The notes under the pieces were generated by a model. The model was not told where the DNA came from. It saw nothing but the letters and a program-made list of their open reading frames with translations, and searched no databases. Positions 1 to 64,000 of a stretch of DNA of 64,000 nucleotides are shown one piece after another (position 1 is the first letter of the stretch; every line of letters starts with the position of its first letter). Source of the stretch: Steroidobacter denitrificans (GTDB lineage Bacteria; Pseudomonadota; Gammaproteobacteria; Steroidobacterales; Steroidobacteraceae); the NCBI RefSeq assembly GCF_001579945.1, contig NZ_CP011971.1, positions 558,001-622,000 of the forward strand, in the 5' to 3' direction. Position numbers and translations under genes: made by a program.

Positions 1-176
1 TCGAAGTCAAAAGCAGCGCGACGGTGTCGAGCGGGGATTTTTCGGGGCTGCGAAAACTTGCCGACGCATGCGGCAAGAGATTCACGCTCGGCTTGGTCCT
101 CTACGACCACGACACGCTCGTGCCCTTCGGCGAGCGGCTGTTCGCCGCGCCGATTTCGACGTTGTGGGGAGATTAG
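1..176 (+). CDS. C-terminal end of DUF4143-type AAA ATPase (partial)
   Basis: Open from the left edge in the frame starting at base 3 and ending at the TAG at 174-176; about 57 codons are present. The tail begins EVKSS and continues through a short alpha/beta segment with GLVLYDHD and ends ISTLWGD, which is typical of the C-terminal nuclease-like DUF4143 domain that follows an N-terminal ATPase in this family of unknown function. Catalytic ATPase motifs lie outside the window. The stop codon lies inside an 8-bp sequence duplicated on the far side of the downstream insertion element, so the element landed exactly at the end of this gene and probably left the protein intact. Confidence 0.6.
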   Translation, partial: EVKSSATVSSGDFSGLRKLADACGKRFTLGLVLYDHDTLVPFGERLFAAPISTLWGD

Positions 177-177
177 C
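170..177. repeat. Left copy of 8-bp direct repeat flanking the IS element
   Basis: AGATTAGC occurs here and again at 2105-2112, bracketing the transposase element. This is the pattern expected of a target-site duplication. Confidence 0.55.
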
Positions 178-321
178 CCGAAGTTCTTTCTGAATTCCCC
201 CGTTGGGTAATTAGTTAGCCGTTGCGGATCAGTGGCTTGCGAGTCTTGTGTGGTCTTTCTGCGCAAAATATGTACCCATGTAAATAGTTGCAACGGGGCC
301 AATTTAGCGTAGAATACGCGC

Positions 322-2028
322 ATGCATATCGATGTTGTACCCAACCGTAAGTCCCGCCCCGCCTACCTGCTGCGCGAGACGTTCCGCGAGGGAAACACGG
401 TCAGGAAGCGCACGATCGCGAACTTGTCCAGCCTCACCGATGAGCAGATCCATGCCTTGCGCGCGATTCTCAAGGGTGAGCCCCTGTACCCACTCCAGAC
501 GCTGTTCAACGTCGTGGGATCGCAGGCACACGGCCACGTCGAGGCGGTGCGCCTGGCCATGACCAAGCTGCGCCTGAGTTCACTGCTGGGCACGAAGCCC
601 TCACGCGAACGCGATCTGGTGCTGGCCATGCTGGCCGCCCGGGTGCTCTGCCCGCGCACCAAGCTCGCCACCACCCGCTGGTGGCACACCACCACCCTCG
701 CGCAGGACTTCGGCGTGGCGGATGCGAGCGAGACGGAACTCTACGCCGCCATGGACTGGCTGCTCGAGCGCCAGGGCGCGATCCAGAAAAAGCTGGCCCA
801 GCGGCATCTGGGTCCCGACAGCGTAGTGCTCTACGACCTGTCGTCGAGCTATTTCGAGGGAACCACCTGCCCGCTGGCGAAACTCGGCTACAGCCGCGAC
901 GGTAAGCGGGGGATGCTGCAGGTCAACTACGGCTTGCTCACCGACCGCCGGGGCTGTCCGGTCGCTGTATCGGTCTACGAGGGCAACACCTCAGACCCGC
1001 AAACGCTGATGCCGGAAATCGCGCGGCTGAAGCAGGAGTTTGGGGTCGAGCAGCTGGTGATGGTGGGTGATCGCGGCATGATCTCCCAGAAAGCCATCCA
1101 TACGTTGACGAATGAACAAGGCGTACGCTGGATCACCGCGCTCAAGAGCACCTCCATCCGCACGCTGGTGAACCAGGGACATGTGCAGTTGGATCTGTTC
1201 GACGAGCGCAATCTGTTCGAGCTTGAGCACCCCGATTATCCCGGTGAACGCCTGGTTGCCTGCCGTAACCCGGCGCTCGCGCAACTGCGCGCACACAAGC
1301 GCGAAGAGCTGTTGTGCGCCACCGAAAAGCAGCTCGAGAAGATCCGCGCGTCCGTGGCCAAGGGGCGCTTGCGAGGCCAAGATAACATCGGTGTGCGGGT
1401 TGGCCGCATAGTCAATCAATACAAGATGGCCAAGCACTTCGCACTCGATATCCGCGAGGATCTCTTCGGCTTCGAGCGCAAGACCGACGGTATCGAAACC
1501 GAAGCCCGCCTCGATGGGCTCTATGTCATCCGCACCAGCGTCCCGGCCCAGATCATGGACGCGGCCGAATGCGTGCGCCAATACAAATCGTTGGCTCAAG
1601 TAGAGCGCGCGTTCCGAACGCTGAAGAGCGTGGATCTGCGCATCCGGCCGATCCATCATCGGCTCGCCGAGCGAGTACGCGCACATATCCTGCTGTGCGT
1701 ACTGGCCTACTACATCGAATGGCACATGCGCGAAGCCTGGCGCGAGCTGCTGTTTGCGGACGAAGACCAGGCCGCCAAAGCCACGCGCGATCCGGTGGCG
1801 CCGGCGAAGCGCTCTGAGGCCGCGAAACGCAAAGCCCTGACGGGTCGGCTTCCCGACGCAACGCCCGCCCACAGCTTCTCAACGCTCCTGGCGGAGTTGT
1901 CCACGATCGTGCGAAATACCTGCCGCGCCGCGCTGCCCGGCGAGTCGACATCCACGTTCGCCGCGGTGACCACCGCGAACTCGAAACAACAGCGCGCACT
2001 GGAGTTGTTGCAGAAGATCACCGTGTAG
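322..2028 (+). CDS. IS1634-family DDE transposase
   Basis: 568 residues, full length for the family and uninterrupted, so probably still functional. The N-terminus is the usual helical region (residues about 1-150). The RNase H-like catalytic core follows: the first aspartate lies in YDLSSSYFEG (about residue 172), the second in GDRGM (about 250), and the glutamate in VERAFRTLKS (about 430). It catalyses cut-and-paste transposition of the surrounding element. The ATG at 322 directly follows a small GCGTA/TACGC stem (306-318) that could limit translation; no strong Shine-Dalgarno is seen. A hairpin at 2045-2071 follows the gene inside the element. Confidence 0.9.
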   Translation: MHIDVVPNRKSRPAYLLRETFREGNTVRKRTIANLSSLTDEQIHALRAILKGEPLYPLQTLFNVVGSQAHGHVEAVRLAMTKLRLSSLLGTKPSRERDLVLAMLAARVLCPRTKLATTRWWHTTTLAQDFGVADASETELYAAMDWLLERQGAIQKKLAQRHLGPDSVVLYDLSSSYFEGTTCPLAKLGYSRDGKRGMLQVNYGLLTDRRGCPVAVSVYEGNTSDPQTLMPEIARLKQEFGVEQLVMVGDRGMISQKAIHTLTNEQGVRWITALKSTSIRTLVNQGHVQLDLFDERNLFELEHPDYPGERLVACRNPALAQLRAHKREELLCATEKQLEKIRASVAKGRLRGQDNIGVRVGRIVNQYKMAKHFALDIREDLFGFERKTDGIETEARLDGLYVIRTSVPAQIMDAAECVRQYKSLAQVERAFRTLKSVDLRIRPIHHRLAERVRAHILLCVLAYYIEWHMREAWRELLFADEDQAAKATRDPVAPAKRSEAAKRKALTGRLPDATPAHSFSTLLAELSTIVRNTCRAALPGESTSTFAAVTTANSKQQRALELLQKITV

Positions 2029-2044
2029 CCAGGCGCGAGCACCC

Positions 2045-2071
2045 CAGGCTCAGGTTAAGTATCTGAGCCTG
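2045..2071 (+). terminator. Hairpin downstream of transposase
   Basis: Perfect 9-bp stem CAGGCTCAG/CTGAGCCTG with a 9-nt loop, 16 bases after the transposase stop and followed by an A+T-rich stretch without a clean T-run. It probably ends transposase transcription. Confidence 0.5.
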
Positions 2072-2104
2072 CGAATAAATTTACTCTTTCTTCACAAGAA
2101 CTTC

Positions 2105-2112
2105 AGATTAGC
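2105..2112. repeat. Right copy of 8-bp direct repeat flanking the IS element
   Basis: AGATTAGC, identical to 170-177. It marks the resumption of pre-insertion sequence after the element. Confidence 0.55.
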
Positions 2113-2223
2113 GAGCATCCGCGCTTGTTTTGCCTTTGTCATCGCTCTCCACTCCAAGCTGATTACCCTTGAGAAAAGAGCTGAATGTGTCCCCATTCTG
2201 TTGGGGTTTCACAAAAAGTAGAC

Positions 2224-2257
2224 TGGCGCGCCTGGTGAGAGAAACTTCAAACTCTTT
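2224..2257. repeat. att-like repeat, copy A (tRNA 3'-end remnant)
   Basis: A 34-base sequence beginning TGGCGCGCC that matches 3531-3564 at 28 of 34 positions. Its first 9 bases equal the reverse-strand 3' end (CCA plus acceptor stem) of the tRNA-Arg gene at 4818-4893. It is interpreted as a decayed attachment-site fragment left by an integrated element. Confidence 0.45.
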
Positions 2258-2408
2258 CCGTATCGAACGTCTCTTCTCAACCCTGATGGAATGGGATAAA
2301 CACTTGAACGGCTTGCCTGGATTCGCGCCAGTTCCGTAGACGAGGGAACATTTCTCTGCCACCTGCTCCATCACTTCTCTGCATTAGGTGTTGTCTGATT
2401 GCGGTAAT

Positions 2409-2434
2409 TCCACCATAACGTGAATTATGGTGGA
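2409..2434. repeat. 10-bp inverted repeat with 6-base spacer
   Basis: TCCACCATAA and TTATGGTGGA are perfect reverse complements separated by CGTGAA. The arm and spacer sizes resemble a tyrosine-recombinase core (dif-like) site, but could equally be an operator. Confidence 0.35.
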
Positions 2435-2579
2435 TATGACGCACCCTTCTGCGGAGCGGTCGCGCACTTGTGGCGCGAATCACCGCGCGGGCACGCCCGC
2501 TAATCACTGCAAGGGAGGCAGCTACGACGTTAGGCTGGGACATGATAGGGCCGCCAAGCAGCTCGCGTGGCCTGCCGCA

Positions 2580-2870
2580 TTACACCAGTTCCAGCCTCAC
2601 CTCACGCCCAAGCGCCCGCGCAGCCTTGAACACTGTATCGAGCTGAATCCTGTCGTTGTTCGGGTCGAGGATGCGGTCAAGCTGGCTGCGGCTCGTGTGC
2701 ATCCGTTTAGCCATTTCATTCTTGGTCAGGCTCTCCTTCGCCATGGCGTTTTCAAGCTGCCATGCGAGGGTACGCTTGATCGCCAGCGCGCTGGTTTCCT
2801 CGTAGGTGCCTTCGTCCTTCAGGAAACTTTCGAAGGACGAGCCGATGCGCCCTTTCTTTTTCCTGCTCAT
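2580..2870 (-). CDS. HTH antitoxin of type II toxin-antitoxin pair (HigA-like)
   Basis: 96 residues. The N-terminal 35 residues are basic and charged. A Cro/C1-type helix-turn-helix follows, visible as AMAKESLTKNEMAKRMHTSRSQLDRILD (quoted only by its key parts: SLTKNEMAKRM then TSRSQLDRIL, residues about 43-68), and the protein ends in a short beta segment. It would neutralise the upstream RelE-fold toxin and repress the operon. Its ATG overlaps the toxin stop by 4 bases (2867-2870), giving the toxin-first order typical of HigBA modules. The pair sits in an eroded region beside a tRNA gene, consistent with maintenance of a mobile element. Confidence 0.8.
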   Translation of the reverse strand: MSRKKKGRIGSSFESFLKDEGTYEETSALAIKRTLAWQLENAMAKESLTKNEMAKRMHTSRSQLDRILDPNNDRIQLDTVFKAARALGREVRLELV

Positions 2871-3214
2871 GTGCTTACCTCTTTCTTTCGTTTCAATGCC
2901 AAATCCAAATCCGCCTTCGGAGTTTTCTGCGTCTTCTTGATGAACCCGTGCAGCAGAACCATCTTTCCGTCCTCGACACAGAAGATCATGCGCGTAATGC
3001 GCCCACGGCTGATGTCGCTGCGGATTTCATACAATCCTTTACCGAGCGAGCGGCAGACGGGCATCCCGACAGGCCAGCCGAATTCGGCGGTGGCAATGTC
3101 CTGGCCGACGATGCGGCGGTCAGGTTCGTCAAGCGCCTTGAGCCATTCCCGCACTGGCTCGTTACCCGCCGCCGTGCAATAGAACGCCGCTGGAAGCTTC
3201 TTGATCTCGACCAC
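2867..3214 (-). CDS. HigB/Gp49-like RelE-superfamily toxin
   Basis: 115 residues beginning at a GTG. The family pattern is clear: an N-terminal segment ending VREWLKALDEPDRR, then LGKGLYEIRSDI (about residue 58-69), RITRMIFCVEDGKMVLLHGF (core strands, about 73-92) and the C-terminal KKTQKTPKADLDLA helix. Members are ribosome-dependent mRNA interferases; the activity here is inferred from the family. It is translationally coupled to the antitoxin by a 4-base overlap. A palindrome 25 bases upstream (3240-3255) is the likely autoregulatory operator. Confidence 0.82.
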   Translation of the reverse strand: MVEIKKLPAAFYCTAAGNEPVREWLKALDEPDRRIVGQDIATAEFGWPVGMPVCRSLGKGLYEIRSDISRGRITRMIFCVEDGKMVLLHGFIKKTQKTPKADLDLALKRKKEVST

Positions 3215-3239
3215 GCGCGAATACCCCTTTTTATTTATA

Positions 3240-3255
3240 GTACCGTATAAGGTAC
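3240..3255. promoter_or_regulatory. Operator-like palindrome of toxin-antitoxin operon
   Basis: GTACC and GGTAC arms around GTATAA, 25 bases upstream of the toxin GTG on the minus strand, in an A+T-rich patch suited to a promoter. It probably binds the HTH antitoxin. Confidence 0.5.
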
Positions 3256-3258
3256 ATT

Positions 3259-3570
3259 TTGGTCAAGATCAAAAACAGCAATGGGCCGCACGACCGGGAG
3301 CGCCGCGAGGCGTGCATCAGAACGGTATGTCGTCGTCCAGGTCGTTATCGTTGGCTTTCTCGCAAGCCCTGTCAGTTCTGGCATTCGGAACGACTGGAGG
3401 ACAAGAGAGCGGTGCTAAAGCTTGCCTTCACCGGCCCGGCTGGCCTACATGCGAGATAAGGGACTTAAAACTCCCGAAGTGACCCTGCCTTTCAAGGTCT
3501 TGAACGATTTTCGGAATGGGAAAAGCAAAGTGGCGCGCCCGAGAGGAGAAACTTCGAACTCTTTGCTGGA
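3259..3570 (+). pseudogene. Decayed 3' end of a site-specific (serine-type) recombinase
   Basis: No single frame is open, but successive plus-strand frames join into a recognisable tail: LEDKRAVLKLAFTGPAG (frame of 3259, up to about 3450), then KGLKTPEVTLPFKVLNDF and GKSKVARPRG (frame of 3422). This order of short motifs, with VLKLAF, TPEVTLPFKVL and a final ARPRG encoded by tRNA-like DNA, is how many element-borne serine recombinases end when their gene abuts an attachment site. At least one frameshift is needed, and the catalytic N-terminus is absent. Recognition rests on remembered family C-termini, so it is moderate only. Confidence 0.4.
3531..3564. repeat. att-like repeat, copy B (tRNA 3'-end remnant)
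   Basis: Begins TGGCGCGCCCG, 11 bases identical to the reverse-strand 3' end of the tRNA-Arg gene (4818-4828), and matches copy A at 2224-2257 over 28 of 34 bases. It lies at the end of the decayed recombinase frame, the usual position for an attachment site. Confidence 0.5.
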
Positions 3571-3675
3571 TACGCTGACTGGCTGGAATGCCTATCTCGA
3601 GCGCAATGCGCCAGCTTATCAGCCATCAAGCGCCATAGAGGACCGCTTCTCCGCCCTCACCGATGACTGTCGAAA

Positions 3676-3779
3676 TCACGCGGCAGAACCGCTGGCGAGG
3701 GATTCCAGATAGGCGATGACCGCATCGGAGCGGCCTTCCTGAACCAGCATATCCTTCACTGGCGTATAGCCGCCGTTGG
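3676..3779 (-). pseudogene. Possible C-terminal gene remnant
   Basis: A minus-strand frame ending in TGA at 3676-3678 reads GGYTPVKDML then EGRSDAVIAYLESL. The composition is protein-like and ends in a helix resembling cytochrome c or repeat-protein tails. No start, domain or upstream continuation is visible. It may be coincidental coding sense in decayed DNA. Confidence 0.2.
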
Positions 3780-3793
3780 CGTATAATAGTTGG

Positions 3794-4111
3794 GTGATCT
3801 TCCTGGAAACACCTGTCTTCACGCGCCAGATTCAGGCGCTGGTTGACGATGACCAATACCGGGAACTGCAAGCCCGGCTCATGGCCAAGCCCGAGGCAGG
3901 CGACCTGATCCCACGCAGCGGGGGATTGCGGAAGATCAGGATGGGTCTGGCAGGCCGCGGCAAACGCGGCGGTGCCAGGGTCATCTACTACTGGGTAAAG
4001 CCCAGATCACAGATTTACATGCTGCTCGCCTACGCCAAGAACGAGCAGGAAGACCTGACTGCCGACCAGCTCAAGGTCTTGAAGGACTTGGTACAAGAGG
4101 AGTTCGGCTAA
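3794..4111 (+). CDS. RelE/HigB2-like toxin
   Basis: 105 residues from the GTG at 3794, giving the usual family start IFLETPVFTRQI; the frame is open further upstream (TTG at 3776), but that extension is unlike the family. Core motifs are GDLIPRSGGLRKIRMG (about residues 35-50), GGARVIYYW (about 58-66) and IYMLLAYAKNEQEDLT (about 73-88). Relatives are ribosome-dependent mRNA interferases. A perfect TATAAT at 3782-3787 ends only 6 bases before the GTG and no Shine-Dalgarno is present, so the transcript may be leaderless. The stop overlaps the antitoxin ATG by one base. Confidence 0.82.
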   Translation: MIFLETPVFTRQIQALVDDDQYRELQARLMAKPEAGDLIPRSGGLRKIRMGLAGRGKRGGARVIYYWVKPRSQIYMLLAYAKNEQEDLTADQLKVLKDLVQEEFG

Positions 4112-4410
4112 TGGACCCGAAACTGTTTGCAGAGCTGACCAAAAGCATCAAGCAAGCTGGCGCCATCGCGCGGGGCGAGCGCAAGCCGTCGCGTCGCTTT
4201 GAGTTCACGCCGTCCAGGATTCAGGCTGTGCGGGAGAAGACTGAACTTTCGCAGGCTCAGTTCGCCCGGCTGCTCGGCGTCAGCATCAAGACGCTGCAGA
4301 ACTGGGAGCAGGCCCGACGAGCTCCGACCGGACCGGCCAAGGCTCTGCTTCGGATTATGGAAAAGGAGCCTTCTGCCGCGCTGCGCGCCCTGAGATCAGA
4401 AGCGGCGTAG
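4111..4410 (+). CDS. HigA2/NadS-like HTH antitoxin
   Basis: 99 residues. The N-terminal part (1-30) wraps toxin in this family. A C-terminal Cro/C1 helix-turn-helix follows, with ELSQAQFARLLGVSIKTLQNWEQ spanning about residues 47-69 (recognition helix around SIKTLQNWE), and then RAPTGPAKALLRI. The toxin-antitoxin order and one-base overlap (TAATG) indicate translational coupling. It is expected to bind its own promoter upstream of 3794. Confidence 0.85.
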   Translation: MDPKLFAELTKSIKQAGAIARGERKPSRRFEFTPSRIQAVREKTELSQAQFARLLGVSIKTLQNWEQARRAPTGPAKALLRIMEKEPSAALRALRSEAA

Positions 4411-4508
4411 TTACGATTTCCCTACGCTGAGCAATTGGAATGCCTGCCTTGCGGCAGGATCAACAAGCCCGTGATGCTTACGTCCACATCGACGTGGTGG
4501 TGGAGTCC

Positions 4509-4733
4509 ATGCAGCAGACACTGTTCCCTGAGCCATCAGGCGGCCCGGATTCGGTTCGCGAAGCGCCTGACCTTCTGGTCGAGCCCGCAACGATCGATCC
4601 CACGTTGGCCGAGCTTGCGACCGCGCTATCCCCCAAGGCCCGGCTGGGAAGCCTCAGCAACAAGGCGGAGGAATGTGCGCCATTGTCGGTGATTGCGTTG
4701 GCGGAGGCGGTGCGGCGCGTGGGTGCCGAATGA
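4509..4733 (+). pseudogene. Internally deleted DUF72 protein gene
   Basis: From the ATG at 4509 the frame encodes a DUF72-like N-terminus (MQQTLFPEP, then LAELATALSPKARLGS). It then runs without interruption into a DUF72-like C-terminus (LSNKAEECAPLSVIALAEAV; compare the usual VNNKAEG-PLS ending). Full-length relatives are roughly 250-300 residues, so about 200 codons of the central TIM barrel are missing while the frame is preserved. The remaining 74 residues cannot fold as the family does. It lies next to the tRNA-Arg hotspot, consistent with deletion during element turnover. Confidence 0.5.
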
Positions 4734-4817
4734 GCGTAGGCTGCCGCGCCTGAGCTGGCCATCCCGTTTGCCGCGGGGGAAGACTTTCGCGGATCGGGCT
4801 GGACCTCACTGGAAAAA

Positions 4818-4893
4818 TGGCGCGCCCGGAGGGATTCAAACCCCCGACCCTCGGTTCCGAAGACCGATGCTCTATTCGCTGAGCTACGGGCGC
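4818..4893 (-). tRNA. tRNA-Arg (anticodon UCG)
   Basis: A complete cloverleaf on the minus strand: acceptor GCGCCCG/CGGGCGC, D-arm with AGCTCAGCGAATAGAGC, anticodon stem TCGGT/ACCGA with loop CTTCGGA (anticodon TCG, reading CGA codons), a T-arm with TTTGAAT, discriminator G and encoded CCA at 4818-4820. Its 3' end faces the toxin-antitoxin/IS region. That region carries two decayed copies of this 3' end, marking the gene as an integration target. Confidence 0.95.
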
Positions 4894-5200
4894 GTCGTGT
4901 ATGTCGCTGTAGGGCCTTGCGGCCAGCCCTGCGCCGATCATTGCGACCGCAGGGTGAATTCTACTTTGATCACGAGCGGCGTGTCGCGTCGCATGACACT
5001 GGTCGAATGATACTGGATATACCGGCCTTCCTTTGGCGCTTTTCGAGATCGCGGTGATCGGAATATCACGGGGCTCCAACGAAATGACGCTTACGGCGAT
5101 TTTTCGGCCGTGGCAACATCGTGAAGATTCATTTCGTTAGAAGCACTAAGACGAACGATTACATGGAGCAGCTGCTTAACGAGGCGTCGTGCGGGCGCGA
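4894..5200. other. Intergenic region, nothing recognised
   Basis: Lies between the tRNA-Arg 5' end and the end of the YebC gene. It should contain the tRNA promoter (minus strand, upstream of 4893). No gene or clear terminator hairpin was recognised. Confidence 0.4.
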
Positions 5201-5923
5201 TCAGGCCAGCGTGTGATACACCTTCTGCACATCCTCGTCCTGCTCGAGTTTGTCGATCAATTCCATCACTTCGGTGGCCTGGGGCTCGGGGAGTTCCGTG
5301 GGCGTCAGGCAAATATATTCATGTTCGGCCGATAACGGCGTGATATGGCGGTCTTCCAGTGCCTTCTGCAATTGACCGAACTCGGGAAACAGGCAGCGGA
5401 TCACGAGCTGGGGTTCGTCTTTCTCGCCGATGCTTTCGCCCATTTCCTCCAGACCGTGATCGATCAGGTACAGCTCCAGATCATCCTGGTCGATTCCTTC
5501 GGGGTTCAGACGAAATACACCCATCTTCTTGAACTGGAAGCTGACACTGTTGGCGGTGCCGAGATTGCCGTCGTGCTTGGAGAAAATATTGCGCAGGCTG
5601 GCGACGGTACGGGTGGGATTGTCCGTAGCCGCCTCGGCCAATATAGCCACGCCGTGAGGGCCATAGCCCTCATAGAGGATTTCGGTGTAGTTGGCCGCTT
5701 CCTTGCCCGAGGCGCGGCGGATCGCCGCCTCGACCTTGTCCTTCGGCATGTTGACCGCGCGCGCATTCTGGATCACCCGGCGCAGTTGCGGGTTGCCTGC
5801 GGGGTCGGGGCCTCCTGCCTTCACGGCGATCGTAATATCCTTGCCGATGCGCGCAAACTGCTTGGCCATGCGGTTCCAGCGCGCAAACATCGTGTGCTTT
5901 CTGACTTCGAAAATGCGTCCCAT
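5201..5923 (-). CDS. YebC/PmpR-family regulatory protein
   Basis: 240 residues starting at the ATG at 5923 ([10 protein letters not shown]); a 9-residue upstream extension in frame is unlike the family. The three-domain YebC architecture is intact: a basic N-terminal helical domain with [12 protein letters not shown] (about residues 30-40), the [20 protein letters not shown] segment (about 70-90), the [16 protein letters not shown] turn (about 120-135), and an acidic C-terminal domain. Members act as DNA-binding regulators or as ribosome-associated factors relieving stalling; which applies here cannot be told. The [16 protein letters not shown] start is the YeeN-like subgroup rather than the MAGHSKW subgroup. 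Confidence 0.92.
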
Positions 5924-6007
5924 GGAGGCCTCGAATCCTGATCGTGGCACTAGTTTAACGGGTTTGCGGGCAGCCGCGGTGGCGGGTGTTTCGTCATGCA
6001 GCCGGGT

Positions 6008-6403
6008 TTAGCTTGCCTGCCACATGACCTCGGCACCCGCCGCAGCGGCTCGCTTGAGCAGAGCGATCAGCGGTACTGCGCGCATTTCGATGGAAATCGG
6101 CGGCGCCTGGTCCGCGTCGGAGTGCTCCCGGTGTGAGTCGTCGCCGACTTCGGCGGACGCCACCTTGGAGGATGCGGGGGCGCGGGAGACTCTGTCGTCA
6201 GTCTGCGCCTGGGCTTCCGCCCGAGCTTCCGTTTTCAGTCGTTCGACTGCTTTCTCGAGTGAGCTCAACGCCGCCGGCACATCCTCGGCACCGAGCGCGC
6301 CGGGAACCCGGCCCGTGGTCCCCATGAGTTTCAGCAGGGCGCTGGCGTGCTCGCCGAACAGAGTGATTGATTCGGTGGCGGTGGATCGGAAGGTGACCAG
6401 CAT
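6008..6403 (-). CDS. DUF1840 domain protein
   Basis: 131 residues. It begins MLVTFRSTATESITLFGEHASALLK (given here by its hallmark parts MLVTFRS and ITLFGEHA) and continues with GTTGRVPGALGAEDVPAALSSLE, the conserved DUF1840 pattern. A low-complexity acidic linker (about residues 60-100) follows, then ISIEMRAVPLIALLKRAAAAGAEVMW, the conserved C-terminal block. It is a soluble protein of unknown function found widely in beta- and gammaproteobacteria. It stands alone between YebC and the HDOD gene, all on the minus strand. Confidence 0.85.
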   Translation of the reverse strand: MLVTFRSTATESITLFGEHASALLKLMGTTGRVPGALGAEDVPAALSSLEKAVERLKTEARAEAQAQTDDRVSRAPASSKVASAEVGDDSHREHSDADQAPPISIEMRAVPLIALLKRAAAAGAEVMWQAS

Positions 6404-6516
6404 TCAGAAGCTCCTCGGCACAATTTCGTCGCGCCGTCATCACTGATTTTTCGGGCAGTCCGGACCGGCTAGGCGAGCGGCACTCCCTAGAAGCGGGCAG
6501 CGGTCCGGTTTTTGCG

Positions 6517-7611
6517 CTATTCCCGGTCGGCGGACAGGGCGGCCTGCAGCATTCGACGAGCGTCATCGTGCGGCAGGCCCTGGGTCGTGAGCAGTGTCTC
6601 AGCGTCGTCACGATCCAACATGCCGCGTGCCTCCAGCATTGCAGCAGCCCCGCATAACTCACCGTAATACAAACAACGTCCCAGCATCGACATCGACGAC
6701 GGCGGCTGCTCGTGCAACTGTTCGTCGAGGGCCAGGAGGGAGGGATCGGGCAGTGCCCATGAGGATGCAATGAGCCGTGCCACCGAGGACGCATGCCGGC
6801 GCATCGATCGTGCGAATACCTCGGCATGAGGCGAAAGATCCGGATGCCCGCTATATATATCCATCGCCAGCCTGAACAGGACGATACGCGCCAACGGCCG
6901 CAACAGTCCCAGCAGTTGAGCAACGAATGGATCGGCACTGCCGGCCGAACGCGCACCGGTCTCCGCCGCTCTGGCCGAGCGCTGTGCCTGCTCCCAGGTG
7001 ATTTGCGCGAAATCTTCGAAGATCCCCTTGGGGACGCGAAACACGGGTTGAAGAATCGCGCTCGCCACCAGCCCGCGCAGGCCGTCGGTCCCGAGCGCGC
7101 GCACGGCGGCGTCGAGACTGTCGATAGGCATGGGCGAGGGGCGGTAATAAGCGCTGTTGGCACGCTGCAGCACGTTGCCGGCGAGCGCCGGATCATCCAA
7201 CAGCAGGCGTACCACGTCCTGGCGGGTACTTTCGTCATCGTTCAGCATCTGCAGCAGCCTGGGCAGCAGCAGCGGCCGGCGTGGAAAATAATCACGCTGA
7301 TGAATGGCGGCGGCGAGGCCCTGTCCAATACGCTCCAGGACAGCTTCATGTGCGCTGAACGGCTTATCGGCGGGCGCGAGCCCGAAGGCCAGTTCGTCGC
7401 ACCGTGCCAAAAGAACGTCGGTTGCGGTAGTCGAGAAGCGCAGTTCGTTATCCGCTGTAGACATTTCATTCCGGGCTGCCTGCTCGGTGGCCGAAGCACC
7501 TCTTTTCACCGCCGCAGCCGTTCCCGGATCCTCCGGCCGACGGTGACGGAGAAAAAACACGCTCCAGGAGACGACCGCCAGGGTACCCAGTCCTGCCAGC
7601 GAGGCAATCAT
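6517..7611 (-). CDS. Membrane-anchored HDOD-domain protein
   Basis: 364 residues. Residues 3-21 form a single transmembrane helix followed by RHRRPED, so the body is likely cytoplasmic. The HDOD domain spans about residues 105-330, with LPRLLQMLNDDESTRQDVVRLLLDDPALAGNVLQRANSAYYRP-type features (key parts LLQML, DDPALAGNVLQRANSAYY) and later TDGLRGLVASAILQPVF. HDOD domains resemble HD phosphohydrolases without the full metal site and usually act in signalling. It is divergent from the MBL gene across a 415-base region. Its partner and signal are unknown. Confidence 0.8.
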   Translation of the reverse strand: MIASLAGLGTLAVVSWSVFFLRHRRPEDPGTAAAVKRGASATEQAARNEMSTADNELRFSTTATDVLLARCDELAFGLAPADKPFSAHEAVLERIGQGLAAAIHQRDYFPRRPLLLPRLLQMLNDDESTRQDVVRLLLDDPALAGNVLQRANSAYYRPSPMPIDSLDAAVRALGTDGLRGLVASAILQPVFRVPKGIFEDFAQITWEQAQRSARAAETGARSAGSADPFVAQLLGLLRPLARIVLFRLAMDIYSGHPDLSPHAEVFARSMRRHASSVARLIASSWALPDPSLLALDEQLHEQPPSSMSMLGRCLYYGELCGAAAMLEARGMLDRDDAETLLTTQGLPHDDARRMLQAALSADRE

Positions 7612-8026
7612 GATGTTCGCAGAGACGGTGATGTGCGAAACTCCCTTTGACCCGTACCGTGACGATCTGTATCGATACTTATGGTTTCAGCGTCGAATCC
7701 GTCGGGGCAGTGATCGTAGCCGTTGCCGTCCGACTCCCGGCCGGTTGACCGGCCGGAGCTGGGTACACGATGCCTTGCATGTTTTGATGCCGGACCGATT
7801 CGAGCTATGCATCCCGATCATAGCGGGAATCCGCTAGCGCTGGAACAGCGACTGCGGCGCGGCCGGCTTGGCCCTGCATGCCGCCATCGGGTGGGTAGCA
7901 TTCACATCGCCGCTGTTGGGTGTTGGCTGATCGATTCTCCAGCGGTGACTGGTCGTCCCCGAGTGTCCACTTCTGCTTGACGCCCTTTGTGGTTAATCTG
8001 TCGGCTTCTCTGCGTTCGAGGTTGGG
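7612..8026. other. Divergent intergenic region with strong palindrome
   Basis: Separates the HDOD (minus) and MBL (plus) genes, so it should hold both promoters. A GC-rich palindrome CCGGCCGGT-TG-ACCGGCCGG lies at 7737-7756 and may be an operator or a hairpin. No gene is convincing on either strand. Confidence 0.4.
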
Positions 8027-8875
8027 ATGTCGCTCGTATCAGGCCAGCTGGATCAGATTGCCGTCGCAGTACGGCGTCTCGTGGCACGCAATCCTGGATA
8101 TATGACGGGACCGGGAACGAATACGTATCTGCTCGGTACGGACCGTTGTATCGTGATCGATCCAGGCCCGGATGATCCGATGCATGTCGAGCGGATCCTG
8201 GCTCAGACTGCGGCGCGTATCGATGCCGTGCTGGTCACCCATACACATCCGGATCATTCCCCCGCCGCCGCCGCCCTGGCGCAGGCGAGCGGGGCGACGA
8301 TCCTGGGACGTCCACCGCCCCTCCATGGACGGCAGGACAGGACGTTCGCGCCGCTGCGGGTCTTGAACGATGGTGATGAACTGCGGGTCGACGAAATGCA
8401 CCTGAAGGTGCTGCATACACCGGGGCATGCCTCGAATCACTTGTGCTTCCTGCTCCAGGAGCAGGGGTTGCTGTTTACGGGAGATCATCTGATGCAGGGG
8501 TCTACCGTGGTGATTGTGCCGCCCGATGGGAACATGCGTCAGTATCTTGATTCGCTCGAGCGCCTGAAGCGCGAACCGGTCCGCTGCATCGCCCCGGGGC
8601 ATGGCGAATTGATCCAGGACGCGACGGCCGAGGTCGATCGGTTGATCGCTCATCGCTTGGGGCGCGAAGCCAAGGTCTTATTGCGATTACGCCAGGCCGG
8701 TAGGGCACGGATCGAAGCACTGTTGCCTGAGGTTTATGATGATGTCGATGTACGGCTGCACCCGGTCGCGATGTTTTCACTACGGGCACACCTGCTGAAG
8801 CTCGAAGAAGATGGACGCGTGTGTCGCGATTCGACAGCCGATGATGCCGCCTGGTTTGCCGCGGAAACGGACTGA
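8027..8875 (+). CDS. Metallo-beta-lactamase-fold hydrolase (LACTB2-like)
   Basis: 282 residues. The metal-binding signature THTHPDH is at about residues 71-77, with further ligands in TPGH (H134), TGDH (D153) and APGHGE (H192). The C-terminal part (about 225-275, with LHPVAMFSLRAHLLKLEEDGRV) fits the winged-helix segment of LACTB2-type proteins, some of which are single-strand-specific ribonucleases. The substrate here is unknown. The 3' end overlaps the next reading frame if the ATPase starts at 8811, suggesting co-transcription with the ABC ATPase. Confidence 0.88.
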   Translation: MSLVSGQLDQIAVAVRRLVARNPGYMTGPGTNTYLLGTDRCIVIDPGPDDPMHVERILAQTAARIDAVLVTHTHPDHSPAAAALAQASGATILGRPPPLHGRQDRTFAPLRVLNDGDELRVDEMHLKVLHTPGHASNHLCFLLQEQGLLFTGDHLMQGSTVVIVPPDGNMRQYLDSLERLKREPVRCIAPGHGELIQDATAEVDRLIAHRLGREAKVLLRLRQAGRARIEALLPEVYDDVDVRLHPVAMFSLRAHLLKLEEDGRVCRDSTADDAAWFAAETD

Positions 8876-10529
8876 CGCCTTGCAGATTGCCGAACCCGCA
8901 TCGATCGAGCTGGCGAATTGTTCGCTGATCCTTGACGGCCAGGCTGTACTGCAGGACGTCAGTTTCACTCTGCGCCGCGGCGAGCGTTGGGCGCTCATCG
9001 GCGCCAACGGATCGGGCAAGACATTCTTGCTCAAGATGCTGCGGGGCGATGTGTGGCCCACGCCGACGGGGCACGAACGCCGTTGCTACCGGTTCGACGG
9101 CAACGTCAGCAATGAGCCGCGCAACATCAAGCAGTACATGGCCTACGTCGGGTCAGAACATCAGGACAAGTACATTCGCTACGGTTGGAATCTCAGCGTG
9201 ACGCAACTGGTCACGACCGGCCTGTTCGATGAGGATATTCCACTGACCCGGCCATCGCGCGCACAACGCGAGCGGGTGGCGCGAGTGATACGCCGATTCA
9301 GTTTATGGGGATTACGCGATCGCCGTTTTTTGAGCCTGTCCTATGGGCAGCGCCGCCTGGCGCTGGTGGCGCGGGCGTTTGCCGGTCCAGCCAAGGTGCT
9401 GCTGCTGGACGAGGTGTTCAATGGGCTCGATGCGAGCGCAAAAAGACAACTCAGGCAGGCGTTGGAACGGCCCCGTGGCGGCCATGACTGGATATTGACT
9501 TCGCACCGGCCCAAAGAGCTGCCGGCCAATGTGACGCATATAGCCGAAATCGTGGCGGGCCGAATCGTTTCGGCCGGACCGGTAAGCTCGCCAGACGCGA
9601 AGGGATTGATGCAGCGCAGCGGGCCGACAGCCGTTGTACGCAGATATGATCGAGCGGTGGAGGTGAGCGAAGCCGATGATCCGGTGCCGGTGCGCGCCAA
9701 GCGTTCGGGGGGCGGCGCCGAAGCTTGCCATGGTGTCGCGAAGACCGGCTCCATCGATCTTCCGGCCGCATTGCGTTCTCGCCCTGCCGGGCCGAAGGAT
9801 TCCACCCGCCGCGGCTGGCTGGTGCGCATCCGCAATGCCGATGTCTATCGAGACTATCGCCGTGTGATCCGCGGGCTCCACTGGACCTTGAATCGGGGCG
9901 AACACTGGGCGGTGCTGGGTGCGAACGGCTCGGGGAAATCCACCTTGCTGAGCCTCCTCCATGGTGATCTGCACCCGGCGCTGGGTGGTACGATCGAGCG
10001 GTGGGGATGCCCATTCGGCACGCCGATCGAGCGTTGGAAGCGGCGCACGGGCTGGGTGTCGCCGGAACTGCATGCAACACACGAGACGGTGCAGTCCATC
10101 GAACAGGTCGTGATTTCGGGGCGTTATTCCAGTGTCGGGCTATCAACGCAGCCCACGGCCCAGGATCTCGGGGCGGCCCGGCGCTGGATGCGTTTTTTCG
10201 GTATCGAGCGGCTGCGCGAACGCAGACCGCGCCAGGTGTCTTATGGACAGTTCCGGCTGGCGCTGTTGGCGCGCGCCATGGTCAATGACCCTTGGTTGCT
10301 GTTGCTGGATGAGCCTTGCACGGGTTTGGACGGTACGGTGCGCGCGCATGTGCTGTCGTTCATTGAAGCGGTGGCGCGCGGCGGCACCCAGGTGGTCATG
10401 GCGGTACACGATTCCGAGGACATCGTGCCCTCGATCCGCCACGTGCTGAACATACAACGCGGCGGCCGGACGACTACGACATTGCGCGCTGCCCAACCGG
10501 GACTGCGTGCCACCTCCCGATCCGCGTGA
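8811..10529 (+). CDS. Duplicated ABC ATPase, ModF/PhrA-like
   Basis: Up to 572 residues with two ABC nucleotide-binding domains and no membrane segment. Domain 1 has Walker A GANGSGKT (about 64-71), signature LSYGQRR and Walker B VLLLDEVFNGLD. Domain 2 has Walker A GANGSGKST (about 370), signature VSYGQFR and Walker B LLLLDEPCTGLDG. The tandem arrangement matches ModF (called PhrA in some annotations), whose transport partner is often absent, as here. Possible starts are the ATG at 8811 (after GAAGAAG, overlapping the MBL gene), the ATGs at 8841/8844, or the TTG at 8880 just after the MBL stop. The linker between domains (about 265-320) is long and variable. Confidence 0.82.
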   Translation: MDACVAIRQPMMPPGLPRKRTDALQIAEPASIELANCSLILDGQAVLQDVSFTLRRGERWALIGANGSGKTFLLKMLRGDVWPTPTGHERRCYRFDGNVSNEPRNIKQYMAYVGSEHQDKYIRYGWNLSVTQLVTTGLFDEDIPLTRPSRAQRERVARVIRRFSLWGLRDRRFLSLSYGQRRLALVARAFAGPAKVLLLDEVFNGLDASAKRQLRQALERPRGGHDWILTSHRPKELPANVTHIAEIVAGRIVSAGPVSSPDAKGLMQRSGPTAVVRRYDRAVEVSEADDPVPVRAKRSGGGAEACHGVAKTGSIDLPAALRSRPAGPKDSTRRGWLVRIRNADVYRDYRRVIRGLHWTLNRGEHWAVLGANGSGKSTLLSLLHGDLHPALGGTIERWGCPFGTPIERWKRRTGWVSPELHATHETVQSIEQVVISGRYSSVGLSTQPTAQDLGAARRWMRFFGIERLRERRPRQVSYGQFRLALLARAMVNDPWLLLLDEPCTGLDGTVRAHVLSFIEAVARGGTQVVMAVHDSEDIVPSIRHVLNIQRGGRTTTTLRAAQPGLRATSRSA

Positions 10530-10627
10530 ACCCGCGTTGATTCGCCGTTTCGCCTCGGCACTCCACGTAAATCCGTTCTGATTCGCGGTATCGTCAGCGA
10601 CTCTTGCGCAAATTCGTCATGATTGCG

Positions 10628-10704
10628 CGGCTCCACTCGAGGCCTTGGCTATCCATGCCCTCAGGATTTCGAAGCATAGATAGCCAAGGCCTCGAGTGGA
10701 GCCG
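10628..10704. repeat. Perfect 26-bp inverted repeat (large hairpin)
   Basis: Arms at 10628-10653 and 10679-10704 are perfect reverse complements; the loop is 25 bases. It lies between the convergent ABC ATPase (plus) and PhzF gene (minus), so it may act as a two-way terminator, although no T-run follows on either side. A stem this long and error-free could also be a small mobile or recombination-derived repeat. Confidence 0.75.
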
Positions 10705-10802
10705 GGTTTCGTCGAACGATCTTCAACATCGAGATCAAGAATGGAAATCAAGAGTCGGCGTAGGATGTGACCCACGACGGATCCAGATCCTCGGGTGGAA
10801 GT

Positions 10803-11723
10803 CTACACCGGGATCTCGGCTTCGTATATGATCACGGCATCGCCGATGATGCGCACCGACTGTGCGACGCGGCCGGAGCATTCGACTTCGATTTCCACGG
10901 TGCCGGGACGGCGCATCCACATGCCCTGCCGGCCGCGCAGTACAGCCCGGCCCTCACGAGGTGTGAGCAGGCCGTTGTTCACCAGGTAGACGCCGAGCAT
11001 GCTGTGGGCATTGCCGCTGACCGGGTCTTCGGGAATGCCCCTTGCGGGCACGAACATGCGCGAGATCGTTTCGATCTGTCCGTCCTGCCCATCGGTGCCG
11101 TCCGCCGCTGCGAACACGAAGTAGCCTTCCGCCCCGACGTGCGAGGTGAGGCGCGCCAGTTCTTCGAAATTCGGCTTCAAAGAATCCAGCAGCGCGACGG
11201 AATTCAGGCCGATCAACAGTCGCGCGCCGCCTTTCGTCATGATTTGCAGCGGGCAGTCACCATGCAAGCTGGGGCTGGAAATACCCAGTGCGTCGAGCAC
11301 CTGACGACGATGATGATCGGGAATGACCGGACCGAGCATCGGCGGATTCTGGGTAATGCCGATCCGGAAATCTCCGTCGACTTGCGTCACGTCGATCTCG
11401 ACGATTCCGACGTCGGTGCGCAGGCGCAGGCGGCGCTCCGGCATGTCCATCTTTTTCGCAAGTACATAATGCGCCGCAATGGTCGCGTGCCCTACGAAAG
11501 CGACCGGGTGGCGGGGCGTGAAATACTTGATCTGCAGATCGTGATCGCTGGACTCCGCTTCGAGCACAAAGGCGGTTTCGCCGTTGATCTCGGCGGCCAT
11601 CGTCTGCATCTGCTCCTCCGACAGCGCGTCGGCGTCCAGCACGATGATGGCGGGGTTGCCGCAAAAACGCTCACGCGTGAACGCATCGACGTGGAAAAGC
11701 CGGCATGGACGGCGATTGGACAT
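10803..11723 (-). CDS. PhzF-family isomerase/epimerase-like protein
   Basis: 306 residues from the ATG at 11723 (MSNRRPCRLFHVDAFT); an in-frame 13-residue extension upstream is unlike the family. The two-fold diaminopimelate-epimerase-like architecture is visible. The first half has FCGNPAIIVLD (about 20-30), NGETAFVLE with the family glutamate (about 45-53), and FTPRHPVAFVGHAT (about 67-80). The second half has MFVPARGIPEDPVSGNAHSMLG (about 230-250) and a C-terminal RGRQGMWMRRPG-type strand. Members use the glutamate as general acid/base on small metabolites. The physiological substrate outside phenazine pathways is unknown, and no phenazine genes are nearby. Confidence 0.85.
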   Translation of the reverse strand: MSNRRPCRLFHVDAFTRERFCGNPAIIVLDADALSEEQMQTMAAEINGETAFVLEAESSDHDLQIKYFTPRHPVAFVGHATIAAHYVLAKKMDMPERRLRLRTDVGIVEIDVTQVDGDFRIGITQNPPMLGPVIPDHHRRQVLDALGISSPSLHGDCPLQIMTKGGARLLIGLNSVALLDSLKPNFEELARLTSHVGAEGYFVFAAADGTDGQDGQIETISRMFVPARGIPEDPVSGNAHSMLGVYLVNNGLLTPREGRAVLRGRQGMWMRRPGTVEIEVECSGRVAQSVRIIGDAVIIYEAEIPV

Positions 11724-11837
11724 GGACGGAAGTCCTCGTTGGGGGGAGCTGGAAGCCGACACTTATGGCGGAACTGCGGCTGAACGTCAATCGTCGAGTG
11801 TGGCGCTGAGCGGCATAATCATGTAACAATCGCGCTT

Positions 11838-11955
11838 GCCTAAGGGGTGGTCCCGATAGGGACCTGAGACGCCGGATGTGATCGCTTGCGATCGCTCAGT
11901 CGGCGAACCCGTTGAACCTGATCCGGTTAGTACCGGCGTAGGGAGCAGGTCGTGC
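11838..11955 (+). promoter_or_regulatory. TPP (THI-box) riboswitch
   Basis: The aptamer core is plain: AGGGGTGG at 11843-11850, GACCTGAGA at 11861-11869, then GAACCCGTTGAACCTGATC (11905-11923) and GGCGTAGGGA (11935-11944). These are the conserved thiamin-pyrophosphate-binding helices of the THI element. It lies about 80 bases upstream of the TonB-dependent receptor ATG, so high TPP would shut off the downstream thiamin-uptake operon, probably at translation or by early termination. Confidence 0.95.
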
Positions 11956-12033
11956 ATTTTCATTTCATCAGATCATCATCTGCTTTCAGAGCGTCGAACG
12001 CCGGATCTTCTCTACTGCAAAGAGGATCTGGAG

Positions 12034-14319
12034 ATGTGTAGTTCGGTTTCGAGCCGTGGCTGGATCGGCGGCTTGCTCGTGGCGATGATGGCCGGCGCGA
12101 TCGGTGCCGACGCCGAGGCGGCGCGGCCGCAGGGGCAGGTATCCGCGCCTTTATCTCATCCCGGGATTTCTGCTTTGGCCGCCCGGAGGATCGCTGCGGC
12201 TCAGATGTCGCCGGTACCGGTCGCCGGGAAGATGACCCCGGCGGCTACCGGGACTGCCGTCGGCGTGGAACGCGAGACCGTCCTGGAAGAAGTCGTCGTG
12301 ACCGCCACCCTGCGCGAGCAGGCACTGGCCGACGTCCCTGCGAGCATCACCGTTCTGAGCCGTCAGACTCTGCAGGACGCAGGCCGGCAGCATTTCCAGG
12401 ATGTCATGACGAGCGTACCCAATCTGCATTGGGCAGGCGGCACTTCACGGCCGCGCTTTTTTCAGATTCGCGGCGTCGGGGAACGTGAACAATGGGAAGG
12501 TGCGCCCAATCCTTCGGTGGGGTTCCTGATCGACGATATCGATTTCAGCGGTATCGGCATGCCGGCCACGTCCTTCGACGTGGATCGCATCGAGGTGCTG
12601 CGTGGGCCACAGGGCCTGCTTTATGGCGCGAATGCGCTGGCCGGCCTCATCGCGGTACGTGGGCGCGCCCCCGAGCAGGCGTTCGGCTTTGCGACCGAAG
12701 CCTCGCTGGCGGAGTTCGGCGGCCGCTCGCTGGGCGCGGTTGCGACCGGTCCCGTACAGTCGATGAACGCCGCCTGGCGAGTGTCCGTACAGCGTTTTCG
12801 CAGCCACGGCTTTCGCGATAATGCCTATTTGGGGCGCGACGACACCGATGGCCGCGATGAACTCAGCGCGCGCGCGAAATGGCTGTGGCAGCCGGGAGAA
12901 CAGACCCGCGTGCAATTGACCTGGTTGCACACCGATCTGGATAACGGTTATGACGCCTGGTCGATCGATAATTCGCGCCGTTCCCTCGCCGATCGTCCCG
13001 GCAAGGACGCCCAGCAGGCCGATGGCGGCGCGCTGCGTGTGGAAACACCTGCGGGCTCGTTGGGCCGGTTGACCTTGATTGCGACGGCTTCGCAGGCGGA
13101 TGCGGAGTATAGCTACGACGAGGATTGGGGTAACGCCGACAGCTGGGCACCCTATGTCTACGATTATTTCTATAGCGCACTGAGCACCCGGCGGGGCCGC
13201 AGCCTGGAGGCGCGGCTGGCCTCGGATGATGAGGGCCACGCCGGCGAGCTGTCCTGGCTGGTGGGTGCCTACGCCCTGGATGTCGATCACCGCATCGATG
13301 AACTGCGCGACGGTGTGTTCGTCGATCCGGACTATCCGGAATATTCCGGTACCAGCTTCGATCGGCTGGCGAGCCGCTACGATGCCGTCAATGCCGCTTT
13401 GTTCGGTCAGCTCGAAGGCAGACTGGACGAGCACTGGGGATGGTCGTTCGGGCTGCGTGCGGAACAGCGCACGGCGCACTACCGCGATCACGGCATCCAG
13501 AGCGGGCTGTCGCGTACAACCGATGCGAAGCAGCGCAACCGCATGCTCGGCGGACAGGCGTCCTTGTACTTCGATACGAGCGCCGGCCTGAGGTTGTATA
13601 CGACCTTGTCGCGCGGCTACAAGGCGGGGGGATTCAATCTTGGCCGAGCCTCGGCCCTGCGCGAGCGTTTTGCGCCGGAGTATTTGTGGAGCCTGGACAT
13701 CGGTGCCAAGGGCGAGTGGTTCGACCGGCGTCTGTATGCGGATATCGCGTTGTTCCATATGTACCGCGACGATATGCAAGTCTCCACGGGTATCCAGCTG
13801 GAGGGTGCGGCCGGCGGCTATCTGTTTTTGACCGACAATGCCGCCAGCGGGCGCAACACCGGATTGGAGGCCAGCCTGCGCTGGCGGGCGTTGGAGCGGT
13901 TGGAACTCGGCGGGACGCTGGGTCTGCTGCATAGCCGTTATTCGGGGTTTCACTCGACCGGCGTCGATGTCAGCGACCGTGATCAGGCGCACGCGCCCGA
14001 GTATCAGCTTTCGCTCAATGCGACCTGGCGACACCCGCTCGGCTGGATGGCCAGAGTCGATTTCGTTGCGGTCGACGACTATTACTTCGATGTGCCTCCG
14101 ATAGATCAGCGCGCGCTGGCGTATTCGCTTACGAACCTGAAGCTCGGTTATGAAGCGGAGCGCTGGGGCGTGTATCTGTGGGGCCGCAATGTATTTGACG
14201 AGGAATACGTGGTGCGTGGCTTCTATTTTGCAAACGAGCCGCCGGACTGGGCTGACAAGCGCTACACCCATCTCGGAGAACCACGTCAGTTCGGTGTCAC
14301 GGCGCGTTGGGAGTTCTGA
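12034..14319 (+). CDS. TonB-dependent outer-membrane receptor, probably for thiamin
   Basis: 761 residues from the ATG at 12034, which follows GGATCTGGAG and starts a signal peptide (WIGGLLVAMMAGAIGADAEA). The frame is open back to 11878, but that extension would lie inside the riboswitch. A TonB-box-like stretch EEVVVTATL is followed by the plug domain (VPASITVLSRQTLQDAG, then FFQIRGVG and VEVLRGPQGLLYG-like RIEVLRGPQGLLYG) and a long 22-strand barrel ending in the expected aromatic residue (ARWEF). Substrate assignment rests on the TPP riboswitch and the PnuT/thiamin-binding/kinase neighbours. Similar receptors have been proposed as thiamin-regulated outer-membrane transporters. Confidence 0.9.
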   Translation: MCSSVSSRGWIGGLLVAMMAGAIGADAEAARPQGQVSAPLSHPGISALAARRIAAAQMSPVPVAGKMTPAATGTAVGVERETVLEEVVVTATLREQALADVPASITVLSRQTLQDAGRQHFQDVMTSVPNLHWAGGTSRPRFFQIRGVGEREQWEGAPNPSVGFLIDDIDFSGIGMPATSFDVDRIEVLRGPQGLLYGANALAGLIAVRGRAPEQAFGFATEASLAEFGGRSLGAVATGPVQSMNAAWRVSVQRFRSHGFRDNAYLGRDDTDGRDELSARAKWLWQPGEQTRVQLTWLHTDLDNGYDAWSIDNSRRSLADRPGKDAQQADGGALRVETPAGSLGRLTLIATASQADAEYSYDEDWGNADSWAPYVYDYFYSALSTRRGRSLEARLASDDEGHAGELSWLVGAYALDVDHRIDELRDGVFVDPDYPEYSGTSFDRLASRYDAVNAALFGQLEGRLDEHWGWSFGLRAEQRTAHYRDHGIQSGLSRTTDAKQRNRMLGGQASLYFDTSAGLRLYTTLSRGYKAGGFNLGRASALRERFAPEYLWSLDIGAKGEWFDRRLYADIALFHMYRDDMQVSTGIQLEGAAGGYLFLTDNAASGRNTGLEASLRWRALERLELGGTLGLLHSRYSGFHSTGVDVSDRDQAHAPEYQLSLNATWRHPLGWMARVDFVAVDDYYFDVPPIDQRALAYSLTNLKLGYEAERWGVYLWGRNVFDEEYVVRGFYFANEPPDWADKRYTHLGEPRQFGVTARWEF

Positions 14320-14568
14320 ATGATGCGTACTGCAGTAGAAATCAGCCTGTATCCGCTCGATGCGGATTTCATTCCTGCCGTCAAGGGATTCATCGAGCGT
14401 CTGAACGCCTATCCGGAGCTTCAGATCACGACGAATGCGATGAGTACCCAGATCGCAGGTGAGCATGTGCGGTTGTTCGAGATTCTAGGCATGGAGACCG
14501 CAGCAAGCTTCAGTGAGGCCGGCCGCAAGGTTTTCGTGATGAAAGTGCTGGGCGGATCGGCGCCGTAG
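14320..14568 (+). CDS. YkoF/MTH1187-type thiamin-binding protein
   Basis: 82 residues, starting directly after the receptor stop. It has the ferredoxin-like pattern of the MTH1187/YkoF (DUF77) family: VEISLYPLDADFIPAVKGFIERL at the start (key parts EISLYPL and FIPAVKGFIERL) and later TNAMSTQIAGEH. No signal peptide is present, so it is cytoplasmic. Family members bind thiamin or its pyrimidine moiety; placement inside a TPP-controlled operon supports that role. Confidence 0.75.
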   Translation: MMRTAVEISLYPLDADFIPAVKGFIERLNAYPELQITTNAMSTQIAGEHVRLFEILGMETAASFSEAGRKVFVMKVLGGSAP

Positions 14569-14574
14569 CGGCAC

Positions 14575-15243
14575 ATGCAGGAGCCGCTTGAGCAGTTGCT
14601 GGCGACGTCGCCCTGGGAGGCCGGGGCGGCCTTGCTGGGGCTCGCCTACCTGCTGCTGGCCGTTCGCCGCAGTCTGCTGTGCTGGCTGTGCGCGTTCATC
14701 AGTACCGCAATCTACCTGGTGCTGTTCGCGCGCGCGTTTCTGTACATGCAGTCGGTGCTGCAGGTGTTCTACCTGATCATGGCGGTTTACGGCTTTTCGC
14801 AATGGCGCCGGGGGCGCGATGCCGCCGGGGAGGTGCTGATCCGCTCCTGGAGCGCGCGGCGGCATGTCGTGGCGGCTGTGTTGATCGTTGGCGTTTCTTT
14901 GGCGAACGGCTGGCTGTTGTCACGCACCGATGCGGCGGCGCCCTACCTCGATGCATTCGTGACCTGGGGCAGCATCGTCACGACCTGGATGGTGGCGCGC
15001 CGGGTGATCGAAAACTGGCTGTACTGGATCGTGGTCGACGGCGCGGCAGCCTGGCTGTATTTCACGCAGGGATTGCTGGTCACCACTGCATTGTTCATCG
15101 TCTATCTCGGCATCGTGGTGCATGGATATCTGGTATGGCGCCGCCGGCAGCGCGTGCAGGACGAGGACGATCAGGGTCAGTCGCGAAGCGCCCATGCCGA
15201 AGTGGCGGCTGCAGGTAACGGCGGGCGACCGTGGGCGCCATAA
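14575..15243 (+). CDS. pnuT: PnuC-family inner-membrane transporter, thiamin type (PnuT)
   Basis: 222 residues with about seven hydrophobic segments and the PnuC-family sequence WEAGAALLGLAYLLLAVR (residues about 11-28), QSVLQVFYLIMAVYGFSQWRRG (about 59-80) and VVDGAAAWLYFTQGLLVT-type ending (key part VIENWLYWIVVDG, about 143-155). PnuC proteins take up nicotinamide riboside, while riboswitch-linked PnuT versions move thiamin by facilitated diffusion with metabolic trapping by phosphorylation. The TPP riboswitch and the downstream kinase argue for thiamin. The C-terminal tail is charged, and the gene overlaps the kinase by 13 bases. Confidence 0.85.
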   Translation: MQEPLEQLLATSPWEAGAALLGLAYLLLAVRRSLLCWLCAFISTAIYLVLFARAFLYMQSVLQVFYLIMAVYGFSQWRRGRDAAGEVLIRSWSARRHVVAAVLIVGVSLANGWLLSRTDAAAPYLDAFVTWGSIVTTWMVARRVIENWLYWIVVDGAAAWLYFTQGLLVTTALFIVYLGIVVHGYLVWRRRQRVQDEDDQGQSRSAHAEVAAAGNGGRPWAP

Positions 15244-16049
15244 ACCACATTGCACCGGCCGTTCTTGCCGCCGCACAGGTGCTCGGGCTGGAAGCCGCCG
15301 CCATCACCAGCGTAACGGATATCAAGCACGGTCTGACCAATCGAAGCTGGCTGGTACGGGCGGACGGTGAAGCGCTGGTGGTGCGGCTCAGCGATGCGGC
15401 CGAGGATGCGCTCCAGATCGATCGTGCCAGCGAGGCTCGTATCCTGTCCGCGGTCGCCGCCGCCGGTATCGGACCCGGTGTGCTGCATTGTGACCCCGAC
15501 CGGCATATTCTGGTGACGCGCTATCTGGGGCCGACCTGGAGCTTCGAGGCCGCGGGCGATGAACGCAACATCGAGCGTCTCGCCGTGCTATTGCGGCGTC
15601 TGCATCGCCTTACACCGCCGGCATCGGTTCGGCGGGTCGATCTGACGGCGACGGTGGAAGGCTACTGGCGCACACTCGATGAACATGCCGCCGATGCACC
15701 GGCACTGCACTCTCTGCGCAGCCGAGCACGACAGGTTGCCGGTTGCCTGGATCGTGATGCGATTGCCTGTTTGTGCCACAACGACGTGCATCATCTGAAC
15801 ATCGTCGAGGTTCCAGGCGGCGACACTTTACGGTTGATCGACTGGGAGTATGCCGGCATCGGCGAGCCCATGTTCGACCTCGCTGCCGCGTGCGTCTATC
15901 ACCGTCATGATCGGGCTCGTCGGCAGCGGCTGCTGGCTGCCTATCTGGACGGTGTCGAACCAGCCGCATGGCACCGCCTGGAACTCGCCTGCTGGCTGTT
16001 CGAGTATGTTCGCGAGCTGTGGACGGCCGTGCGGGAACTCGCGTCGTAG
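15231..16049 (+). CDS. APH-fold kinase, probable thiamin kinase
   Basis: 272 residues from a GTG. Kinase-like fold motifs are the nucleotide-loop region with ITSVTDIKHGLTNRSWLV (about 27-44), the catalytic CLCHNDVHHLNIVEV (about 179-193, with the HNDxHxxN signature) and LIDWEYAGIGEPMFDLAA (about 202-219, supplying the metal-binding D). This is the choline/aminoglycoside phosphotransferase family that includes ThiK. As the last gene of a TPP-regulated operon after PnuT, its likely job is to phosphorylate incoming thiamin and so trap it. Substrate choice within the family is not provable by sequence alone. Confidence 0.78.
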   Translation: MGAINHIAPAVLAAAQVLGLEAAAITSVTDIKHGLTNRSWLVRADGEALVVRLSDAAEDALQIDRASEARILSAVAAAGIGPGVLHCDPDRHILVTRYLGPTWSFEAAGDERNIERLAVLLRRLHRLTPPASVRRVDLTATVEGYWRTLDEHAADAPALHSLRSRARQVAGCLDRDAIACLCHNDVHHLNIVEVPGGDTLRLIDWEYAGIGEPMFDLAAACVYHRHDRARRQRLLAAYLDGVEPAAWHRLELACWLFEYVRELWTAVRELAS

Positions 16050-16074
16050 ATTGCCGCCGGGATTGCCGCTGGCG

Positions 16075-16827
16075 CTATTTTTTCGTCTCGGTCTGCTTGG
16101 CCACCGCGTCCGCCGCGGCCTTGATGGCCTCGGGATCGCCCAGGAAACGGCGCGAGACGGGTTTCAGCGCGTCGTCGAGCTCGTAATGAATGGGCACTCC
16201 GGTGGGAATATTGAACTCGACGATGTCGGTGTCGGACATGCCATCGAGCATTTTCACCAGGGCGCGCAGGCTGTTGCCGTGCGCGACGACCAGCACGTTG
16301 CGTCCAGCCGCAAGTTCAGGCGCCAGGCGGCTGTTCCAATAGGGCAGTACCCGGTCCAGGGTGGTCTTCAGCGACTCCGCGGCAGGCAGTTCCTGGGGTG
16401 GCAGACTCGCATAGCGCCGCTCGAAGCGCGGATGGCGGGGATCATCGATCGGCAGCGGCGGCGGCGGCACGTCGTAGCTGCGGCGCCAGAGTTTCACTTG
16501 CTCGGCGCCATGCTTGTGGACGGTCTGCGCCTTGTCCAGACCCTGGAGCGCGCCGTAGTGACGCTCATTCAAGCGCCAGCTGCGCTCCACGGGCAGCCAC
16601 ATCAGGTCCATTTCATCCAGGATCACCCACAAGGTACGAATGGCGCGCTTGAGCACCGAGGTGAACGCCAGGTCGAACGCGAATCCTTCCGTCTTCAGCA
16701 GCCGGCCGGCCGCGCGTGCTTCCGCGAGTCCCTGATCGGTCAGGTCGACGTCGACCCAGCCGGTGAACAGATTCTCCAGGTTCCAGGTGCTTTGTCCGTG
16801 GCGGATCAGAACGAGTTTTCCAGGCAT
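16075..16827 (-). CDS. gpmA: 2,3-bisphosphoglycerate-dependent phosphoglycerate mutase
   Basis: 250 residues. It starts [13 protein letters not shown] (residues 4-16; H11 is the phosphohistidine), followed by [16 protein letters not shown], the [14 protein letters not shown] block (about 83-96) with the catalytic glutamate, and [15 protein letters not shown] (about 178-192) with the second histidine. It interconverts 3- and 2-phosphoglycerate in glycolysis and gluconeogenesis. Length and motifs match the dPGM family. It is transcribed leftwards after NAD-glutamate dehydrogenase with a 227-base gap, so it probably has its own promoter. Confidence 0.97.
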
Positions 16828-17054
16828 GGCGATATCAGTAAAAAATCAGGGGTGTCTCAAGAAATCAGGGGTGTCGTCACAGGGTGTCTTTATACCAGAG
16901 TTGAATAACAGGCTGGGATATCGTCGCTGCCGCGCCGGGGCAGCGACGAATGAACCTCGGCGCCGATAGAGCCGGCACGCCGGGTGGCATGCAAGGGGCG
17001 GCGTGCAAGGGGCGGCATGCAGGCGCCGGCCGCTTCCGTCCACCTCCGTCCGCC
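16828..17054. other. Spacer with two short tandem repeats
   Basis: AAATCAGGGGTGTC occurs at 16843-16856 and 16862-16875 (19-base period) just upstream of gpmA. A 14-base unit GC(A/G)TGCAAGGGGCG is repeated at 16987-17000 and 17001-17014, with a partial third copy to 17023. No gene was recognised. Confidence 0.6.
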
Positions 17055-20000
17055 TCAGCCTTCCGCCGTTCTGCGTACCGCTTGCAGTGCCACCGACAGC
17101 GTCGCGAAGTCCATGGCCGGCAAGGTGCGCATGTCGGCGAGCGTCCGGTGCAGATACTCGATGGTCTGCTGATGTCCCGCAAGCCATGCGGCGAGCGCCT
17201 GTCGCGGCGTACCCTTGCGCGAGTGCTTCAGGACCTGCATGCACAGGGTGCGCTGCAGGTTGTAGATATCGTTGCGCAAGGTCGAGCGGGCGATCGCCTG
17301 CCAATGACCGTCGACATCGAGCGTTTCGATCTGTTGTCGAATCCAGTCCAGCGACAACGCCGTACCGACACCGAAATAGGCGATGGCGGCCGATTCCACC
17401 GGCAGCCGCGCTTGCTGGGCGATCTCCACCAGATCCGGGCCCGAGCGCAGTGCGGCGAGAATCGCGATGCGTCTGCCAAGAATGTCTGGTGCCTTGGCCT
17501 CGCGATACCGGGCATAACGAGCCTCGAAGTCCGCCTGGTCGATGCCGGACAACACCCGCGGCAGGATCACGTCGAGCGCCGCCAGTCCATCGTGCAGCCG
17601 CGACACCTGCTGTTCGATGTCGAGACGGTGCGCATGCTGATGGATCAGCCAGTAGGTGCAGAATTGCAGCAGCTGCGTCGTTTCGAACATCATCTCGTAC
17701 TGCGTGGCGGCGTCTACCCTGGTATCCAGAGCCTCGATCTGTCCCCAGGTCTTACGCATGTCCAGCGCTTCGCGCGCGATGGCATAGGCACGCACCACGG
17801 TCGCGGCATCGGCCCCGGTATCTTCCTGGGCCCGGCGCGCAAAGGTTGCGCCCATGCGGTTCACCATGCTGTTGGTGGTTGCGGTGGCGATGATTTCGCG
17901 GCGCAGGCGATGCTTGCCGAGATGGGTTTGCAGACGACGCTGCATGAGGGCGGGAAAATAGCGGTCCAGTTCGTGCGCCAGATAGGGATCTTCCGGCACG
18001 TCGGAGTCGATCAGCAACGAATACAAGGCCATTTTCGCGTAGGAAAGCAGGATCGCCAGCTCCGGCCGCGTCAGTCCGCGGCCGGTTTTGCGGCGCTCGC
18101 CGATCTCTTCGGTCGAGGGCAGAAATTCCAGCGAACGATTCAGCAAGCCCGAGGTTTCCAGTGCGCGGATCGTATGCTCGTGCTCGAGCAGGTCCTTGGA
18201 CGCGCGTGATTCCAGCATCGACAGCGCCTGGCTTTGCAGATAGTTATCGCGCAGTACCAGGGCGGCGACTTCATCCGTCATGTCGGTCAGGAGCTTGTTG
18301 CGCCGTGACAGTGTCATGATCCGCGCCGGCAGGTTGTTGAGCAGGATCTTGATGTTGACTTCGTGGTCGGAACAATCGACGCCGGCCGAATTATCGACGA
18401 AATCCGTGTTGATCCTGCCGCCGGCCTGGGCGTATTCGATGCGGCCGCGCTGGGTGAAACCGAGGTTGCCGCCTTCGCCGACGATCCGGCAGCGCAGGTC
18501 TGCGCCATCGACACGTACGGCGTCATTGGCTCGATCGCCGACGTCTGCGTTGTTCTCACCGGCGGCCTTGACATAGGTGCCGATGCCGCCGTTCCACAAC
18601 AGGTCGGCCGGCATGCTGAGAATCGCCCGAATCAGTTCGGGTGGTGAAAACGTATCCTGCTGCACGCCCAGCATGGCTTGCGCCTCGGCCGACAGTTGAA
18701 TGGACTTGGCATTGCGTGAGAACACGCCGCCGCCTTTGGAGATCAGCTTGGGGTCGTAGTCTTCCCAACTGGAGCGCGGCAATCGGAACAGGCGCTTGCG
18801 CTCGGCGAAGCTGACTGCCGGATCGGGATCCGGGTCGATGAAGATATGCAGGTGATTGAACGCCGCCTGCAGGCGGGTATGCGGGGAGCGCAGCATGCCG
18901 TTGCCGAAGACATCGCCCGCCATGTCGCCGATGCCGATTGCCGTAAAGGGCTGGGACTGGACATCGATGCCGATTTCACGAAAGTGGCGTTTGACGCATT
19001 CCCAGCCGCCGCGTGCCGTGATGCCCATTCTTTTGTGGTCATAGCCGACCGAGCCGCCCGATGCGAAGGCGTCGCCGAGCCAGAAGCCGTATTCTGCGGA
19101 GATGCCGTTGGCGATATCCGAAAAGCTTGCCGTGCCCTTGTCGGCGGCGACGACCAGGTAGGGATCATCGCCGTCACGCCGCACGAGCTGCGCCGGGGGC
19201 ACGATGCGGCCATCCAGGATATTGTCGGTGACATCCAGCAGGGCGCGGATGAACATGCGATAGCATTCGATGCCCTCACGCTGTGATTCCTCGCGGCTGG
19301 CGCTCGCCGGGATACGCTTGGGAACGAAGCCGCCCTTCGCACCCACGGGAACGATCAGGGTGTTCTTGACGTTTTGCGCCTTCATCAGGCCCAGCACTTC
19401 GGTGCGGAAATCCTCGCGCCGATCGGACCAGCGGATGCCGCCGCGGGCTACCAGGCCCATGCGCAGGTGTACGCCTTCCACGCGCGGAGAATAGACGAAG
19501 ATCTCGAAGGCCGGATGCGGCTGTGGCAGTTCCGGAATGTTGCGCGAATCCAGCTTGAGCGCCAGCCAGGGTTTGTGGCGCCCCTGTGCGTCGAACTGGA
19601 AGTAGTTGGTGCGCAGGGTCGCCTGAATGGCGCCGGCGAAGCGGCGCAGGATGCGATCCTCGTCCAGGCTGCTGACGCCGTCCAATCGTTGGGCGAGTTC
19701 CCGCTGCAGCCTGGCGATGATGCGGCGGCGTTGCGGCATCGGCAGCGCAGGATCGAATTGCGCCGCGAAAATCTCCCATAACAGCCTGGCGATCGGGGCG
19801 TTGGCGCACAATACCTGCTCCATATAGGCTTGGCTGAAACTGGTGCCGGTCTGCAGGACGAAACGGCAATAGGCACGCAGTACGCTCGCCTGCCGCCAAT
19901 TCAGGTCCGTGATCACGACCAGACGGTTGAAGCCGTCGTTCTCCACCAGGCCGTTGCGCACCGCGGAAAAGGCCTCCGTCACTCGATGATCGGGTGCTTC

Positions 20001-22019
20001 GGCCTTAGCAAGGGTGCTCGTGACCGAGGTTTTTGTCGGCCTGGCCATGTCGAACGGCCGTCCGTCGCGCCGTTGCATTTCGACATCTTGGAGCCAGATC
20101 GGCTGGGCACCCGGCACGCTGATGAGGTAGGGACGTTCGCTGAGCACGAAAAAGCCCATGTTCTCCAGGATGGGCAGGGTTTGGGACAGCGGAATCTGTT
20201 CATTGGAGCAGAACAGGCGCAAATGGATGATGGATCGCGGCGCATCGGGGCGCGGATCCGCGGTCATACGCATCGGCACGAGTTCCGGATCGACGATCAC
20301 CTCGTTGACTTGCATGATGTCATCGACCGCCAGCGCAACGGGTACATCTTCTTCATAAGCCGCCGGGAAGGCGCTGCGAAAGCTTGTTGCGAGTTGCCGC
20401 CCGCGGATTTCACCATGTTTGTCGATGAGCGCGTCGTCCAGCTCATCGGTCCAGGTGCGTACAGTCCGCTCGATCAGTTTTTCCAAGGCATCCGCATCGA
20501 TCCTGGGAACCCCCTTGTCGGGCAGGCGAATGATCATGTGTACTCGCGCGAGTGCCGATTCCGACAGGCGCACCTGAGATTCGATACTGGTGGCGTGCAG
20601 GTGCTCCTTGATGAGAGTTTCCATGCGTTCGCGTACCTGGGTGTCGTATCGGTCGCGCGGCACCAGGATGAGGGCGGAGTAGAAGCGGTTGAAGGTATCG
20701 CGGCGCAGGAACACGCGCACCTGCTGACGCTCGTATAGATTGACGATGCCGCGCACCGTGCGCGTCAGACTGGCGATGCCGGCCTGGAACAGTTCGTCCC
20801 GGGGATAGGTTTCCAGGACGTAGGCGACGGCCTTGCCGTCGTGGCTGGCAGGATCGAGTGCGAAGTGGTTCAAGATGCGCTCGATCTTGTGGCGCAGCAG
20901 CGGGATATCCCGCGGACTGCTGCGATAGAGCGTCGAGGTGAACAGCCCCAGAAAGCGTCTTTCACCGGTGACGCGGCCGGCTGAATCGAAGGTTTTCAGA
21001 CCTACGTAGTCCAGGCGGCTCGCCCGGTGCACGGTCGACAGAGCGTTGGCCTTGGTGACTATGAGCAGTTCCGCTTCACGCGCACTTTTGCGCAACTCGC
21101 CGCGCAAGGGTGTGGCGGTGAGCTTGACGCCGGGCCGGGCTCGCAGGATGCCCAGTCCGGTCTGCGGCAGCGGTTCCAGCAGATCCTCGCTGCGTCCACG
21201 GCGCAGACGATATTCGCGGTAGCCCAGGAAGGTGAAATTGTCATCGGCCATCCATTCCAGCATCGCCTTGATCTCACCGAGTTCGCCGGACGGTACTGGA
21301 ACAGACTGCTGTTCGAGCTGACCGGCGATGTTCAGCGCCCGCTCGCGCATGGGCTTCCAGTCCGTGACCGCCAGGCGCACATCCTGGAGCGTGCGCTGGA
21401 TTTTTCGCTCGAGCTCGCGCAGTTGCTTAGCGTCTTCGATACGATCGATGCGAATGTGTTGCCAGGATTCGCGTATCGTGCGTCCGGCGACACGGCGGCT
21501 GGATGGTGAGCGCGCGCGCAGGCGAATCCCGCTTCGGCCGGCACCGGCTTGGGGGGTATCGGTTACGCCGCCGGATGCGCCGGTGGCCGTGTCCGCCAGT
21601 TCGACCAGGCGCCCATTGTGATCGCGGCACACCATCAGCACCGGATGCACCGTCAGATGGATCGCCAGTCCGGCCTGGGTGAGCACCATGCTCAGGGAAT
21701 CGACCAGGAACGGCATATCCTCCAGTGTCGTTTCAACGATGGTGTAATGTTCGGTGCCTGGTACCGCCGGATCGGTATTGTAGACCCGTACCAATGTCTG
21801 ACCTGGTCTGCGGATGCCGGCGAAACGTTCATGAGCGAGCGCCGCGGCGGCGAGTCGTTCGTCGGGATGTTCTGCGAGATCCTCTTCGGCTACGCCGCGA
21901 TAATACTGCCGGATGAATGCCTGCGAGTTCAGCGGATCGCTGCGTTTGCTCAGACGGCGGGCGGCAGCGGCAATCCTTTCGATGATCTTCTGGCGCGCAG
22001 CGGGAATGGTGGTGGACAT
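17055..22019 (-). CDS. NAD-specific glutamate dehydrogenase, large (180-kDa) type
   Basis: 1654 residues, the normal size for the large GDH of Pseudomonas, Xanthomonas and Streptomyces. Regulatory ACT-like N-terminal regions (about 1-650) precede the catalytic domain. The latter contains VEGVHLRMGLVARGGIRWSDRREDFRTE (key parts HLRMGLVARGGIRWSDR, about 845-865), PVGAKGGFVPKR (about 888-899) with the catalytic lysine, and nucleotide-binding GIGDMAGDVFGNGML (about 1035). The long helical C-terminus is intact. It catalyses oxidative deamination of glutamate to 2-oxoglutarate and mainly serves catabolism. It stands alone between the MarR gene and gpmA. Confidence 0.97.
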   Translation of the reverse strand: MSTTIPAARQKIIERIAAAARRLSKRSDPLNSQAFIRQYYRGVAEEDLAEHPDERLAAAALAHERFAGIRRPGQTLVRVYNTDPAVPGTEHYTIVETTLEDMPFLVDSLSMVLTQAGLAIHLTVHPVLMVCRDHNGRLVELADTATGASGGVTDTPQAGAGRSGIRLRARSPSSRRVAGRTIRESWQHIRIDRIEDAKQLRELERKIQRTLQDVRLAVTDWKPMRERALNIAGQLEQQSVPVPSGELGEIKAMLEWMADDNFTFLGYREYRLRRGRSEDLLEPLPQTGLGILRARPGVKLTATPLRGELRKSAREAELLIVTKANALSTVHRASRLDYVGLKTFDSAGRVTGERRFLGLFTSTLYRSSPRDIPLLRHKIERILNHFALDPASHDGKAVAYVLETYPRDELFQAGIASLTRTVRGIVNLYERQQVRVFLRRDTFNRFYSALILVPRDRYDTQVRERMETLIKEHLHATSIESQVRLSESALARVHMIIRLPDKGVPRIDADALEKLIERTVRTWTDELDDALIDKHGEIRGRQLATSFRSAFPAAYEEDVPVALAVDDIMQVNEVIVDPELVPMRMTADPRPDAPRSIIHLRLFCSNEQIPLSQTLPILENMGFFVLSERPYLISVPGAQPIWLQDVEMQRRDGRPFDMARPTKTSVTSTLAKAEAPDHRVTEAFSAVRNGLVENDGFNRLVVITDLNWRQASVLRAYCRFVLQTGTSFSQAYMEQVLCANAPIARLLWEIFAAQFDPALPMPQRRRIIARLQRELAQRLDGVSSLDEDRILRRFAGAIQATLRTNYFQFDAQGRHKPWLALKLDSRNIPELPQPHPAFEIFVYSPRVEGVHLRMGLVARGGIRWSDRREDFRTEVLGLMKAQNVKNTLIVPVGAKGGFVPKRIPASASREESQREGIECYRMFIRALLDVTDNILDGRIVPPAQLVRRDGDDPYLVVAADKGTASFSDIANGISAEYGFWLGDAFASGGSVGYDHKRMGITARGGWECVKRHFREIGIDVQSQPFTAIGIGDMAGDVFGNGMLRSPHTRLQAAFNHLHIFIDPDPDPAVSFAERKRLFRLPRSSWEDYDPKLISKGGGVFSRNAKSIQLSAEAQAMLGVQQDTFSPPELIRAILSMPADLLWNGGIGTYVKAAGENNADVGDRANDAVRVDGADLRCRIVGEGGNLGFTQRGRIEYAQAGGRINTDFVDNSAGVDCSDHEVNIKILLNNLPARIMTLSRRNKLLTDMTDEVAALVLRDNYLQSQALSMLESRASKDLLEHEHTIRALETSGLLNRSLEFLPSTEEIGERRKTGRGLTRPELAILLSYAKMALYSLLIDSDVPEDPYLAHELDRYFPALMQRRLQTHLGKHRLRREIIATATTNSMVNRMGATFARRAQEDTGADAATVVRAYAIAREALDMRKTWGQIEALDTRVDAATQYEMMFETTQLLQFCTYWLIHQHAHRLDIEQQVSRLHDGLAALDVILPRVLSGIDQADFEARYARYREAKAPDILGRRIAILAALRSGPDLVEIAQQARLPVESAAIAYFGVGTALSLDWIRQQIETLDVDGHWQAIARSTLRNDIYNLQRTLCMQVLKHSRKGTPRQALAAWLAGHQQTIEYLHRTLADMRTLPAMDFATLSVALQAVRRTAEG

Positions 22020-22188
22020 TTTAGCGAATCACCTATGGTACTGAAGTCGGTCGATCCAAATGATCTGGTTCAATATTCGAGTTCTAGGCTCATGGACGGC
22101 GATGACGCGAAGCATCGCCGTTCGTCCGGGCCGGCGGCTGTTTATCCTTTGTTATTGCAAAAGAGCCGGCATGCGAGCTGCGGACGGG

Positions 22189-22764
22189 CTAGGCGGAACG
22201 AACCATGCCGCCAGCCGGAGCGGATTCCAGCGATAGGCCGGCCGATGTTTTGGCACATTCCGTCAACACGTCGATGAGCCGTCCGAATGTGCGGCGATCG
22301 GCCGGGCTGAGAGAATCGAGCAGCGACTGTTCATAGTTCAGCGCCATGGGAGCGATTCGTTTGTATACGGCATGACCTATGGGCGAGAGCCGCAGCATGG
22401 AGCGACGCCGGTCTTCCTTGTCGTAGCTGCGCATCAGGCGCCGTGAGGCGAGCAGGGTGTTGACCCCTCTGCTGACCGCCACCTTGTCCATTGCGCTGCG
22501 CTCGGCCACCTCCCCCGCAGACAGATCGGGGTAGCATGCCAGTACGGCCATGATTCTCCATTGGGAGATCGACAGGCCGAACTCGCGTTCGCAGACATCG
22601 GCAATACGCCTGCTGATCAGGCTGGAGAGCACCGACAGACGATAAGGCAGGAAATGCTCCAGGCGCAACGGGTCCACGGGATTGCTCATGGACTGGCGGG
22701 TGGTGCTGCGGTTCTGTTCGCTCACGATCTGGCTCACGCTGGTTTGCGTATCGGCGCTGCACAT
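22189..22764 (-). CDS. MarR-family transcriptional regulator
   Basis: Up to 191 residues; an internal ATG at 22689 (MSNPVDPLRLEHFLPYR) gives a more typical 166-residue protein, though no strong Shine-Dalgarno is seen at either start. The winged helix is clear: LSISQWRIMAVLACYPDLSAGEVAERSAMDKVAVSRGVNTLL (key parts SISQWRIMAVL, SAGEVAERSAMDKVAVSR) then the wing DKEDRRRSMLRLSPIG. A perfect 14-bp palindrome upstream (22787-22800) probably is its own operator. The ligand and other targets are unknown. Confidence 0.88.
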   Translation of the reverse strand: MCSADTQTSVSQIVSEQNRSTTRQSMSNPVDPLRLEHFLPYRLSVLSSLISRRIADVCEREFGLSISQWRIMAVLACYPDLSAGEVAERSAMDKVAVSRGVNTLLASRRLMRSYDKEDRRRSMLRLSPIGHAVYKRIAPMALNYEQSLLDSLSPADRRTFGRLIDVLTECAKTSAGLSLESAPAGGMVRSA

Positions 22765-22786
22765 CTTGGTTCGTCAGGTATAAATA

Positions 22787-22800
22787 GTTTCATTTGAAAC
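22787..22800. promoter_or_regulatory. MarR-type operator palindrome
   Basis: GTTTCA-TT-TGAAAC is perfectly symmetric and lies 22 bases before the upstream MarR ATG, within A+T-rich promoter-like sequence. Size and symmetry fit a MarR dimer site. Confidence 0.6.
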
Positions 22801-23079
22801 AAATGGATCAATATCCGGCGTATCCTACCGCGGACCGGGTTGCGGCGCTGCAATATGCGGCAATATGAGTGAGCGGACGGAGTTTTACGAGAACTTGCGC
22901 AACTTTCGCGAGATTCGCTACTTACGACAGCGAGGGCAAGGCCATCGGCTGGCTCGCTCGTGCGAGACCCGCCATCGCATCGACCGGATACGGCGCGGTG
23001 TCATCTATCGCTCTGGCCACGACTTTTGGATGTAGTCATGTGCAGCATTTCTGCCGGCGGCGCCTGTGGCGCAGGCCGG
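22801..23079. other. Intergenic region with one short unsupported ORF
   Basis: A tandem GCAATATGCGGCAATATG sits near 22850. A 56-codon plus-strand frame from the ATG at 22865 to the TAG at 23033-23035 encodes a very basic peptide (MSERTEFYENLRNF...), without a Shine-Dalgarno or known domain. It is not called as a gene. Confidence 0.35.
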
Positions 23080-24198
23080 TTATGTGGTTCGGGCAATGCG
23101 GAACTCGCGTCGTGCAGCCAGGGCGAGCCCTGATGCCGTCGCGGCCCATACGGCCAGCGCGATCCAGACCATTACACGCGATATTGAATGCAGAGCAGGA
23201 AAATCAGCCGCCAGCGATAACTGGCGGCTCGCGGCAGCGTACATGCCTAGGGGAAAAACCAGGCTCCAGAACATCGGCGTATAGGTTAGAGGCACGCGGC
23301 GAAAGCCGTGCTTCCATACGCCGAGAATGATCAGCAGCGGAATCCACCAGGTACCCCAGGCCCACAAAACCAGCGTCGTGCCGTCGATGAACGGCCGCAT
23401 CGCTTGCAGAAACGGCATGCCGTTCTCGGCGAGAATGAGAGTCGATCCCGCATTGGTGCTGATGGCGGCGGCGCCCATGACCACCCACAGCAATGGGGTG
23501 ACATCGTCAGGTCCGACATCGTGGAAAAAGATGCGGTAGGCGAACAAGGTGATGAAAATACCGTAAAGCACCAGGCCAACGCCCCATAGCATGTGCAGCA
23601 GGACGAACATGCTCTGCGACAGACTGCCTAGATCCGGTGCGACGAGGGTACCGAGGATGACCAGGGACTCCGTTCCGACGATCGCGATGAGCCAGCCGCC
23701 GTGGACCACGTTTGCGCGGTGAGCGGTATTGAGAAAGGTCAGCACGGAGAAGCTGAAATAGATGAGTAGCAGCCATACCGATAAAGCGAACATCCACATT
23801 GCCAGCGCCAGCGTCGTGAAGCCGCGCTGGTAGATGCCGACACCGAGCACGTTGCCGGCGGCCACCAGCGTAAAGAAGGAGAACACCAGGCGCGGATCCG
23901 TCAGGTCTTGCCAGATACGCGGCCAGAAGCGGATGACCCGCAGCATCGTCAGGGCGAGCAGCCAGGGATAGGCGGCGATGTTCACAGCGAACAGAAGATC
24001 CGACGGTAACCGGTGCCCGGTGAACAGCAGCACGTTGGAGATGATCCCGGTGGCCATGACGAAGGCAAAACAGCCGGGATAAAGATCCGCGAGCATGCGG
24101 CGCAGCCAATTCGCCACGGCGGATGCGCAGGTGCGCTCCATGGTACGGGTTGCGGCGGCGGACGATGCCGGGTTCGAATGACATGAGTGAGTTTGCAT
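23080..24198 (-). CDS. TDT-family (TehA/SLAC1-like) membrane transporter
   Basis: 372 residues with about ten hydrophobic helices. The opening LYPGCFAFVMATGIISNVLLF (key part YPGCFAFVMATGIISN, about residues 40-55) is characteristic of the tellurite-resistance/dicarboxylate transporter family. Later helices contain HMLWGVGLVLYGIFITLFAYRI and the conserved VMGAAAISTNAGSTL region. Members are anion channels or C4-dicarboxylate carriers; which anion is moved cannot be deduced. The first 19 residues may be spurious, since MERTCASAVANWLRRML offers a second start. It is transcribed alone. Confidence 0.82.
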   Translation of the reverse strand: MQTHSCHSNPASSAAATRTMERTCASAVANWLRRMLADLYPGCFAFVMATGIISNVLLFTGHRLPSDLLFAVNIAAYPWLLALTMLRVIRFWPRIWQDLTDPRLVFSFFTLVAAGNVLGVGIYQRGFTTLALAMWMFALSVWLLLIYFSFSVLTFLNTAHRANVVHGGWLIAIVGTESLVILGTLVAPDLGSLSQSMFVLLHMLWGVGLVLYGIFITLFAYRIFFHDVGPDDVTPLLWVVMGAAAISTNAGSTLILAENGMPFLQAMRPFIDGTTLVLWAWGTWWIPLLIILGVWKHGFRRVPLTYTPMFWSLVFPLGMYAAASRQLSLAADFPALHSISRVMVWIALAVWAATASGLALAARREFRIARTT

Positions 24199-24541
24199 TC
24201 GCCAATCCTATGCTGCTCGAGGCGCCGTGAGCTGACGTAGCGCAAAAGCTGACGTGGCACAAGCAGCCGGCTGCGGAATTCGTGAGGATCGCTTGACGAA
24301 AGATCCGGCTGGGGCTCCCGCCGAGACTCCCGCCGAGACTTGTGCGGCCGATCACAGCGGTTGCGTGACTTGCAGCGCGGTATGGCGCGTGGGCACTCCC
24401 AATGGGGTAAAGAGGCAGGCGACTGTCGAATCCGAGTGTGAACCGGGACGCTTATCGGCATTCCCGAAGTCGGGTAGGATGCGCGCGCTGTCGGCCTGGA
24501 CGCGGCCGGCCTCTCAATCAATTGGTATGGAATAGGAAGAG
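24199..24541. other. Divergent intergenic region
   Basis: Lies between the TDT transporter (minus) and the barrel protein (plus). It contains the short tandem CTCCCGCCGAGACT, repeated near 24317-24344. Promoters for both genes should lie here; none is strong enough to place. No gene recognised. Confidence 0.4.
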
Positions 24542-25207
24542 ATGATGAATCAAAAGAAGACTTGCTGGATGTCGAAGATCGCGGCGCAGGCACTGGTGCT
24601 GGGCTGTGTCCCGGCGACCGCGGCCCTGGCGGCGGACCCCGGTTTTTATTTCGGTATCAGCGGCGGCCTGGCCACGTTCGACCTGCCATCCAGGGGCAGC
24701 CTCGATGCGGAGCTCGAAGAAGAAGGCTTCCTATTGGAATCCTCCTCCCTGGATGATGACGACAAGGCCTGGGGACTGCAGGTGGGCTATCGCTGGAACT
24801 CCTATGTGGCCGCGGAGGTCGGCTATGCGAACTTCGGCACCGCCGAGTATCGGGCCACGGATGGTATCGACGGCAATCTGTCGCTACGTGTGCGCAGTTC
24901 CGGTCCCACCCTGTCGGTGCTGGGCATGCTGCCTGTGGCCGAGCGCTTCGATCTGCATGCTCGCGCAGGAGTGTATTTCGCCGATACCCGGGTGCGTTAC
25001 CGGGAGGCAGGCTTTGACATCGGCGAAGACTATTCCGAGGGGAGTAAATCCAGCTCGGAGAATCCGTTCCTGGGCATCGGCGCCGCCTGGAACATCAACG
25101 ACAGCTATGCGCTGCGCGTCGAGTATCAGCGCTTTTTCGATGTAGGCAAGGACGATATCGGTAAATTCGATATCGATCTGCTGAGTTTCAGCGTCCTGTT
25201 CCGCTGA
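24542..25207 (+). CDS. Outer-membrane beta-barrel protein (OmpA/OmpX-like fold)
   Basis: 221 residues. A signal peptide ends at about residue 31 (ALVLGCVPATAALAAD). The mature part begins GFYFGISGGLATFDL and alternates polar and aromatic residues in strands, with VGYRWNSYVAAEVGYANFG (key part, about 82-100), LHARAGVYFADTRVRYRE and a C-terminal strand DIDLLSFSVLFR that ends with the aromatic-x pattern of outer-membrane insertion signals. The start follows GGAAGAG. About eight strands are expected. The specific function is unknown. Confidence 0.82.
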   Translation: MMNQKKTCWMSKIAAQALVLGCVPATAALAADPGFYFGISGGLATFDLPSRGSLDAELEEEGFLLESSSLDDDDKAWGLQVGYRWNSYVAAEVGYANFGTAEYRATDGIDGNLSLRVRSSGPTLSVLGMLPVAERFDLHARAGVYFADTRVRYREAGFDIGEDYSEGSKSSSENPFLGIGAAWNINDSYALRVEYQRFFDVGKDDIGKFDIDLLSFSVLFR

Positions 25208-25240
25208 GTTTCCCGCGCCCATCCCGGGTCGCGTGATTCC

Positions 25241-25268
25241 GGGTAGCCTGCTCCACGGCAGGCTACCC
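25241..25268 (+). terminator. Hairpin after barrel gene
   Basis: Perfect 10-bp stem GGGTAGCCTG/CAGGCTACCC with an 8-base loop, 34 bases after the stop. Only TT follows, so it is weak as an intrinsic terminator but well placed. Confidence 0.55.
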
Positions 25269-25440
25269 TTGGACGCAAGGTCCAAACCGGCCTGACCTCG
25301 CCGGCCAGACCGACCCTGACCGGTCGATTCCGGGGATCGACTCCGCAGCCCCGTCCTGTAAGCCCGGACCCGCGGATCGGCACTGCGAGTTCCATCCTGC
25401 ATCGGTCCTACGAATCGATCCCGAAGGCCGATTTCGCAAC

Positions 25441-25941
25441 TCAGTCTTGTCCGGGTGCTTCGATCCTGCGCACCGATTCGATGGTGATCGTTTCCACCGG
25501 CACGTCCTGGTGCATGCCCTGGTTGCCGGTCTTGGTCGCGGCGATGGCGTCGATCACTTCCATTCCCGAATCGACGCGGCCGAACACTGCATAGCCGTAA
25601 TTGCCCGGGCGATGATCCAGGAAGTCGTTGTCGACCAGGTTGACGAAAAACTGCGAAGTCGCGCTGTCGATATCGTTGGTGCGCGCCATCGCCAGTGTGC
25701 CGCGCTTGTTCTTGAGGCCGTTGGCCGCTTCGTTCTTGATCGGGGCGTGGCCGCGCTTGTTTTGCAGGTCGGCTGTGAGTCCGCCGCCCTGCACCATGAA
25801 GCCGGGGATGACGCGATGAAAAACGGTGCCTGCGAAAAAACCCTCATCGGCGTATTTCAGGAAGTTCTCGACCGAGATCGGCGCTTGTTTATCGAACAGC
25901 TGCACCGTGAATGTGCCGAGGGAAGTCTTGAATTCGAGCAT
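25441..25941 (-). CDS. ppiB: Peptidyl-prolyl cis-trans isomerase, cyclophilin B type
   Basis: 166 residues from the ATG at 25941 (MLEFKTSLGTFTVQLF); 27 in-frame upstream residues are not family-like. Cyclophilin motifs are present: GTVFHRVIPGFMVQGGG (about 34-50, with the catalytic R and the F/M/Q set), GTLAMARTNDIDSATSQFFVNL (about 81-102) and YGYAVFGRVDSGMEVID (about 116-132). No signal peptide is seen, so it is the cytoplasmic folding helper. The gene lies downstream of prmC on the same strand with a 77-base gap. Confidence 0.95.
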   Translation of the reverse strand: MLEFKTSLGTFTVQLFDKQAPISVENFLKYADEGFFAGTVFHRVIPGFMVQGGGLTADLQNKRGHAPIKNEAANGLKNKRGTLAMARTNDIDSATSQFFVNLVDNDFLDHRPGNYGYAVFGRVDSGMEVIDAIAATKTGNQGMHQDVPVETITIESVRRIEAPGQD

Positions 25942-26018
25942 GGCGAAGCCTTTGAAATGAAATAATCTGAAAAATCTTAAAGAGGGCTGCGTACGGGAGC
26001 TGCGTCTGCCGTTCTGCC

Positions 26019-26891
26019 TCAAGCGGCAGCCAGACCTTCGATCAGGCCTTCGGTGACGCGCTCATGACCGGCCAGGTCAGTATACGAGCGTACGTGAGTG
26101 AAGCCGCCGCGCACAAGCCGATCACGTACCGCGGACGCCTGTTGCCAACCATGTTCCAGGATCAGCCAGCCGCCGGATGTCAGATGCCGGGGCGCCTGTG
26201 CAATGATCTGCTCCAGCGCTTCCATGCCGGTGCGTCCGGGTATCAGCGCCAGTTCCGGCTCGAAACGACGCACGTTCGCAGCCAGTTCGGGATCGTCCTG
26301 GGCGACATAGGGCGGATTCGCGGTTAGGAGGGCGAAACGCTCGCCTGCCAGCGGCGCAAACCATGAACCTTGGACAAAACGGACATTACCGATCTGCAGC
26401 CGGCCTGCATTGCGAAAGGCGATATCGAGCGCTTTCCTGGAGACATCCACGCCGATCACTCGCGCGGTGGGCCGCTCGCTCGCCAGCGCCAGCGCGATGG
26501 CGCCGCTGCCCGTCCCCAGGTCGACGATCTGCCCGCTGCTGTCCGGTGGCAGATGCGCCAGCGCCCGTTCCACCACCAGTTCCGTCTCGGGCCGTGGAAT
26601 CAGCACGGCCGGAGAAACTTCCAGCAACAGCGACCAGAAAGCCTGCTGACCGCGAATGTAGGCCACGGGTTCTCCTTTCAGGCGGCGCTTGATCAGCTGC
26701 TGAAACGACCAGCCGGCGCTCGCCGGCAGCACCCGTTCGGGGGTGGCGTGAAAGCTGGTTCTGGACAGTCCGGTCACATATTCCAGCAGTAGTTCGGCGT
26801 CCAGACGCGCCGAGGGCGAGGAGCGCGCCAGCAGCGCACTGGCGGCGTGCAGGGCTTCGCCGAGTGTTTGCGGGGAATCCGCGATATTCAT
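26019..26891 (-). CDS. prmC: Release factor glutamine N5-methyltransferase
   Basis: 290 residues from the ATG at 26891 (MNIADSPQTLGEALHAAS). An N-terminal helical release-factor-binding domain precedes the Rossmann-fold methyltransferase with IVDLGTGSGAIALALASERP (SAM loop DLGTGSGAIAL, about 122-132) and the catalytic NPPY in LLTANPPYVAQDD (about 190-194). It methylates the GGQ glutamine of RF1 and RF2. In many gammaproteobacteria prmC follows hemA-prfA; here those genes sit 7 kb away on the same strand, so the cluster has been split. Confidence 0.95.
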   Translation of the reverse strand: MNIADSPQTLGEALHAASALLARSSPSARLDAELLLEYVTGLSRTSFHATPERVLPASAGWSFQQLIKRRLKGEPVAYIRGQQAFWSLLLEVSPAVLIPRPETELVVERALAHLPPDSSGQIVDLGTGSGAIALALASERPTARVIGVDVSRKALDIAFRNAGRLQIGNVRFVQGSWFAPLAGERFALLTANPPYVAQDDPELAANVRRFEPELALIPGRTGMEALEQIIAQAPRHLTSGGWLILEHGWQQASAVRDRLVRGGFTHVRSYTDLAGHERVTEGLIEGLAAA

Positions 26892-27151
26892 GTCCGGCGC
26901 TGCTGCGAAGAATTTGCGGTATTCATGAGCGGCGCCGTGGTCGGGTGAGATCCAGGGTCGGTGTGCGCATCGGGGCGGTTTCGCCTGAGCGACCTGCGGC
27001 ATGGCCGGGCCGGACCGCCGAGTTCCAGGCCGAGTTCCGAGCCCGATCCCGGGGTGAGAAATAATCGCTGCAGCTCACGTACAATGCTGGGTGGTTTCGA
27101 TGCGGACACGGATTGTAGCCGCATCCCGGGCGAGCGTGTGGAGGCCGGCGA

Positions 27152-28606
27152 ATGCATATCTACCAGAACGTCCTCGAGATGGTCGGCCGTACGCCGATGC
27201 TGCGTCTGAACCGTCTCGATACCGGCCCCTGCGCATTGTTCCTGAAGCTCGAATCCCTCAATCCCGGCGGGTCGATCAAGGATCGCATCGGCATGTGCAT
27301 GATCGAAGAGGCCGAGCGGCGCGGTGAGCTCAAGCCCGGAGACACGATCGTCGAGGCCACTGCCGGCAACACCGGCCTTGGCCTGGCGCTGGTGGCAGCG
27401 CAGAAGGGCTATCGCATGATCCTGGTGCTGCCCGACAAGATGAGTCAGGAGAAAATCTTCAACCTGCGCGCGCTCGGTGCCGAAGTGGTGCTGACGCGCT
27501 CCGATGTCGGTAAAGGACATCCCGAGTATTATCAGGATCTGGGTGCGTCGATTGCCGCAAAAACCGGCGCTTATTTCATCAATCAGTTCGGCAATCCCGA
27601 CAATCCTCGGGCCCATGAGTTGACGACCGGCCCGGAGATCTGGGAGCAGACCTCCCGGCAACTGGATGCCGTGGTGGTGGGCGTGGGATCCAGCGGTACG
27701 CTCGCCGGGCTGGCCGCGTTCTTCAAGCAGCATGCACCTCACGTGGAAATCGTGATCGGTGATCCGCAGGGATCGATCGTGGCGGACTACGTGCGTACCG
27801 GAAACTTCGGCGCCAGCGGCGCATGGCAGGTGGAAGGTATCGGTGAGGATTTCATTCCCGCCATCGCCGATTTCTCCTTGACGCGGCACGCTTACAGCAT
27901 TCCCGATGCCGAGTCTTTCTCGACCGCGCGCGAACTGTTGCAAAAGGAAGGCATACTGGCAGGTTCCTCGACAGGTACCTTGTTGGCCGCGGCGCTGCGC
28001 TATTGCCGCGAACAGACGACGCCGAAACGAGTCGTGACCTTGGCGGCGGATACCGGTGCGCGCTATCTATCGAAGCTGTTCAACGACTTTTGGATGGAAG
28101 ATCAGGGCTTCATCGAGCGTGCGCGCCATGGCGATCTGCGCGATCTGATCGGCCGTCCGCACGGCGAGCGCGCCACGATCACCGTTGGTCCGAATGACGT
28201 GCTCACGACGGCGCACAATCGTCTGCGCAACGCGGGCTTCTCGCAGCTGCCGGTCATGGAAGACGACCGCCTGATCGGCGTCGTGACCGAGGACGACATC
28301 CTGCGTTTTGCGTTCGGGCGCCCGGAGCGCTTCAATGAGCCGGTGAAGGCGGCGATGACCACCGCATTTCTGCGCGTCGACAAAAGCACCTCCTTGAACA
28401 ACCTGGTGGCGATGCTGGAGGTACGTTCCTCCGCGGCCGTCATGGATGACGACAAATTCCTGGGATTGGTCACGCGCTCGGACGTGTTGAATTATCTGCG
28501 CCGCCAGATGTCCGCGCAGACGCCCGTCCAGGCCACTACCCAGACCACCACTCAGGCCGCAGCCTTATCTGCGGTGGATTCGGCCGCGGCAACGCCCGGG
28601 GCATGA
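27152..28606 (+). CDS. Cystathionine beta-synthase with C-terminal CBS-domain pair
   Basis: 484 residues. The PLP-dependent fold-type II domain (1-330) has NPGGSIKDRIG (about 37-47) with the Schiff-base lysine, EATAGNTGLGLALVA (about 69-83) and VGVGSSGTLAG (about 176-186) for phosphate binding. Two CBS motifs follow (about 345-465), ending in an alanine/threonine-rich tail. It condenses serine and homocysteine to cystathionine in reverse transsulfuration. The downstream gamma-lyase/synthase gene completes the pathway. The bacterial CBS-domain pair may confer nucleotide or SAM control. Confidence 0.92.
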   Translation: MHIYQNVLEMVGRTPMLRLNRLDTGPCALFLKLESLNPGGSIKDRIGMCMIEEAERRGELKPGDTIVEATAGNTGLGLALVAAQKGYRMILVLPDKMSQEKIFNLRALGAEVVLTRSDVGKGHPEYYQDLGASIAAKTGAYFINQFGNPDNPRAHELTTGPEIWEQTSRQLDAVVVGVGSSGTLAGLAAFFKQHAPHVEIVIGDPQGSIVADYVRTGNFGASGAWQVEGIGEDFIPAIADFSLTRHAYSIPDAESFSTARELLQKEGILAGSSTGTLLAAALRYCREQTTPKRVVTLAADTGARYLSKLFNDFWMEDQGFIERARHGDLRDLIGRPHGERATITVGPNDVLTTAHNRLRNAGFSQLPVMEDDRLIGVVTEDDILRFAFGRPERFNEPVKAAMTTAFLRVDKSTSLNNLVAMLEVRSSAAVMDDDKFLGLVTRSDVLNYLRRQMSAQTPVQATTQTTTQAAALSAVDSAAATPGA

Positions 28607-28685
28607 GACCGGCTTGTCTTTCGCCCGACTGCCGTTTGCGCCTGCTTCCTTGCGGGGTTTTTCCAGCTGACCATGGCGGATCATC

Positions 28686-29894
28686 ATGTCTTTCAAATCG
28701 ACCGACACGTTTACCTCTACGTCCAAGCCGGCATCCGGCCTGCGTTTTTCGACGCGCTGCATTCACGCGGGACAGGCGCCGGATCCCGCCACCGGGGCGG
28801 TGATGCCGCCGATTTATACGACCTCCACCTATGCGCAGAGCAGCCCGGGCGTGCACCAGGGCTACGAATATTCGCGCACCGCGAATCCGACCCGCGGCGC
28901 CTGGGAGCGTTGTATCGCTGATCTTGAAGGCGGCACGCATGGCTTCGCCTTTGCGTCGGGGATGGCGGCGACGGCGACCTTGCTGGAACTGATCGATGGG
29001 GGCAGCCACATCGTGGCGATGGATGATCTGTACGGCGGTACGTTCCGTTTGTTCGAGCGGGTACGCCGGCGTACGGCCAATCTGGAGATCACCTTCGCGG
29101 ACCTGGCGCAGCCGGGGGCGCTGGAGGCTGCAGTGCGTGCCGATACGCGCATGATCTGGATGGAGTCACCGACCAATCCCTTGCTGCGGCTGGTGGATAT
29201 CGCCGCCGTCTCGGCGTTCGCTCGCCGGCAGGGTATCTTGACTGTGGTCGACAATACCTTCGCGAGCCCCTGGGTGCAGCGCCCGCTGGAGTTGGGTGCG
29301 GACATCGTCATGCACTCGGCGACCAAGTACCTGAATGGGCATTCGGACATGATCGGCGGGGTGGCGGTGACCGGCGATGCCGCGTTGGCGGAGCAGATCG
29401 GTTTCCTGCAGAACGCGGTCGGCGCGGTGAGCGGGCCGTTCGACAGTTTTCTGGCCTTGCGGGGACTGAAGACCTTGGCGCTGCGCATGCGCCAGGCCAG
29501 CGAGAGCGCCCTGCGCATCGCGGACTGGCTGCAGGCGCAGCCGAAGGTGGCGCGGGTTCTATACCCGGGGCTGCCCAGCCATCCGCAACACGCGCTGGCA
29601 AAGCGTCAGATGCGCAACGGTTTCAGCGGCATCGTGACGTTTTTTATCAAGGGTGGCCTGGATGAGGCGCGCAGCTTCCTGGAGCATTGCCGGCTGTTCA
29701 CAATCGCGGAAAGCCTGGGCGGCGTGGAAAGTCTGGTCGATCATCCGGGGCTGATGACGCATGCGTCCATCCCGCCGGACAAGCGCCAGGCACTGGGCAT
29801 CGACGATACGCTGATCCGCCTGTCGGTCGGTATCGAGGACGTGGAGGATCTGATCGAGGATCTGCGCAATGCCTTGGGTAATGTCCGGGATTAA
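28686..29894 (+). CDS. Cystathionine gamma-lyase/gamma-synthase (PLP-dependent)
   Basis: 402 residues of the Cys/Met metabolism PLP family: STRCIHAGQAPDPATGAVMPPIYTTSTY (key parts TRCIHAG and PPIYTTSTY, about 20-45), YEYSRTANPTR (about 58-68), and HSATKYLNGHSDMIGG (about 209-224) with the PLP lysine. Pairing with cystathionine beta-synthase 80 bases upstream favours the lyase, giving cysteine from cystathionine. Gamma-synthase cannot be excluded by sequence. The first about 17 residues are variable and the true start may be slightly downstream. Confidence 0.9.
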   Translation: MSFKSTDTFTSTSKPASGLRFSTRCIHAGQAPDPATGAVMPPIYTTSTYAQSSPGVHQGYEYSRTANPTRGAWERCIADLEGGTHGFAFASGMAATATLLELIDGGSHIVAMDDLYGGTFRLFERVRRRTANLEITFADLAQPGALEAAVRADTRMIWMESPTNPLLRLVDIAAVSAFARRQGILTVVDNTFASPWVQRPLELGADIVMHSATKYLNGHSDMIGGVAVTGDAALAEQIGFLQNAVGAVSGPFDSFLALRGLKTLALRMRQASESALRIADWLQAQPKVARVLYPGLPSHPQHALAKRQMRNGFSGIVTFFIKGGLDEARSFLEHCRLFTIAESLGGVESLVDHPGLMTHASIPPDKRQALGIDDTLIRLSVGIEDVEDLIEDLRNALGNVRD

Positions 29895-30064
29895 TGCCTC
29901 GGTGTTCCAGTGTCAATGCCTCCAGCTAATACCCAGGGTAATACCTCAGGGGCATGGCGGCCGGACACACCGCATCGTGCCGTGGGATCCGATCCTATGG
30001 TGAGGAAGCGGTACTGAGTTATACAATGTCTAAATTGCACGCAACTCATTATTGAGAGCCGCCA

Positions 30065-31555
30065 TTGAAAGCCGTCATACAAACCCCTGAAGCCTACGAT
30101 GACCACGTCATACGTCTGTTCCTGCTGGCTGCGGCCGTGTGGGGTATCGTCGGGATGTCGATCGGGGTCCTGGCCGCGACCCAGCTCGCCTGGCCGGCAT
30201 TGAATTTCGAGGTGCCCTGGCTCACATTCAGCCGCATCCGTGCGAATCATACATTCGGCGTGATTTTCGCGTTCGGCGGCTCGGCGCTGATGGGGTCCTG
30301 CTACTACGTCGTACAGCGCACCGGACACACGCGCCTGGCACTGGGCAAGCTGGCGCTGTTCACGTTCTGGGGTTGGCAGCTGGCATGCGTCCTGGCCATG
30401 GCGACGATGCCCTTCGGCATCACCCAGAGCAAGGAGTATGCCGAGCCGGAGTGGTTCGTAGACCTGCTGGTGGCGGTGGTGTGGGTGTCTTTCGGCACGG
30501 TGTTTTTCGCTACGCTGGCGCGGCGGCGCATTCGTCATATCTATGTGGCGAACTGGTATTACGGTGCCTTCATCATCGCCGTAGGCCTGCTGCACATCGT
30601 CAACAATCTCGCACTGCCCGTGTCCTTGACGAAGTCCTATCCGGTCTACTCGGGCGTCGTGGATGCCATGGTGCAGTGGTGGTACGGCCATAATGCGGTG
30701 GCTTTTTTCCTGACTGCCGGCTTCCTCGGGATGATGTATTACTTCGTGCCGCGCCAAGCGCAGCAGCCGCTGTGGAGCTACCGCTTTTCGATCGTCAATT
30801 TCTGGGCGCTGATCTCCATCTACATGTGGGCCGGCTCGCATCACCTGATGTACACCGCCCTGCCGGATTGGGTGCAATCGGTGGGCATGGCGTTTTCACT
30901 TGTCCTGCTGATGCCCAGCCTGGGTTCGGCGGCAAACGGCTTGCTGACGTTCAACGGCGCATGGGACAAGTTGCGCACCGATCCGGCAGTGAAATTCATG
31001 GTGCTGGCGCTGGTGTTCTATGCCGCCTCGACGTTCGAGGGGTCGATGCTGGCGATCAAATCGGCCAACTCGCTGTCGCATTACACGGACTGGACGGTTG
31101 CGCATGTGCATTCCGGAGCGATCGGCTGGGTGGCGATGATCACGATCGGTTCCTTGTATGCAATGGCGCCGCGGGCGCTGGATCGCCCGGCGATGCACTC
31201 CAAGCCGGCCATGGAACTGCATTTCTGGCTGCACACGGCGGGACTGCTGTTGTACGTGGCCTCGATGTGGGCGTCGGGCATTACCGCGGGATTGATGTGG
31301 CGCGCCACGAATCCGGATGGATCGTTGACCTACAGCTTCCTGGCGAGCTTGATCGCCATCAAGCCCTACTACTGGATTCGTGCCTTCGGCGGGCTGCTGA
31401 TTCTTTCGGGAATGGTGGTGATGGCTTGGAACTTGTGGCATACCGCGGCGATGGCCCGGGCGAAGCTGATCAAGCCGATCCTGGTGCCGCTTCCGGAACA
31501 TATCCCCGATCCGGTCGAAGGCCAGGTGCCTGCACCGCTGCCGGCACGTACCTGA
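30065..31555 (+). CDS. ccoN: cbb3-type cytochrome c oxidase subunit I
   Basis: 496 residues with about 12 transmembrane helices; translation appears to start at a TTG. Haem and copper ligands are visible: RANHTFGVIFAFGG (low-spin haem His, about residue 60), WWYGHNAVAFFL (CuB His, about 205), AGSHHLMY (two CuB His, about 257) and VAHVHSGAIGW (haem b3 and haem b His, about 345). It is the catalytic subunit of the high-affinity proton-pumping oxidase of the inner membrane. First gene of ccoNOQP; no FNR-type box was seen in the 170 bases upstream. Confidence 0.96.
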   Translation: MKAVIQTPEAYDDHVIRLFLLAAAVWGIVGMSIGVLAATQLAWPALNFEVPWLTFSRIRANHTFGVIFAFGGSALMGSCYYVVQRTGHTRLALGKLALFTFWGWQLACVLAMATMPFGITQSKEYAEPEWFVDLLVAVVWVSFGTVFFATLARRRIRHIYVANWYYGAFIIAVGLLHIVNNLALPVSLTKSYPVYSGVVDAMVQWWYGHNAVAFFLTAGFLGMMYYFVPRQAQQPLWSYRFSIVNFWALISIYMWAGSHHLMYTALPDWVQSVGMAFSLVLLMPSLGSAANGLLTFNGAWDKLRTDPAVKFMVLALVFYAASTFEGSMLAIKSANSLSHYTDWTVAHVHSGAIGWVAMITIGSLYAMAPRALDRPAMHSKPAMELHFWLHTAGLLLYVASMWASGITAGLMWRATNPDGSLTYSFLASLIAIKPYYWIRAFGGLLILSGMVVMAWNLWHTAAMARAKLIKPILVPLPEHIPDPVEGQVPAPLPART

Positions 31556-31589
31556 GGCCGGCCCGAACAATCTGTCTGGGAAATCGAAC

Positions 31590-32285
31590 ATGGGATTGCG
31601 CTACAAACATTTCGAAGCGATCGAGAAGCGCGCGGGTCTGCTCGGCGTATTGACCGCGGTCATGGTGTCGCTCGGCGGACTGGCGGAGATCACCCCCTTG
31701 CTCATACGGGCACATTCGGTGACGCCGCCGGCGAACGTGCAACCCTATGACGCCCTGCGGCTGGCGGGCAAGGACGTCTATGTGCGCGAGGGCTGCTATT
31801 TGTGTCACTCGCAGATGATCCGTGTGCTGCGCTTCGAAACTCAGCGCTATGGCGAGCATTCCACCGCCGACGAGTCGATCTATGACCGGCCGTTCCAGTG
31901 GGGTTCCAAGCGTACGGGACCGGATCTGGCACGTATCGGCGGCAAGTATTCCGATCAGTGGCAGCGATTGCATCTACTCGATCCGCGGTCGCTGGTGCCG
32001 GAGTCGAACATGCCCGCCTATCCGTGGCTCGAGAAGCGCCAGGTCGACGGCCTCGACGTCCAGGCGCGCATGCGCACATTGCGTCGCCTGGGGGACCCCT
32101 ATACGGATGAGGAAATCGCGGTGGCACCCGAAGCGGTCGCCGGCAAGACCGAGATGGATGCGCTGGTGGCCTACCTGCAAGGGTTGGGGCTGCGCTCCAC
32201 GGCGTCTGCAGAAATCGCGGCGCTCCAGGATGATGGGGCGGACAGCGAAACTTCCGGGGGTGCCGGAACGGGAGCTGCGCCATGA
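31590..32285 (+). CDS. ccoO: cbb3 oxidase mono-haem cytochrome c subunit
   Basis: 231 residues. An N-terminal membrane anchor (about 15-40) is followed by a periplasmic cytochrome c domain with the haem motif EGCYLCHSQMIR (CxxCH at about 69-73) and the axial methionine region VPESNMPAYPWL (about 140-150). The conserved FQWGSKRTGPDLARIGGKYSD block typical of CcoO/FixO is present. It passes electrons from CcoP to CcoN. The ATG follows a GGGAAATC stretch; its stop overlaps ccoQ by 4 bases. Confidence 0.96.
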   Translation: MGLRYKHFEAIEKRAGLLGVLTAVMVSLGGLAEITPLLIRAHSVTPPANVQPYDALRLAGKDVYVREGCYLCHSQMIRVLRFETQRYGEHSTADESIYDRPFQWGSKRTGPDLARIGGKYSDQWQRLHLLDPRSLVPESNMPAYPWLEKRQVDGLDVQARMRTLRRLGDPYTDEEIAVAPEAVAGKTEMDALVAYLQGLGLRSTASAEIAALQDDGADSETSGGAGTGAAP

Positions 32286-32515
32286 GTGCGTTCTGGGGAA
32301 ATTTCGCCGGGGTGGTTACGGTGATCCTGATGGTGTGTTTCATCGGTATCTGGGTGTGGGCCTGGCGGCCTCGTCATCGGCGGGTGTTCGATGCGATGGC
32401 TCAGGTGCCGATGGGCGATGCGCTGTCGCTGCACGATGCGGTGACCGCCGCGCCGGAGGCGTCGATGAATGACTCGAGCGGCAATGGCCGGATGCATGAG
32501 GACGCGACGCGATGA
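32282..32515 (+). CDS. ccoQ: cbb3 oxidase assembly/stability subunit
   Basis: 77 residues with one transmembrane helix (about 8-27, VVTVILMVCFIGIWVWAW) and a short cytoplasmic tail containing RRVFDAMAQVPM. Size, topology and position between ccoO and ccoP identify CcoQ/FixQ, a small non-haem subunit that stabilises the complex. It overlaps both neighbours by 4 bases. Confidence 0.88.
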   Translation: MSAFWGNFAGVVTVILMVCFIGIWVWAWRPRHRRVFDAMAQVPMGDALSLHDAVTAAPEASMNDSSGNGRMHEDATR

Positions 32516-33492
32516 GCACCTTCTGGTCCGCTTGGGTGATGTTCCTGGTGGTGCTCAATTTAGGCATCACTTTTTTCCTGTTCCTCTGGGCTCCGCGGGT
32601 CAAGATTCCGGTCTTGCCCGACGGCACGACCGGCCATGTGTGGGCGCATGGCGCCTTGCGCGAATCGGTGCGCAAGCTGCCGACCTGGTGGATAGGGTTC
32701 TCTGCCAGCATGTTTTTGTGGGGATTCATTTATCTGGCGCTGTATCCCGGCTTCGGGGCGTTCAAGGGTCTGCTGGGATGGACTTCGGGCGCGCAGCTAG
32801 AACAACAGGTACGTGTCAACGACGCGCTCAGGGAGCCGATATTGCAGCGCGTGCGCGCCGGCACGGTCGAGGCGCTGGCCGGTGATGCGCAGGTGACGGC
32901 CATCGGTCATACCTTGTTTCAGGAAAACTGCGCGGCCTGTCATGGCAGCACAGGGCGGGGCAACACCGTGTTAGGCGCGCCGAATCTCGTGGATGACGAT
33001 TGGCTGTATGCCGGAGATGGAGAAACCATCCTGACCAGCATTCTGGATGGGCGCCGCGGCGTCATGCCGGCATGGGGCGGCGCCCTGGGGCGTGAAGGCG
33101 TGAACCAGGTGGCGGCCTATGTGCTGAGCCTGGGTGGAAGCGAGGCGCCCGAGGACTGGGTGGCAGCAGGCCAGACCCATTACGCGACATTGTGCGTCGC
33201 CTGCCACGGTGCCGATGGCCACGGCAATCCGGTGCTGGGCGCGCCGAATCTGACGGATGACATCTGGTTGTATGGCGGTGATTTCGCGCGAATCGCCGAG
33301 ACCATCAGGGATGGGCGTGCCGGCGAAATGCCCTCCTTGCGGGCTCGCCTGGGCGAGGATCAGGCTCGCATCATTGCCGCCTGGGTCTATGCTCAATCGC
33401 ACGCTGCCGCCGGCAATCCGCCGGTAGATTCGTCGATGGATTCACCGGACGGCGAACCGTCTTCCGGTGCGCAGCCGCACGAGGCCGGATGA
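32512..33492 (+). CDS. ccoP: cbb3 oxidase di-haem cytochrome c subunit
   Basis: 326 residues. Two N-terminal membrane helices (about 6-26 and 60-79) precede two cytochrome c domains with haem motifs CAACH (140-144) and CVACH (about 227-231). Each is followed by a methionine-bearing GxMPxW-type or EMPSL loop (VMPAWGGALG, GEMPSLRARLG). It accepts electrons from periplasmic cytochromes and passes them to CcoO. The C-terminal about 25 residues are proline/serine rich. The gene overlaps ccoQ and the next small membrane-protein gene by 4 bases each. Confidence 0.95.
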   Translation: MSTFWSAWVMFLVVLNLGITFFLFLWAPRVKIPVLPDGTTGHVWAHGALRESVRKLPTWWIGFSASMFLWGFIYLALYPGFGAFKGLLGWTSGAQLEQQVRVNDALREPILQRVRAGTVEALAGDAQVTAIGHTLFQENCAACHGSTGRGNTVLGAPNLVDDDWLYAGDGETILTSILDGRRGVMPAWGGALGREGVNQVAAYVLSLGGSEAPEDWVAAGQTHYATLCVACHGADGHGNPVLGAPNLTDDIWLYGGDFARIAETIRDGRAGEMPSLRARLGEDQARIIAAWVYAQSHAAAGNPPVDSSMDSPDGEPSSGAQPHEAG

Positions 33493-33725
33493 GGGATCCC
33501 GGAGCGGGCGGGCGGCCGGCTGTATCGCGGTCGCACTGGTATCACCAGCCGGTGGCATGGCTGGGTGTGCTGATCTTTCTGGCCTCGCTGGCCGGATGTG
33601 TGTGGCTGATCATCGCCTCGCTGCGCTATGACGAGAATGCATTGCCCGACAGCGGTGAGCAGTTGCTCAAGATGCCTCTGGAGCGGGTGCCGGACTCGGG
33701 TGTCCAGCCGCTTCCCGGCCGGTAG
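33489..33725 (+). CDS. Small membrane protein at end of cco operon
   Basis: 78 residues with one helix (about 22-45, PVAWLGVLIFLASLAGCVWLIIASL) preceded by HWYHQ. It overlaps ccoP by 4 bases, so it belongs to the operon. The N-terminal WYxxPxxWL-like start recalls FixH, but the protein is much shorter and lacks the FixH periplasmic domain. It is best treated as an unassigned small accessory protein of the cbb3 complex or its assembly. Confidence 0.7.
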   Translation: MRDPGAGGRPAVSRSHWYHQPVAWLGVLIFLASLAGCVWLIIASLRYDENALPDSGEQLLKMPLERVPDSGVQPLPGR

Positions 33726-33837
33726 CCTCCCGGGGTGGAATCTGTCGCGCAAGGCTCAGGCTTGGAGAATTTTGGCCTGTGGGATGGATGGGTTCTGAAG
33801 AGTGGATCGGACTTGGACGGTCCATGACGGCCGCTCG

Positions 33838-34920
33838 TCAGTCGGCCAGCCTGGAGAGTTCCTCGGCCTGATATTCCTGCTGCAGGGGCTGGATCAGCTC
33901 CTCGAGCTGGCCGCTCATGACGTCCGCGAGCTTGTAGACGGTCAGGTTGATTCGATGGTCGGTGACCCGACCCTGCGGGAAATTGTAGGTACGGATGCGT
34001 TCGGAACGATCGCCCGAACCGACTTGCAGCTTGCGCGATTGAGCTTCGGCCTTTTCACGCCGTTCGCGCTCCGCAGCCATCAGGCGTGCTTTCAGCAGCG
34101 ACAGCGCGCGCGACCGGTTCTTGTGTTGGGAGCGTTCATCCTGGCATTCCACGACCATTCCGGTCGGCAGATGGGTGATGCGGATCGCCGAATCGGTCTT
34201 GTTGACGTGCTGACCGCCGGCGCCGGAGGCGCGAAAGGTATCGATGCGCAACTCGGCCGGATTGATTTCCACCTCGCCGGCTTCATCCAATTCGGGAAGG
34301 ATGGCGACGGTGCAGGCCGAGGTATGGATGCGCCCCTGAGCTTCCGTGGCCGGCACGCGCTGCACCCGGTGCGTACCGGACTCGAACTTGAAATGCGAGA
34401 AGGCGCCGCGGCCGACGATGCGGCTGATGATTTCCTTGTAGCCGCCATGTTCTCCGGGGCTTTCCGAGAGTATCTCCACGCTCCAGCATTGTTCGTCTGC
34501 GTAGCGGGAATACATGCGGAACAGATCGCCGGCAAAGATCGCCGCTTCGTCTCCCCCGGTGCCGGCACGTATTTCCAGATAAATATTGCTGTCGTCGCGG
34601 ATATCCTTGGGCAATAGCAGCTTGGCCAGTTCCTCCTGTTCGCGTTCGATGCGCGCATCGAGGCTGGCAAGCTCCTCGCGGCCGAGTTCCCGCAATTCCG
34701 GATCGGTACCGTCGACCATGTCCTGCGCCTGGCTGCGCTCGATCAGGGTGCGCATATAGCCCTGATAGCGCGATACCACGGGTTCCAGCCGCGCATATTC
34801 CATGGACAGTTCCCGGAACCGGGCGGTATCGGCGATCACGGATGCGTCGGCGAGCATGGCGCTCACTTCTTCATGGCGTTCGGCGAGGGTTTCCAGTTTT
34901 TTGCGTATCGAGTCTTTCAT
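33838..34920 (-). CDS. prfA: Peptide chain release factor 1
   Basis: 360 residues, full length. The stop-codon recognition PxT motif is PAT in [17 protein letters not shown] (about residue 188-190). The peptidyl-transferase GGQ is in [15 protein letters not shown] (about 230-236), and the conserved [14 protein letters not shown] lies near residue 310. It terminates translation at UAA and UAG. Its ATG overlaps the hemA stop by 4 bases, the usual hemA-prfA arrangement. Confidence 0.97.
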
Positions 34921-36179
34921 TCGCTGGGGTCGGCGGCGAGCAGTGCGCGCGTGGTTTCGAGCAGATGCTCTTCGCCACGCTCGGCAGCATCGCGCAGGCG
35001 TTGGATGGGACCGTGCAACAGGCGATTCGTCAGTGTCGCACCCAAAAATTCCAGGACTTCCCGCGGGTCGCGTCCGGCGGCCAGCATGCGTCGCGCCTGG
35101 GCGGCGGTCTGATCGCGAATCATGTCCGCTTCATCCCGCAGCTGGCGGATGGCCGGCACGGCATGCAATGTTTTCAGTTGCAGTTCGAATTGTGCGGTTT
35201 CTGCGGCCAGCATCTGGCTGGCATCCTTGGCCGCGGCACGGCGCGATTCAAGATTCTCATTCACCACATTTTGAAGATCGTCGATTGTGAACAAGTAGAC
35301 GTCCTGGAGTTCGGCGATGGCGGAGTCGATGTCGCGTGGCACGGCGATATCGACCATGAAAATAGGTTTGCGCCGGCGCGCGCGCACGGCCGCCTTGACG
35401 GCTTCCAGCGTGATGAGGGGAGTCGGGCTGGCGGTCGAGCTGACTACGATATCAGCTTCGGGCAGGTGGGCGGCGAGGGCATCGAGGTCGATGGCCGAGC
35501 CGTTGAACTCGGCGGCCAGTGATTGGGCGCGCTCCTGGCTGCGGTTCGCAACGATCAGGCGGCGCAGGCCGTTGGCGTGCAGATGCCGAGCCACCAGTGT
35601 GATGGTTTCGCCGGCGCCGACCAGCAGCGCGGTGTGATCGGAAAAACGCTCGAACATGGTTCGCGCCAACGACACGGCGGCGGAAGCCACCGAGACGGCG
35701 TTCGCGCCGATACGGGTCTGGGTCCGTACCCGCTTGGCGACCGCAAAGGCGGTCTGCATGGCCCGATTCAGGTAGGGACCGGTCACTCCCTGGCTCAGGG
35801 CGGTACGGTAGGCGTCCTTGAGCTGGCCCAGGATCTGGGATTCACCCAGCACCAGGGAGTCCAGGCCGCAGGCCACCGAAAACAGGTGCTGCAGGGCGGC
35901 GGTGCCGCGCAGCCGGTACAGGGCGCCGCCGGTTTCCAGGTGCAGCGCGCTGAGTTCGTGCCAGCCGGCCAGCCAGTTCACCAGGATGCTGGTGTCGACG
36001 TCGGTGACGCAATACAGCTCGGTGCGATTGCAGGTGGAGACGATCAGCGACTCACGCACGCCGGGAACCGTGGTCAGCTCTTGCAAAGCTTCCGGCAGTT
36101 CCTCGCCCGCAAAGACTACTTTTTCGCGGATCTCGACGGGGGCGGTGCGGTGGTTTATTCCGATGACGACGAGTGGCAT
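34917..36179 (-). CDS. hemA: Glutamyl-tRNA reductase
   Basis: 420 residues. Motifs: [14 protein letters not shown] (about 7-20), the catalytic cysteine in [11 protein letters not shown] (about 47-57), [14 protein letters not shown] (about 117-130) and the NADPH-binding [16 protein letters not shown] (about 185-200). The C-terminal dimerisation helices are complete. It makes glutamate-1-semialdehyde, the first committed step of tetrapyrrole synthesis. It is divergent from the TPR lipoprotein gene; the gap to its likely start at 36307 is about 127 bases and must hold both promoters. Confidence 0.97.
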
Positions 36180-36306
36180 GCCGGTGGTTGTTGCAACCGG
36201 ATCGGGATTCTCAGGGATGGGGGCTCGGATGACAAGCGACTCACGTTTCCAAGAGGCTGCGCGCCGCCCGGAAGAACGGCCTGGAGGCTGCTATAGTGCG
36301 GTGACG

Positions 36307-38004
36307 ATGATCCCAGCTCATGCTTCGACGTCAGCCGCCGCGCTGATACTTGTGATCCTATCCCTGTTGTCGGCCTGTACGCTGCCGGGGCAGCGTGGAG
36401 ACCGGCCAGCCGGATCCGATGAGGAGATGCTTCCGGCCGATCCGGACGCGCTGGTGCTGGGGGCCGAGGTGGCCTTGCAGCGTGGCCGGTATCTGGATGC
36501 CAGCCGCGCCTACGTGCGAGCGGCACTGGCGAGCGAGGATGAGACTGTCGCGGAGCAGGCAGCTCGCCTTGCGTATGAGCATGAACAATGGACGCAGGTT
36601 CTGGCAGCAGCGGATCGCTGGCTGGCGCTGAACCCGACCAACGAGGAAGCGCAGCGCTTTGCGGCCTTCGCGGCCTTGCACCTGTACCGGATCGATACCG
36701 CCGAGGAGCATCTGGGCATATTGCTGAACACGGCATTCATCAGTCCGCAGGCGGGTTTTCTGGCGCTGCTGCCGCAACTCGTCGAGGAAGCCTCACCGTC
36801 GGCAGCCACGGCCGTGTTGCAGAGGTTGGTGCCTCGTTTCGATGACATGACCGAGGCGCACTATGCGCTGGCGCAGGCGGCGATACGGTCCGATAACTAC
36901 GCGCTGGCGCGGGTGCATGCCCGCCGGGCGCGTGAACTGGGGGCCTACTGGGCGCCGGCCGGCTTGTTGCTGGCGCGGGTGCAGATGCTGCAGGGCGAGA
37001 CGGATGCAGCGCTCGCCACGGCACGGACCGTGATCGCGCAGGAGGATCTGGATGTCTATCGCCTGGAGTATGCACTGATGTTGCTGCAGGCCGGTGAGGA
37101 GACGGAGGGCCGCAGGCAGCTGCTCGCCCTGAGTGACAGCGAGACGGCGGGAGCGATGGTGGAGCGCGCCCTGGCCGATATCGATTTCCAGCTCGGCAAT
37201 CGCAGCGCGGCCGCCAGGCGTTTCGGCCATCTGGTCTCGACCGGCCGTTTCGTCTACGAATCGTTGTTTTATTTGGGTGCGCTCGCCGAGCAGCAGGACA
37301 ATCCGGAGGATGCCCTGCAGTTCTATGAGCGCGTCACCGGCGGGGATATGGCGATGGCCTCGCAAGCGCGTGCCGCGCGCCTCAAGGCGCAGCGGGAGGG
37401 GCTGGAAGCCGGTTTGGTGCATTTGCGGGAGTTTGCCGCGACCCGGCCGCAGTATCGTATCGATACCCTCGTGGCGCAGGCATCTCTCAGGGGGAGCAAT
37501 GCCGATTCTGCCGGCGCGCTGGCGTTGTTGGATACGGCTCTGCAGGACTATCCGGATTCGATCGAGCTGCGCTTTGCCCGGGTATTCCAACTGGAGAAAA
37601 CCGACAAGGTGGCCGAATCGGTGGCCGCGCTCAGGAAGATCGTGGCGGACCGGCCGGGCGATCCGACAGCCGAAAATGCGCTGGGCTATACGCTCGTGGA
37701 TCGCACCCGGGCGTACCAGGAGGGTTTCGGCCTGATCGAGCGCGCGCTGGCCCAGGCGCCCGACAATGGCGCGGTGCTGGACAGCATGGGGTGGGCCCTG
37801 CATCGCCTCGGGCGTCATGTAGAGGCGCTGAAATATCTGGAGCAGGCCAGAGGCCGTATCGATGATCCGGAACTCGATCTGCACCTGGGTGCAGTGCTGC
37901 TGGCGCTGGACCGCAAGGCGGAGGCGCGCGAAGTGTGGCGCCAGGCGAGCGAGCGATATCCCGACAACGCCGAGCTGAAGCGGCAGCTGCAAAAGCTTGA
38001 ATAG
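36307..38004 (+). CDS. TPR-repeat lipoprotein
   Basis: 565 residues from the ATG at 36307 (a GTG two codons earlier is also possible); the frame is open far upstream but antisense to hemA. A lipoprotein signal peptide ends in the lipobox LLSACTLPG, with the cysteine at about residue 25. The rest is helical TPR-like pairs, for example ALQRGRYLDASRAYVRAAL, HYALAQAAIRSDNYALARVHA and a C-terminal ENALGYTLVDRTRAYQEG...LDSMGWALHRLGRHVEALKYLEQA block. It is probably anchored to the outer membrane facing the periplasm. Orthologues often precede lolB-ispE; the function is unknown, possibly envelope assembly. Confidence 0.85.
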   Translation: MIPAHASTSAAALILVILSLLSACTLPGQRGDRPAGSDEEMLPADPDALVLGAEVALQRGRYLDASRAYVRAALASEDETVAEQAARLAYEHEQWTQVLAAADRWLALNPTNEEAQRFAAFAALHLYRIDTAEEHLGILLNTAFISPQAGFLALLPQLVEEASPSAATAVLQRLVPRFDDMTEAHYALAQAAIRSDNYALARVHARRARELGAYWAPAGLLLARVQMLQGETDAALATARTVIAQEDLDVYRLEYALMLLQAGEETEGRRQLLALSDSETAGAMVERALADIDFQLGNRSAAARRFGHLVSTGRFVYESLFYLGALAEQQDNPEDALQFYERVTGGDMAMASQARAARLKAQREGLEAGLVHLREFAATRPQYRIDTLVAQASLRGSNADSAGALALLDTALQDYPDSIELRFARVFQLEKTDKVAESVAALRKIVADRPGDPTAENALGYTLVDRTRAYQEGFGLIERALAQAPDNGAVLDSMGWALHRLGRHVEALKYLEQARGRIDDPELDLHLGAVLLALDRKAEAREVWRQASERYPDNAELKRQLQKLE

Positions 38005-38016
38005 CCCGAGGCGCTC

Positions 38017-38661
38017 ATGAACTCTCCATGCTTGCGACCGGCGGCCGATCCTGGCCGGCCGGCGGCGATGCCGGCGTGTTTCCCAGGATCGCTGCTCATG
38101 GCCCTGCTGCTGCTCGTGATGACGGGTTGCGCGGGTGTGCCGCGCTCTGCGCCATCCCTGCCGGTGGATCTTGCAAGTCTGGATCGATGGCAGGCCCACG
38201 GCAGGCTGGGTGTCTCCGGGACGCAGCGAGGCGGTTCCGGCTCGTTCGACTGGCAGCAGCAGGGTCGGCGTGCCGAGGTCCGTATTCGCGGACCTTTGGG
38301 ATTGGGCAGTGTGCATATGCAATTGCTTGGGGATGCCGCGCGGCCAAAGCTGCGGCTGGAAACCGGCGATGGCCGGGTGCTCCATTCACAGGCTGCCTGG
38401 GATGAGTTGGAAGCGCGTCTGGGCGAGGATGTGCCGGCCGGCAACCTGCGCTACTGGTTGCTGGGCCTGGCGGCGCCTGGAGAATATCGCTGGCATGATG
38501 ATGAACGCACGGGCGATGTGGTTCTGGAGCAGGATGGCTGGCGTATCGATTATCAGCGCTATTCGACCGAGGCCGGTGCCCGGGTGCCGGTAAAGATGCG
38601 TGCTTCCAACGGTCAGGCACAAGTGCGCATCGTCGTGGATCAGTGGCGGTTGGGACAATGA
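38017..38661 (+). CDS. lolB: Outer-membrane lipoprotein insertion protein
   Basis: 214 residues. Signal sequence with lipobox VMTGCAG (cysteine about residue 38); the long N-region before it is unusual and the start may be internal (ATG at residue 18 or 28). The mature part has the LolB features DRWQAHGRLGVSGTQRGGSGSFDWQQQG (key parts GRLGV and GSFDWQQ), LQLLG-like MQLLGDAARPKL, and LRYWLLGLAAPGE. LolB receives lipoproteins from LolA and inserts them into the outer membrane. It is followed, with a 4-base overlap, by ispE, a classic gammaproteobacterial order. Confidence 0.9.
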   Translation: MNSPCLRPAADPGRPAAMPACFPGSLLMALLLLVMTGCAGVPRSAPSLPVDLASLDRWQAHGRLGVSGTQRGGSGSFDWQQQGRRAEVRIRGPLGLGSVHMQLLGDAARPKLRLETGDGRVLHSQAAWDELEARLGEDVPAGNLRYWLLGLAAPGEYRWHDDERTGDVVLEQDGWRIDYQRYSTEAGARVPVKMRASNGQAQVRIVVDQWRLGQ

Positions 38662-39524
38662 ACCGGGGTGCGGCGCTGGGTCCGGATTCGCCCTGGCTGG
38701 CGCCTGCAAAACTTAATCTGTGCCTGCATATCCTCGGGCGGCGTGCGGATGGCTATCACCTGCTGCAAAGCGCCATCCAATTCATCGATCTATGCGATCG
38801 GTTGAGATTCTACCGGCGCGAGCGAGGCCGGATCGAGCGTATCGACGGACCGGCCGAGGTTCCCGCCGAGGAGGACATGGTCATCCGTGCCGCACGCCTG
38901 CTGGCCTCCCGCCATGAGGTTCCATCCGGGGTCGCCATCGCGCTCGACAAGCGTATTCCGATGCAGGCCGGCCTGGGCGGGGGCAGTTCGGATGCCGCCA
39001 CCGCGCTGCTGGCATTGAACCGACTGTGGGGGCTGGGACTGGGCCTGGAGGTGCTGGCGGAGCTGGGCTTGAGTCTCGGGGCGGATGTGCCGGTGTTCGT
39101 GCATGGGCGGGCCGCCTGGGTGGAGGGTATCGGGGAACGTCTCACGCCGGTGGATTTTCCTACCGGGGTTTATTTGCTGCTGGAACCGGGGGTGCGGGTG
39201 AGTACGGCCTCCGTGTTTCAGGATGCTGAATTGACACGTAATTCCCCCGTCACGACAATACGCGACTTTCTCTCCGGGGCGGGCCGCAACGATTGTCTCG
39301 CCACGGTGTGCAGACGCTATCCAGAGATCGCTGAAGCGCTTGATTTTATTGATAAATTCGGAAATGCAAGGCTGACCGGAACAGGTGCTTGCGTGTTTGC
39401 GGCCATGCCTGATGAGCGCGCGGCGCGCGGCGCACTGGCACAATTGCCGCCACGCTGGCGCGGCCATGTCGTACATGGATTGAACCGCTCGCCGGCATGG
39501 GATCATCCTGCACTCGATCGCTGA
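38658..39524 (+). CDS. ispE: 4-diphosphocytidyl-2-C-methyl-D-erythritol kinase
   Basis: 288 residues from the ATG at 38658, which overlaps the lolB stop. GHMP-kinase motifs: APAKLNLCLHILGRRADGYH (key part PAKLNLCLHI, about 16-25), the ATP loop MQAGLGGGSSDAATAL (about 98-113), and a C-terminal LTGTGACVFA (about 245-254). It phosphorylates CDP-methylerythritol in the MEP isoprenoid pathway. The gene ends 6 bases before the tRNA-Gln gene. Confidence 0.95.
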   Translation: MNRGAALGPDSPWLAPAKLNLCLHILGRRADGYHLLQSAIQFIDLCDRLRFYRRERGRIERIDGPAEVPAEEDMVIRAARLLASRHEVPSGVAIALDKRIPMQAGLGGGSSDAATALLALNRLWGLGLGLEVLAELGLSLGADVPVFVHGRAAWVEGIGERLTPVDFPTGVYLLLEPGVRVSTASVFQDAELTRNSPVTTIRDFLSGAGRNDCLATVCRRYPEIAEALDFIDKFGNARLTGTGACVFAAMPDERAARGALAQLPPRWRGHVVHGLNRSPAWDHPALDR

Positions 39525-39530
39525 AGAAGT

Positions 39531-39605
39531 TGGGGCGTAGCCAAGCGGTAAGGCAGCGGGTTTTGATCCCGCCATCCGGAGGTTCGAATCCTCCCGCCCC
39601 AGCCA
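39531..39605 (+). tRNA. tRNA-Gln (anticodon UUG)
   Basis: Cloverleaf: acceptor TGGGGCG/CGCCCCA, anticodon stem GCGGG/CCCGC around loop TTTTGAT (anticodon TTG), T-arm GGAGG-TTCGAAT-CCTCC and encoded CCA at the 3' end. It lies between ispE and prs, its normal neighbourhood in many gammaproteobacteria. Confidence 0.96.
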
Positions 39606-39624
39606 TTCCTATGTGGGAGCCTTG

Positions 39625-40578
39625 ATGGATCGTTCAACGATGGCGGTATTCGCGGGCAGTGCCAATCGGCAGCTCGCCCACGATATCGCCCGCCATATGA
39701 TGGTGCCGCTGGGCCGCGCGTCCGTCGGCCGCTTCAGCGATGGCGAGACGACGGTCGAGCTGCTGGAGAATGTCCGCGGCCGCGATATTTTCATCGTCCA
39801 GCCGACCTCGCCGCCGGCAAACGAACATGTGATGGAACTGCTGGTGATGGTCGATGCCTGCCGGCGGGCTTCCGCGGCGCGCATCACCGCCGTCGTGCCC
39901 TACTTCGGCTATGCTCGTCAGGATCGGCGGCCGCGCGCCACGCGAGTGCCGATCACCGCCAAGCTGGTCGCGAACATGATCGCGAGTGCCGGTGTCGATC
40001 GTGTGCTGACCGTCGATCTGCATGCCGATCAGATCCAGGGCTTCTTCGATATCCCGGTGGACAATGTATATGCCTCGCCGGTGTTGTTGGGCGACGTCTG
40101 GCGGCGCAAGTATGACAATCTCATGGTGGTCTCGCCGGATGTGGGCGGAGTGGTGCGCGCCCGGGCCTTGGCGAAACGTCTGGACGATGCGGAACTGGCG
40201 ATCATCGATAAACGCCGTCCGCGCGCCAATGAATCGGAGGTAATGAACATTATCGGCGAGGTGGCCGGCAAGACCTGCGTGCTGGTCGATGACCTGGTCG
40301 ATACCGCCGGCACTTTGTGCCATGCGGCGCAGGCGCTCAAGAAGGCGGGAGCGCAAAAAGTGTACGCCTATATCACGCATGCGGTGTTGTCGGGACCGGC
40401 GATCGAGCGGATTACGAAGTCCGATCTCGATGAACTGGTCGTGACGGATACGATTCCGCTGTCGGAGGCCGCCAGGCAATGCACGAAGATTCGCCAGCTC
40501 AGCGTGGCTGGACTGTTGGCGGAAACGATGCGGCGCATCCGCGACGAGGAGAGCGTCAGCTCGCTTTATATCGATTAA
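39625..40578 (+). CDS. prs: Ribose-phosphate pyrophosphokinase
   Basis: 317 residues from the ATG at 39625, which follows TGGGAGCC; an upstream GTG at 39613 is possible. Family motifs: [10 protein letters not shown] (about 37-46), [10 protein letters not shown] (about 97-106, with the ATP-binding loop), [12 protein letters not shown] (about 130-141) and the PRPP-binding [13 protein letters not shown] (about 219-231). It makes PRPP from ribose 5-phosphate and ATP for nucleotide, histidine and tryptophan synthesis. Confidence 0.97.
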
Positions 40579-40585
40579 TGATGCG

Positions 40586-40610
40586 CCTGGTGAAGCGACG
40601 CTTCGCCAGG
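40586..40610 (+). terminator. Hairpin after prs
   Basis: CCTGGTGAAGC and GCTTCGCCAGG form an 11-bp stem with one G-U pair and a 3-base loop, 7 bases after the prs stop. No T-run follows, so it may attenuate rather than terminate read-through into rplY. Confidence 0.5.
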
Positions 40611-40617
40611 AGGCGGG

Positions 40618-40673
40618 GCGATAGAGGCTGAGCGATAGAGCTTGGGCGATACGGCCCGGGCGATGCCGCGATG
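40618..40673. repeat. Four-copy 14-bp tandem repeat upstream of rplY
   Basis: Units start with GCGAT at 40618, 40632, 40646 and 40660, exactly 14 bases apart; the remaining positions are partly conserved. It lies in the prs-rplY spacer. Confidence 0.65.
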
Positions 40674-40756
40674 ACGATACAACGATTGATGGGTGCGCCG
40701 CCTGCCTTTGGTCGCGAAGCAGGCGTCGCGTATTGTTCCTTTGTTTGGAGTCCGAC

Positions 40757-41431
40757 ATGAAAACTTCTTTTGAACTCGTCGCCGATCCGCGCGAGGTGCA
40801 GGGGAAAGGTGCGAGCCGCCGCCTGCGTCGAGCCGGAAAGGTTCCGGCGATCCTGTATGGCGGCGGTGCGGAGCCGGTGCAGCTGGTTCTGGACCAGCAG
40901 AACTTGTTGACCATGACCGCCAATGAGCGGTTCTTTTCCACCATCCTGTCCGTGAAAAGCGGCGGCAAGGTGCAGCCAGCGATCCTCAAGGATTTGCAGC
41001 GTCATCCGGCAAAGAACCAGATCCTGCACATGGATCTGCTGCGTGTGCTGGAAGATGAGAAGATCCGTATGATGGTGCCGTTGCACTTTGTCGGTGCCGC
41101 AGGTTCCCCGGGCGTCAAGACGCAGGGCGGTTCGGTGTCGCATCTGCTCAACGAGGCGGAGGTCAGCTGCCTGCCGAAGGATCTGCCGGAATCGCTGGTG
41201 GTGGATCTGTCCGAGATGGAAATCAACCAGATGAAGCGCCTGTCGGATATTCCGCTGCCGGAAGGTGTGGAACTGACGGCGCTGACCCACGGCCGCGACG
41301 AAGCGATCGTCTCCATGCATCGTCCACGCGCCGAGGAGGCGGAAGCGCCTGCCGCGGCGGCGGCGGCTGGCGGCGATGCGAAAAAGGACGAGGCTGCGGC
41401 GGGCGCCAAGAAGGACGCCGGCAAGAAGTAA
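40757..41431 (+). CDS. rplY: 50S ribosomal protein L25, CTC form
   Basis: 224 residues from the ATG at 40757, preceded by TTTGGAGTCC. The N-terminal L25 domain (1-95) contains GKGASRRLRRAGKVPAILYGG (key parts GASRRLRR and PAILYGG) for 5S rRNA binding. The C-terminal TL5/CTC domain (about 100-190) is followed by a low-complexity alanine/lysine tail (AAAAAGGDAKKDEAAAGAKK). The long CTC form is common outside enterics and is linked to general stress. The rplY-pth-ychF order is conserved. Confidence 0.95.
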   Translation: MKTSFELVADPREVQGKGASRRLRRAGKVPAILYGGGAEPVQLVLDQQNLLTMTANERFFSTILSVKSGGKVQPAILKDLQRHPAKNQILHMDLLRVLEDEKIRMMVPLHFVGAAGSPGVKTQGGSVSHLLNEAEVSCLPKDLPESLVVDLSEMEINQMKRLSDIPLPEGVELTALTHGRDEAIVSMHRPRAEEAEAPAAAAAAGGDAKKDEAAAGAKKDAGKK

Positions 41432-41437
41432 GGCTGG

Positions 41438-41470
41438 CGGCCCTCCGGCGGCTTCAGCGCCGGAGGGCCG
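41438..41470 (+). terminator. Strong hairpin between rplY and pth
   Basis: Perfect 13-bp GC-rich stem CGGCCCTCCGGCG/CGCCGGAGGGCCG with a 7-base loop, starting 6 bases after the rplY stop. No T-run, but stem strength and position fit a transcription stop. Confidence 0.7.
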
Positions 41471-41593
41471 CTCGTCGTTGCGCTGTCTCGCGGGGTCCGC
41501 CATGGACTTCCTCAAAAGCATCTCCGCGTTCGCGACGAATGCGCTGGCGGCACGGCGTGAGGATTCCGACCGCCGTTGCCATGGATATCCCTC

Positions 41594-42175
41594 ATGCCTG
41601 GCACTGCCTTGAAAATCATCGTCGGGCTCGGCAATCCCGGTCCCGAGTATTTGCTGACGCGCCATAACGCAGGTTTCTGGTTCGTCGATGCGCTGGCGGC
41701 CCGCCTCGGTGGTCATTTTCGCGGGCAAGGAAAGTTTCACGGCGATATTTGCCGGACAACGATCGCAGCCGGGGAAATCACGCTGCTCAAGCCCATGATC
41801 TACATGAATCGCTGCGGCTTGGCAGTGAGGGCCTTGTCCGATTACTTGCAAGTTCCACCTGAGGAAATCCTGATCGTCCATGACGAGCTGGATCTGCCGC
41901 CCGGCGAGGCGCGCTTCAAGTTCGCCGGCGGCGCCGGCGGCCATAACGGGCTGCGCGATGCGATCAGTCATATCGGCACCGGCTTCTGGCGCCTGCGCCT
42001 GGGCGTCGGTCATCCCGGCGAGCGCTCGGAAGTAATCGATTATGTATTGCGCCGCGCGCCGAAAGCGGAAGAGGACGTCATCCTGGATACGGTGCAGCGG
42101 GCCCTGGATGCGCTGGAGACGTTTCTGGAACAGGGATCCGAGCGCGCCATGAACGATCTGCACAGGAAGAAATAA
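41594..42175 (+). CDS. pth: Peptidyl-tRNA hydrolase
   Basis: 193 residues from the ATG at 41594 ([19 protein letters not shown]). The catalytic histidine is in [12 protein letters not shown] (about residue 23), the conserved [10 protein letters not shown] replaces the usual MNxSG, and the catalytic aspartate lies in [10 protein letters not shown] (about 96). [14 protein letters not shown] (about 115-128) completes the site. It recycles peptidyl-tRNAs released from stalled ribosomes. The stop overlaps the ychF ATG by one base. The Cys in MNRCG is a small departure from the common MNxSG. Confidence 0.96.
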
Positions 42176-43266
42176 TGGCCATCAAATGCGGTATCGTCGG
42201 CCTGCCCAATGTCGGCAAGTCGACGCTCTTCAATGCGCTCACGCGGGCGCAGATCGCCGCGGAGAATTATCCGTTCTGCACGATCGATCCGAACGTCGGC
42301 GTGGTGCCGGTGCCCGATCCACGTCTGGATTCTCTGGCGAGCATCGTCAAACCTGAACGTATCCTGCCGGCCACGGTGGAGTTCGTGGATATCGCCGGAC
42401 TGGTGGCCGGGGCGTCCAAGGGAGAGGGGCTGGGCAACAAGTTCCTGTCCCACATCCGGGAAACCGATGCGATTGCACATGTCGTACGTTGTTTCGAGGA
42501 TGACGATGTGGTGCACGTGGCTGGACGCATCAAGCCTCTGGACGATATCGCGGTCATCGACACCGAGCTGGCGCTGGCCGATTTGGACACGATCGAGCGG
42601 GGGCTGCTGCGCGCGGAGAAGGCCTCCAAGGCGGGTGACAAGGATGCGATCCGTCTGCGCGATTTGCTCAAGGGCCTGCGCGATCACCTGGACGCGGGCC
42701 GGCCGGCACGTTCGCTGCGCCTGGATGCCGACGAACGCCGGCTGTTGCATGATCTGCATCTGATCACGCTCAAGCCCCTCATGTACGTGGCGAACGTGGC
42801 GGAAAACGGCTTCGAGAACAACCCGCATCTGGACGCGGTCAGGGTGCTGGCAGCCGACGAAGGCGCCGAAGTGGTGGCGGTGTGCGCCGCAATCGAGGCG
42901 GAGATCGCGCAGCTGGAAGAGGCCGACCGCGCTGATTTTCTCAATGATCTCGGCCTGGAGGAGCCGGGTCTGAATCGGGTCATTCGCGCCGGCTATGCCT
43001 TGCTGGGGCTGCAGACCTATTTCACCGCCGGGGTGAAGGAGGTGCGTGCCTGGACCGTGCGGGTGGGCGCGACGGCGCCGCAGGCCGCCGCCGTCATTCA
43101 TACGGATTTCGAGAAGGGATTCATTCGCGCCGAGGTCATCGCCTATGAGGATTTCCTGCGTTACAAGGGCGAGCAGGGGGCGAAGGAGGCTGGACGGATG
43201 CGCCTGGAAGGCAAGGAGTACGTCGTCCAGGAGGGGGACGTGATGCACTTTCGGTTCAACGTGTGA
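42175..43266 (+). CDS. ychF: Redox-responsive P-loop ATPase YchF
   Basis: 363 residues. The P-loop is GLPNVGKST (about 8-16); the usual GTPase NKxD is replaced by the YchF-type NVAE in [15 protein letters not shown] (about 204-210), giving ATP specificity. [20 protein letters not shown] and the C-terminal TGS domain (about 278-361) with [14 protein letters not shown] are complete. It is a universally conserved ribosome-associated regulator of stress responses. A strong terminator follows at 43328-43352, marking the end of the conserved core block. Confidence 0.97.
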
Positions 43267-43327
43267 CCCTAGAGAGCCATTTCTCAGCATTTCACAAGAT
43301 TGCTTAGAACCCAGAAAGCAGCGCTAG

Positions 43328-43352
43328 AACCCCGGAAATTCCGGGGTTTTTC
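43328..43352 (+). terminator. Intrinsic terminator after ychF
   Basis: AACCCCGGA-AAT-TCCGGGGTT followed directly by TTTTCGTTTC: a 9-bp stem, 3-base loop and T-run. It is the clearest intrinsic terminator in the window. The mobile island begins just downstream. Confidence 0.9.
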
Positions 43353-43487
43353 GTTTCCATGGATTGCATGGGATTGCTCGGCCTTGCTCGCGTAAAGTGA
43401 CTACGCTGGTGTATACGAAGATTGGACGGGGCGATAGAAGGTGTATATGATCCTCCTGTCGTTCCTCATTGCCGATCTCGTGACACC

Positions 43488-44684
43488 GTGCTTACAGATG
43501 CCCACTGCCGTGCTGCCAAACCGAAGGAGCAGCTCTACCGCCTGAATGACCTTCGCGGCCTTTACCTCGAAGTGAAGCCCAATGGGGTCAAGGCTTGGCG
43601 CTACCGCTTCAAGCTGGGCGGTAAGGGGTCGTGGTTTGCGCTGGGCGACTACCCCACCGTCAGCCTTGCCGAAGCGCGGGACAAGTGCGAGGAAGCGCGG
43701 AAGCTGGTCAAGCAAGGCATCAACCCCGTCCAGCATCGGCAGCTTGAGCGCCTCAAGCGCGAACAGGATTCCGCCAATACCTTCGAGACCGTCGCCAAAG
43801 AGTGGCTGGCTCTGCGGGACTGGGAGGACATCACCAAGAAACGCCGCCTGGACATGCTGGAGCGGGTGGTCTTCCCCAGCATCGGCAAGCTCCCGGTGCG
43901 CGACATCACCCCGGCGCACGTTCTCGACATCCTCACCAAGACCGTGAAGCGCGGTGCGCCGACCGTCGCCGCCGAAGCGAAACGCACCATGTCCGGCATC
44001 TTCGAACTGGCGGTCGCCACCTTGCGGGCAGACAACGATCCCGTCTGGCCCGTCCGCAAGGCGTTGCCCGCCAACAAGACGCAACACAAGACGGCGCTGA
44101 CCACTGCGCAGATCGGCAAGCTGCTCAACGACTTCGACAACCACCGCTGCGGCTATCAGGTCAATTTCTGCATACAGTTGATGTGGTGGACACTGGCGCG
44201 TCCCAGCGAAGCGGCAGAAGCGGAATGGGCTGAATTCGATCTCGATGCCGCGCTTTGGACGATCCCAGCCCGGCGCATGAAAGCCCGCCGCGAGCATGTG
44301 GTGCCGCTGCCAACGCAGGCCATAGAGATGTTGCGTCGCCTGCACGCCATCAGCGGCGACCGGACGCACATCTTCCCCGGCAGGGATGACCGCAACAGGC
44401 CGATGTCGGTACATTCGATCCGGCAGGCGCTCAAGGTACTGGGCTGGAGTGGCACCTACAGCCCGCATGGCACCAGAACCACGGGCAGCACCCGGCTGAA
44501 CGAAATGGGCTATCGCCCGGATGCCATTGAAGCGCAGCTTGCCCACGCGGAACCCAACTCGGTGCGCCGCACCTACAACCATGCCACCTACCTCGAAGAG
44601 CGGCGGGGCATGATGCAGGCGTGGGCGGACAAGCTCGAAATCTGGAAGCGGGAGAGCACAGGTGAAGTCAGTAGAACACAGTGA
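43488..44684 (+). CDS. P4-type tyrosine integrase
   Basis: 398 residues from the GTG at 43488 (LTDAHCRAAKPKEQLYRLND). The N-terminal DUF4102 arm-binding domain (1-85) contains LYLEVKPNGVKAWRYRFKLGGK and LGDYPTVSLAEAR. The core-binding domain is about 100-190 and the catalytic domain about 200-385, with the first Arg in WTLARPSEAAEAEW (about 240), the HGTR box (about 326-329), a His in QLAHAEPN (about 353) and the Tyr nucleophile in RRTYNHATY (about 362). It would integrate and excise the island to its right. No tRNA lies at its left side, and no matching right attachment repeat was found. Confidence 0.92.
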   Translation: MLTDAHCRAAKPKEQLYRLNDLRGLYLEVKPNGVKAWRYRFKLGGKGSWFALGDYPTVSLAEARDKCEEARKLVKQGINPVQHRQLERLKREQDSANTFETVAKEWLALRDWEDITKKRRLDMLERVVFPSIGKLPVRDITPAHVLDILTKTVKRGAPTVAAEAKRTMSGIFELAVATLRADNDPVWPVRKALPANKTQHKTALTTAQIGKLLNDFDNHRCGYQVNFCIQLMWWTLARPSEAAEAEWAEFDLDAALWTIPARRMKARREHVVPLPTQAIEMLRRLHAISGDRTHIFPGRDDRNRPMSVHSIRQALKVLGWSGTYSPHGTRTTGSTRLNEMGYRPDAIEAQLAHAEPNSVRRTYNHATYLEERRGMMQAWADKLEIWKRESTGEVSRTQ

Positions 44685-45360
44685 GTACCTGCCCGACACG
44701 GAGGCAGGACACTCACTATTCAGGGAGCGCCTGATTGCAAAAATTCAGCAACATCGCGATTTCAAGGCGCTGCCACACGAAATTCAGTCGAGCTTCTTTG
44801 AGAGGTTAGCTGAACTCACCCTCTTCGGCACCAACAACTGTTCGGTGGAGACACATAGCTCACGGATACGCAAGCTCGAAAAACTGGCCGACAGTTATCG
44901 CCGGGTTGCCAATAGCATTGCGCTGCTTTCGGAAATAGATGAGCTGCTGCTCGATGATGCCTTTCAACACAGCATGCCTTTGCAACAGCAAAAGAAACTG
45001 ATGCGACAGCTGGCTGCCCAAGTTGATGAGCTGATAGGCGGGATGCGGCAGACGTCTACCAGCACGTCTGAGCGGATTTTGCTACGCCTGCAAGGTGCAA
45101 GCCTGCTTAAACAATTGGGCAAACTAGGGGTTGCCTGCAAAATCAACAATGACTTTCAGAAAATCACCCAAACTGATGCAGTGCTCAGCGAGGAAACCGA
45201 GCAAGCACAACGTTTTCTGCCGGATCTGTCGCAGAGCATGGCCCTTGCCATGCTCTGCACCATGCTGGTTCTCTTCAACAGCGGCCAGGTCGTTGAATGG
45301 AGCTACTGCCGCAGACTGCTGTTAGAAGGAGAAAAGGCTCTCAGGCAAGCGGCAGATTGA
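44662..45360 (+). CDS. Hypothetical helical protein downstream of integrase
   Basis: 232 residues from a GTG that overlaps the integrase end by 23 bases, so the two are co-translated. Mostly predicted helical, with charged stretches (RIRKLEKLADSYRRVANSIALLSEIDELLL, key part LEKLADSYRRVANS) and one moderately hydrophobic segment near the C-terminus (MALAMLCTMLVLFNSG, about 193-208). No known domain was recognised. Convergent with hsdM, 22 bases away. Coupling to the integrase suggests a role in element maintenance or accessory defence, but nothing in the sequence proves it. Confidence 0.7.
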   Translation: MKSVEHSEYLPDTEAGHSLFRERLIAKIQQHRDFKALPHEIQSSFFERLAELTLFGTNNCSVETHSSRIRKLEKLADSYRRVANSIALLSEIDELLLDDAFQHSMPLQQQKKLMRQLAAQVDELIGGMRQTSTSTSERILLRLQGASLLKQLGKLGVACKINNDFQKITQTDAVLSEETEQAQRFLPDLSQSMALAMLCTMLVLFNSGQVVEWSYCRRLLLEGEKALRQAAD

Positions 45361-45382
45361 ACCCATTCCAAGCATCAGGGGC

Positions 45383-46990
45383 TCAAGGTAACGGAGGCAA
45401 CCCCAACTCAGCCAGATACTGATTGTGGCGCGCCTTGGCGTCTGCAATCTTCTTCTCGGCGGCAACCAGGTCGGCATGAACCGCTGCCAGGTCGATCTCT
45501 TCCTCAGTTTGCGCGGTGCTCACGTAGCGCGAGATGTTCAGGTTGAAATCGTTTTTCTCGATTTCTTCCATGCTCACCCGGCGAGAGTAACGCGGCGCTT
45601 CCTTGCGGTAGCGGTAGGTGTCGATGATTTGGTCAATGTGCTCCGGCAAGAGCTGGTTCTGGCGTTTGCCCTTCTCATAATGCTCGGCGGCATTGATGAA
45701 CAGCACGTCGTCCGGCTTCTTGCACTTTTTCAGCACTAGGATGCACACCGGTATGCCAGTGGAGAAGAACAGGTTGGCTGGTAGGCCGATCACGGTGTCG
45801 ATGTGCCCATCCTTGAGCAGTTTGGTGCGAATGCGCGCCTCGGCCCCACCCCGGAACAGCACACCGTGGGGCAGGATGATCGCCATCACACCGTCTTGCT
45901 TGAGGAAATGGAAGCCATGTAGCAGGAAGGCAAAGTCAGCGGCGGACTTCGGTGCCAGGCCGTAATTCTTGAAGCGCACGTCTTCGCCCAGCGCCTCGCT
46001 TGGCTCCCAGCGATAGCTGAACGGCGGGTTGGCCATCACCGCGTCGAACTTCGGCATCTTCGCTGGGTTGGTTTCGCGCAACATGTCCCACTCGTTGAGC
46101 AGGGTATCGCCATGGAAAATCTCGAACTCCGAGTCCTTCACCCCGTGCAGCAGCATGTTCATGCGCGCCAGGTTGTAGGTGGTGATGTTCTTCTCCTGGC
46201 CGTAAATCTTACCAATGCCATGCGGCCCCATCAGGCGGCGCACATTGAGCAGCAAGGAGCCCGAGCCACAGGCAAAGTCGAAGACACTATCCAGATGCGA
46301 GCGCTTGCCTGTGGCAGGCTCCTGGCTGTCCAGCGTGACGATGGCCGACAAGATGTCTGAAATGCGCTGCGGCGTATAGAACTCGCCAGCCTTCTTGCCC
46401 GAGCCTGCCGCAAACTGGCCGATCAGGTACTCGTAGGCATCGCCCAGCGTGTCACTGTCGGTAGAGAACTGCCCCAGTCCCTTGGCGATCTCGGCGATGA
46501 TCTTGCACAGGCGGGCATTGCGCTCGCTGTAGGTTTTGCCCAGCTTATCCGACGCCAGATTGATCTCTGAGAACAGGCCCCGGAAGGTGCTGGCGAAGGA
46601 CTCTTCCTCGATGTACTTGAAGCCTTTTTGCAAAGTGTGCAGCAGCTCGGCATCCTGCGTGCGCGCCATCTCGGCGATGTTGCCCCACAGGTATTGGGGT
46701 TCGATCACATAATGCACCTTGCGGCGCATCTGCTTCTCGAATTCCGGCACATCGTCCAGGTTGCATTCGTACCAGAGCTGCAACGGCGTAGAGACTGAGC
46801 CATCAATCTGCTGCGGATAGTCTGGCCCCAGCTCCTTCTGAGCGGCGGCCTCGTAGTTGTCCGACAGATAGCGAAGGAAGAGAAAAGCCAGCATGTAATC
46901 GCGGAAGTCGTCCGCATTCATCGCGCCACGCAACTGGTCGGCGATGGCCCAGAGGGTCTTGCCTAGCCTTTGTTTTTCGAATTCAGTCAT
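45383..46990 (-). CDS. hsdM: Type I restriction-modification methyltransferase subunit
   Basis: 535 residues. The N-terminal HsdM helical domain (LWAIADQLRGAMNADDFRDYMLAFLFLRYLSD, about 10-42) precedes the N6-adenine methylase domain, with SAM-binding FDFACGSGSLLLNV (about 238-251) and catalytic NPPF in DAVMANPPFSYRW (about 319). It methylates adenines in the site chosen by HsdS and protects host DNA. It is the last gene of the operon, 3 bases after the PrrC-like gene; most type I loci place hsdM first or beside hsdS. Confidence 0.95.
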   Translation of the reverse strand: MTEFEKQRLGKTLWAIADQLRGAMNADDFRDYMLAFLFLRYLSDNYEAAAQKELGPDYPQQIDGSVSTPLQLWYECNLDDVPEFEKQMRRKVHYVIEPQYLWGNIAEMARTQDAELLHTLQKGFKYIEEESFASTFRGLFSEINLASDKLGKTYSERNARLCKIIAEIAKGLGQFSTDSDTLGDAYEYLIGQFAAGSGKKAGEFYTPQRISDILSAIVTLDSQEPATGKRSHLDSVFDFACGSGSLLLNVRRLMGPHGIGKIYGQEKNITTYNLARMNMLLHGVKDSEFEIFHGDTLLNEWDMLRETNPAKMPKFDAVMANPPFSYRWEPSEALGEDVRFKNYGLAPKSAADFAFLLHGFHFLKQDGVMAIILPHGVLFRGGAEARIRTKLLKDGHIDTVIGLPANLFFSTGIPVCILVLKKCKKPDDVLFINAAEHYEKGKRQNQLLPEHIDQIIDTYRYRKEAPRYSRRVSMEEIEKNDFNLNISRYVSTAQTEEEIDLAAVHADLVAAEKKIADAKARHNQYLAELGLPPLP

Positions 46991-46993
46991 TAT

Positions 46994-48067
46994 TTATCCT
47001 GCATGCAATGCAAATTTGTATTTTTCCAGCAACTTGGCGAAGATATCTCTAAATACTGCCTCAACTGCGGGCGGCATAAGATCGCTCTGATAATAATAAG
47101 CGTCTTTATGGGAAAGTGAGTTGATAACGTTGGCGGCATTTTCGTGATCTTCAATGCCTATTTGGGCGAGGGTGTACCCAATATTTCCTCTCCCAAAGAA
47201 TGAAGCAATGTTCTCAAGCGCTTGTCGCAGCATGACGACATGATGGGTGTAAAGCTGGTCTCGGCTAGCCTCTTCAAGAATCTGAAGAAGGTGCAAGTGA
47301 AATAGAAAAACACTATTCCTTGGCGTCCCTAAGGCATATGCACCGGCAATGTTTTTTAGGGAAAAAATCTTGGTTAAATTCTTGTACCTATCGCTTTTCT
47401 CACCTTTTTTCAAACGATCCACCAAAATTGAAAACAGTCCTATGTGATGGGTCGTTATTATTATTTTTTTCTTGAGATAGTGCCGCTCAATTTGCTGAAA
47501 CACTGTTTCAGCGGTAACGTAAATATTATGTTCATCAAGGCTAGATACAGGGTCATCAATGAAAATATGCGCGTCCTGAGTATTGGACCACCCATCAACC
47601 TCTAAGAGAGCCAAGAAAAAGCACCAAACAAAAATTCTCTCTTCGCCGCGAGAGATTTTTATCGGCACATCTTCATCATCGTTGGTGACGAAAGTGATCG
47701 ACTCAATTCCGTTCTCAAGATTTTCGTAGGGATTCAGCTTAAAATTAAATTTTGGCGAATACATCGCCAACTTATCCATGACTGCATCTGGATTCTCATA
47801 CAGAAAGCTATGGAAGCGGTTCAAGCTGCTGGGCAAAATATTGAGCTTTATGTTCGCACCGCCATTGTCTTCATCGTTATCCCAGACAAAAAGGTCTTCG
47901 CTGAATGCGTTGTAGTAAACGCCAGTGTGTTGGCCATTATCAGAGTTTTTAGTTGCATTTTTGTATGCCACCGATAATCTGGTTTTTCCTGTGGCATTGA
48001 ATGCATAAATGAGAATAATGTTCTCACCCAGCTTTTTTAGCTGCTCTGCAATATCTTCAATACTCAT
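46994..48067 (-). CDS. PrrC-like anticodon nuclease/NTPase
   Basis: 357 residues. The start (IEDIAEQLKKL, then ILIYAFNATGKTRLS) matches the PrrC family: Walker A AFNATGKT at 22-29, then YYNAFSEDLFVWDND (about 51-65). ABC-like parts follow: RGEERIFVW (signature region, about 140) and HIFIDDPVSSLDEHN (Walker B/D-loop, about 164-178). The C-terminal third carries R281-x3-E285 (MLRQALEN) and H320 (SLSHKDAYY), arranged like the R-E-H triad of PrrC. PrrC cleaves the tRNA-Lys anticodon loop when its type I partner is inhibited by phage. The gene lies between hsdS and hsdM (one-base overlap with hsdS) and is visibly more A+T rich than its neighbours, suggesting separate acquisition. The nuclease assignment is an inference. 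Confidence 0.72.
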   Translation of the reverse strand: MSIEDIAEQLKKLGENIILIYAFNATGKTRLSVAYKNATKNSDNGQHTGVYYNAFSEDLFVWDNDEDNGGANIKLNILPSSLNRFHSFLYENPDAVMDKLAMYSPKFNFKLNPYENLENGIESITFVTNDDEDVPIKISRGEERIFVWCFFLALLEVDGWSNTQDAHIFIDDPVSSLDEHNIYVTAETVFQQIERHYLKKKIIITTHHIGLFSILVDRLKKGEKSDRYKNLTKIFSLKNIAGAYALGTPRNSVFLFHLHLLQILEEASRDQLYTHHVVMLRQALENIASFFGRGNIGYTLAQIGIEDHENAANVINSLSHKDAYYYQSDLMPPAVEAVFRDIFAKLLEKYKFALHAG

Positions 48068-49371
48068 TACCCTACCTCGGACATGACGGGAAATAACTGT
48101 TCCATCAGGCCCTTCTTGTGGATCATGAGGACATCAATTTTCTGGCTTTGGGCGGCGATGAAATCGTCGAGGGAAGACAAACAGTTGGCGATACGATCTT
48201 GCTCTGAAAACTCTGGGACAAGCAATCTGACTGCCGAAAACTGGGTCTTGTTTATAATAGGAACGGCCTGAATACCTGCGAGTTTGGCGATGCGTTCTGC
48301 GTTCAAGCTGAGGATGTAATACACGAATCCGCCTGAATGCTCAGAATTTGGGATTACGGAGTTGATCTGCTGATTGGTCGCGCAGTCCCGAACATTTTGA
48401 GTCACTTTCCCGATAGTTGACCCGATGCACACAAACAGAACGCTGTTCGCTTTGATCGGACGGGTTTTTTCAAACCCCAAAGCACTCAAAGTGGTCTTTG
48501 TGTCGCTCACCCATCGCAGATCGGAAATGTCGGCTGGGGAGACGAATGGGATGCCACCGCCATAGAACTCTGGATGTGCCGTGCTAGGGGTACTTCCAGT
48601 AATAATTTCTCCGAAATCACTAATGGATTTCTCCTTCCACTCCCCCAAATTCCGAAATTCCGGAAACCGTAACCGCGGCACAGTTTCGCCTTCGCAGGGG
48701 AAAAGCTGCTGCATCAGGCCCTTTTTGAGGGTCTTGAAGGTGTCGAGCTTGTAGGTTTCCGCCGCGATCAGATCATCCAGCGAAGACAGGCAGTCGGCGA
48801 TTTTTTTTTGTTCGTCCAGCCTGCTTGGATAGTACAACTTCACATTTCCCAGCCGAGTTGGCGATAGTCCGAGCACCTTTGCACCTTGCGCTTCTCGCTG
48901 TATCTGTTTTCTCAGCCCCTCAGACGAGAAGAGATAAGCGCCAAAGCCCAGAGCCATAGAACCTTTATTTGGTCTTGCAAGAATGGTGTGCAAACCAGAT
49001 ACAAGCGGGACATCTCCTGCATCAATGATTTCGATGGCCTTGCCGATGTCCGCCATATCCTCGGAAGCATCGGCGAAAACCATGTCACCAGCCATGCAGT
49101 AGTTTTCGGGACGAATTGTGGAGTGCGACTCCCCTTCATTGATGTAGGGGACTGGCTCGGCATCAGCATGGAAATGCTGAGCAAACTTTGTATGGATATC
49201 TCCGTAATGAATATTCCTGTAGGAGCCATTGGTGTAATTCAGCTTATCCCGAGAAAGGGAGTTGTTTCCCCTGAAGGTATAACCCGCCGACATCGGCAAC
49301 AAGCGCCACTCATCCTTAAACTCCGGGAACCGCAACCGCGGTACCAACGGCTTTCTTTCATGACCACTCAT
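48067..49371 (-). CDS. hsdS: Type I restriction-modification specificity subunit
   Basis: 434 residues with two target-recognition halves, each opening PRLRFPEF (about 10 and 233) and closing in a helical spacer: IADCLSSLDDLIAAETYKL...KKGLMQQLFP (about 187-224) and IANCLSSLDDFIAAQSQKI...KKGLMEQLFP (about 390-428). The near-identical spacers frame divergent recognition domains that bind the two halves of a bipartite site. The DNA target cannot be read from sequence. It overlaps the AlbA_2 gene by 4 bases and the PrrC-like gene by 1 base. Confidence 0.93.
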   Translation of the reverse strand: MSGHERKPLVPRLRFPEFKDEWRLLPMSAGYTFRGNNSLSRDKLNYTNGSYRNIHYGDIHTKFAQHFHADAEPVPYINEGESHSTIRPENYCMAGDMVFADASEDMADIGKAIEIIDAGDVPLVSGLHTILARPNKGSMALGFGAYLFSSEGLRKQIQREAQGAKVLGLSPTRLGNVKLYYPSRLDEQKKIADCLSSLDDLIAAETYKLDTFKTLKKGLMQQLFPCEGETVPRLRFPEFRNLGEWKEKSISDFGEIITGSTPSTAHPEFYGGGIPFVSPADISDLRWVSDTKTTLSALGFEKTRPIKANSVLFVCIGSTIGKVTQNVRDCATNQQINSVIPNSEHSGGFVYYILSLNAERIAKLAGIQAVPIINKTQFSAVRLLVPEFSEQDRIANCLSSLDDFIAAQSQKIDVLMIHKKGLMEQLFPVMSEVG

Positions 49372-50531
49372 GCCGCTTGCTCCTGTGGCCGTGCCACGAT
49401 GGCCTTGAACAGATTTCCAGCCCGGTCGTCGATCAGTTCAATCTGCGGCCAGGCCCGCAAGGCGCGCAGCAGGCCGCTACCCAGTCCGCGATACGGCAAG
49501 AGCTTTGCCGCAAAAGAGGCCAAAATCGGGTTGCGCATATTCGAGTTGCCCGCCTTGATGTTTTCGATGGTCAGGTTGTTGGGCAGATGACCAGGGCTGA
49601 TGATCTCGACCCGATCGGCAAACACCAACACGCGCACCGGCGCGCTGATGAAATAGTCGCGGTGGATGAGCGCGTTGGCGACCAGCTCTTCCCAGACGAT
49701 GCGCGGAATCTCCGATTGGCCTTGGGAGTTGAAGCCCTGTTCACCCTGAGTGGCACGGGTGTTAGCGACGATGAAGCCGAGCGTCTGCTGGAATACATCG
49801 GCCAGCTTACCGGTGATGTCGCGGCTGTCGATGTAGCGCTGGTCTTCGATCTCATTGCCGACAAAAGCCACCGCCTTGACGATGAAGGCAGGCAGTGCGT
49901 ACTGCGGCGCTTTGGCAAACAGCAGGCTGCCCGCCACATTGAGCTGCCCCTGGTTCATCAGGTTCATGTTGGTCAAGAGCTGCGGCAGCGGTTGCTTGTG
50001 CTGGGAGAGCGGCTCGCCAAATTGCTGTTCGAAGAAGGTTGCGAAATAGGGCAGGTCCACATCGCCCGCACTCAAGCCCGCCACGGGCGTCTCATCCGCA
50101 TGCACCAGCCCAGCCTGCTGGAACAGGCGCTGGATTTCCTCGCGCGAGGTGGCGCGGCGCTTGTCCGAGCCGTTCTTCACCCAGATGGCTCCGTTCTTGT
50201 CCATGTAGGGTTTGCTGACGCCTTCAGTAACGGTGACCACCATCACGGTGCCATTGGGGTGCGGCACGTTTTCGGTGAGCGGGTTCACCGCAGGCCGCAC
50301 ATTTTGTGAGGCACTGTTCGAGATGAGCTGGTTCAGGCGGTCGATGTCCGCGTGAGACAAGCCCAGCACCGTGCCGTCGTTTTGCACGCCAATGAAAATC
50401 TGCCCGCCAGCGCTGTTGCTGAAAGCGACGATCTCCGCCGCCAGCGCGTCGGCATTGGTGAAGTTCTCTTTGAACTGATGGCGGCTGTCTTCGCCACGGC
50501 TCAAGCAGTCGATCAGTTCTGTGGTTTCCAT
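49368..50531 (-). CDS. AlbA_2-domain ATP-binding protein
   Basis: 387 residues. The N-terminal AlbA_2 (Schlafen-like) domain shows ESRHQFKEN-type SRHQFKENFTNADALAAEIVAFSNSAGGQIFIGV (key parts HQFKEN and FSNSAGGQIFIGV, about 18-48). The C-terminal GHKL-like ATPase region has WEELVANALIHRDY (about 283-296) and a GLGSG loop (about 351-355). Such proteins often sit inside type I restriction loci and are thought to be nucleotide-dependent regulators or nucleic-acid binders; the role is unproven. It overlaps the PHP-SMC gene by 19 bases and hsdS by 4. Confidence 0.82.
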   Translation of the reverse strand: METTELIDCLSRGEDSRHQFKENFTNADALAAEIVAFSNSAGGQIFIGVQNDGTVLGLSHADIDRLNQLISNSASQNVRPAVNPLTENVPHPNGTVMVVTVTEGVSKPYMDKNGAIWVKNGSDKRRATSREEIQRLFQQAGLVHADETPVAGLSAGDVDLPYFATFFEQQFGEPLSQHKQPLPQLLTNMNLMNQGQLNVAGSLLFAKAPQYALPAFIVKAVAFVGNEIEDQRYIDSRDITGKLADVFQQTLGFIVANTRATQGEQGFNSQGQSEIPRIVWEELVANALIHRDYFISAPVRVLVFADRVEIISPGHLPNNLTIENIKAGNSNMRNPILASFAAKLLPYRGLGSGLLRALRAWPQIELIDDRAGNLFKAIVARPQEQAA

Positions 50532-53155
50532 AGGTTGTAAACCTCTTTGCGTCGGTTGAAGGCTTCCTGGCCTCCTTCCATGATGTTGATGATGGCGTCC
50601 TGCACCGGACGAGCGTCGATGCTGCCGCTTTGTACGGCGACTTGCTCATCCTGATAGCGGCAGGCATGCACTTGCTCCGCATCACCCAGCACCGGAAAGT
50701 TGGCGTTGTGGGTGGCGAAGATGAATTGGGCGTGAGGCTTCATCTCGCGCAGTAGCTTGATCACGTCGTCGTAGATGGTCTGGTTGTCCAGATCGTCTTC
50801 CGGCTGGTCAATTATGATCACGTCGTTCTGGCGCTGGCTGAGCACATATAGCAGCAACGCGGAAGCACGCTGCCCGAGCGAGTGGTGCTTGAGTTCCTTG
50901 CCGCGATAGCGAATGACGAAACGGTTAGGCACCTGATAGACCACGAACTCCATCAGGTTTTGCATGAAAGTCTTTTCGAAAACCTCCGGCGTGCTGCCCG
51001 CTTTTTTCAAGGCGTTTGGCAAATCACGCAGCAGCCCGCCGAAATCGGCGTAATCCTCCATCACTGCGCGCAGGGTGGTTTCGCGGATGTTGCTGCCCTT
51101 GAAGAGCTGCTGCATGAAACTGATGGCGGCTTCCTTGTCGCCCTTGAAGTCGGCTTCGATCTGCAAGGCGGTATGGCCAGCGTTCACCCGATCCAGTTCG
51201 GCCTTGATGGCGTTGAACTCGCGCAGCCACAGGCCGTTGAGCTTGTCGATCTCGGCAAACAGTGCGTCGCGGATGCTACTTTGCTGGCTTTCCTGCTTGG
51301 CCAGCGCCTCCAGCATTTGCTCCGCCTTGGTTTTGCGCTGCTGTTGGGTCAGGAAGTCATCCGGCTGGATGGCCGTCATGCCGGTCTGCTTGAGTTCCTG
51401 AGCCAGCTGACGTTCGACCTGGGCAAACTCTTCCTGAAGACTCTGGCGCGCGGCATCGAACTCGCCTTGTTTGAATTGAAGCCGGGAGGTAACAGCGCGG
51501 GCCTCTTGCTCGATTTGCTTGAGCTGATCGACTTTGGTAACGAGGTTGGCAAATTCGGCGTAATAAGCAGTGAAGAAGTCGGGGTTCTGCTTGGAGACGT
51601 AGCTCGTGGCATTACGCAGATCGTCTTCGTGCTCGGCGATCAATTGCCCCAAGGCGAGCACGAAGCTGTCTGCCCGCTCCTTCATGCGTGCCAGTGCACT
51701 GGCATCCTGCTGGAAGCCAAGGCGCTTTTGCAGCTTGTCGGCAACCCCGTACTCTTCAAATTTCTTCAGTCGGAAGTTGGCATCGGTGAGCTGGGACTCG
51801 TAATCACGCCTGAGTTCGGCAGTATTGCTGAGTTTGAGCCAGCGCTGCGCAGCATCACGCACATGCTGGCGTTGGGTTTCGATTTCGTCTCGCAGTGTGC
51901 GGAGCTTTTCGCCCACCAGCTTTTCCACTAGATCGGTCTCGAAACCTTCGCCGGTGCTGGAAAGGTCTTTCTGCCCGAAGTAGATCGGACGGCGCAGCAC
52001 GGTTTCCCGGATCGATACACCGGGCTGCAATTTGCCGTCCAGATAGACGTTCGGCGCTTCGCGGAAAATGCGGGAGATGGTGAATTCCTGTCCGTATACG
52101 TCACAGGCCGTCAGCGTCACCTTACCGCCGCTGCCCAGAGTGTGGCGGATCAGTTCATCCTTGTACTTGGTGTCCTGCGCTTTCTCCCCGCGAGGAATAT
52201 CGAGAGCGTAGCGCACTGCTTCCAGAATGGAAGACTTGCCGCTGCCCCGGATGCCGATCAACGTGTTCAGTTCAGGCGAGAAATGCAGCGTTTTCCCGTC
52301 AAGGATGCCCCCGTCAAAGTGAATGCTGCGGATGTGCGATGCGAGATGCTTGGGCGGCTCCGTGACGACCCGCGAAGCAGGATCGCTCAAGGCAAACTTG
52401 ACCGCATCAAAGGACAGTTCACCCAATTTGAGGTAACAGGCTTTACCCTGACCAATCTCTTCGATGCATTTGGCGTCGCAACCTTCGAGCTCGGCGGGGT
52501 ACCAGCCACCTAGATGCTGCTGCGTTTTAGTCCGGCAGGGTTTGTTTTTCTCTTGCAGCTTGTTGTACGTGCGTACCTTTTGGAAGCCCAACGTGCGACG
52601 GCGGAAGAATTCGTTCTGGCCCAGCTCGGCAAGACGCCCCCCGTCCAATTCGGCCCACAGCCCGCTCGGTGCTTCGACATGGGCAAAGACAAGGAAAAAG
52701 TCGCGGTGATAGCTTTCCAGCTTCTTGATGGTTTCCAACAGTGACAGAGAGGAACGCCCGTTTTCCTGCTCGTACTGGGCAGGGACTTTTCCTTCAAAGG
52801 CAACACCCAGGAAGGGGTTGATATGGTCATGACCATCGGCCAACCAGTCGTCGGAAAAAACGACCAAGGTGTGGATGCCATTGGCCCCGTCATTGACCGA
52901 CAGCTCGACGCCGGGCAACAGCGCAATATCCTTCTTCTGCGCTGTCTTGCGCAGCGCTTTGAACTCCTCGAAATCGAACTTGTTGTGATTGGTGATGACG
53001 CCCAGCTGAATACCTGCTTTCTCCAGTGCGTTCACATAATTGCTGTTGTAGAAGTTGTCATCGCCTGTGTACTTGAACTCACGATCTGCGCGGGTGTGCA
53101 GATGGAAGTCCGCACGAACCCACTGCGCCCCCTGTGTAAAGACGGTTCCCATCAT
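50513..53155 (-). CDS. PHP-domain SMC-like ATPase (TrlF-type)
   Basis: 880 residues. An N-terminal PHP metal-dependent phosphoesterase domain keeps ADFHLHT (H18, H20), GVITNHN (about 52-58), LLPGVELS (about 79-86) and FAHVEAP (about 158-164), so the metal site looks intact. The Walker A IGIRGSGKSS is near 303-312, a long coiled coil spans about 400-690, and a signature SLGQRASALLLYVLS with Walker B DVIIIDQPEDDLDNQ (about 775-790) closes an SMC/Rad50-like ATPase. The combination predicts an ATP-gated nuclease or phosphatase sensing DNA. It overlaps hsdR by 4 bases. Relatives occur next to restriction genes; biochemical function is not established. Confidence 0.8.
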   Translation of the reverse strand: MMGTVFTQGAQWVRADFHLHTRADREFKYTGDDNFYNSNYVNALEKAGIQLGVITNHNKFDFEEFKALRKTAQKKDIALLPGVELSVNDGANGIHTLVVFSDDWLADGHDHINPFLGVAFEGKVPAQYEQENGRSSLSLLETIKKLESYHRDFFLVFAHVEAPSGLWAELDGGRLAELGQNEFFRRRTLGFQKVRTYNKLQEKNKPCRTKTQQHLGGWYPAELEGCDAKCIEEIGQGKACYLKLGELSFDAVKFALSDPASRVVTEPPKHLASHIRSIHFDGGILDGKTLHFSPELNTLIGIRGSGKSSILEAVRYALDIPRGEKAQDTKYKDELIRHTLGSGGKVTLTACDVYGQEFTISRIFREAPNVYLDGKLQPGVSIRETVLRRPIYFGQKDLSSTGEGFETDLVEKLVGEKLRTLRDEIETQRQHVRDAAQRWLKLSNTAELRRDYESQLTDANFRLKKFEEYGVADKLQKRLGFQQDASALARMKERADSFVLALGQLIAEHEDDLRNATSYVSKQNPDFFTAYYAEFANLVTKVDQLKQIEQEARAVTSRLQFKQGEFDAARQSLQEEFAQVERQLAQELKQTGMTAIQPDDFLTQQQRKTKAEQMLEALAKQESQQSSIRDALFAEIDKLNGLWLREFNAIKAELDRVNAGHTALQIEADFKGDKEAAISFMQQLFKGSNIRETTLRAVMEDYADFGGLLRDLPNALKKAGSTPEVFEKTFMQNLMEFVVYQVPNRFVIRYRGKELKHHSLGQRASALLLYVLSQRQNDVIIIDQPEDDLDNQTIYDDVIKLLREMKPHAQFIFATHNANFPVLGDAEQVHACRYQDEQVAVQSGSIDARPVQDAIINIMEGGQEAFNRRKEVYNLWKPQN

Positions 53156-56124
53156 CGCCCCTCCTCATAGGCAGCCAAACCAGCAATCTCTCGACCCTGG
53201 GCGAGCTTGTGCAGCAGTGGTGTCAGCTCTTCCATCAGGGCCAACTCTTTCTGCGTGCGGGCTTTCCATCCAAGTTCCAGCGGGGCCATCAACTCGGAGA
53301 GGCGTTCGCCATCGAAAATGCGGCGGCGCAAAATGTCATCGACAAAGGCTTGCAGCGCTGATGCGTCCAGTGTGTGGCGGTTGGCGAGATCGGTGAGTTC
53401 CCGTGTTTTTTTCTCTGCCTTGAAGCGGTCGAATCCGCTGCGGATTTGATTTTCGTCCAGGGCTTCATTGACTGGCAGGCCACGGATGTACTCGGCGATG
53501 TCCTCGCGCTCGTCGATGAACTTGGCATCGGACTGAATCAGGCTGATGAGCTGCTCACGGTTCATGGTGAGCTTGCCGGGCTTCTGCTGGGTCAGCTTGG
53601 CGATGAGGCCCATGATGTAGTCGTAGTCGATCACGCTTGAGGCGAAGAGTACGAATTCAAAATCAAGCTGCTGCACTTCTGGCGGGGTCTGGTCGCGATC
53701 CTGCTGTTCCTTAAAGCGCTTGGCCGTTTCGAGGTACACACCTTTGAAGCCCTGCATCTGATCGGGTGGCGCAATCTGGGTGATCTGCGCCTTCTGCTCA
53801 TCCGAGAGATCGGTATATTGATCGAGCTGGGTCTTGAGGCGCTGTACTTCCTTGAACAGATTGACGAACTGCGCCCGTGCGGCATCGCCTTTCAGGTTGG
53901 CCACGTCTTCCGGCGCATTGCCCACGCCTTGCGACTGCATGAAGTCAGCCAGCTTCTGTGTGGCGGTTTGCAGGTTATCGATGACCTTAGGCGCGGGGTC
54001 TACCAGCCAGATTTCACGCGGGTTGTCGATCTTCTCGCCAGAGAACAGTGCAATCGCCTCTTCGACCGGCTTTTGCTGCTGACGGAAGTCGAGGATGTTG
54101 CCATAGGGCTTGCTGTCGTTGAGCACGCGATTGGTGCGCGAAAACGCCTGGATCAAGCCGTGATGCTTGAGGTTCTTATCCACGTACAGGGTATTGAGGT
54201 ACTTGGAGTCGAAACCGGTAAGCAGCATGTCCACCACGATGGTGATGTCGATCTTTTGCGCGGCGGGGAGATCGCTGTTGGCGTACTGCTGATCCTTGAT
54301 GCGCTTTTGCACATCCTGGTAGTACAGGTCGAACTCGCTGATGCGATGGTTGGTGCCAAAGCGCGTGTTGTAATCGGTCACGATGCGCGTGAGCGCCGCT
54401 TTTTTGCCTTCGGGGTCTTGCTGGTTATCTTCTTTCTCTTGCGGCAGGTCTTCCTGAATCTGCTGTACGTCCTTATTTCCCTCGGCAGGTGGGGAGAATA
54501 CGCAGGCAATGTTCAGCGGACGGAACTCAGGGTCTTGCTCGGTCTTTTGTTTTTGAATCTCCGCGAACAGTTCGAAATACTCGATGGCATCGTTGATGCT
54601 GGCCGTTGCCAACACCGCGTTGAACTTGCGGCCATTGGTCGCTGCATCGTGCTTGGCGAGAATGGTTTCAATGACCTTGGGCTTGGCCACACCTTCACCA
54701 GGCTTGGGAGGATTCTTGCCTTCGGGCTTGAAGTAATCCACGTGAAAGCGCAGGACGTTGCGATCCTCGATGGCGTGGGTGATGGTGTATTGATGCAGGC
54801 AACGCTGGAAGAGGTCGTCGGTCGTGCGGTAACTGGCTTGCTGACCTTCGATCTGCTGGTAGCTGGCGTTCTTCTCGAAGATGGGTGTGCCGGTAAAGCC
54901 AAAAAGCTGGGCGTTGGGGAAGAACTCCTTGATGGCTTTGTGGTTGTCGCCGAATTGTGAGCGGTGGCATTCATCAAAGATAAATACCATGCGCTGGTTG
55001 CGTAATGGCTCCAGCCGTTCCTTGTAGTTGCGCCTGTTGGCCCCATCCAGAGCCAGGCCCAGCTTCTGAATGGTGGTGACGATGACTTTATCGGCGTAGT
55101 CATCCGACAGTAGGCGGCGCACCAGTGTCTCGGTGTTGGTGTTCTCTTCGACGCAGCCTTCCTGAAAGCGGTTGAATTCCTCGCGAGTCTGGCGATCCAA
55201 GTCTTTGCGATCCACCACAAACAGACACTTGTCGATGTCCGGATTGTCTTTGAGCAGGGTGGACGCCTTGAACGAAGTCAGCGTCTTGCCTGAGCCGGTG
55301 GTGTGCCAGATGTAGCCGTTGCCGCAATTCTGGTGGATGCACTCCACGATGGCTTTGACGGCATAGATTTGGTATGGCCGCATCATCAGCAGCTTCTGCT
55401 CGCTGGCCACCAGCACCATGTAGCGGCTGATCATTTGCCCTAGAGTGCACTTGGCCAGGAACTTCTCGGCAAAACTATCGAGCAGCGTGATTTTTTTGTT
55501 GTCTTCGCTGGCAAACTGGTAAACCGGCAAGAAGCGCTCATCTGCGTTGAAGCTGAAGTGCCGTGCGTTGTTGTTGGCGAAATACCAAGTGTCGGTGCGG
55601 TTGCTGACGATGAAGAGCTGCAGGAAGCACAGCAGCGTCTTGCTATAGCCATTGCCGGGGTCAGTCTTGTAATCAACGATCTGCTGCATGGCCCGGCGCG
55701 GGCTGACCGCCAAGGTCTTCAGCTCGATTTGTACCACCGGTACGCCGTTGATGAGCAGCATCACGTCGTACCGGTGATGGCTGTTGTCAGTGTTCATGCG
55801 CAACTGGTTGACGACCTCAAAGTCGTTCTTGCACCAGTCCCGGATGTTCACCAAGGTGTAGTTCAGCGGCGTACCATCGTCGCGCTCGAAGCTGTTGATG
55901 TTGCGAAGCCGCTGGGCAGCGCCGTAGACATCGGGCGTGATGATGCCGTCGAGCAAGCGCTGAAACTCGCTGTCAGTCAGATGCACGCGGTTCAGCGCTT
56001 CGAACTTGGCTCGGAAGTTGGCTTCGAGCGCGGCGCGGTCGCGAATGCCGGGGCGATAGGTGTACTTGAGGTCGCCGAGCTTGGCGATCAGATCGAGTTC
56101 GATTTGTTGTTCTGTGGTCGTCAT
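53152..56124 (-). CDS. hsdR: Type I restriction endonuclease/translocase subunit
   Basis: 990 residues. The N-terminal PD-(D/E)xK nuclease has D120 and the ELK motif in VPVVQIELKT (about 128-137). The superfamily 2 motor follows: TTGSGKT (about 277), DECHRS (about 385), GFTGTPIF (motif III region, about 410) and later the helicase C-terminal AFSRTNRVL-type block (SRTNR, about 665). A helical C-terminus (about 830-980) contacts HsdM. It cuts unmodified DNA after ATP-driven translocation. It is the first large gene of the operon, preceded at 67 bases by an AlpA-like gene. Confidence 0.96.
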   Translation of the reverse strand: MTTTEQQIELDLIAKLGDLKYTYRPGIRDRAALEANFRAKFEALNRVHLTDSEFQRLLDGIITPDVYGAAQRLRNINSFERDDGTPLNYTLVNIRDWCKNDFEVVNQLRMNTDNSHHRYDVMLLINGVPVVQIELKTLAVSPRRAMQQIVDYKTDPGNGYSKTLLCFLQLFIVSNRTDTWYFANNNARHFSFNADERFLPVYQFASEDNKKITLLDSFAEKFLAKCTLGQMISRYMVLVASEQKLLMMRPYQIYAVKAIVECIHQNCGNGYIWHTTGSGKTLTSFKASTLLKDNPDIDKCLFVVDRKDLDRQTREEFNRFQEGCVEENTNTETLVRRLLSDDYADKVIVTTIQKLGLALDGANRRNYKERLEPLRNQRMVFIFDECHRSQFGDNHKAIKEFFPNAQLFGFTGTPIFEKNASYQQIEGQQASYRTTDDLFQRCLHQYTITHAIEDRNVLRFHVDYFKPEGKNPPKPGEGVAKPKVIETILAKHDAATNGRKFNAVLATASINDAIEYFELFAEIQKQKTEQDPEFRPLNIACVFSPPAEGNKDVQQIQEDLPQEKEDNQQDPEGKKAALTRIVTDYNTRFGTNHRISEFDLYYQDVQKRIKDQQYANSDLPAAQKIDITIVVDMLLTGFDSKYLNTLYVDKNLKHHGLIQAFSRTNRVLNDSKPYGNILDFRQQQKPVEEAIALFSGEKIDNPREIWLVDPAPKVIDNLQTATQKLADFMQSQGVGNAPEDVANLKGDAARAQFVNLFKEVQRLKTQLDQYTDLSDEQKAQITQIAPPDQMQGFKGVYLETAKRFKEQQDRDQTPPEVQQLDFEFVLFASSVIDYDYIMGLIAKLTQQKPGKLTMNREQLISLIQSDAKFIDEREDIAEYIRGLPVNEALDENQIRSGFDRFKAEKKTRELTDLANRHTLDASALQAFVDDILRRRIFDGERLSELMAPLELGWKARTQKELALMEELTPLLHKLAQGREIAGLAAYEEGR

Positions 56125-56191
56125 GAACCTTGCCTCAAAGACCCAAACGGTTTGCTACCGCCGTTGTTCTGGCGGGGGAATGCCATGGAGC

Positions 56192-56401
56192 TCATGTATG
56201 CCGACTCCCCGGCTCACCGACATCTTCATCTGCGCCGCCTGCACGCACCCATTCATCCACTTCGGAGAGCTGGAACTTCCACAGCCGCCCCACGCGGTGT
56301 GCGGGCAGACCCTTGCGCTCGCGCCAGCGGTACACGGTGTCCTTGGCCACGCCCAAGTGCTGGGCGACGTGATCGGCGGTAACCCACGGTTCTGTACTCA
56401 T
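56192..56401 (-). CDS. AlpA/excisionase-type helix-turn-helix protein
   Basis: 69 residues of the MerR-like HTH_17 family: WVTADHVAQHLGVAKDTVYRWRERKGLPAHRVGRLWKFQ (key parts HVAQHLGVAKDTVYRW and GRLWKF, about 6-44), followed by SEVDEWV. Members act as excision directionality factors or as small regulators. Placement as the first gene of the leftward operon, next to the repeat-rich region, suggests it controls the hsd operon or excision of the island. Confidence 0.85.
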   Translation of the reverse strand: MSTEPWVTADHVAQHLGVAKDTVYRWRERKGLPAHRVGRLWKFQLSEVDEWVRAGGADEDVGEPGSRHT

Positions 56402-56538
56402 GTCGATGAAGCTCGGAGGTTGCGATTGAAAGTCGTCTTAAGTCGTTTTGAGTCTATCATTTGAATGCTGCGGAAGCATAAAAATTGTTATTGGCTACTG
56501 TCGTTGTGAGTTGAATGTGGTAACACGGGGCGCAGAGC

Positions 56539-56671
56539 CACACTGTCACCACCATGGCTACACACTGTCGCCACAGGGTGACCACATTGTCGCCACCATC
56601 CTTGCCACCCATTCAACACATTGTTCGCACAAGGCTGCCACGTTGTTGCCAGCATGCCGCCACACTGTTCA
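56539..56671. repeat. Direct-repeat array 1, CACA(C/T)TGT(C/T), 22-bp phasing
   Basis: CACACTGTC or close variants start at 56539, 56561, 56583, 56617, 56639 and 56661; spacings are 22, 22, 34, 22 and 22. A degenerate half-copy fits inside the 34-base gap. Regular two-turn spacing suggests cooperative protein binding on one face of the helix. Confidence 0.7.
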
Positions 56672-56730
56672 CACAGTAAGTCGGCAGCCTGATCTGATCG
56701 CACAGATAATTTTCGCTGGTCACAAAGCCC

Positions 56731-56934
56731 CATGCCCCGTTACTCCCTCGCCTGGGCACAAGATAAGCAATAACAGTCAAGGGATTTGGAATCTACGTTG
56801 TGCAACTTTGGAATGTACGTAGCTGGAAATAAGTTTTTCGCTGTCTGATCATGTGCCCGAACAACAGAGCATTGGAAAGAACGTTGCGCCTTGTTGGAAA
56901 CAACGTAGTGCCAGATAGGGAGTAACGGGGCATG
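56731..56934. repeat. 18-bp perfect inverted repeat framing array 2
   Basis: CATGCCCCGTTACTCCCT at 56731-56748 and its exact reverse complement at 56917-56934, 168 bases apart. Nearby GGTCAC (56718-56723) and GTGACC (56934-56939) extend the symmetry with a small offset. Confidence 0.75.
56786..56908. repeat. Direct-repeat array 2, TTGGAAnnnACGT(T/A)G, 22-bp phasing
   Basis: Fifteen-base units at 56786, 56808, 56872 and 56894: two pairs, each spaced 22 bases, with 64 bases between pairs. Degenerate half-sites (CTGGAAA-type) occur at 56823 and, outside the inverted repeat, at 56973 and 56988. Confidence 0.7.
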
Positions 56935-57010
56935 TGACCATGCTAAAAGTCATGCGATCTGCGCCGCAGGATTTGGAAACCCGACGACTGGAAACAGCGT
57001 ATTTTTTTGC

Positions 57011-57748
57011 CTACTCAGTTGGCGGCATGTCCGCATTGCCGCTGCTGCGGAAATGGGCGTCAACCACGCGGGCGATGTCAGCAGGCTGGGCTCCTGCGTT
57101 GAATGCAAAACGCAGCGCCCGCTCCAGTTGTTGCCAGCCCTGCGCTGAAGAGACATTACTGCCCACTGTTTCAGCTAGGCGAAAAATCAGTCCCTCCAGC
57201 AGTTCTTCGTCCCCGACGTCCGCCGCCACCTGCTCCGCCAATGCCAGGAGAACGTTGTGTGCTGATGCCAACGAGTCGATTGGCACCCCGGCCAATGCTG
57301 CAGGGGTGGTGATGACACGATCCACCCTGACGACTGTCGCCAAATCAAGGGCTTGATCGACGCCCGGCTCGATCTCCATGCGGATCAGCACATCGCCAGC
57401 CAACAGAAAGCGGGTTTTGATAAGCCCCGGCTGTTCATCCTGAAACAACCACACCGGCTGCGTGTTGGCCAGCAGCGCGCTCAGCACGAGCCTGCTGTCA
57501 TTCAGTGCCCCGCGATCCTGCCACTGGTGCAACACGTCGGTACGCAGGCGACCGCCTTCCACACCGAGGTGGTGCAGCAGGCCGACCAGTCGTTTGGCGG
57601 AGATCACCTGCTCCTTGCCACGCAGCCAGACCGAGAGGTTGGCAGTACGGATGCCGGTGGCTTCGGCGATCCGCCCCAGCGTTTCCCCGCGCAGTCGTAT
57701 CAAGGCGGCGGCAAAGCGTGGCAATTGTTCGTTGGCAATGCTTGGCAT
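57011..57748 (-). CDS. HTH regulator of a divergent AAA+ module
   Basis: 245 residues from the ATG at 57748 (MPSIANEQLPRFAAALIRLRGETL); the frame stays open upstream but would run into the divergent ATPase gene. An N-terminal helix-turn-helix is visible as LGRIAEATGIRTANLSVWLRGK (about 24-45, recognition helix RTANLSVWL). The remaining 200 residues are mixed, with FLLAGDVLIRMEIEPGVD and AHNVLLALAEQVAADVGDEELLEGL. No known ligand domain was recognised. Paired operator-like sites at 57767-57782 and 57841-57856 fit repression of both divergent promoters. Confidence 0.72.
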   Translation of the reverse strand: MPSIANEQLPRFAAALIRLRGETLGRIAEATGIRTANLSVWLRGKEQVISAKRLVGLLHHLGVEGGRLRTDVLHQWQDRGALNDSRLVLSALLANTQPVWLFQDEQPGLIKTRFLLAGDVLIRMEIEPGVDQALDLATVVRVDRVITTPAALAGVPIDSLASAHNVLLALAEQVAADVGDEELLEGLIFRLAETVGSNVSSAQGWQQLERALRFAFNAGAQPADIARVVDAHFRSSGNADMPPTE

Positions 57749-57766
57749 GTCGGGCTCTGTGAATTC

Positions 57767-57856
57767 ACTGTAAATCACTATAAGACTTATTGACCGACAA
57801 GACGAGCGTACGGAGTTTGGCGATTCGCGCAAACCACTGTTATAGTAATTTATAGT
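57767..57856. promoter_or_regulatory. Divergent promoter region with inverted pair of 16-bp sites
   Basis: ACTGTAAATCACTATA (57767-57782) and TATAGTAATTTATAGT (57841-57856) are inverted copies matching at 13 of 16 positions. One abuts each divergent gene. They are likely operators of the HTH protein. Confidence 0.55.
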
Positions 57857-57877
57857 TAGGCTATTTGAGAGGCCATC

Positions 57878-59452
57878 ATGCGTAAGCCAAAGCAAGCCCG
57901 TCCGTTGCGCCTGCGGGAATACGAAGCAGCCATTGCTGCACTCAAGGCGCAGCATCCCTGGCTTGCCCGGCAGATCGTCGAACCCGCGCCAGGGCATCTG
58001 GCCGTGGTGGCACATCTGTTTGCCCAGGTGGAATACCTGCTGCCACCCGCAGTGGTCGCACGAAAGGGCTCACTGTCAGTGAGCTGCAACCGGGATCGCT
58101 TGGCCATTCATTACCAGCCACCGCGACACCACAGCGAACGTGCAGCGGCCGTGCTCGATCTGATTGCCCAGACCAAGCATCTTTCGCAGCAACAATGCCC
58201 GGTTTGCGGTGTACAGGTTGTCGGGGACGGCATCCGTCCGCAACGCTGTCCGCAACACGACGGCATCCAAGGATTGTTTGCCGAAGAAGTGCGCCGCAGC
58301 CGCCAGCTCATCGTCGAACAGGGGGTACAGCAGGTGGTGCACGATCTGGGCAAGGTGACGACTGAAGATGTACGCGCCGCCATGGCTGTTGAGGATGAGC
58401 CCGTCCCGAGTGAAGCCAAACCGGAGCAGGTTCAGGAGCAGCCGACAGAAACCGCTAAATCAATGCCCTTGCCGAGCATCGTCTTTCTCGATGAAGCCGG
58501 GCTGGAGGCGTTCGTGGATCGCCACCGACCAAAAGGCGACGACAAGTTCAAGCGTGCACAGGCGATGGCAGAGCGGATCAAGCGGGCGGGCCATGGCAGC
58601 CGCCAACTGGGCCTGCTACCCCCGGACTGGAAAGCCCTGCTGGATGAGTTCGCGCTGGCTTTTCCAAACTTCCATGAACTGGCCGAGCTGCTGCGTGACC
58701 ACTTTGCCTTGTCCAGTCTGGGCGATGGCCGGGTGTCCTGGCCTGCCGTGTTGCTGGTCGGCCCGGCGGGCATCGGCAAAACCGAGGCGGCACGCTGGCT
58801 TGCCGATCAGCTCGTGCTACCGTTCCGGGTCTTCGACATAGCGAGTACGCAATCAAGCTCGCCGCTCGCCGGTTCCGAATCGTTCTGGAGTAATTCGGAA
58901 CCGGGTCAGCTGTTTGAGTTGCTGGCTTACCAACCGCTGGCCAACCCGGTGGTGGTACTCGATGAACTGGACAAAGCCAGTAACGGCAGACCGCAATACG
59001 ATCCGCTGGCAGCACTCTATACCTTGCTGGAACCGCGCAGTGCGCGGGATTTCAGCGACTTGTCGATCCGCGACTTTGCCATTGACGCCAGTCATGTCAA
59101 TTGGATGGCGACCGCGAATGAGCTGGAGGCGATTCCGGGGCCGCTACGCTCACGGCTGACGGTGTTGCACATTCAACCGCCCAGGCCGGAGCAGATCAGA
59201 AGCATCGCGCAGTCGATTTACAACCGACTCCGCGACGAGTCGAGCTGGGGCACGGCCTTTGCCGAGCGACTGGATGATGATGTCCTGTCCCGCCTGCAAG
59301 CCTTGCCACCGCGCAGTGTGCGTCTGGTTCTGCAGCGGGCCTTGGGTTCGGCAGCTCGTGATGACCGAGGAATCGTCCAGGTGCAAGACATCAGACCGCT
59401 GGTCGAGATCAGCCGCCGTGGCGTTGGCTTTGTCAGCGAGGGATGGAATTGA
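57878..59452 (+). CDS. Lon-like AAA+ ATPase with N-terminal zinc-binding motif
   Basis: 524 residues; the ATG follows GAGAGGCCATC. The N-terminal domain carries a probable zinc site C107-x2-C110-x13-C124-x2-H127. A charged linker (about 170-200) leads to the AAA+ module with Walker A GPAGIGKTEAAR (about 295-306), Walker B VVVLDELDK (about 355-363), sensor NWMATANE (about 408-415) and an arginine-finger-like PGPLRSRL (about 419-426). The order resembles the ATPase of Lon, but no Ser-Lys protease domain follows. Function and substrate are unknown. It is divergent from an HTH gene with shared operators and converges on a SLOG-containing operon. Confidence 0.8.
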   Translation: MRKPKQARPLRLREYEAAIAALKAQHPWLARQIVEPAPGHLAVVAHLFAQVEYLLPPAVVARKGSLSVSCNRDRLAIHYQPPRHHSERAAAVLDLIAQTKHLSQQQCPVCGVQVVGDGIRPQRCPQHDGIQGLFAEEVRRSRQLIVEQGVQQVVHDLGKVTTEDVRAAMAVEDEPVPSEAKPEQVQEQPTETAKSMPLPSIVFLDEAGLEAFVDRHRPKGDDKFKRAQAMAERIKRAGHGSRQLGLLPPDWKALLDEFALAFPNFHELAELLRDHFALSSLGDGRVSWPAVLLVGPAGIGKTEAARWLADQLVLPFRVFDIASTQSSSPLAGSESFWSNSEPGQLFELLAYQPLANPVVVLDELDKASNGRPQYDPLAALYTLLEPRSARDFSDLSIRDFAIDASHVNWMATANELEAIPGPLRSRLTVLHIQPPRPEQIRSIAQSIYNRLRDESSWGTAFAERLDDDVLSRLQALPPRSVRLVLQRALGSAARDDRGIVQVQDIRPLVEISRRGVGFVSEGWN

Positions 59453-59458
59453 GGTTGC

Positions 59459-59728
59459 TCAGCGTTGTCCGGATAGCCAGGCCGCACCGGCGGCCAGTGC
59501 ATCGGCCTCGCTGGGGTAAGTGGTCGATGGGCCGCTGATGATGCAGGGCTGGGTTTCGCCGTCGCCTTCCACCGTCCACAGCTCCCAGGTTCCATCGTTT
59601 TTCCAGCTGGGGATGGCGGTGTAAGGTTTGTCTTTCAGCGCAGCCAGCGCGGCATCCACTTCGGGGCGAATCTGCAACTCACCCGAGTAGATATAGGGTG
59701 TCGCGCAGCGGGCATCAGATCGGCTCAT
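59459..59728 (-). CDS. Small conserved-looking hypothetical protein
   Basis: 89 residues from the ATG at 59728 (MSRSDARCATPYIYSGELQIRPEV), overlapping the upstream SLOG-type gene by 14 bases. It contains AIPSWKNDGTWELWTVEGDGE, which looks like a small beta sheet, and ends 6 bases from the convergent AAA+ stop. No known domain was recognised. Last gene of a five-gene leftward operon. Confidence 0.6.
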   Translation of the reverse strand: MSRSDARCATPYIYSGELQIRPEVDAALAALKDKPYTAIPSWKNDGTWELWTVEGDGETQPCIISGPSTTYPSEADALAAGAAWLSGQR

Positions 59729-60191
59729 GTTCCTTGCTCCAGAAAAGATCCAGTAGCACGCTCGCCTGCAGGTAAATACCGGGGTTGCGTGCTTCACTCG
59801 GGCCAGCAATGTTGAGAATAGCGACGGGATGGCTAAGCAACCAGTCTTGCCATGCCGCCAACAGCTCTTCTGCAGGGTCATGCAAATCGCACAGCAGTAG
59901 CGGCTTGCCGTGTCCCGTCGCCAGATCGCGAGTGAGCAGGCTGCCACCTTCGATCCTGTCCCGGTAAATGATCAGTGTGGCATCAGCGTCCAGCACATTG
60001 CGTTTGGTGCGCTGGCGATAACCGCTGGATTCGGTCTCCATCAACTGGTAGCGAGCATCCAGTACGCCATCAGCGGCCCGTCGGCCTGCCGGGCACCAGC
60101 CGCCGTGCGGAATCTGCCGGGCAATGGCGAAATCAAGCGCCGCCCGGTCTACGCCGGTCTGGCCGCCGGAGAGGATGCGCTGAATGCTCAC
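59715..60191 (-). CDS. SLOG-fold protein, 'putative molybdenum carrier' family
   Basis: 158 residues from the GTG at 60191. ILSGGQTGVDRAALDFAI (key part SGGQTGVDRAALD, about residues 7-19), GGWCPAGRRAADG (about 30-42) and ADATLIIY and TRDLATGHGKPLL match the PF12694-like family, a Rossmann-type SLOG relative that binds nucleotides or nucleotide-like ligands. The molybdenum label is historical. SLOG proteins often occur in nucleotide-signalling conflict systems, which would suit an accessory island; this is inference. It overlaps the upstream gene by 4 bases. Confidence 0.75.
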   Translation of the reverse strand: MSIQRILSGGQTGVDRAALDFAIARQIPHGGWCPAGRRAADGVLDARYQLMETESSGYRQRTKRNVLDADATLIIYRDRIEGGSLLTRDLATGHGKPLLLCDLHDPAEELLAAWQDWLLSHPVAILNIAGPSEARNPGIYLQASVLLDLFWSKEHEPI

Positions 60192-60604
60192 CCTTGCTCC
60201 GTTGCGGCGACCGTGCAAGTCACTTGAACCTCTGCGCCGGGCTGATCTGCCGAGAGCTGGCCGATGCGTCCGCGCTGGCTGGCAAGTGTCAGTTGCTTGC
60301 GCACCTGTGCCAGGCTGCGCTTTTCGATCACTGCGGTATAGCTCGCACCCAATTCACCATCCGGGTCGATGAACAGCTCGATCCGCTTCACCGGCAGGCC
60401 GAATGCCGTGAAGCTGCGCGCCGGCGTCAGCGACCAACTGCCGGGAGCATTGGGCGCAATGCCGTCCAGTACGTGCAACGGCAAGGCTTGACGGCATTCC
60501 ACGGCGGCTACGATGGCTGGCTCGATCCGCAACCAGTGGTTGAGGTCTGGGGCAGTGCCATCCATCAGCACCACCGGCATGGCTGCCAGTAGCAACGCTT
60601 TCAT
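60188..60604 (-). CDS. Secreted hypothetical protein
   Basis: 138 residues. The first about 14 residues (MKALLLAAMPVVLM) form a short hydrophobic leader suggesting export, though a classical cleavage site is not obvious. The body includes PGSWSLTPARSFTAFGLPVKRIELFID and LAQVRKQLTLASQRGRIG. No domain recognised. It overlaps both neighbours by 4 bases, so it is part of a tight operon with the lipoprotein upstream and the SLOG-fold gene downstream. Confidence 0.65.
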   Translation of the reverse strand: MKALLLAAMPVVLMDGTAPDLNHWLRIEPAIVAAVECRQALPLHVLDGIAPNAPGSWSLTPARSFTAFGLPVKRIELFIDPDGELGASYTAVIEKRSLAQVRKQLTLASQRGRIGQLSADQPGAEVQVTCTVAATEQG

Positions 60605-61245
60605 CCCTTGATATTCCTGATCCAGAAGCGACGGTCATCGACCGTGAAGTTGGGGTCATAGCCGACCAGCGTCAGCAACGAGCCGACATAGTAAAGGCCG
60701 AACTGATTCATCAGCCAGCGCTCCATCGCCGGGTCGCTGGGCAGCTTGCTGTACGGTGGAATCGGCCCATCGCTGCGAACCTGGCCGCTGGTTTTGCCGG
60801 AGATGGAAAAGCTCTTCCAGGTCAACACGAAGTTGTTCGACTGTTTCGGCAGCTCCGGCGCGCAAAGCGACAGATTGCTGAAGCGCTCGGAGCGCTTGGC
60901 GTCGTGCCAGAGCACTGCGTCAAAGCGAATGCAATCACTGGCTTTGAGCGTGAGGCTACGGGTCAGCGTCATCTGATCAGCCGGAATTTGCAGATTTCTG
61001 ATCACCACCTTGGGCCACTCCGGGGTGCGACCGTCGGTAGACAGATTCTGGCGCAAGGCGTTATGCAGTGGAGTGCCCAGCAAGCTGTTGCGGTTTGCCG
61101 CGCTTGCGGGCGTAGCCGCTTGCGCCAGACTGGTTCCAATGGATTGTCCCAGTCCGTTTAGGGAATCCAGCGCCCCCTGCATGTCGGTTGTGGCACAACC
61201 TGTCAATACAAAAGGCAGAAACAGCAAGCTCCGGTAGTGTTTCAT
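60601..61245 (-). CDS. Hypothetical lipoprotein
   Basis: 214 residues from the ATG at 61245, preceded by GAGGAACTGCG. The signal peptide with lipobox FVLTGCATT puts the lipidated cysteine at about residue 16. The mature part has LTLKASDCIRFDAVLWHDAKRSERFSNLSLC (key parts DCIRFDAVLWHDAKRS) and ends WIRNIKG. No known family was recognised. It likely sits at the outer membrane and may work with the adjacent membrane and secreted proteins. Confidence 0.65.
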   Translation of the reverse strand: MKHYRSLLFLPFVLTGCATTDMQGALDSLNGLGQSIGTSLAQAATPASAANRNSLLGTPLHNALRQNLSTDGRTPEWPKVVIRNLQIPADQMTLTRSLTLKASDCIRFDAVLWHDAKRSERFSNLSLCAPELPKQSNNFVLTWKSFSISGKTSGQVRSDGPIPPYSKLPSDPAMERWLMNQFGLYYVGSLLTLVGYDPNFTVDDRRFWIRNIKG

Positions 61246-61262
61246 CGCAGTTCCTCGCGAGG

Positions 61263-61925
61263 TTATCCGTTGAAGAGGGCATTGAGCCGGGCACACCAGG
61301 TTTCCGCCGCCCGGCGGCTCATGGGAAAACTGAGCAGCGGTCGCTGCGGGTCGGCGGTTTGCAGCTCGATGGCGAAGTCTTTGGCACGCACCGTGCGCTC
61401 GAAGGTCGGCACGCTCATGCCGCTGGCGTTGATCTGACGGCTACCGCCGTTCATCTCCATGCTCTCGACCTCGCGCCAGGTCATCTGCCAGCCGAGCAGC
61501 CAGGAGAAGTCGTGCAGTTTGTATGCGTCATTGACCACATCGCAGGCCGCGATCTTGCAATTCCGGGAGTCAAAAACAAGGAATGCTGGCGCGGGATAAC
61601 CCAGGAGATGTCCAGCATCGAATGACAGGCCCTGCTGGGCGTTGATCCTAGCGACAAGGGCCTGACAGCGGGCCTGCAAGCGCGCTAGAAAGCGGAAGGA
61701 CAGCGAGAAGATCACCAGTGAAATCAGTAGATAGAGCATCAGCTCACTGGTCAGTAGCCCCCACAGCGATGTTTGTGACATGCGCGCTGGCCCCACGCCG
61801 AACATCGCCAGAACCAAAATCAGCGTAAGACCAGCGACCGCGAGACCTGAAAGCCCAGCCACCGGAACAGCCAGCCCCGCAGCCGCTCCCACTCCCACTC
61901 CAACAGTCTTCCAGACGCTTGCCAT
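61263..61925 (-). CDS. Hypothetical inner-membrane protein
   Basis: 220 residues. Two or three hydrophobic segments occupy the first third (about 12-45 and 53-78, including LMLYLLISLVIFSLSF). The C-terminal 120 residues are soluble, with FDSRNCKIAACDVVNDAYKLHDFSWLLGW and a WCARLNALF helix near the end. No domain is recognised. First gene of the leftward operon; its start lies about 140 bases from the divergent XRE gene, across the ACTCATAG repeats. Confidence 0.65.
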   Translation of the reverse strand: MASVWKTVGVGVGAAAGLAVPVAGLSGLAVAGLTLILVLAMFGVGPARMSQTSLWGLLTSELMLYLLISLVIFSLSFRFLARLQARCQALVARINAQQGLSFDAGHLLGYPAPAFLVFDSRNCKIAACDVVNDAYKLHDFSWLLGWQMTWREVESMEMNGGSRQINASGMSVPTFERTVRAKDFAIELQTADPQRPLLSFPMSRRAAETWCARLNALFNG

Positions 61926-61946
61926 ACGTCACTTCTCCATTTTGTT

Positions 61947-62040
61947 ACTCATAGAGGTCATTCTATGGCGCTTGCATTCAATTGTCACTCATAGTGCGGG
62001 CACTTATCGGGCGTAGCCCTATAGAGGGGGTACTCATAGA
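61947..62040. promoter_or_regulatory. Three ACTCATAG boxes in divergent promoter region
   Basis: ACTCATAG occurs at 61947, 61987 and 62032 between the membrane-protein gene (minus) and the XRE gene (plus). The first copy lies in the imperfect palindrome CATAGA-GGTCAT-TCTATG. It resembles the operator sets of small XRE/controller proteins. Confidence 0.5.
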
Positions 62041-62067
62041 GTCATTTCTCTTTAAGAAGAGAGAAAT

Positions 62068-62316
62068 ATGGCCCTTGATCCCCGACTACGCTTCGGCCTG
62101 AAGCTGATAGAAATCAGAAAGACCAAAGGGTGGTCGCAAGAGCGCCTGGCGTTGGAGAGCGGCTTGGCCCGTAGCTATTTGGGTGGGGTTGAGCGCGGCC
62201 AGCGCAACATCGCGCTGCTCAACATCTTCAAGCTGGCCGAAGCGCTGGAAGTGGGGCCTTCGGTACTGCTGGAGGCGCCTGCAGCTGGACAGGAGGCAAC
62301 ATCAGTAGCACCGTAA
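62068..62316 (+). CDS. XRE-family regulator (controller-protein-like)
   Basis: 82 residues; the ATG follows AAGAGAGAAAT. Nearly the whole protein is a Cro/C1 helix-turn-helix: FGLKLIEIRKTKGWSQERLALESGLARSYLGGVERGQRN (key parts KGWSQERLALESGLARSYLGGVERG, about 21-45). Size and fold resemble the C proteins that time restriction-modification expression and many element repressors. The ACTCATAG boxes immediately upstream suggest autoregulation and control of the divergent operon. Confidence 0.85.
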   Translation: MALDPRLRFGLKLIEIRKTKGWSQERLALESGLARSYLGGVERGQRNIALLNIFKLAEALEVGPSVLLEAPAAGQEATSVAP

Positions 62317-62319
62317 CAT

Positions 62320-62349
62320 CGTAGCGCTACGTTATCGTAACGTTACGAT
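62320..62349. promoter_or_regulatory. Two tandem perfect palindromes
   Basis: CGTAGCGCTACG (62320-62331) and ATCGTAACGTTACGAT (62334-62349) share the CGTA/TACG arms and are centred 16 bases apart, just after the XRE stop. They may be operator, partition or terminator sites of the plasmid remnant. Confidence 0.5.
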
Positions 62350-62472
62350 GTCATCTGACAGGGGGTGAGTTGCCCCGGCAGGCCTGTCGATAGCATGTTG
62401 AGAAAACCGACGCCAAGTAGCCCTGTTTTTTGAGTAACGAGTAGCCGCGCAGCGACCGGAGGGAGCAAAGGA

Positions 62473-62746
62473 TTTTCCACAGCCGCAGGGCGGTAGCTAC
62501 TAGGTATTTATAAATACTAGGAAAAACCTAAAAGCAGAACTACTAGAGGCGGTCCCTCCATTTCGCTGAATTCCCGCTCCAGTGGGACTTACAGGCGATT
62601 TCGCTCGTCAGTCTTGACTAGCGATGTCACGTAAAACGGCTAGTGATGTCACGTACCGATGACTAGCGATGTCACGTGGATAACTTGCAGAAATGGCACC
62701 AAAGCCAGTTCTGGCAAGGGTTTTAGCCTTGCTAGTGATGTCACGT
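62473..62746. other. Iteron-type plasmid replication origin (remnant)
   Basis: Four copies of the 15-base iteron CTAG(C/T)GATGTCACGT at 62618, 62640, 62663 and 62732; spacings 22, 23 and 69 keep them in helical phase. DnaA-box-like TTTTCCACA lies at 62473-62481 and a reverse TTATCCACG at 62675-62683. An A+T-rich palindrome GTATTTATAAATAC at 62504-62517 would suit strand opening. It directly adjoins the truncated repA, so this is the origin of a formerly autonomous plasmid. Confidence 0.8.
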
Positions 62747-62770
62747 GGACAACCCGAAAAGCCCACAGGC

Positions 62771-63214
62771 TTACCCCCTCCTCTTGGTGGCTGCGATATG
62801 CAGGCGTGCAGGGGTGAGGATCAGGTGATCTTTCGTTTCCTCGATGTGGCTCCGAGCCTCGGGATAGAACAGCAGCGCTTCGTTTAGTCGGAGGCGGAAA
62901 TTGGTCTTGAAGTTGGCCAGCCCCTTGGGAGTATTCGCATAGCCAGAGCCGAACTGCATCATTAGGCCAGTCCATGGCACGTGAACAAGCCGTTTGCCTC
63001 CTTTGCTTGCCCCAACGTTCAAGGTGAACATGCGGTAGACCAGCCATGTGTAGATGTCCATCGCCAGAGGCGACTTTCTGAGCGCGCGTAGTGCCTCCAT
63101 CTTGATTGGTACGGGGGCACTGATCAGACGTTTAAAAAAGTCTGTGCTCAAGGTGATCGAGCTTTCCCATGCCCCTCGTCGCACCGTATCGCGAGAGCTC
63201 CAGAAGACGAATGC
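62771..63214 (-). pseudogene. RepA replication initiator, N-terminus lost
   Basis: The open frame reads FVFWSSRDTVRRGAWESSITLS (given by its parts VFWSSRD and GAWESSITLS), then PVPIKMEALRALRKSPLAMDIYTWLVYRM and a C-terminal LNEALLFYPEARSHI, the pattern of the C-terminal winged-helix half of RepA initiators of iteron plasmids. About 148 codons remain; full proteins are around 300 residues. The 5' part is cut off where the IS21-type repeats start at about 63215. The surviving start-like GTG at 63184 is unlikely to give a functional initiator. Confidence 0.78.
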
Positions 63215-63216
63215 AG

Positions 63217-63312
63217 GATTTCCTGTGATTGGACCCGCCTAATTTCCTAGGAATGGGACCACTCGATTTCCTGGGAATGGACCCACCCAATTTCCTCGCA
63301 ATGGGACCACCC
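63217..63312. repeat. Four tandem 24-bp repeats at IS21 left end
   Basis: Units start at 63217, 63241, 63265 and 63289 with exact 24-base period and the consensus (A/G)ATTTCCTnGGAATGGGACCACCC. They are presumed IstA binding sites. Confidence 0.8.
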
Positions 63313-63578
63313 GCCGGAGCTGCTTTTCGAGCCCGGCGGCGCGCGCTGTTGCGCGCCGCCGCGGCCTCAGGAGCGAAACGGCGATGTCAACCCAGGCGAT
63401 GTCCTATTCGGGGGTAAGCCCCGGAGCGAGCCCCGCCCCCCGGGCGCTCGATCGTGGCGCAGCGCCTTCTACGGCGAGCACCGTCGTTTCCGCAATCACC
63501 ACCCAGTCGCGGGCGCCGGCCCGCTCACACAGCCAATCCGCTTATCGTCGTGCAATTTGCTCGCACGGGGAGAACTGG

Positions 63579-64000
63579 ATGGCGCGGAGGGAATTGACGG
63601 TGCAGAGATATGAAGAAATCAAACGACGGCTCGCCGAGGGCCGCAGCGTACGTGAGATCGCGAGCGCGTTGAGTTGCTCACGCCGCCTGGTGCGCGAGAT
63701 CCGCGACGGCGTGCGCGTGACACACGCGATCGCCGCGAGTCCGGATCCACTGTGGATGTCGCAGCTGGATTGGCCGGTGATCATTCACGATCTGGGGCTG
63801 GGTCATCCGCTGAAGTTCATTTGGGAAGAAAAGGCGCAGACGCTGACGACGTACTCCAACTTCTGGAAGCAGTTTTATCGCAAGTTCCCGCAGTGTCGCA
63901 ACGCCAGCGTTACCGCCCGAACGTTCGAGCCCGGGGAGCGCGTCGAAGTCGATTACGCCGGCGATCCGATCGAGTGGTACGACATCAAGACCGGCGAAAT
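63579..64000 (+). CDS. istA: IS21-family transposase IstA (partial)
   Basis: 140 codons from the ATG at 63579 to the window edge, uninterrupted. An N-terminal helix-turn-helix (YEEIKRRLAEGRSVREIASALSCSRRLVREI; key parts SVREIASALSCSRRLV, about 23-38) is followed by WEEKAQTLTTYSNFWKQFYRKF and the catalytic-domain opening FEPGERVEVDYAGDPIEW with the first catalytic Asp (about residue 125). It resembles the IS1162/IS408 branch. The istB helper ATPase gene should follow outside the window. Confidence 0.9.
   Translation, partial: MARRELTVQRYEEIKRRLAEGRSVREIASALSCSRRLVREIRDGVRVTHAIAASPDPLWMSQLDWPVIIHDLGLGHPLKFIWEEKAQTLTTYSNFWKQFYRKFPQCRNASVTARTFEPGERVEVDYAGDPIEWYDIKTGE

What the first reader, a model, noticed from the sequence alone, without database searches (positions are those of the whole stretch)
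45383..56401. Composite seven-gene defence operon: HTH-hsdR-PHP/SMC-AlbA_2-hsdS-PrrC-like-hsdM
All seven genes run leftwards. From hsdR on, every junction is an overlap or a gap of at most 3 bases, so they form one unit, while the AlpA-like gene is 67 bases upstream. It joins complete type I restriction subunits with three extra nucleotide-dependent proteins: an apparently active PHP domain fused to an SMC-like ATPase, an AlbA_2/GHKL protein and a PrrC-like nuclease. The nuclease gene comes first and the methylase last, the reverse of the usual safe order, so establishment in a naive host would need strong delay or allosteric control of HsdR. R-linked ORFs and PrrC are known in other type I loci; this exact set acting as one system is, as far as I can tell, not described.
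Basis: partly seen in the sequence, partly recalled or inferred. Interest (0 to 1): 0.75.

Follow-up and report, generated by a model that had tools for sequence, protein, structure and literature searches.

The report
Restriction operon with embedded trlFG module
A mobile bacterial DNA-restriction operon carries two built-in extras, a suicide-type tRNA-cutting enzyme and a two-gene 'trlFG' module that comparison finds again and again next to or inside other kinds of restriction operon, which suggests that a module known only for stopping growth at high temperature may really belong to antiviral defence.

Summary
The seven genes and junctions are real. hsdR, hsdS and hsdM form a type I (EcoR124-like) operon; the 'PrrC-like' gene matches the PrrC model and keeps its catalytic triad; the PHP/SMC gene is TrlF family; the AlbA_2 gene is a homologue of trlG, the growth-arrest gene of the Photorhabdus Temperature Restricting Locus. 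The same order sits on IncA and IncC plasmids, Tn7-like elements in E. coli and contigs of several other genera. It is not one obligate system: ten of ten evaluable relatives from an HsdR scan lack trlFG; one plasmid keeps only a trlFG remnant; Arsenophonus lacks trlFG and prrC; trlFG often occurs without hsd genes. In the window, prrC is a foreign allele (34-37% identity to sister operons, neighbours 79-99%). New here: trlFG abuts or lies within five kinds of restriction operon (two type I families, methylase/helicase pairs, MmeI-like, Eco57I-like). Best reading: a modular restriction operon with a PrrC guard and an embedded trlFG guest acting as second-line, probably growth-arresting, effector; that function is inferred. 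The hsdR-first order is normal in this family.

The parts
56192..56401 (-). HTH_17/excisionase-like regulator, first gene of the operon; MAD1-like but below the MAD1 cut-off
   Evidence: Pfam HTH_17 57.8 bits; NF047737 64.7 bits vs cut-off 80; 67-68 nt before hsdR in all eight copies measured
56430..56454 (-). candidate operator: 10-bp direct repeat about 45 nt upstream of the HTH start
   Evidence: tandem repeat; motif (written from window, L008 and L021) found in the window and in all eight other fetched operons in which this HTH gene precedes hsdR, although the flanks of L008 and L021 differ
53152..56124 (-). hsdR, type I restriction subunit, EcoR124-like C terminus
   Evidence: EcoR124_C 236 bits, HSDR_N, ResIII; PADLOC REase_I 1133 bits; DECH box
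50513..53155 (-). trlF: PHP domain fused to RecF/Rad50/SMC-like ABC ATPase
49368..50531 (-). trlG homologue: Schlafen-type AlbA_2 domain + GHKL-like ATPase domain
   Evidence: Pfam; 62% identical to the protein after TrlF on plasmid pYR3, which I take for its trlG; fold matches
48067..49371 (-). hsdS, specificity subunit
   Evidence: Methylase_S, 2 stretches; 30-48% to HsdS of 12 related operons
46994..48067 (-). prrC-family anticodon-nuclease gene, foreign allele (GC 0.412)
   Evidence: PADLOC PrrC 322 bits; R281, E285, H320 invariant in four aligned PrrCs; 34-37% to PrrC of 12 related operons
45383..46990 (-). hsdM, type I methyltransferase subunit
   Evidence: TIGR00497 382.5 bits; NPPF motif
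43422..44684 (+). tyrosine integrase of the carrier island, which begins at the stop codon of ychF
   Evidence: Arm-DNA-bind_3 + Phage_integrase; shared with L018 right up to the ychF stop codon

Best explanation
A mobile type I restriction-modification operon of one family (hsdR-hsdS-prrC-hsdM, behind an HTH regulator) into whose hsdR/hsdS junction a separate two-gene module, trlF-trlG, has been inserted and fitted with overlapping reading frames. SHOWN by comparison: the gene set recurs; trlFG is a stable pair in this TrlF clade; it is present or absent independently of the rest; it abuts or lies within several kinds of restriction operon; PrrC is a frequent but exchangeable companion. INFERRED: HsdRMS cuts unmodified DNA; PrrC is held silent by the restriction complex and, when a phage disables it, cuts tRNA (as described for EcoprrI); trlFG is a second-line effector pair that uses restriction as partner or trigger. 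TrlF, a PHP protein distantly related to Ppl (described as an exonuclease activated by 3' ends and nucleotide depletion), would sense or degrade the DNA ends that restriction makes, and TrlG (Schlafen-type AlbA_2 + GHKL) would execute or control growth arrest, as trlG does in Photorhabdus at high temperature.
For: Same order in L007, L008, L016 and in 8 of 80 scanned loci, with conserved overlaps. trlG follows trlF in 75 of the 80 kept relatives, the other five being L044 and four contig ends. trlFG without hsd genes: L009, L010 and many of the 80. hsdR-hsdS-prrC-hsdM without trlFG: L015; no trlFG in ten of ten evaluable loci of an HsdR scan of 398 genomes. Remnant: L157. Neighbours: of 51 upstream same-strand ORFs 13 match EcoR124_C, 3 Methylase_S, 4 N6_N4_Mtase, 5 T5orf172; of 32 of 37 downstream ORFs, 10 match Methylase_S, 5 ResIII. 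Restriction gene within 400 nt in 23 of 40 well-flanked loci against 25 of 213 other large ORFs in the same loci. PrrC logic: passages of PMC3874165, PMC3506569, PMC2610378. trlG growth arrest: PMC7554251 sections 6, 9, 10 part 1. Ppl: PMC12904381 passage.
Against: No experiment links trlFG to phage defence; the only published phenotype I saw is temperature-dependent growth arrest, and there no mutations fell in trlF. 17 of 40 well-flanked loci show no restriction gene under the strict rule (one of them, L036, does lie between hsdS-rhuM and hsdM). More distant TrlFs occur without trlG. TrlF is far below the Ppl cut-off (164.7 vs 1000 bits). TrlG keeps the first Schlafen catalytic Glu but has an invariant Gln at the second, so ribonuclease activity is doubtful. 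The 23-of-40 figure uses queries partly taken from trlFG neighbours, so it is inflated. Clustering in defence islands could yield part of the linkage without functional coupling. trlG is truncated in L023.
Confidence: 0.6

Rival explanations
1. Passive co-residence: trlFG is an independent defence or growth-control module that merely accumulates in restriction operons because they are mobile, co-transcribed and tolerated insertion sites; no biochemical coupling.
For: trlFG and solo trlF occur without restriction genes; other large ORFs in the same loci adjoin restriction genes in 25 of 213 cases; another gene, for a PDDEXK protein, uses the same hsdR/hsdS slot in L159.
Against: The association recurs in five kinds of restriction operon with co-directional junctions, many of tens of bases or overlaps, and 15 of 40 well-flanked loci have restriction genes on both sides.
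Confidence: 0.27
2. The seven genes are one dedicated composite system in which all three accessory proteins are needed for restriction or its control.
For: Tight overlaps conserved among copies; no minus-strand sigma-70-like site inside.
Against: Relatives lacking trlFG keep the other hsd genes; Arsenophonus lacks trlFG and prrC; trlG is truncated to 148 aa in L023 and prrC in the window is a replaced allele.
Confidence: 0.06
3. trlFG controls establishment: it delays or restrains HsdR so that an hsdR-first operon can enter a naive host safely.
For: trlF lies directly after hsdR and overlaps it.
Against: The same hsdR-first order exists without trlFG in relatives; in EcoKI, delay of restriction in a new host is mediated by ClpX/ClpXP (PMC3874165 passage).
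Confidence: 0.05

Closest known systems
EcoprrI (type IC restriction system with PrrC anticodon nuclease)
   Same: Type I operon with prrC embedded; ABC-ATPase plus Arg-x3-Glu...His triad
   Different: Order here hsdR-hsdS-prrC-hsdM; adds trlFG and an HTH gene; this PrrC is 34-37% identical even to the PrrCs of related operons; no direct comparison with the EcoprrI sequence was made
Restriction-linked ORFs (rlo genes) of Campylobacter jejuni type I loci (Miller et al. 2005, seen only as cited in PMC2610378 passages)
   Same: Accessory ORFs inserted within type I operons
   Different: The rlo genes named in that passage are RloC-type; trlFG also enters other restriction kinds
Temperature Restricting Locus trlR-trlF-trlG of Photorhabdus and Yersinia ruckeri pYR3 (PMC7554251)
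   Same: trlF and trlG adjacent; 52% and 62% identical to the pYR3 pair
   Different: In Photorhabdus a three-gene operon between polA and dsbA, no hsd genes mentioned; the window HTH shows no similarity to the putative pYR3 trlR; Photorhabdus sequences themselves were not compared
Ppl (PHP exonuclease anti-phage protein)
   Same: PHP domain plus NTPase; match over residues 9-632
   Different: 164.7 bits against a cut-off of 1000; single-gene system; TrlF has a partner gene
MADS (methylation-associated defence system)
   Same: Weak similarity of the HTH, HsdM and HsdS proteins to MAD1, MAD2, MAD5
   Different: All NCBIfam MAD matches lie below their cut-offs

Membership tests
Type I restriction-modification system (IC/EcoR124-like) | HsdR, HsdM and HsdS with their domains | tested here: met
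Type I restriction-modification system (IC/EcoR124-like) | Restriction and methylation activity at a specific site | not testable with these tools
   needs methylome and plating assays
PrrC | ABC-ATPase plus ACNase triad Arg-x3-Glu...His, embedded in a type I operon | tested here: met
   PADLOC PrrC 322 bits; R281, E285, H320 invariant in A3; triad definition from PMC2610378 passages
PrrC | Cleaves tRNA-Lys and is silenced by the Hsd complex | not testable with these tools
   biochemistry
RloC | Coiled-coil insert with CXXC zinc hook in the ATPase domain | tested here: not met
   357-aa protein with no CXXC in the sequence printed; feature from PMC2610378 passages
TrlF family (NF045780) | Score above curated cut-off over the full length | tested here: met
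   595.9 vs 350 bits, residues 9-874
Temperature Restricting Locus (trlRFG) | trlF followed by trlG | tested here: met
   pYR3 proteins 52% and 62% identical; pYR3 named as a carrier in PMC7554251 section 9; Photorhabdus sequences not compared
Temperature Restricting Locus (trlRFG) | trlR-like first gene | tested here: not met
   no alignment of window HTH with the 79-aa pYR3 protein that I took to be trlR by its size and place
Ppl | Score above the curated cut-off | tested here: not met
   164.7 vs 1000 bits
Schlafen-type RNase | AlbA_2 fold | tested here: met
Schlafen-type RNase | Catalytic Glu pair corresponding to SLFN13 E205/E210 | tested here: not met
   E14 kept in 90% or more, second position Gln19 invariant in 53 sequences; residues from PMC5862951 passages; correspondence inferred from motif spacing and aligned ranges
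MADS | MAD1/MAD2/MAD5 above NCBI cut-offs | tested here: not met
   64.7/80, 53/720, 20.3/400 bits

The most novel reading that the evidence does not exclude
trlFG is a general 'restriction guest' module: a growth-arrest effector pair that plugs into, and is licensed by, several kinds of restriction enzyme (type I, methylase/helicase pairs, MmeI-like, Eco57I-like). The Photorhabdus Temperature Restricting Locus would then be an orphaned defence module whose heat-induced growth arrest is autoimmunity after loss of its restriction partner; pYR3, where the published annotation has methylase-subunit pieces just before trlFG, would be an intermediate.
Probability: 0.33. Interest if true: 0.75.

Novelty: new variant of a known kind. 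Interest (0 to 1): 0.5.

Why it matters
PrrC is the classic case of a suicide enzyme wired to a restriction enzyme. If trlFG is a second such module that can plug into several kinds of restriction enzyme, it gives a testable general rule for layering immunity and growth arrest, offers an explanation for an odd temperature phenotype, and suggests a function for a protein family whose relatives (E <= 1e-20) occur in 241 of 72,556 plasmid records.

Tried and rejected
(1) 'Unique operon': rejected; 58 plasmid records match, some only in part, and 49 of 5,426 E. coli genomes. (2) Unsafe order as an anomaly: rejected. (3) trlR = window HTH: no similarity. (4) Restriction remnants on pYR3 by tblastn with my queries: nothing significant (the relevant piece is a 13-residue HsdM match at E 6.7); the remnant statement rests on PMC7554251 section 9. 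(5) TrlG as an active Schlafen RNase: second Glu is Gln. (6) Close relatives of the window's PrrC: in 398 genomes 33-40% identity, apart from one 80-residue piece at 52%; in the listed plasmid rows 35% at best over most of its length, short pieces up to 43%. (7) Solved homologues by sequence: SMC/Rad50-type matches and one implausible coiled-coil match for TrlF, 3lmm for TrlG, none for PrrC. (8) attR of the island: no exact repeat longer than 13 nt of 42901-43500 in 56401-64000. (9) The PHP fold was not confirmed by structure: fold rows cover residues 271-864 only. (10) A paper search on the plasmid carriers failed on a character and was not repeated.
Full report
OBSERVATION. The seven ORFs, strands and coordinates are as stated. 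Pfam, NCBIfam and PADLOC agree on the parts: an HTH_17 protein; HsdR with HSDR_N, ResIII and EcoR124_C; a TrlF-family protein (NF045780, 595.9 bits against a cut-off of 350); SLFN_AlbA_2 + HATPase_c_4; HsdS; a PrrC-family AAA_13 protein (PADLOC PrrC, 322 bits); HsdM. Junctions are +67, -4, -19, -4, -1, +3 nt. No sigma-70-like site was seen on the minus strand within 45300-56900; terminator-like sites, however, exceed the shuffles (22 against 12.6, sd 3.4), seven of them on the minus strand inside genes. Whether it is one transcript remains untested.

NOT UNIQUE. Megablast of the 11-kb operon finds 58 plasmid records, some matched only in part: two K. quasipneumoniae plasmids at 96.5% over 80%, and the rest of the 20 listed at about 91% over 78-79%. 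Fetched copies show the same seven genes in the same order in L007 (an IncA plasmid), L008 (an IncC plasmid, beside Tn7-like transposition genes) and L016 (an E. coli chromosome, Tn7-like genes beside yhiN). Of 5,426 E. coli genomes 49 have a match; 31 of the 40 listed rows (of 51 records) hold the 78% three-piece match. In the scan of GTDB genomes (409 TrlF relatives, best 80 kept) the order hsdR-trlF-trlG-hsdS-prrC-hsdM is seen in 8 of 80 loci (L017-L021, L023, L025, L042; L019 is cut at both ends and L023 has a shortened trlG), and the HTH gene in L017, L018, L020, L021 and the cut locus L022. The 97 relatives of the host searched hold no full-length match to the window's TrlF: three have partial matches.

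CARRIER. In P. yangonensis (L018) homology to the window runs 42164-46990 and 49312-62431; L017 and L020 share 45385-46990 and 49320/49310-62331. The island begins at the ychF stop codon, beside a tyrosine integrase; the ends of the two hosts' ychF genes differ and the sequence becomes the same from there. The operon is therefore cargo of an integrase island here, and of Tn7-like elements and plasmids elsewhere.

ALLELE EXCHANGE. Among 13 operons compared (window plus 12; L008 and L016 are identical in all proteins, and L015 has no trlFG), HsdR is 84-100%, TrlF 91-100%, TrlG 78-100% and HsdM 83-100% identical; for the window against the others these four are 79-99%. HsdS is 30-67% apart from two identical pairs. 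PrrC is 69-100% among the 12, but the window's PrrC is only 34-37% identical to all of them, with GC 0.412 against 0.43-0.57. The window's hsdS-prrC block has therefore been exchanged while the genes around it stayed. Its relatives in 398 genomes reach 33-40%, apart from one 80-residue piece at 52%. The catalytic triad is kept: R281, E285, H320, fitting Arg-x3-Glu...His as described for PrrC/RloC (PMC2610378 passages).

MODULARITY. (a) trlFG without hsd genes nearby: P. avellanae plasmid L009 and Y. ruckeri L010/L097, and many of the 80 loci. (b) trlF without trlG: Sulfitobacter, C. freundii, E. coli pMAR2, Listeria plasmids (40-50% identity) and L044. (c) hsdR-hsdS-prrC-hsdM without trlFG: E. 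coli L015. To avoid starting from trlF I scanned 398 genomes with HsdR (31 have a match at E <= 1e-100, the window's own included), fetched the 11 regions whose near-full-length HsdR is 67% or more identical (the partial hits in G198 and G262, and all hits at 44% or less, were left out), and mapped genes: L147 shows no hsdS and was set aside; in the other ten no trlF or trlG match was found, and hsdS is the next gene found after hsdR. In L154 a gap of about 0.97 kb between them was not identified. PrrC was found in seven of seven stretches where the hsdS-hsdM interval is visible. (d) Plasmids chosen by me, mostly because TrlF was not listed with hsdR, so not an unbiased set: Comamonas L158, Prosthecochloris L160 and A. 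baumannii L161 have no trlFG; Methylomonas L159 has a PDDEXK-nuclease gene in that slot; Arsenophonus L162 has neither trlFG nor prrC; Pseudomonas sp. CIP-10 L157 (HsdR 92%) keeps a short piece in which the end of trlG (residues 298-387, 56%) follows shortly after hsdR and what looks like the first codons of trlF, with hsdR, hsdS, prrC and hsdM annotated as genes (this table never marks pseudogenes). (e) Conversely trlFG occurs with this hsd family but without a PrrC match in L036, L051 and L058, where hsdM is seen.

WHAT trlG IS. The AlbA_2 protein is 62% identical to the protein next to TrlF on Y. ruckeri pYR3, the plasmid that Hapeshi et al. 2020 name as carrying the Temperature Restricting Locus trlR-trlF-trlG (PMC7554251; I read the abstract, sections 6 and 9, part 1 of section 10, and passages). 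That this protein is their trlG is my inference from gene order. In Photorhabdus, trlG mutations or deletion of the locus allow growth at 36 C, the operon restores the restriction, and no mutations fell in trlF; on pYR3 the authors note two small genes annotated as type I subunit M between trlR and trlF, which my own search did not confirm. The window's HTH shows no similarity to the 79-aa pYR3 protein that I took for trlR. A trlG relative (E <= 1e-30) occurs in 54 plasmid records.

trlFG IN RESTRICTION OPERONS. trlG follows trlF in 75 of the 80 kept loci; of the other five, four are cut at the contig end. Of 51 upstream same-strand ORFs ending near trlF, 13 match EcoR124_C, 3 Methylase_S, 4 N6_N4_Mtase, 5 T5orf172 and 1 Eco57I; of 37 downstream ORFs I scanned 32 (left out: four at contig ends and one of 104 aa), of which 10 match Methylase_S and 5 ResIII. 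Layouts: hsdR-[trlFG]-hsdS (window kind; diverged L034 and L051; L054 and L058 with hsdR but no hsdS found); hsdM-rhuM-hsdS-[trlFG]-...-hsdR of another type I family (L029, L055; L044 with trlF only); hsdR...hsdS-rhuM-[trlFG]-hsdM (L036); N6_N4 methylase-[trlFG]-SNF2/ResIII helicase (L063, L064, L073, L075, L078, L088, L089; only one side seen in L074, L076, L080); MmeI-like-helicase-GIY-YIG-[trlFG] (L024, L030, L031, L035; L065 is cut within trlF, L041 shows the GIY-YIG match only); [trlFG]-Eco57I (L043, L057). With 1.5 kb or more on both sides, 23 of 40 loci have a restriction gene within 400 nt on the same strand and 15 have one on both sides, against 25 of 213 other ORFs of 300 aa or more in the same loci. 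The queries were partly chosen from trlFG neighbours, so the contrast is inflated; near-identical copies are not independent. On a quick TrlF tree (86 rows, LG+G4, 27 of 82 inner branches open), 60 rows with a defined context need at least 18 changes and the 38 restriction-linked rows, labelled in seven kinds, need at least 10, so contexts seem to have switched repeatedly.

MECHANISM. PrrC is described as held latent by its type I partner and released when phage T4 Stp inhibits restriction (PMC3874165 and PMC3506569 passages); a 2025 review calls PrrC and PARIS RM guardian systems (PMC12707154 passages). For TrlF the nearest characterised relative is Ppl (NF042955, 164.7 bits over 9-632, far below its cut-off of 1000), described as a ssDNA 3'-5' PHP exonuclease needing DNA ends and nucleotide depletion (PMC12904381 passage). 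I infer that trlFG is a second layer acting on, or triggered by, what restriction leaves behind, with TrlG setting growth arrest; no step of this is shown.

REGULATION. A 10-bp direct repeat lies about 45 nt upstream of the HTH start (56430-56454). The motif, written from the window, L008 and L021, is present in the window and in all eight other fetched operons in which the HTH gene precedes hsdR, even where flanks differ: a candidate operator.

LITERATURE. In the held library no paper joins TrlF with phage and defense, and of the 15 hits for trlG only PMC7554251 looked relevant, judged by the listing; subscription papers and preprints are mostly not covered.

VERDICT. Real, well conserved, mobile and modular; the exact set is present in databases but I found no description of it. 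The new point is that trlFG recurs as a guest of several kinds of restriction operon.

Noticed in passing
window 56430-56454: 10-bp direct repeat upstream of the HTH gene, motif conserved in the fetched operons with that gene; candidate autoregulatory operator.
   Followed up: partly
window 56538-56596: Second repeat array, 22-bp unit, about 2.7 copies, upstream of the HTH gene.
   Followed up: no
window 43266-62431: Integrase island that starts at the ychF stop codon; shared with P. yangonensis L018 at its own ychF; right end not found.
   Followed up: partly
window 46994-49371: hsdS-prrC block exchanged relative to sister operons; prrC GC 0.412; no relative above 40% identity over most of its length in the samples searched.
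   Followed up: yes
L157 14973-15275: Deletion remnant of trlFG between hsdR and hsdS on a Pseudomonas plasmid; the other operon genes are annotated.
   Followed up: yes
L023 12625-13068: trlG reduced to 148 aa directly before hsdS in Pseudogulbenkiania ferrooxidans.
   Followed up: no
L148, L153, L154: rhuM-like gene beside prrC between hsdS and hsdM; rhuM also accompanies trlFG in L029, L036, L055.
   Followed up: no
L013 and similar plasmids: Solo TrlF relatives (about 47% identity) are frequent on listed E. coli plasmids, in pMAR2 between ccdAB and vapB.
   Followed up: no
NC_019069.1 near 143451-143981: The prrC match on this E. coli plasmid covers only half of the query and has no listed gene; prrC may be broken there.
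   Followed up: no
window 59715-60218: cpYpsA (SLOG-family) protein within the island; the neighbouring ORFs 60188-61925 have no Pfam match.
   Followed up: no
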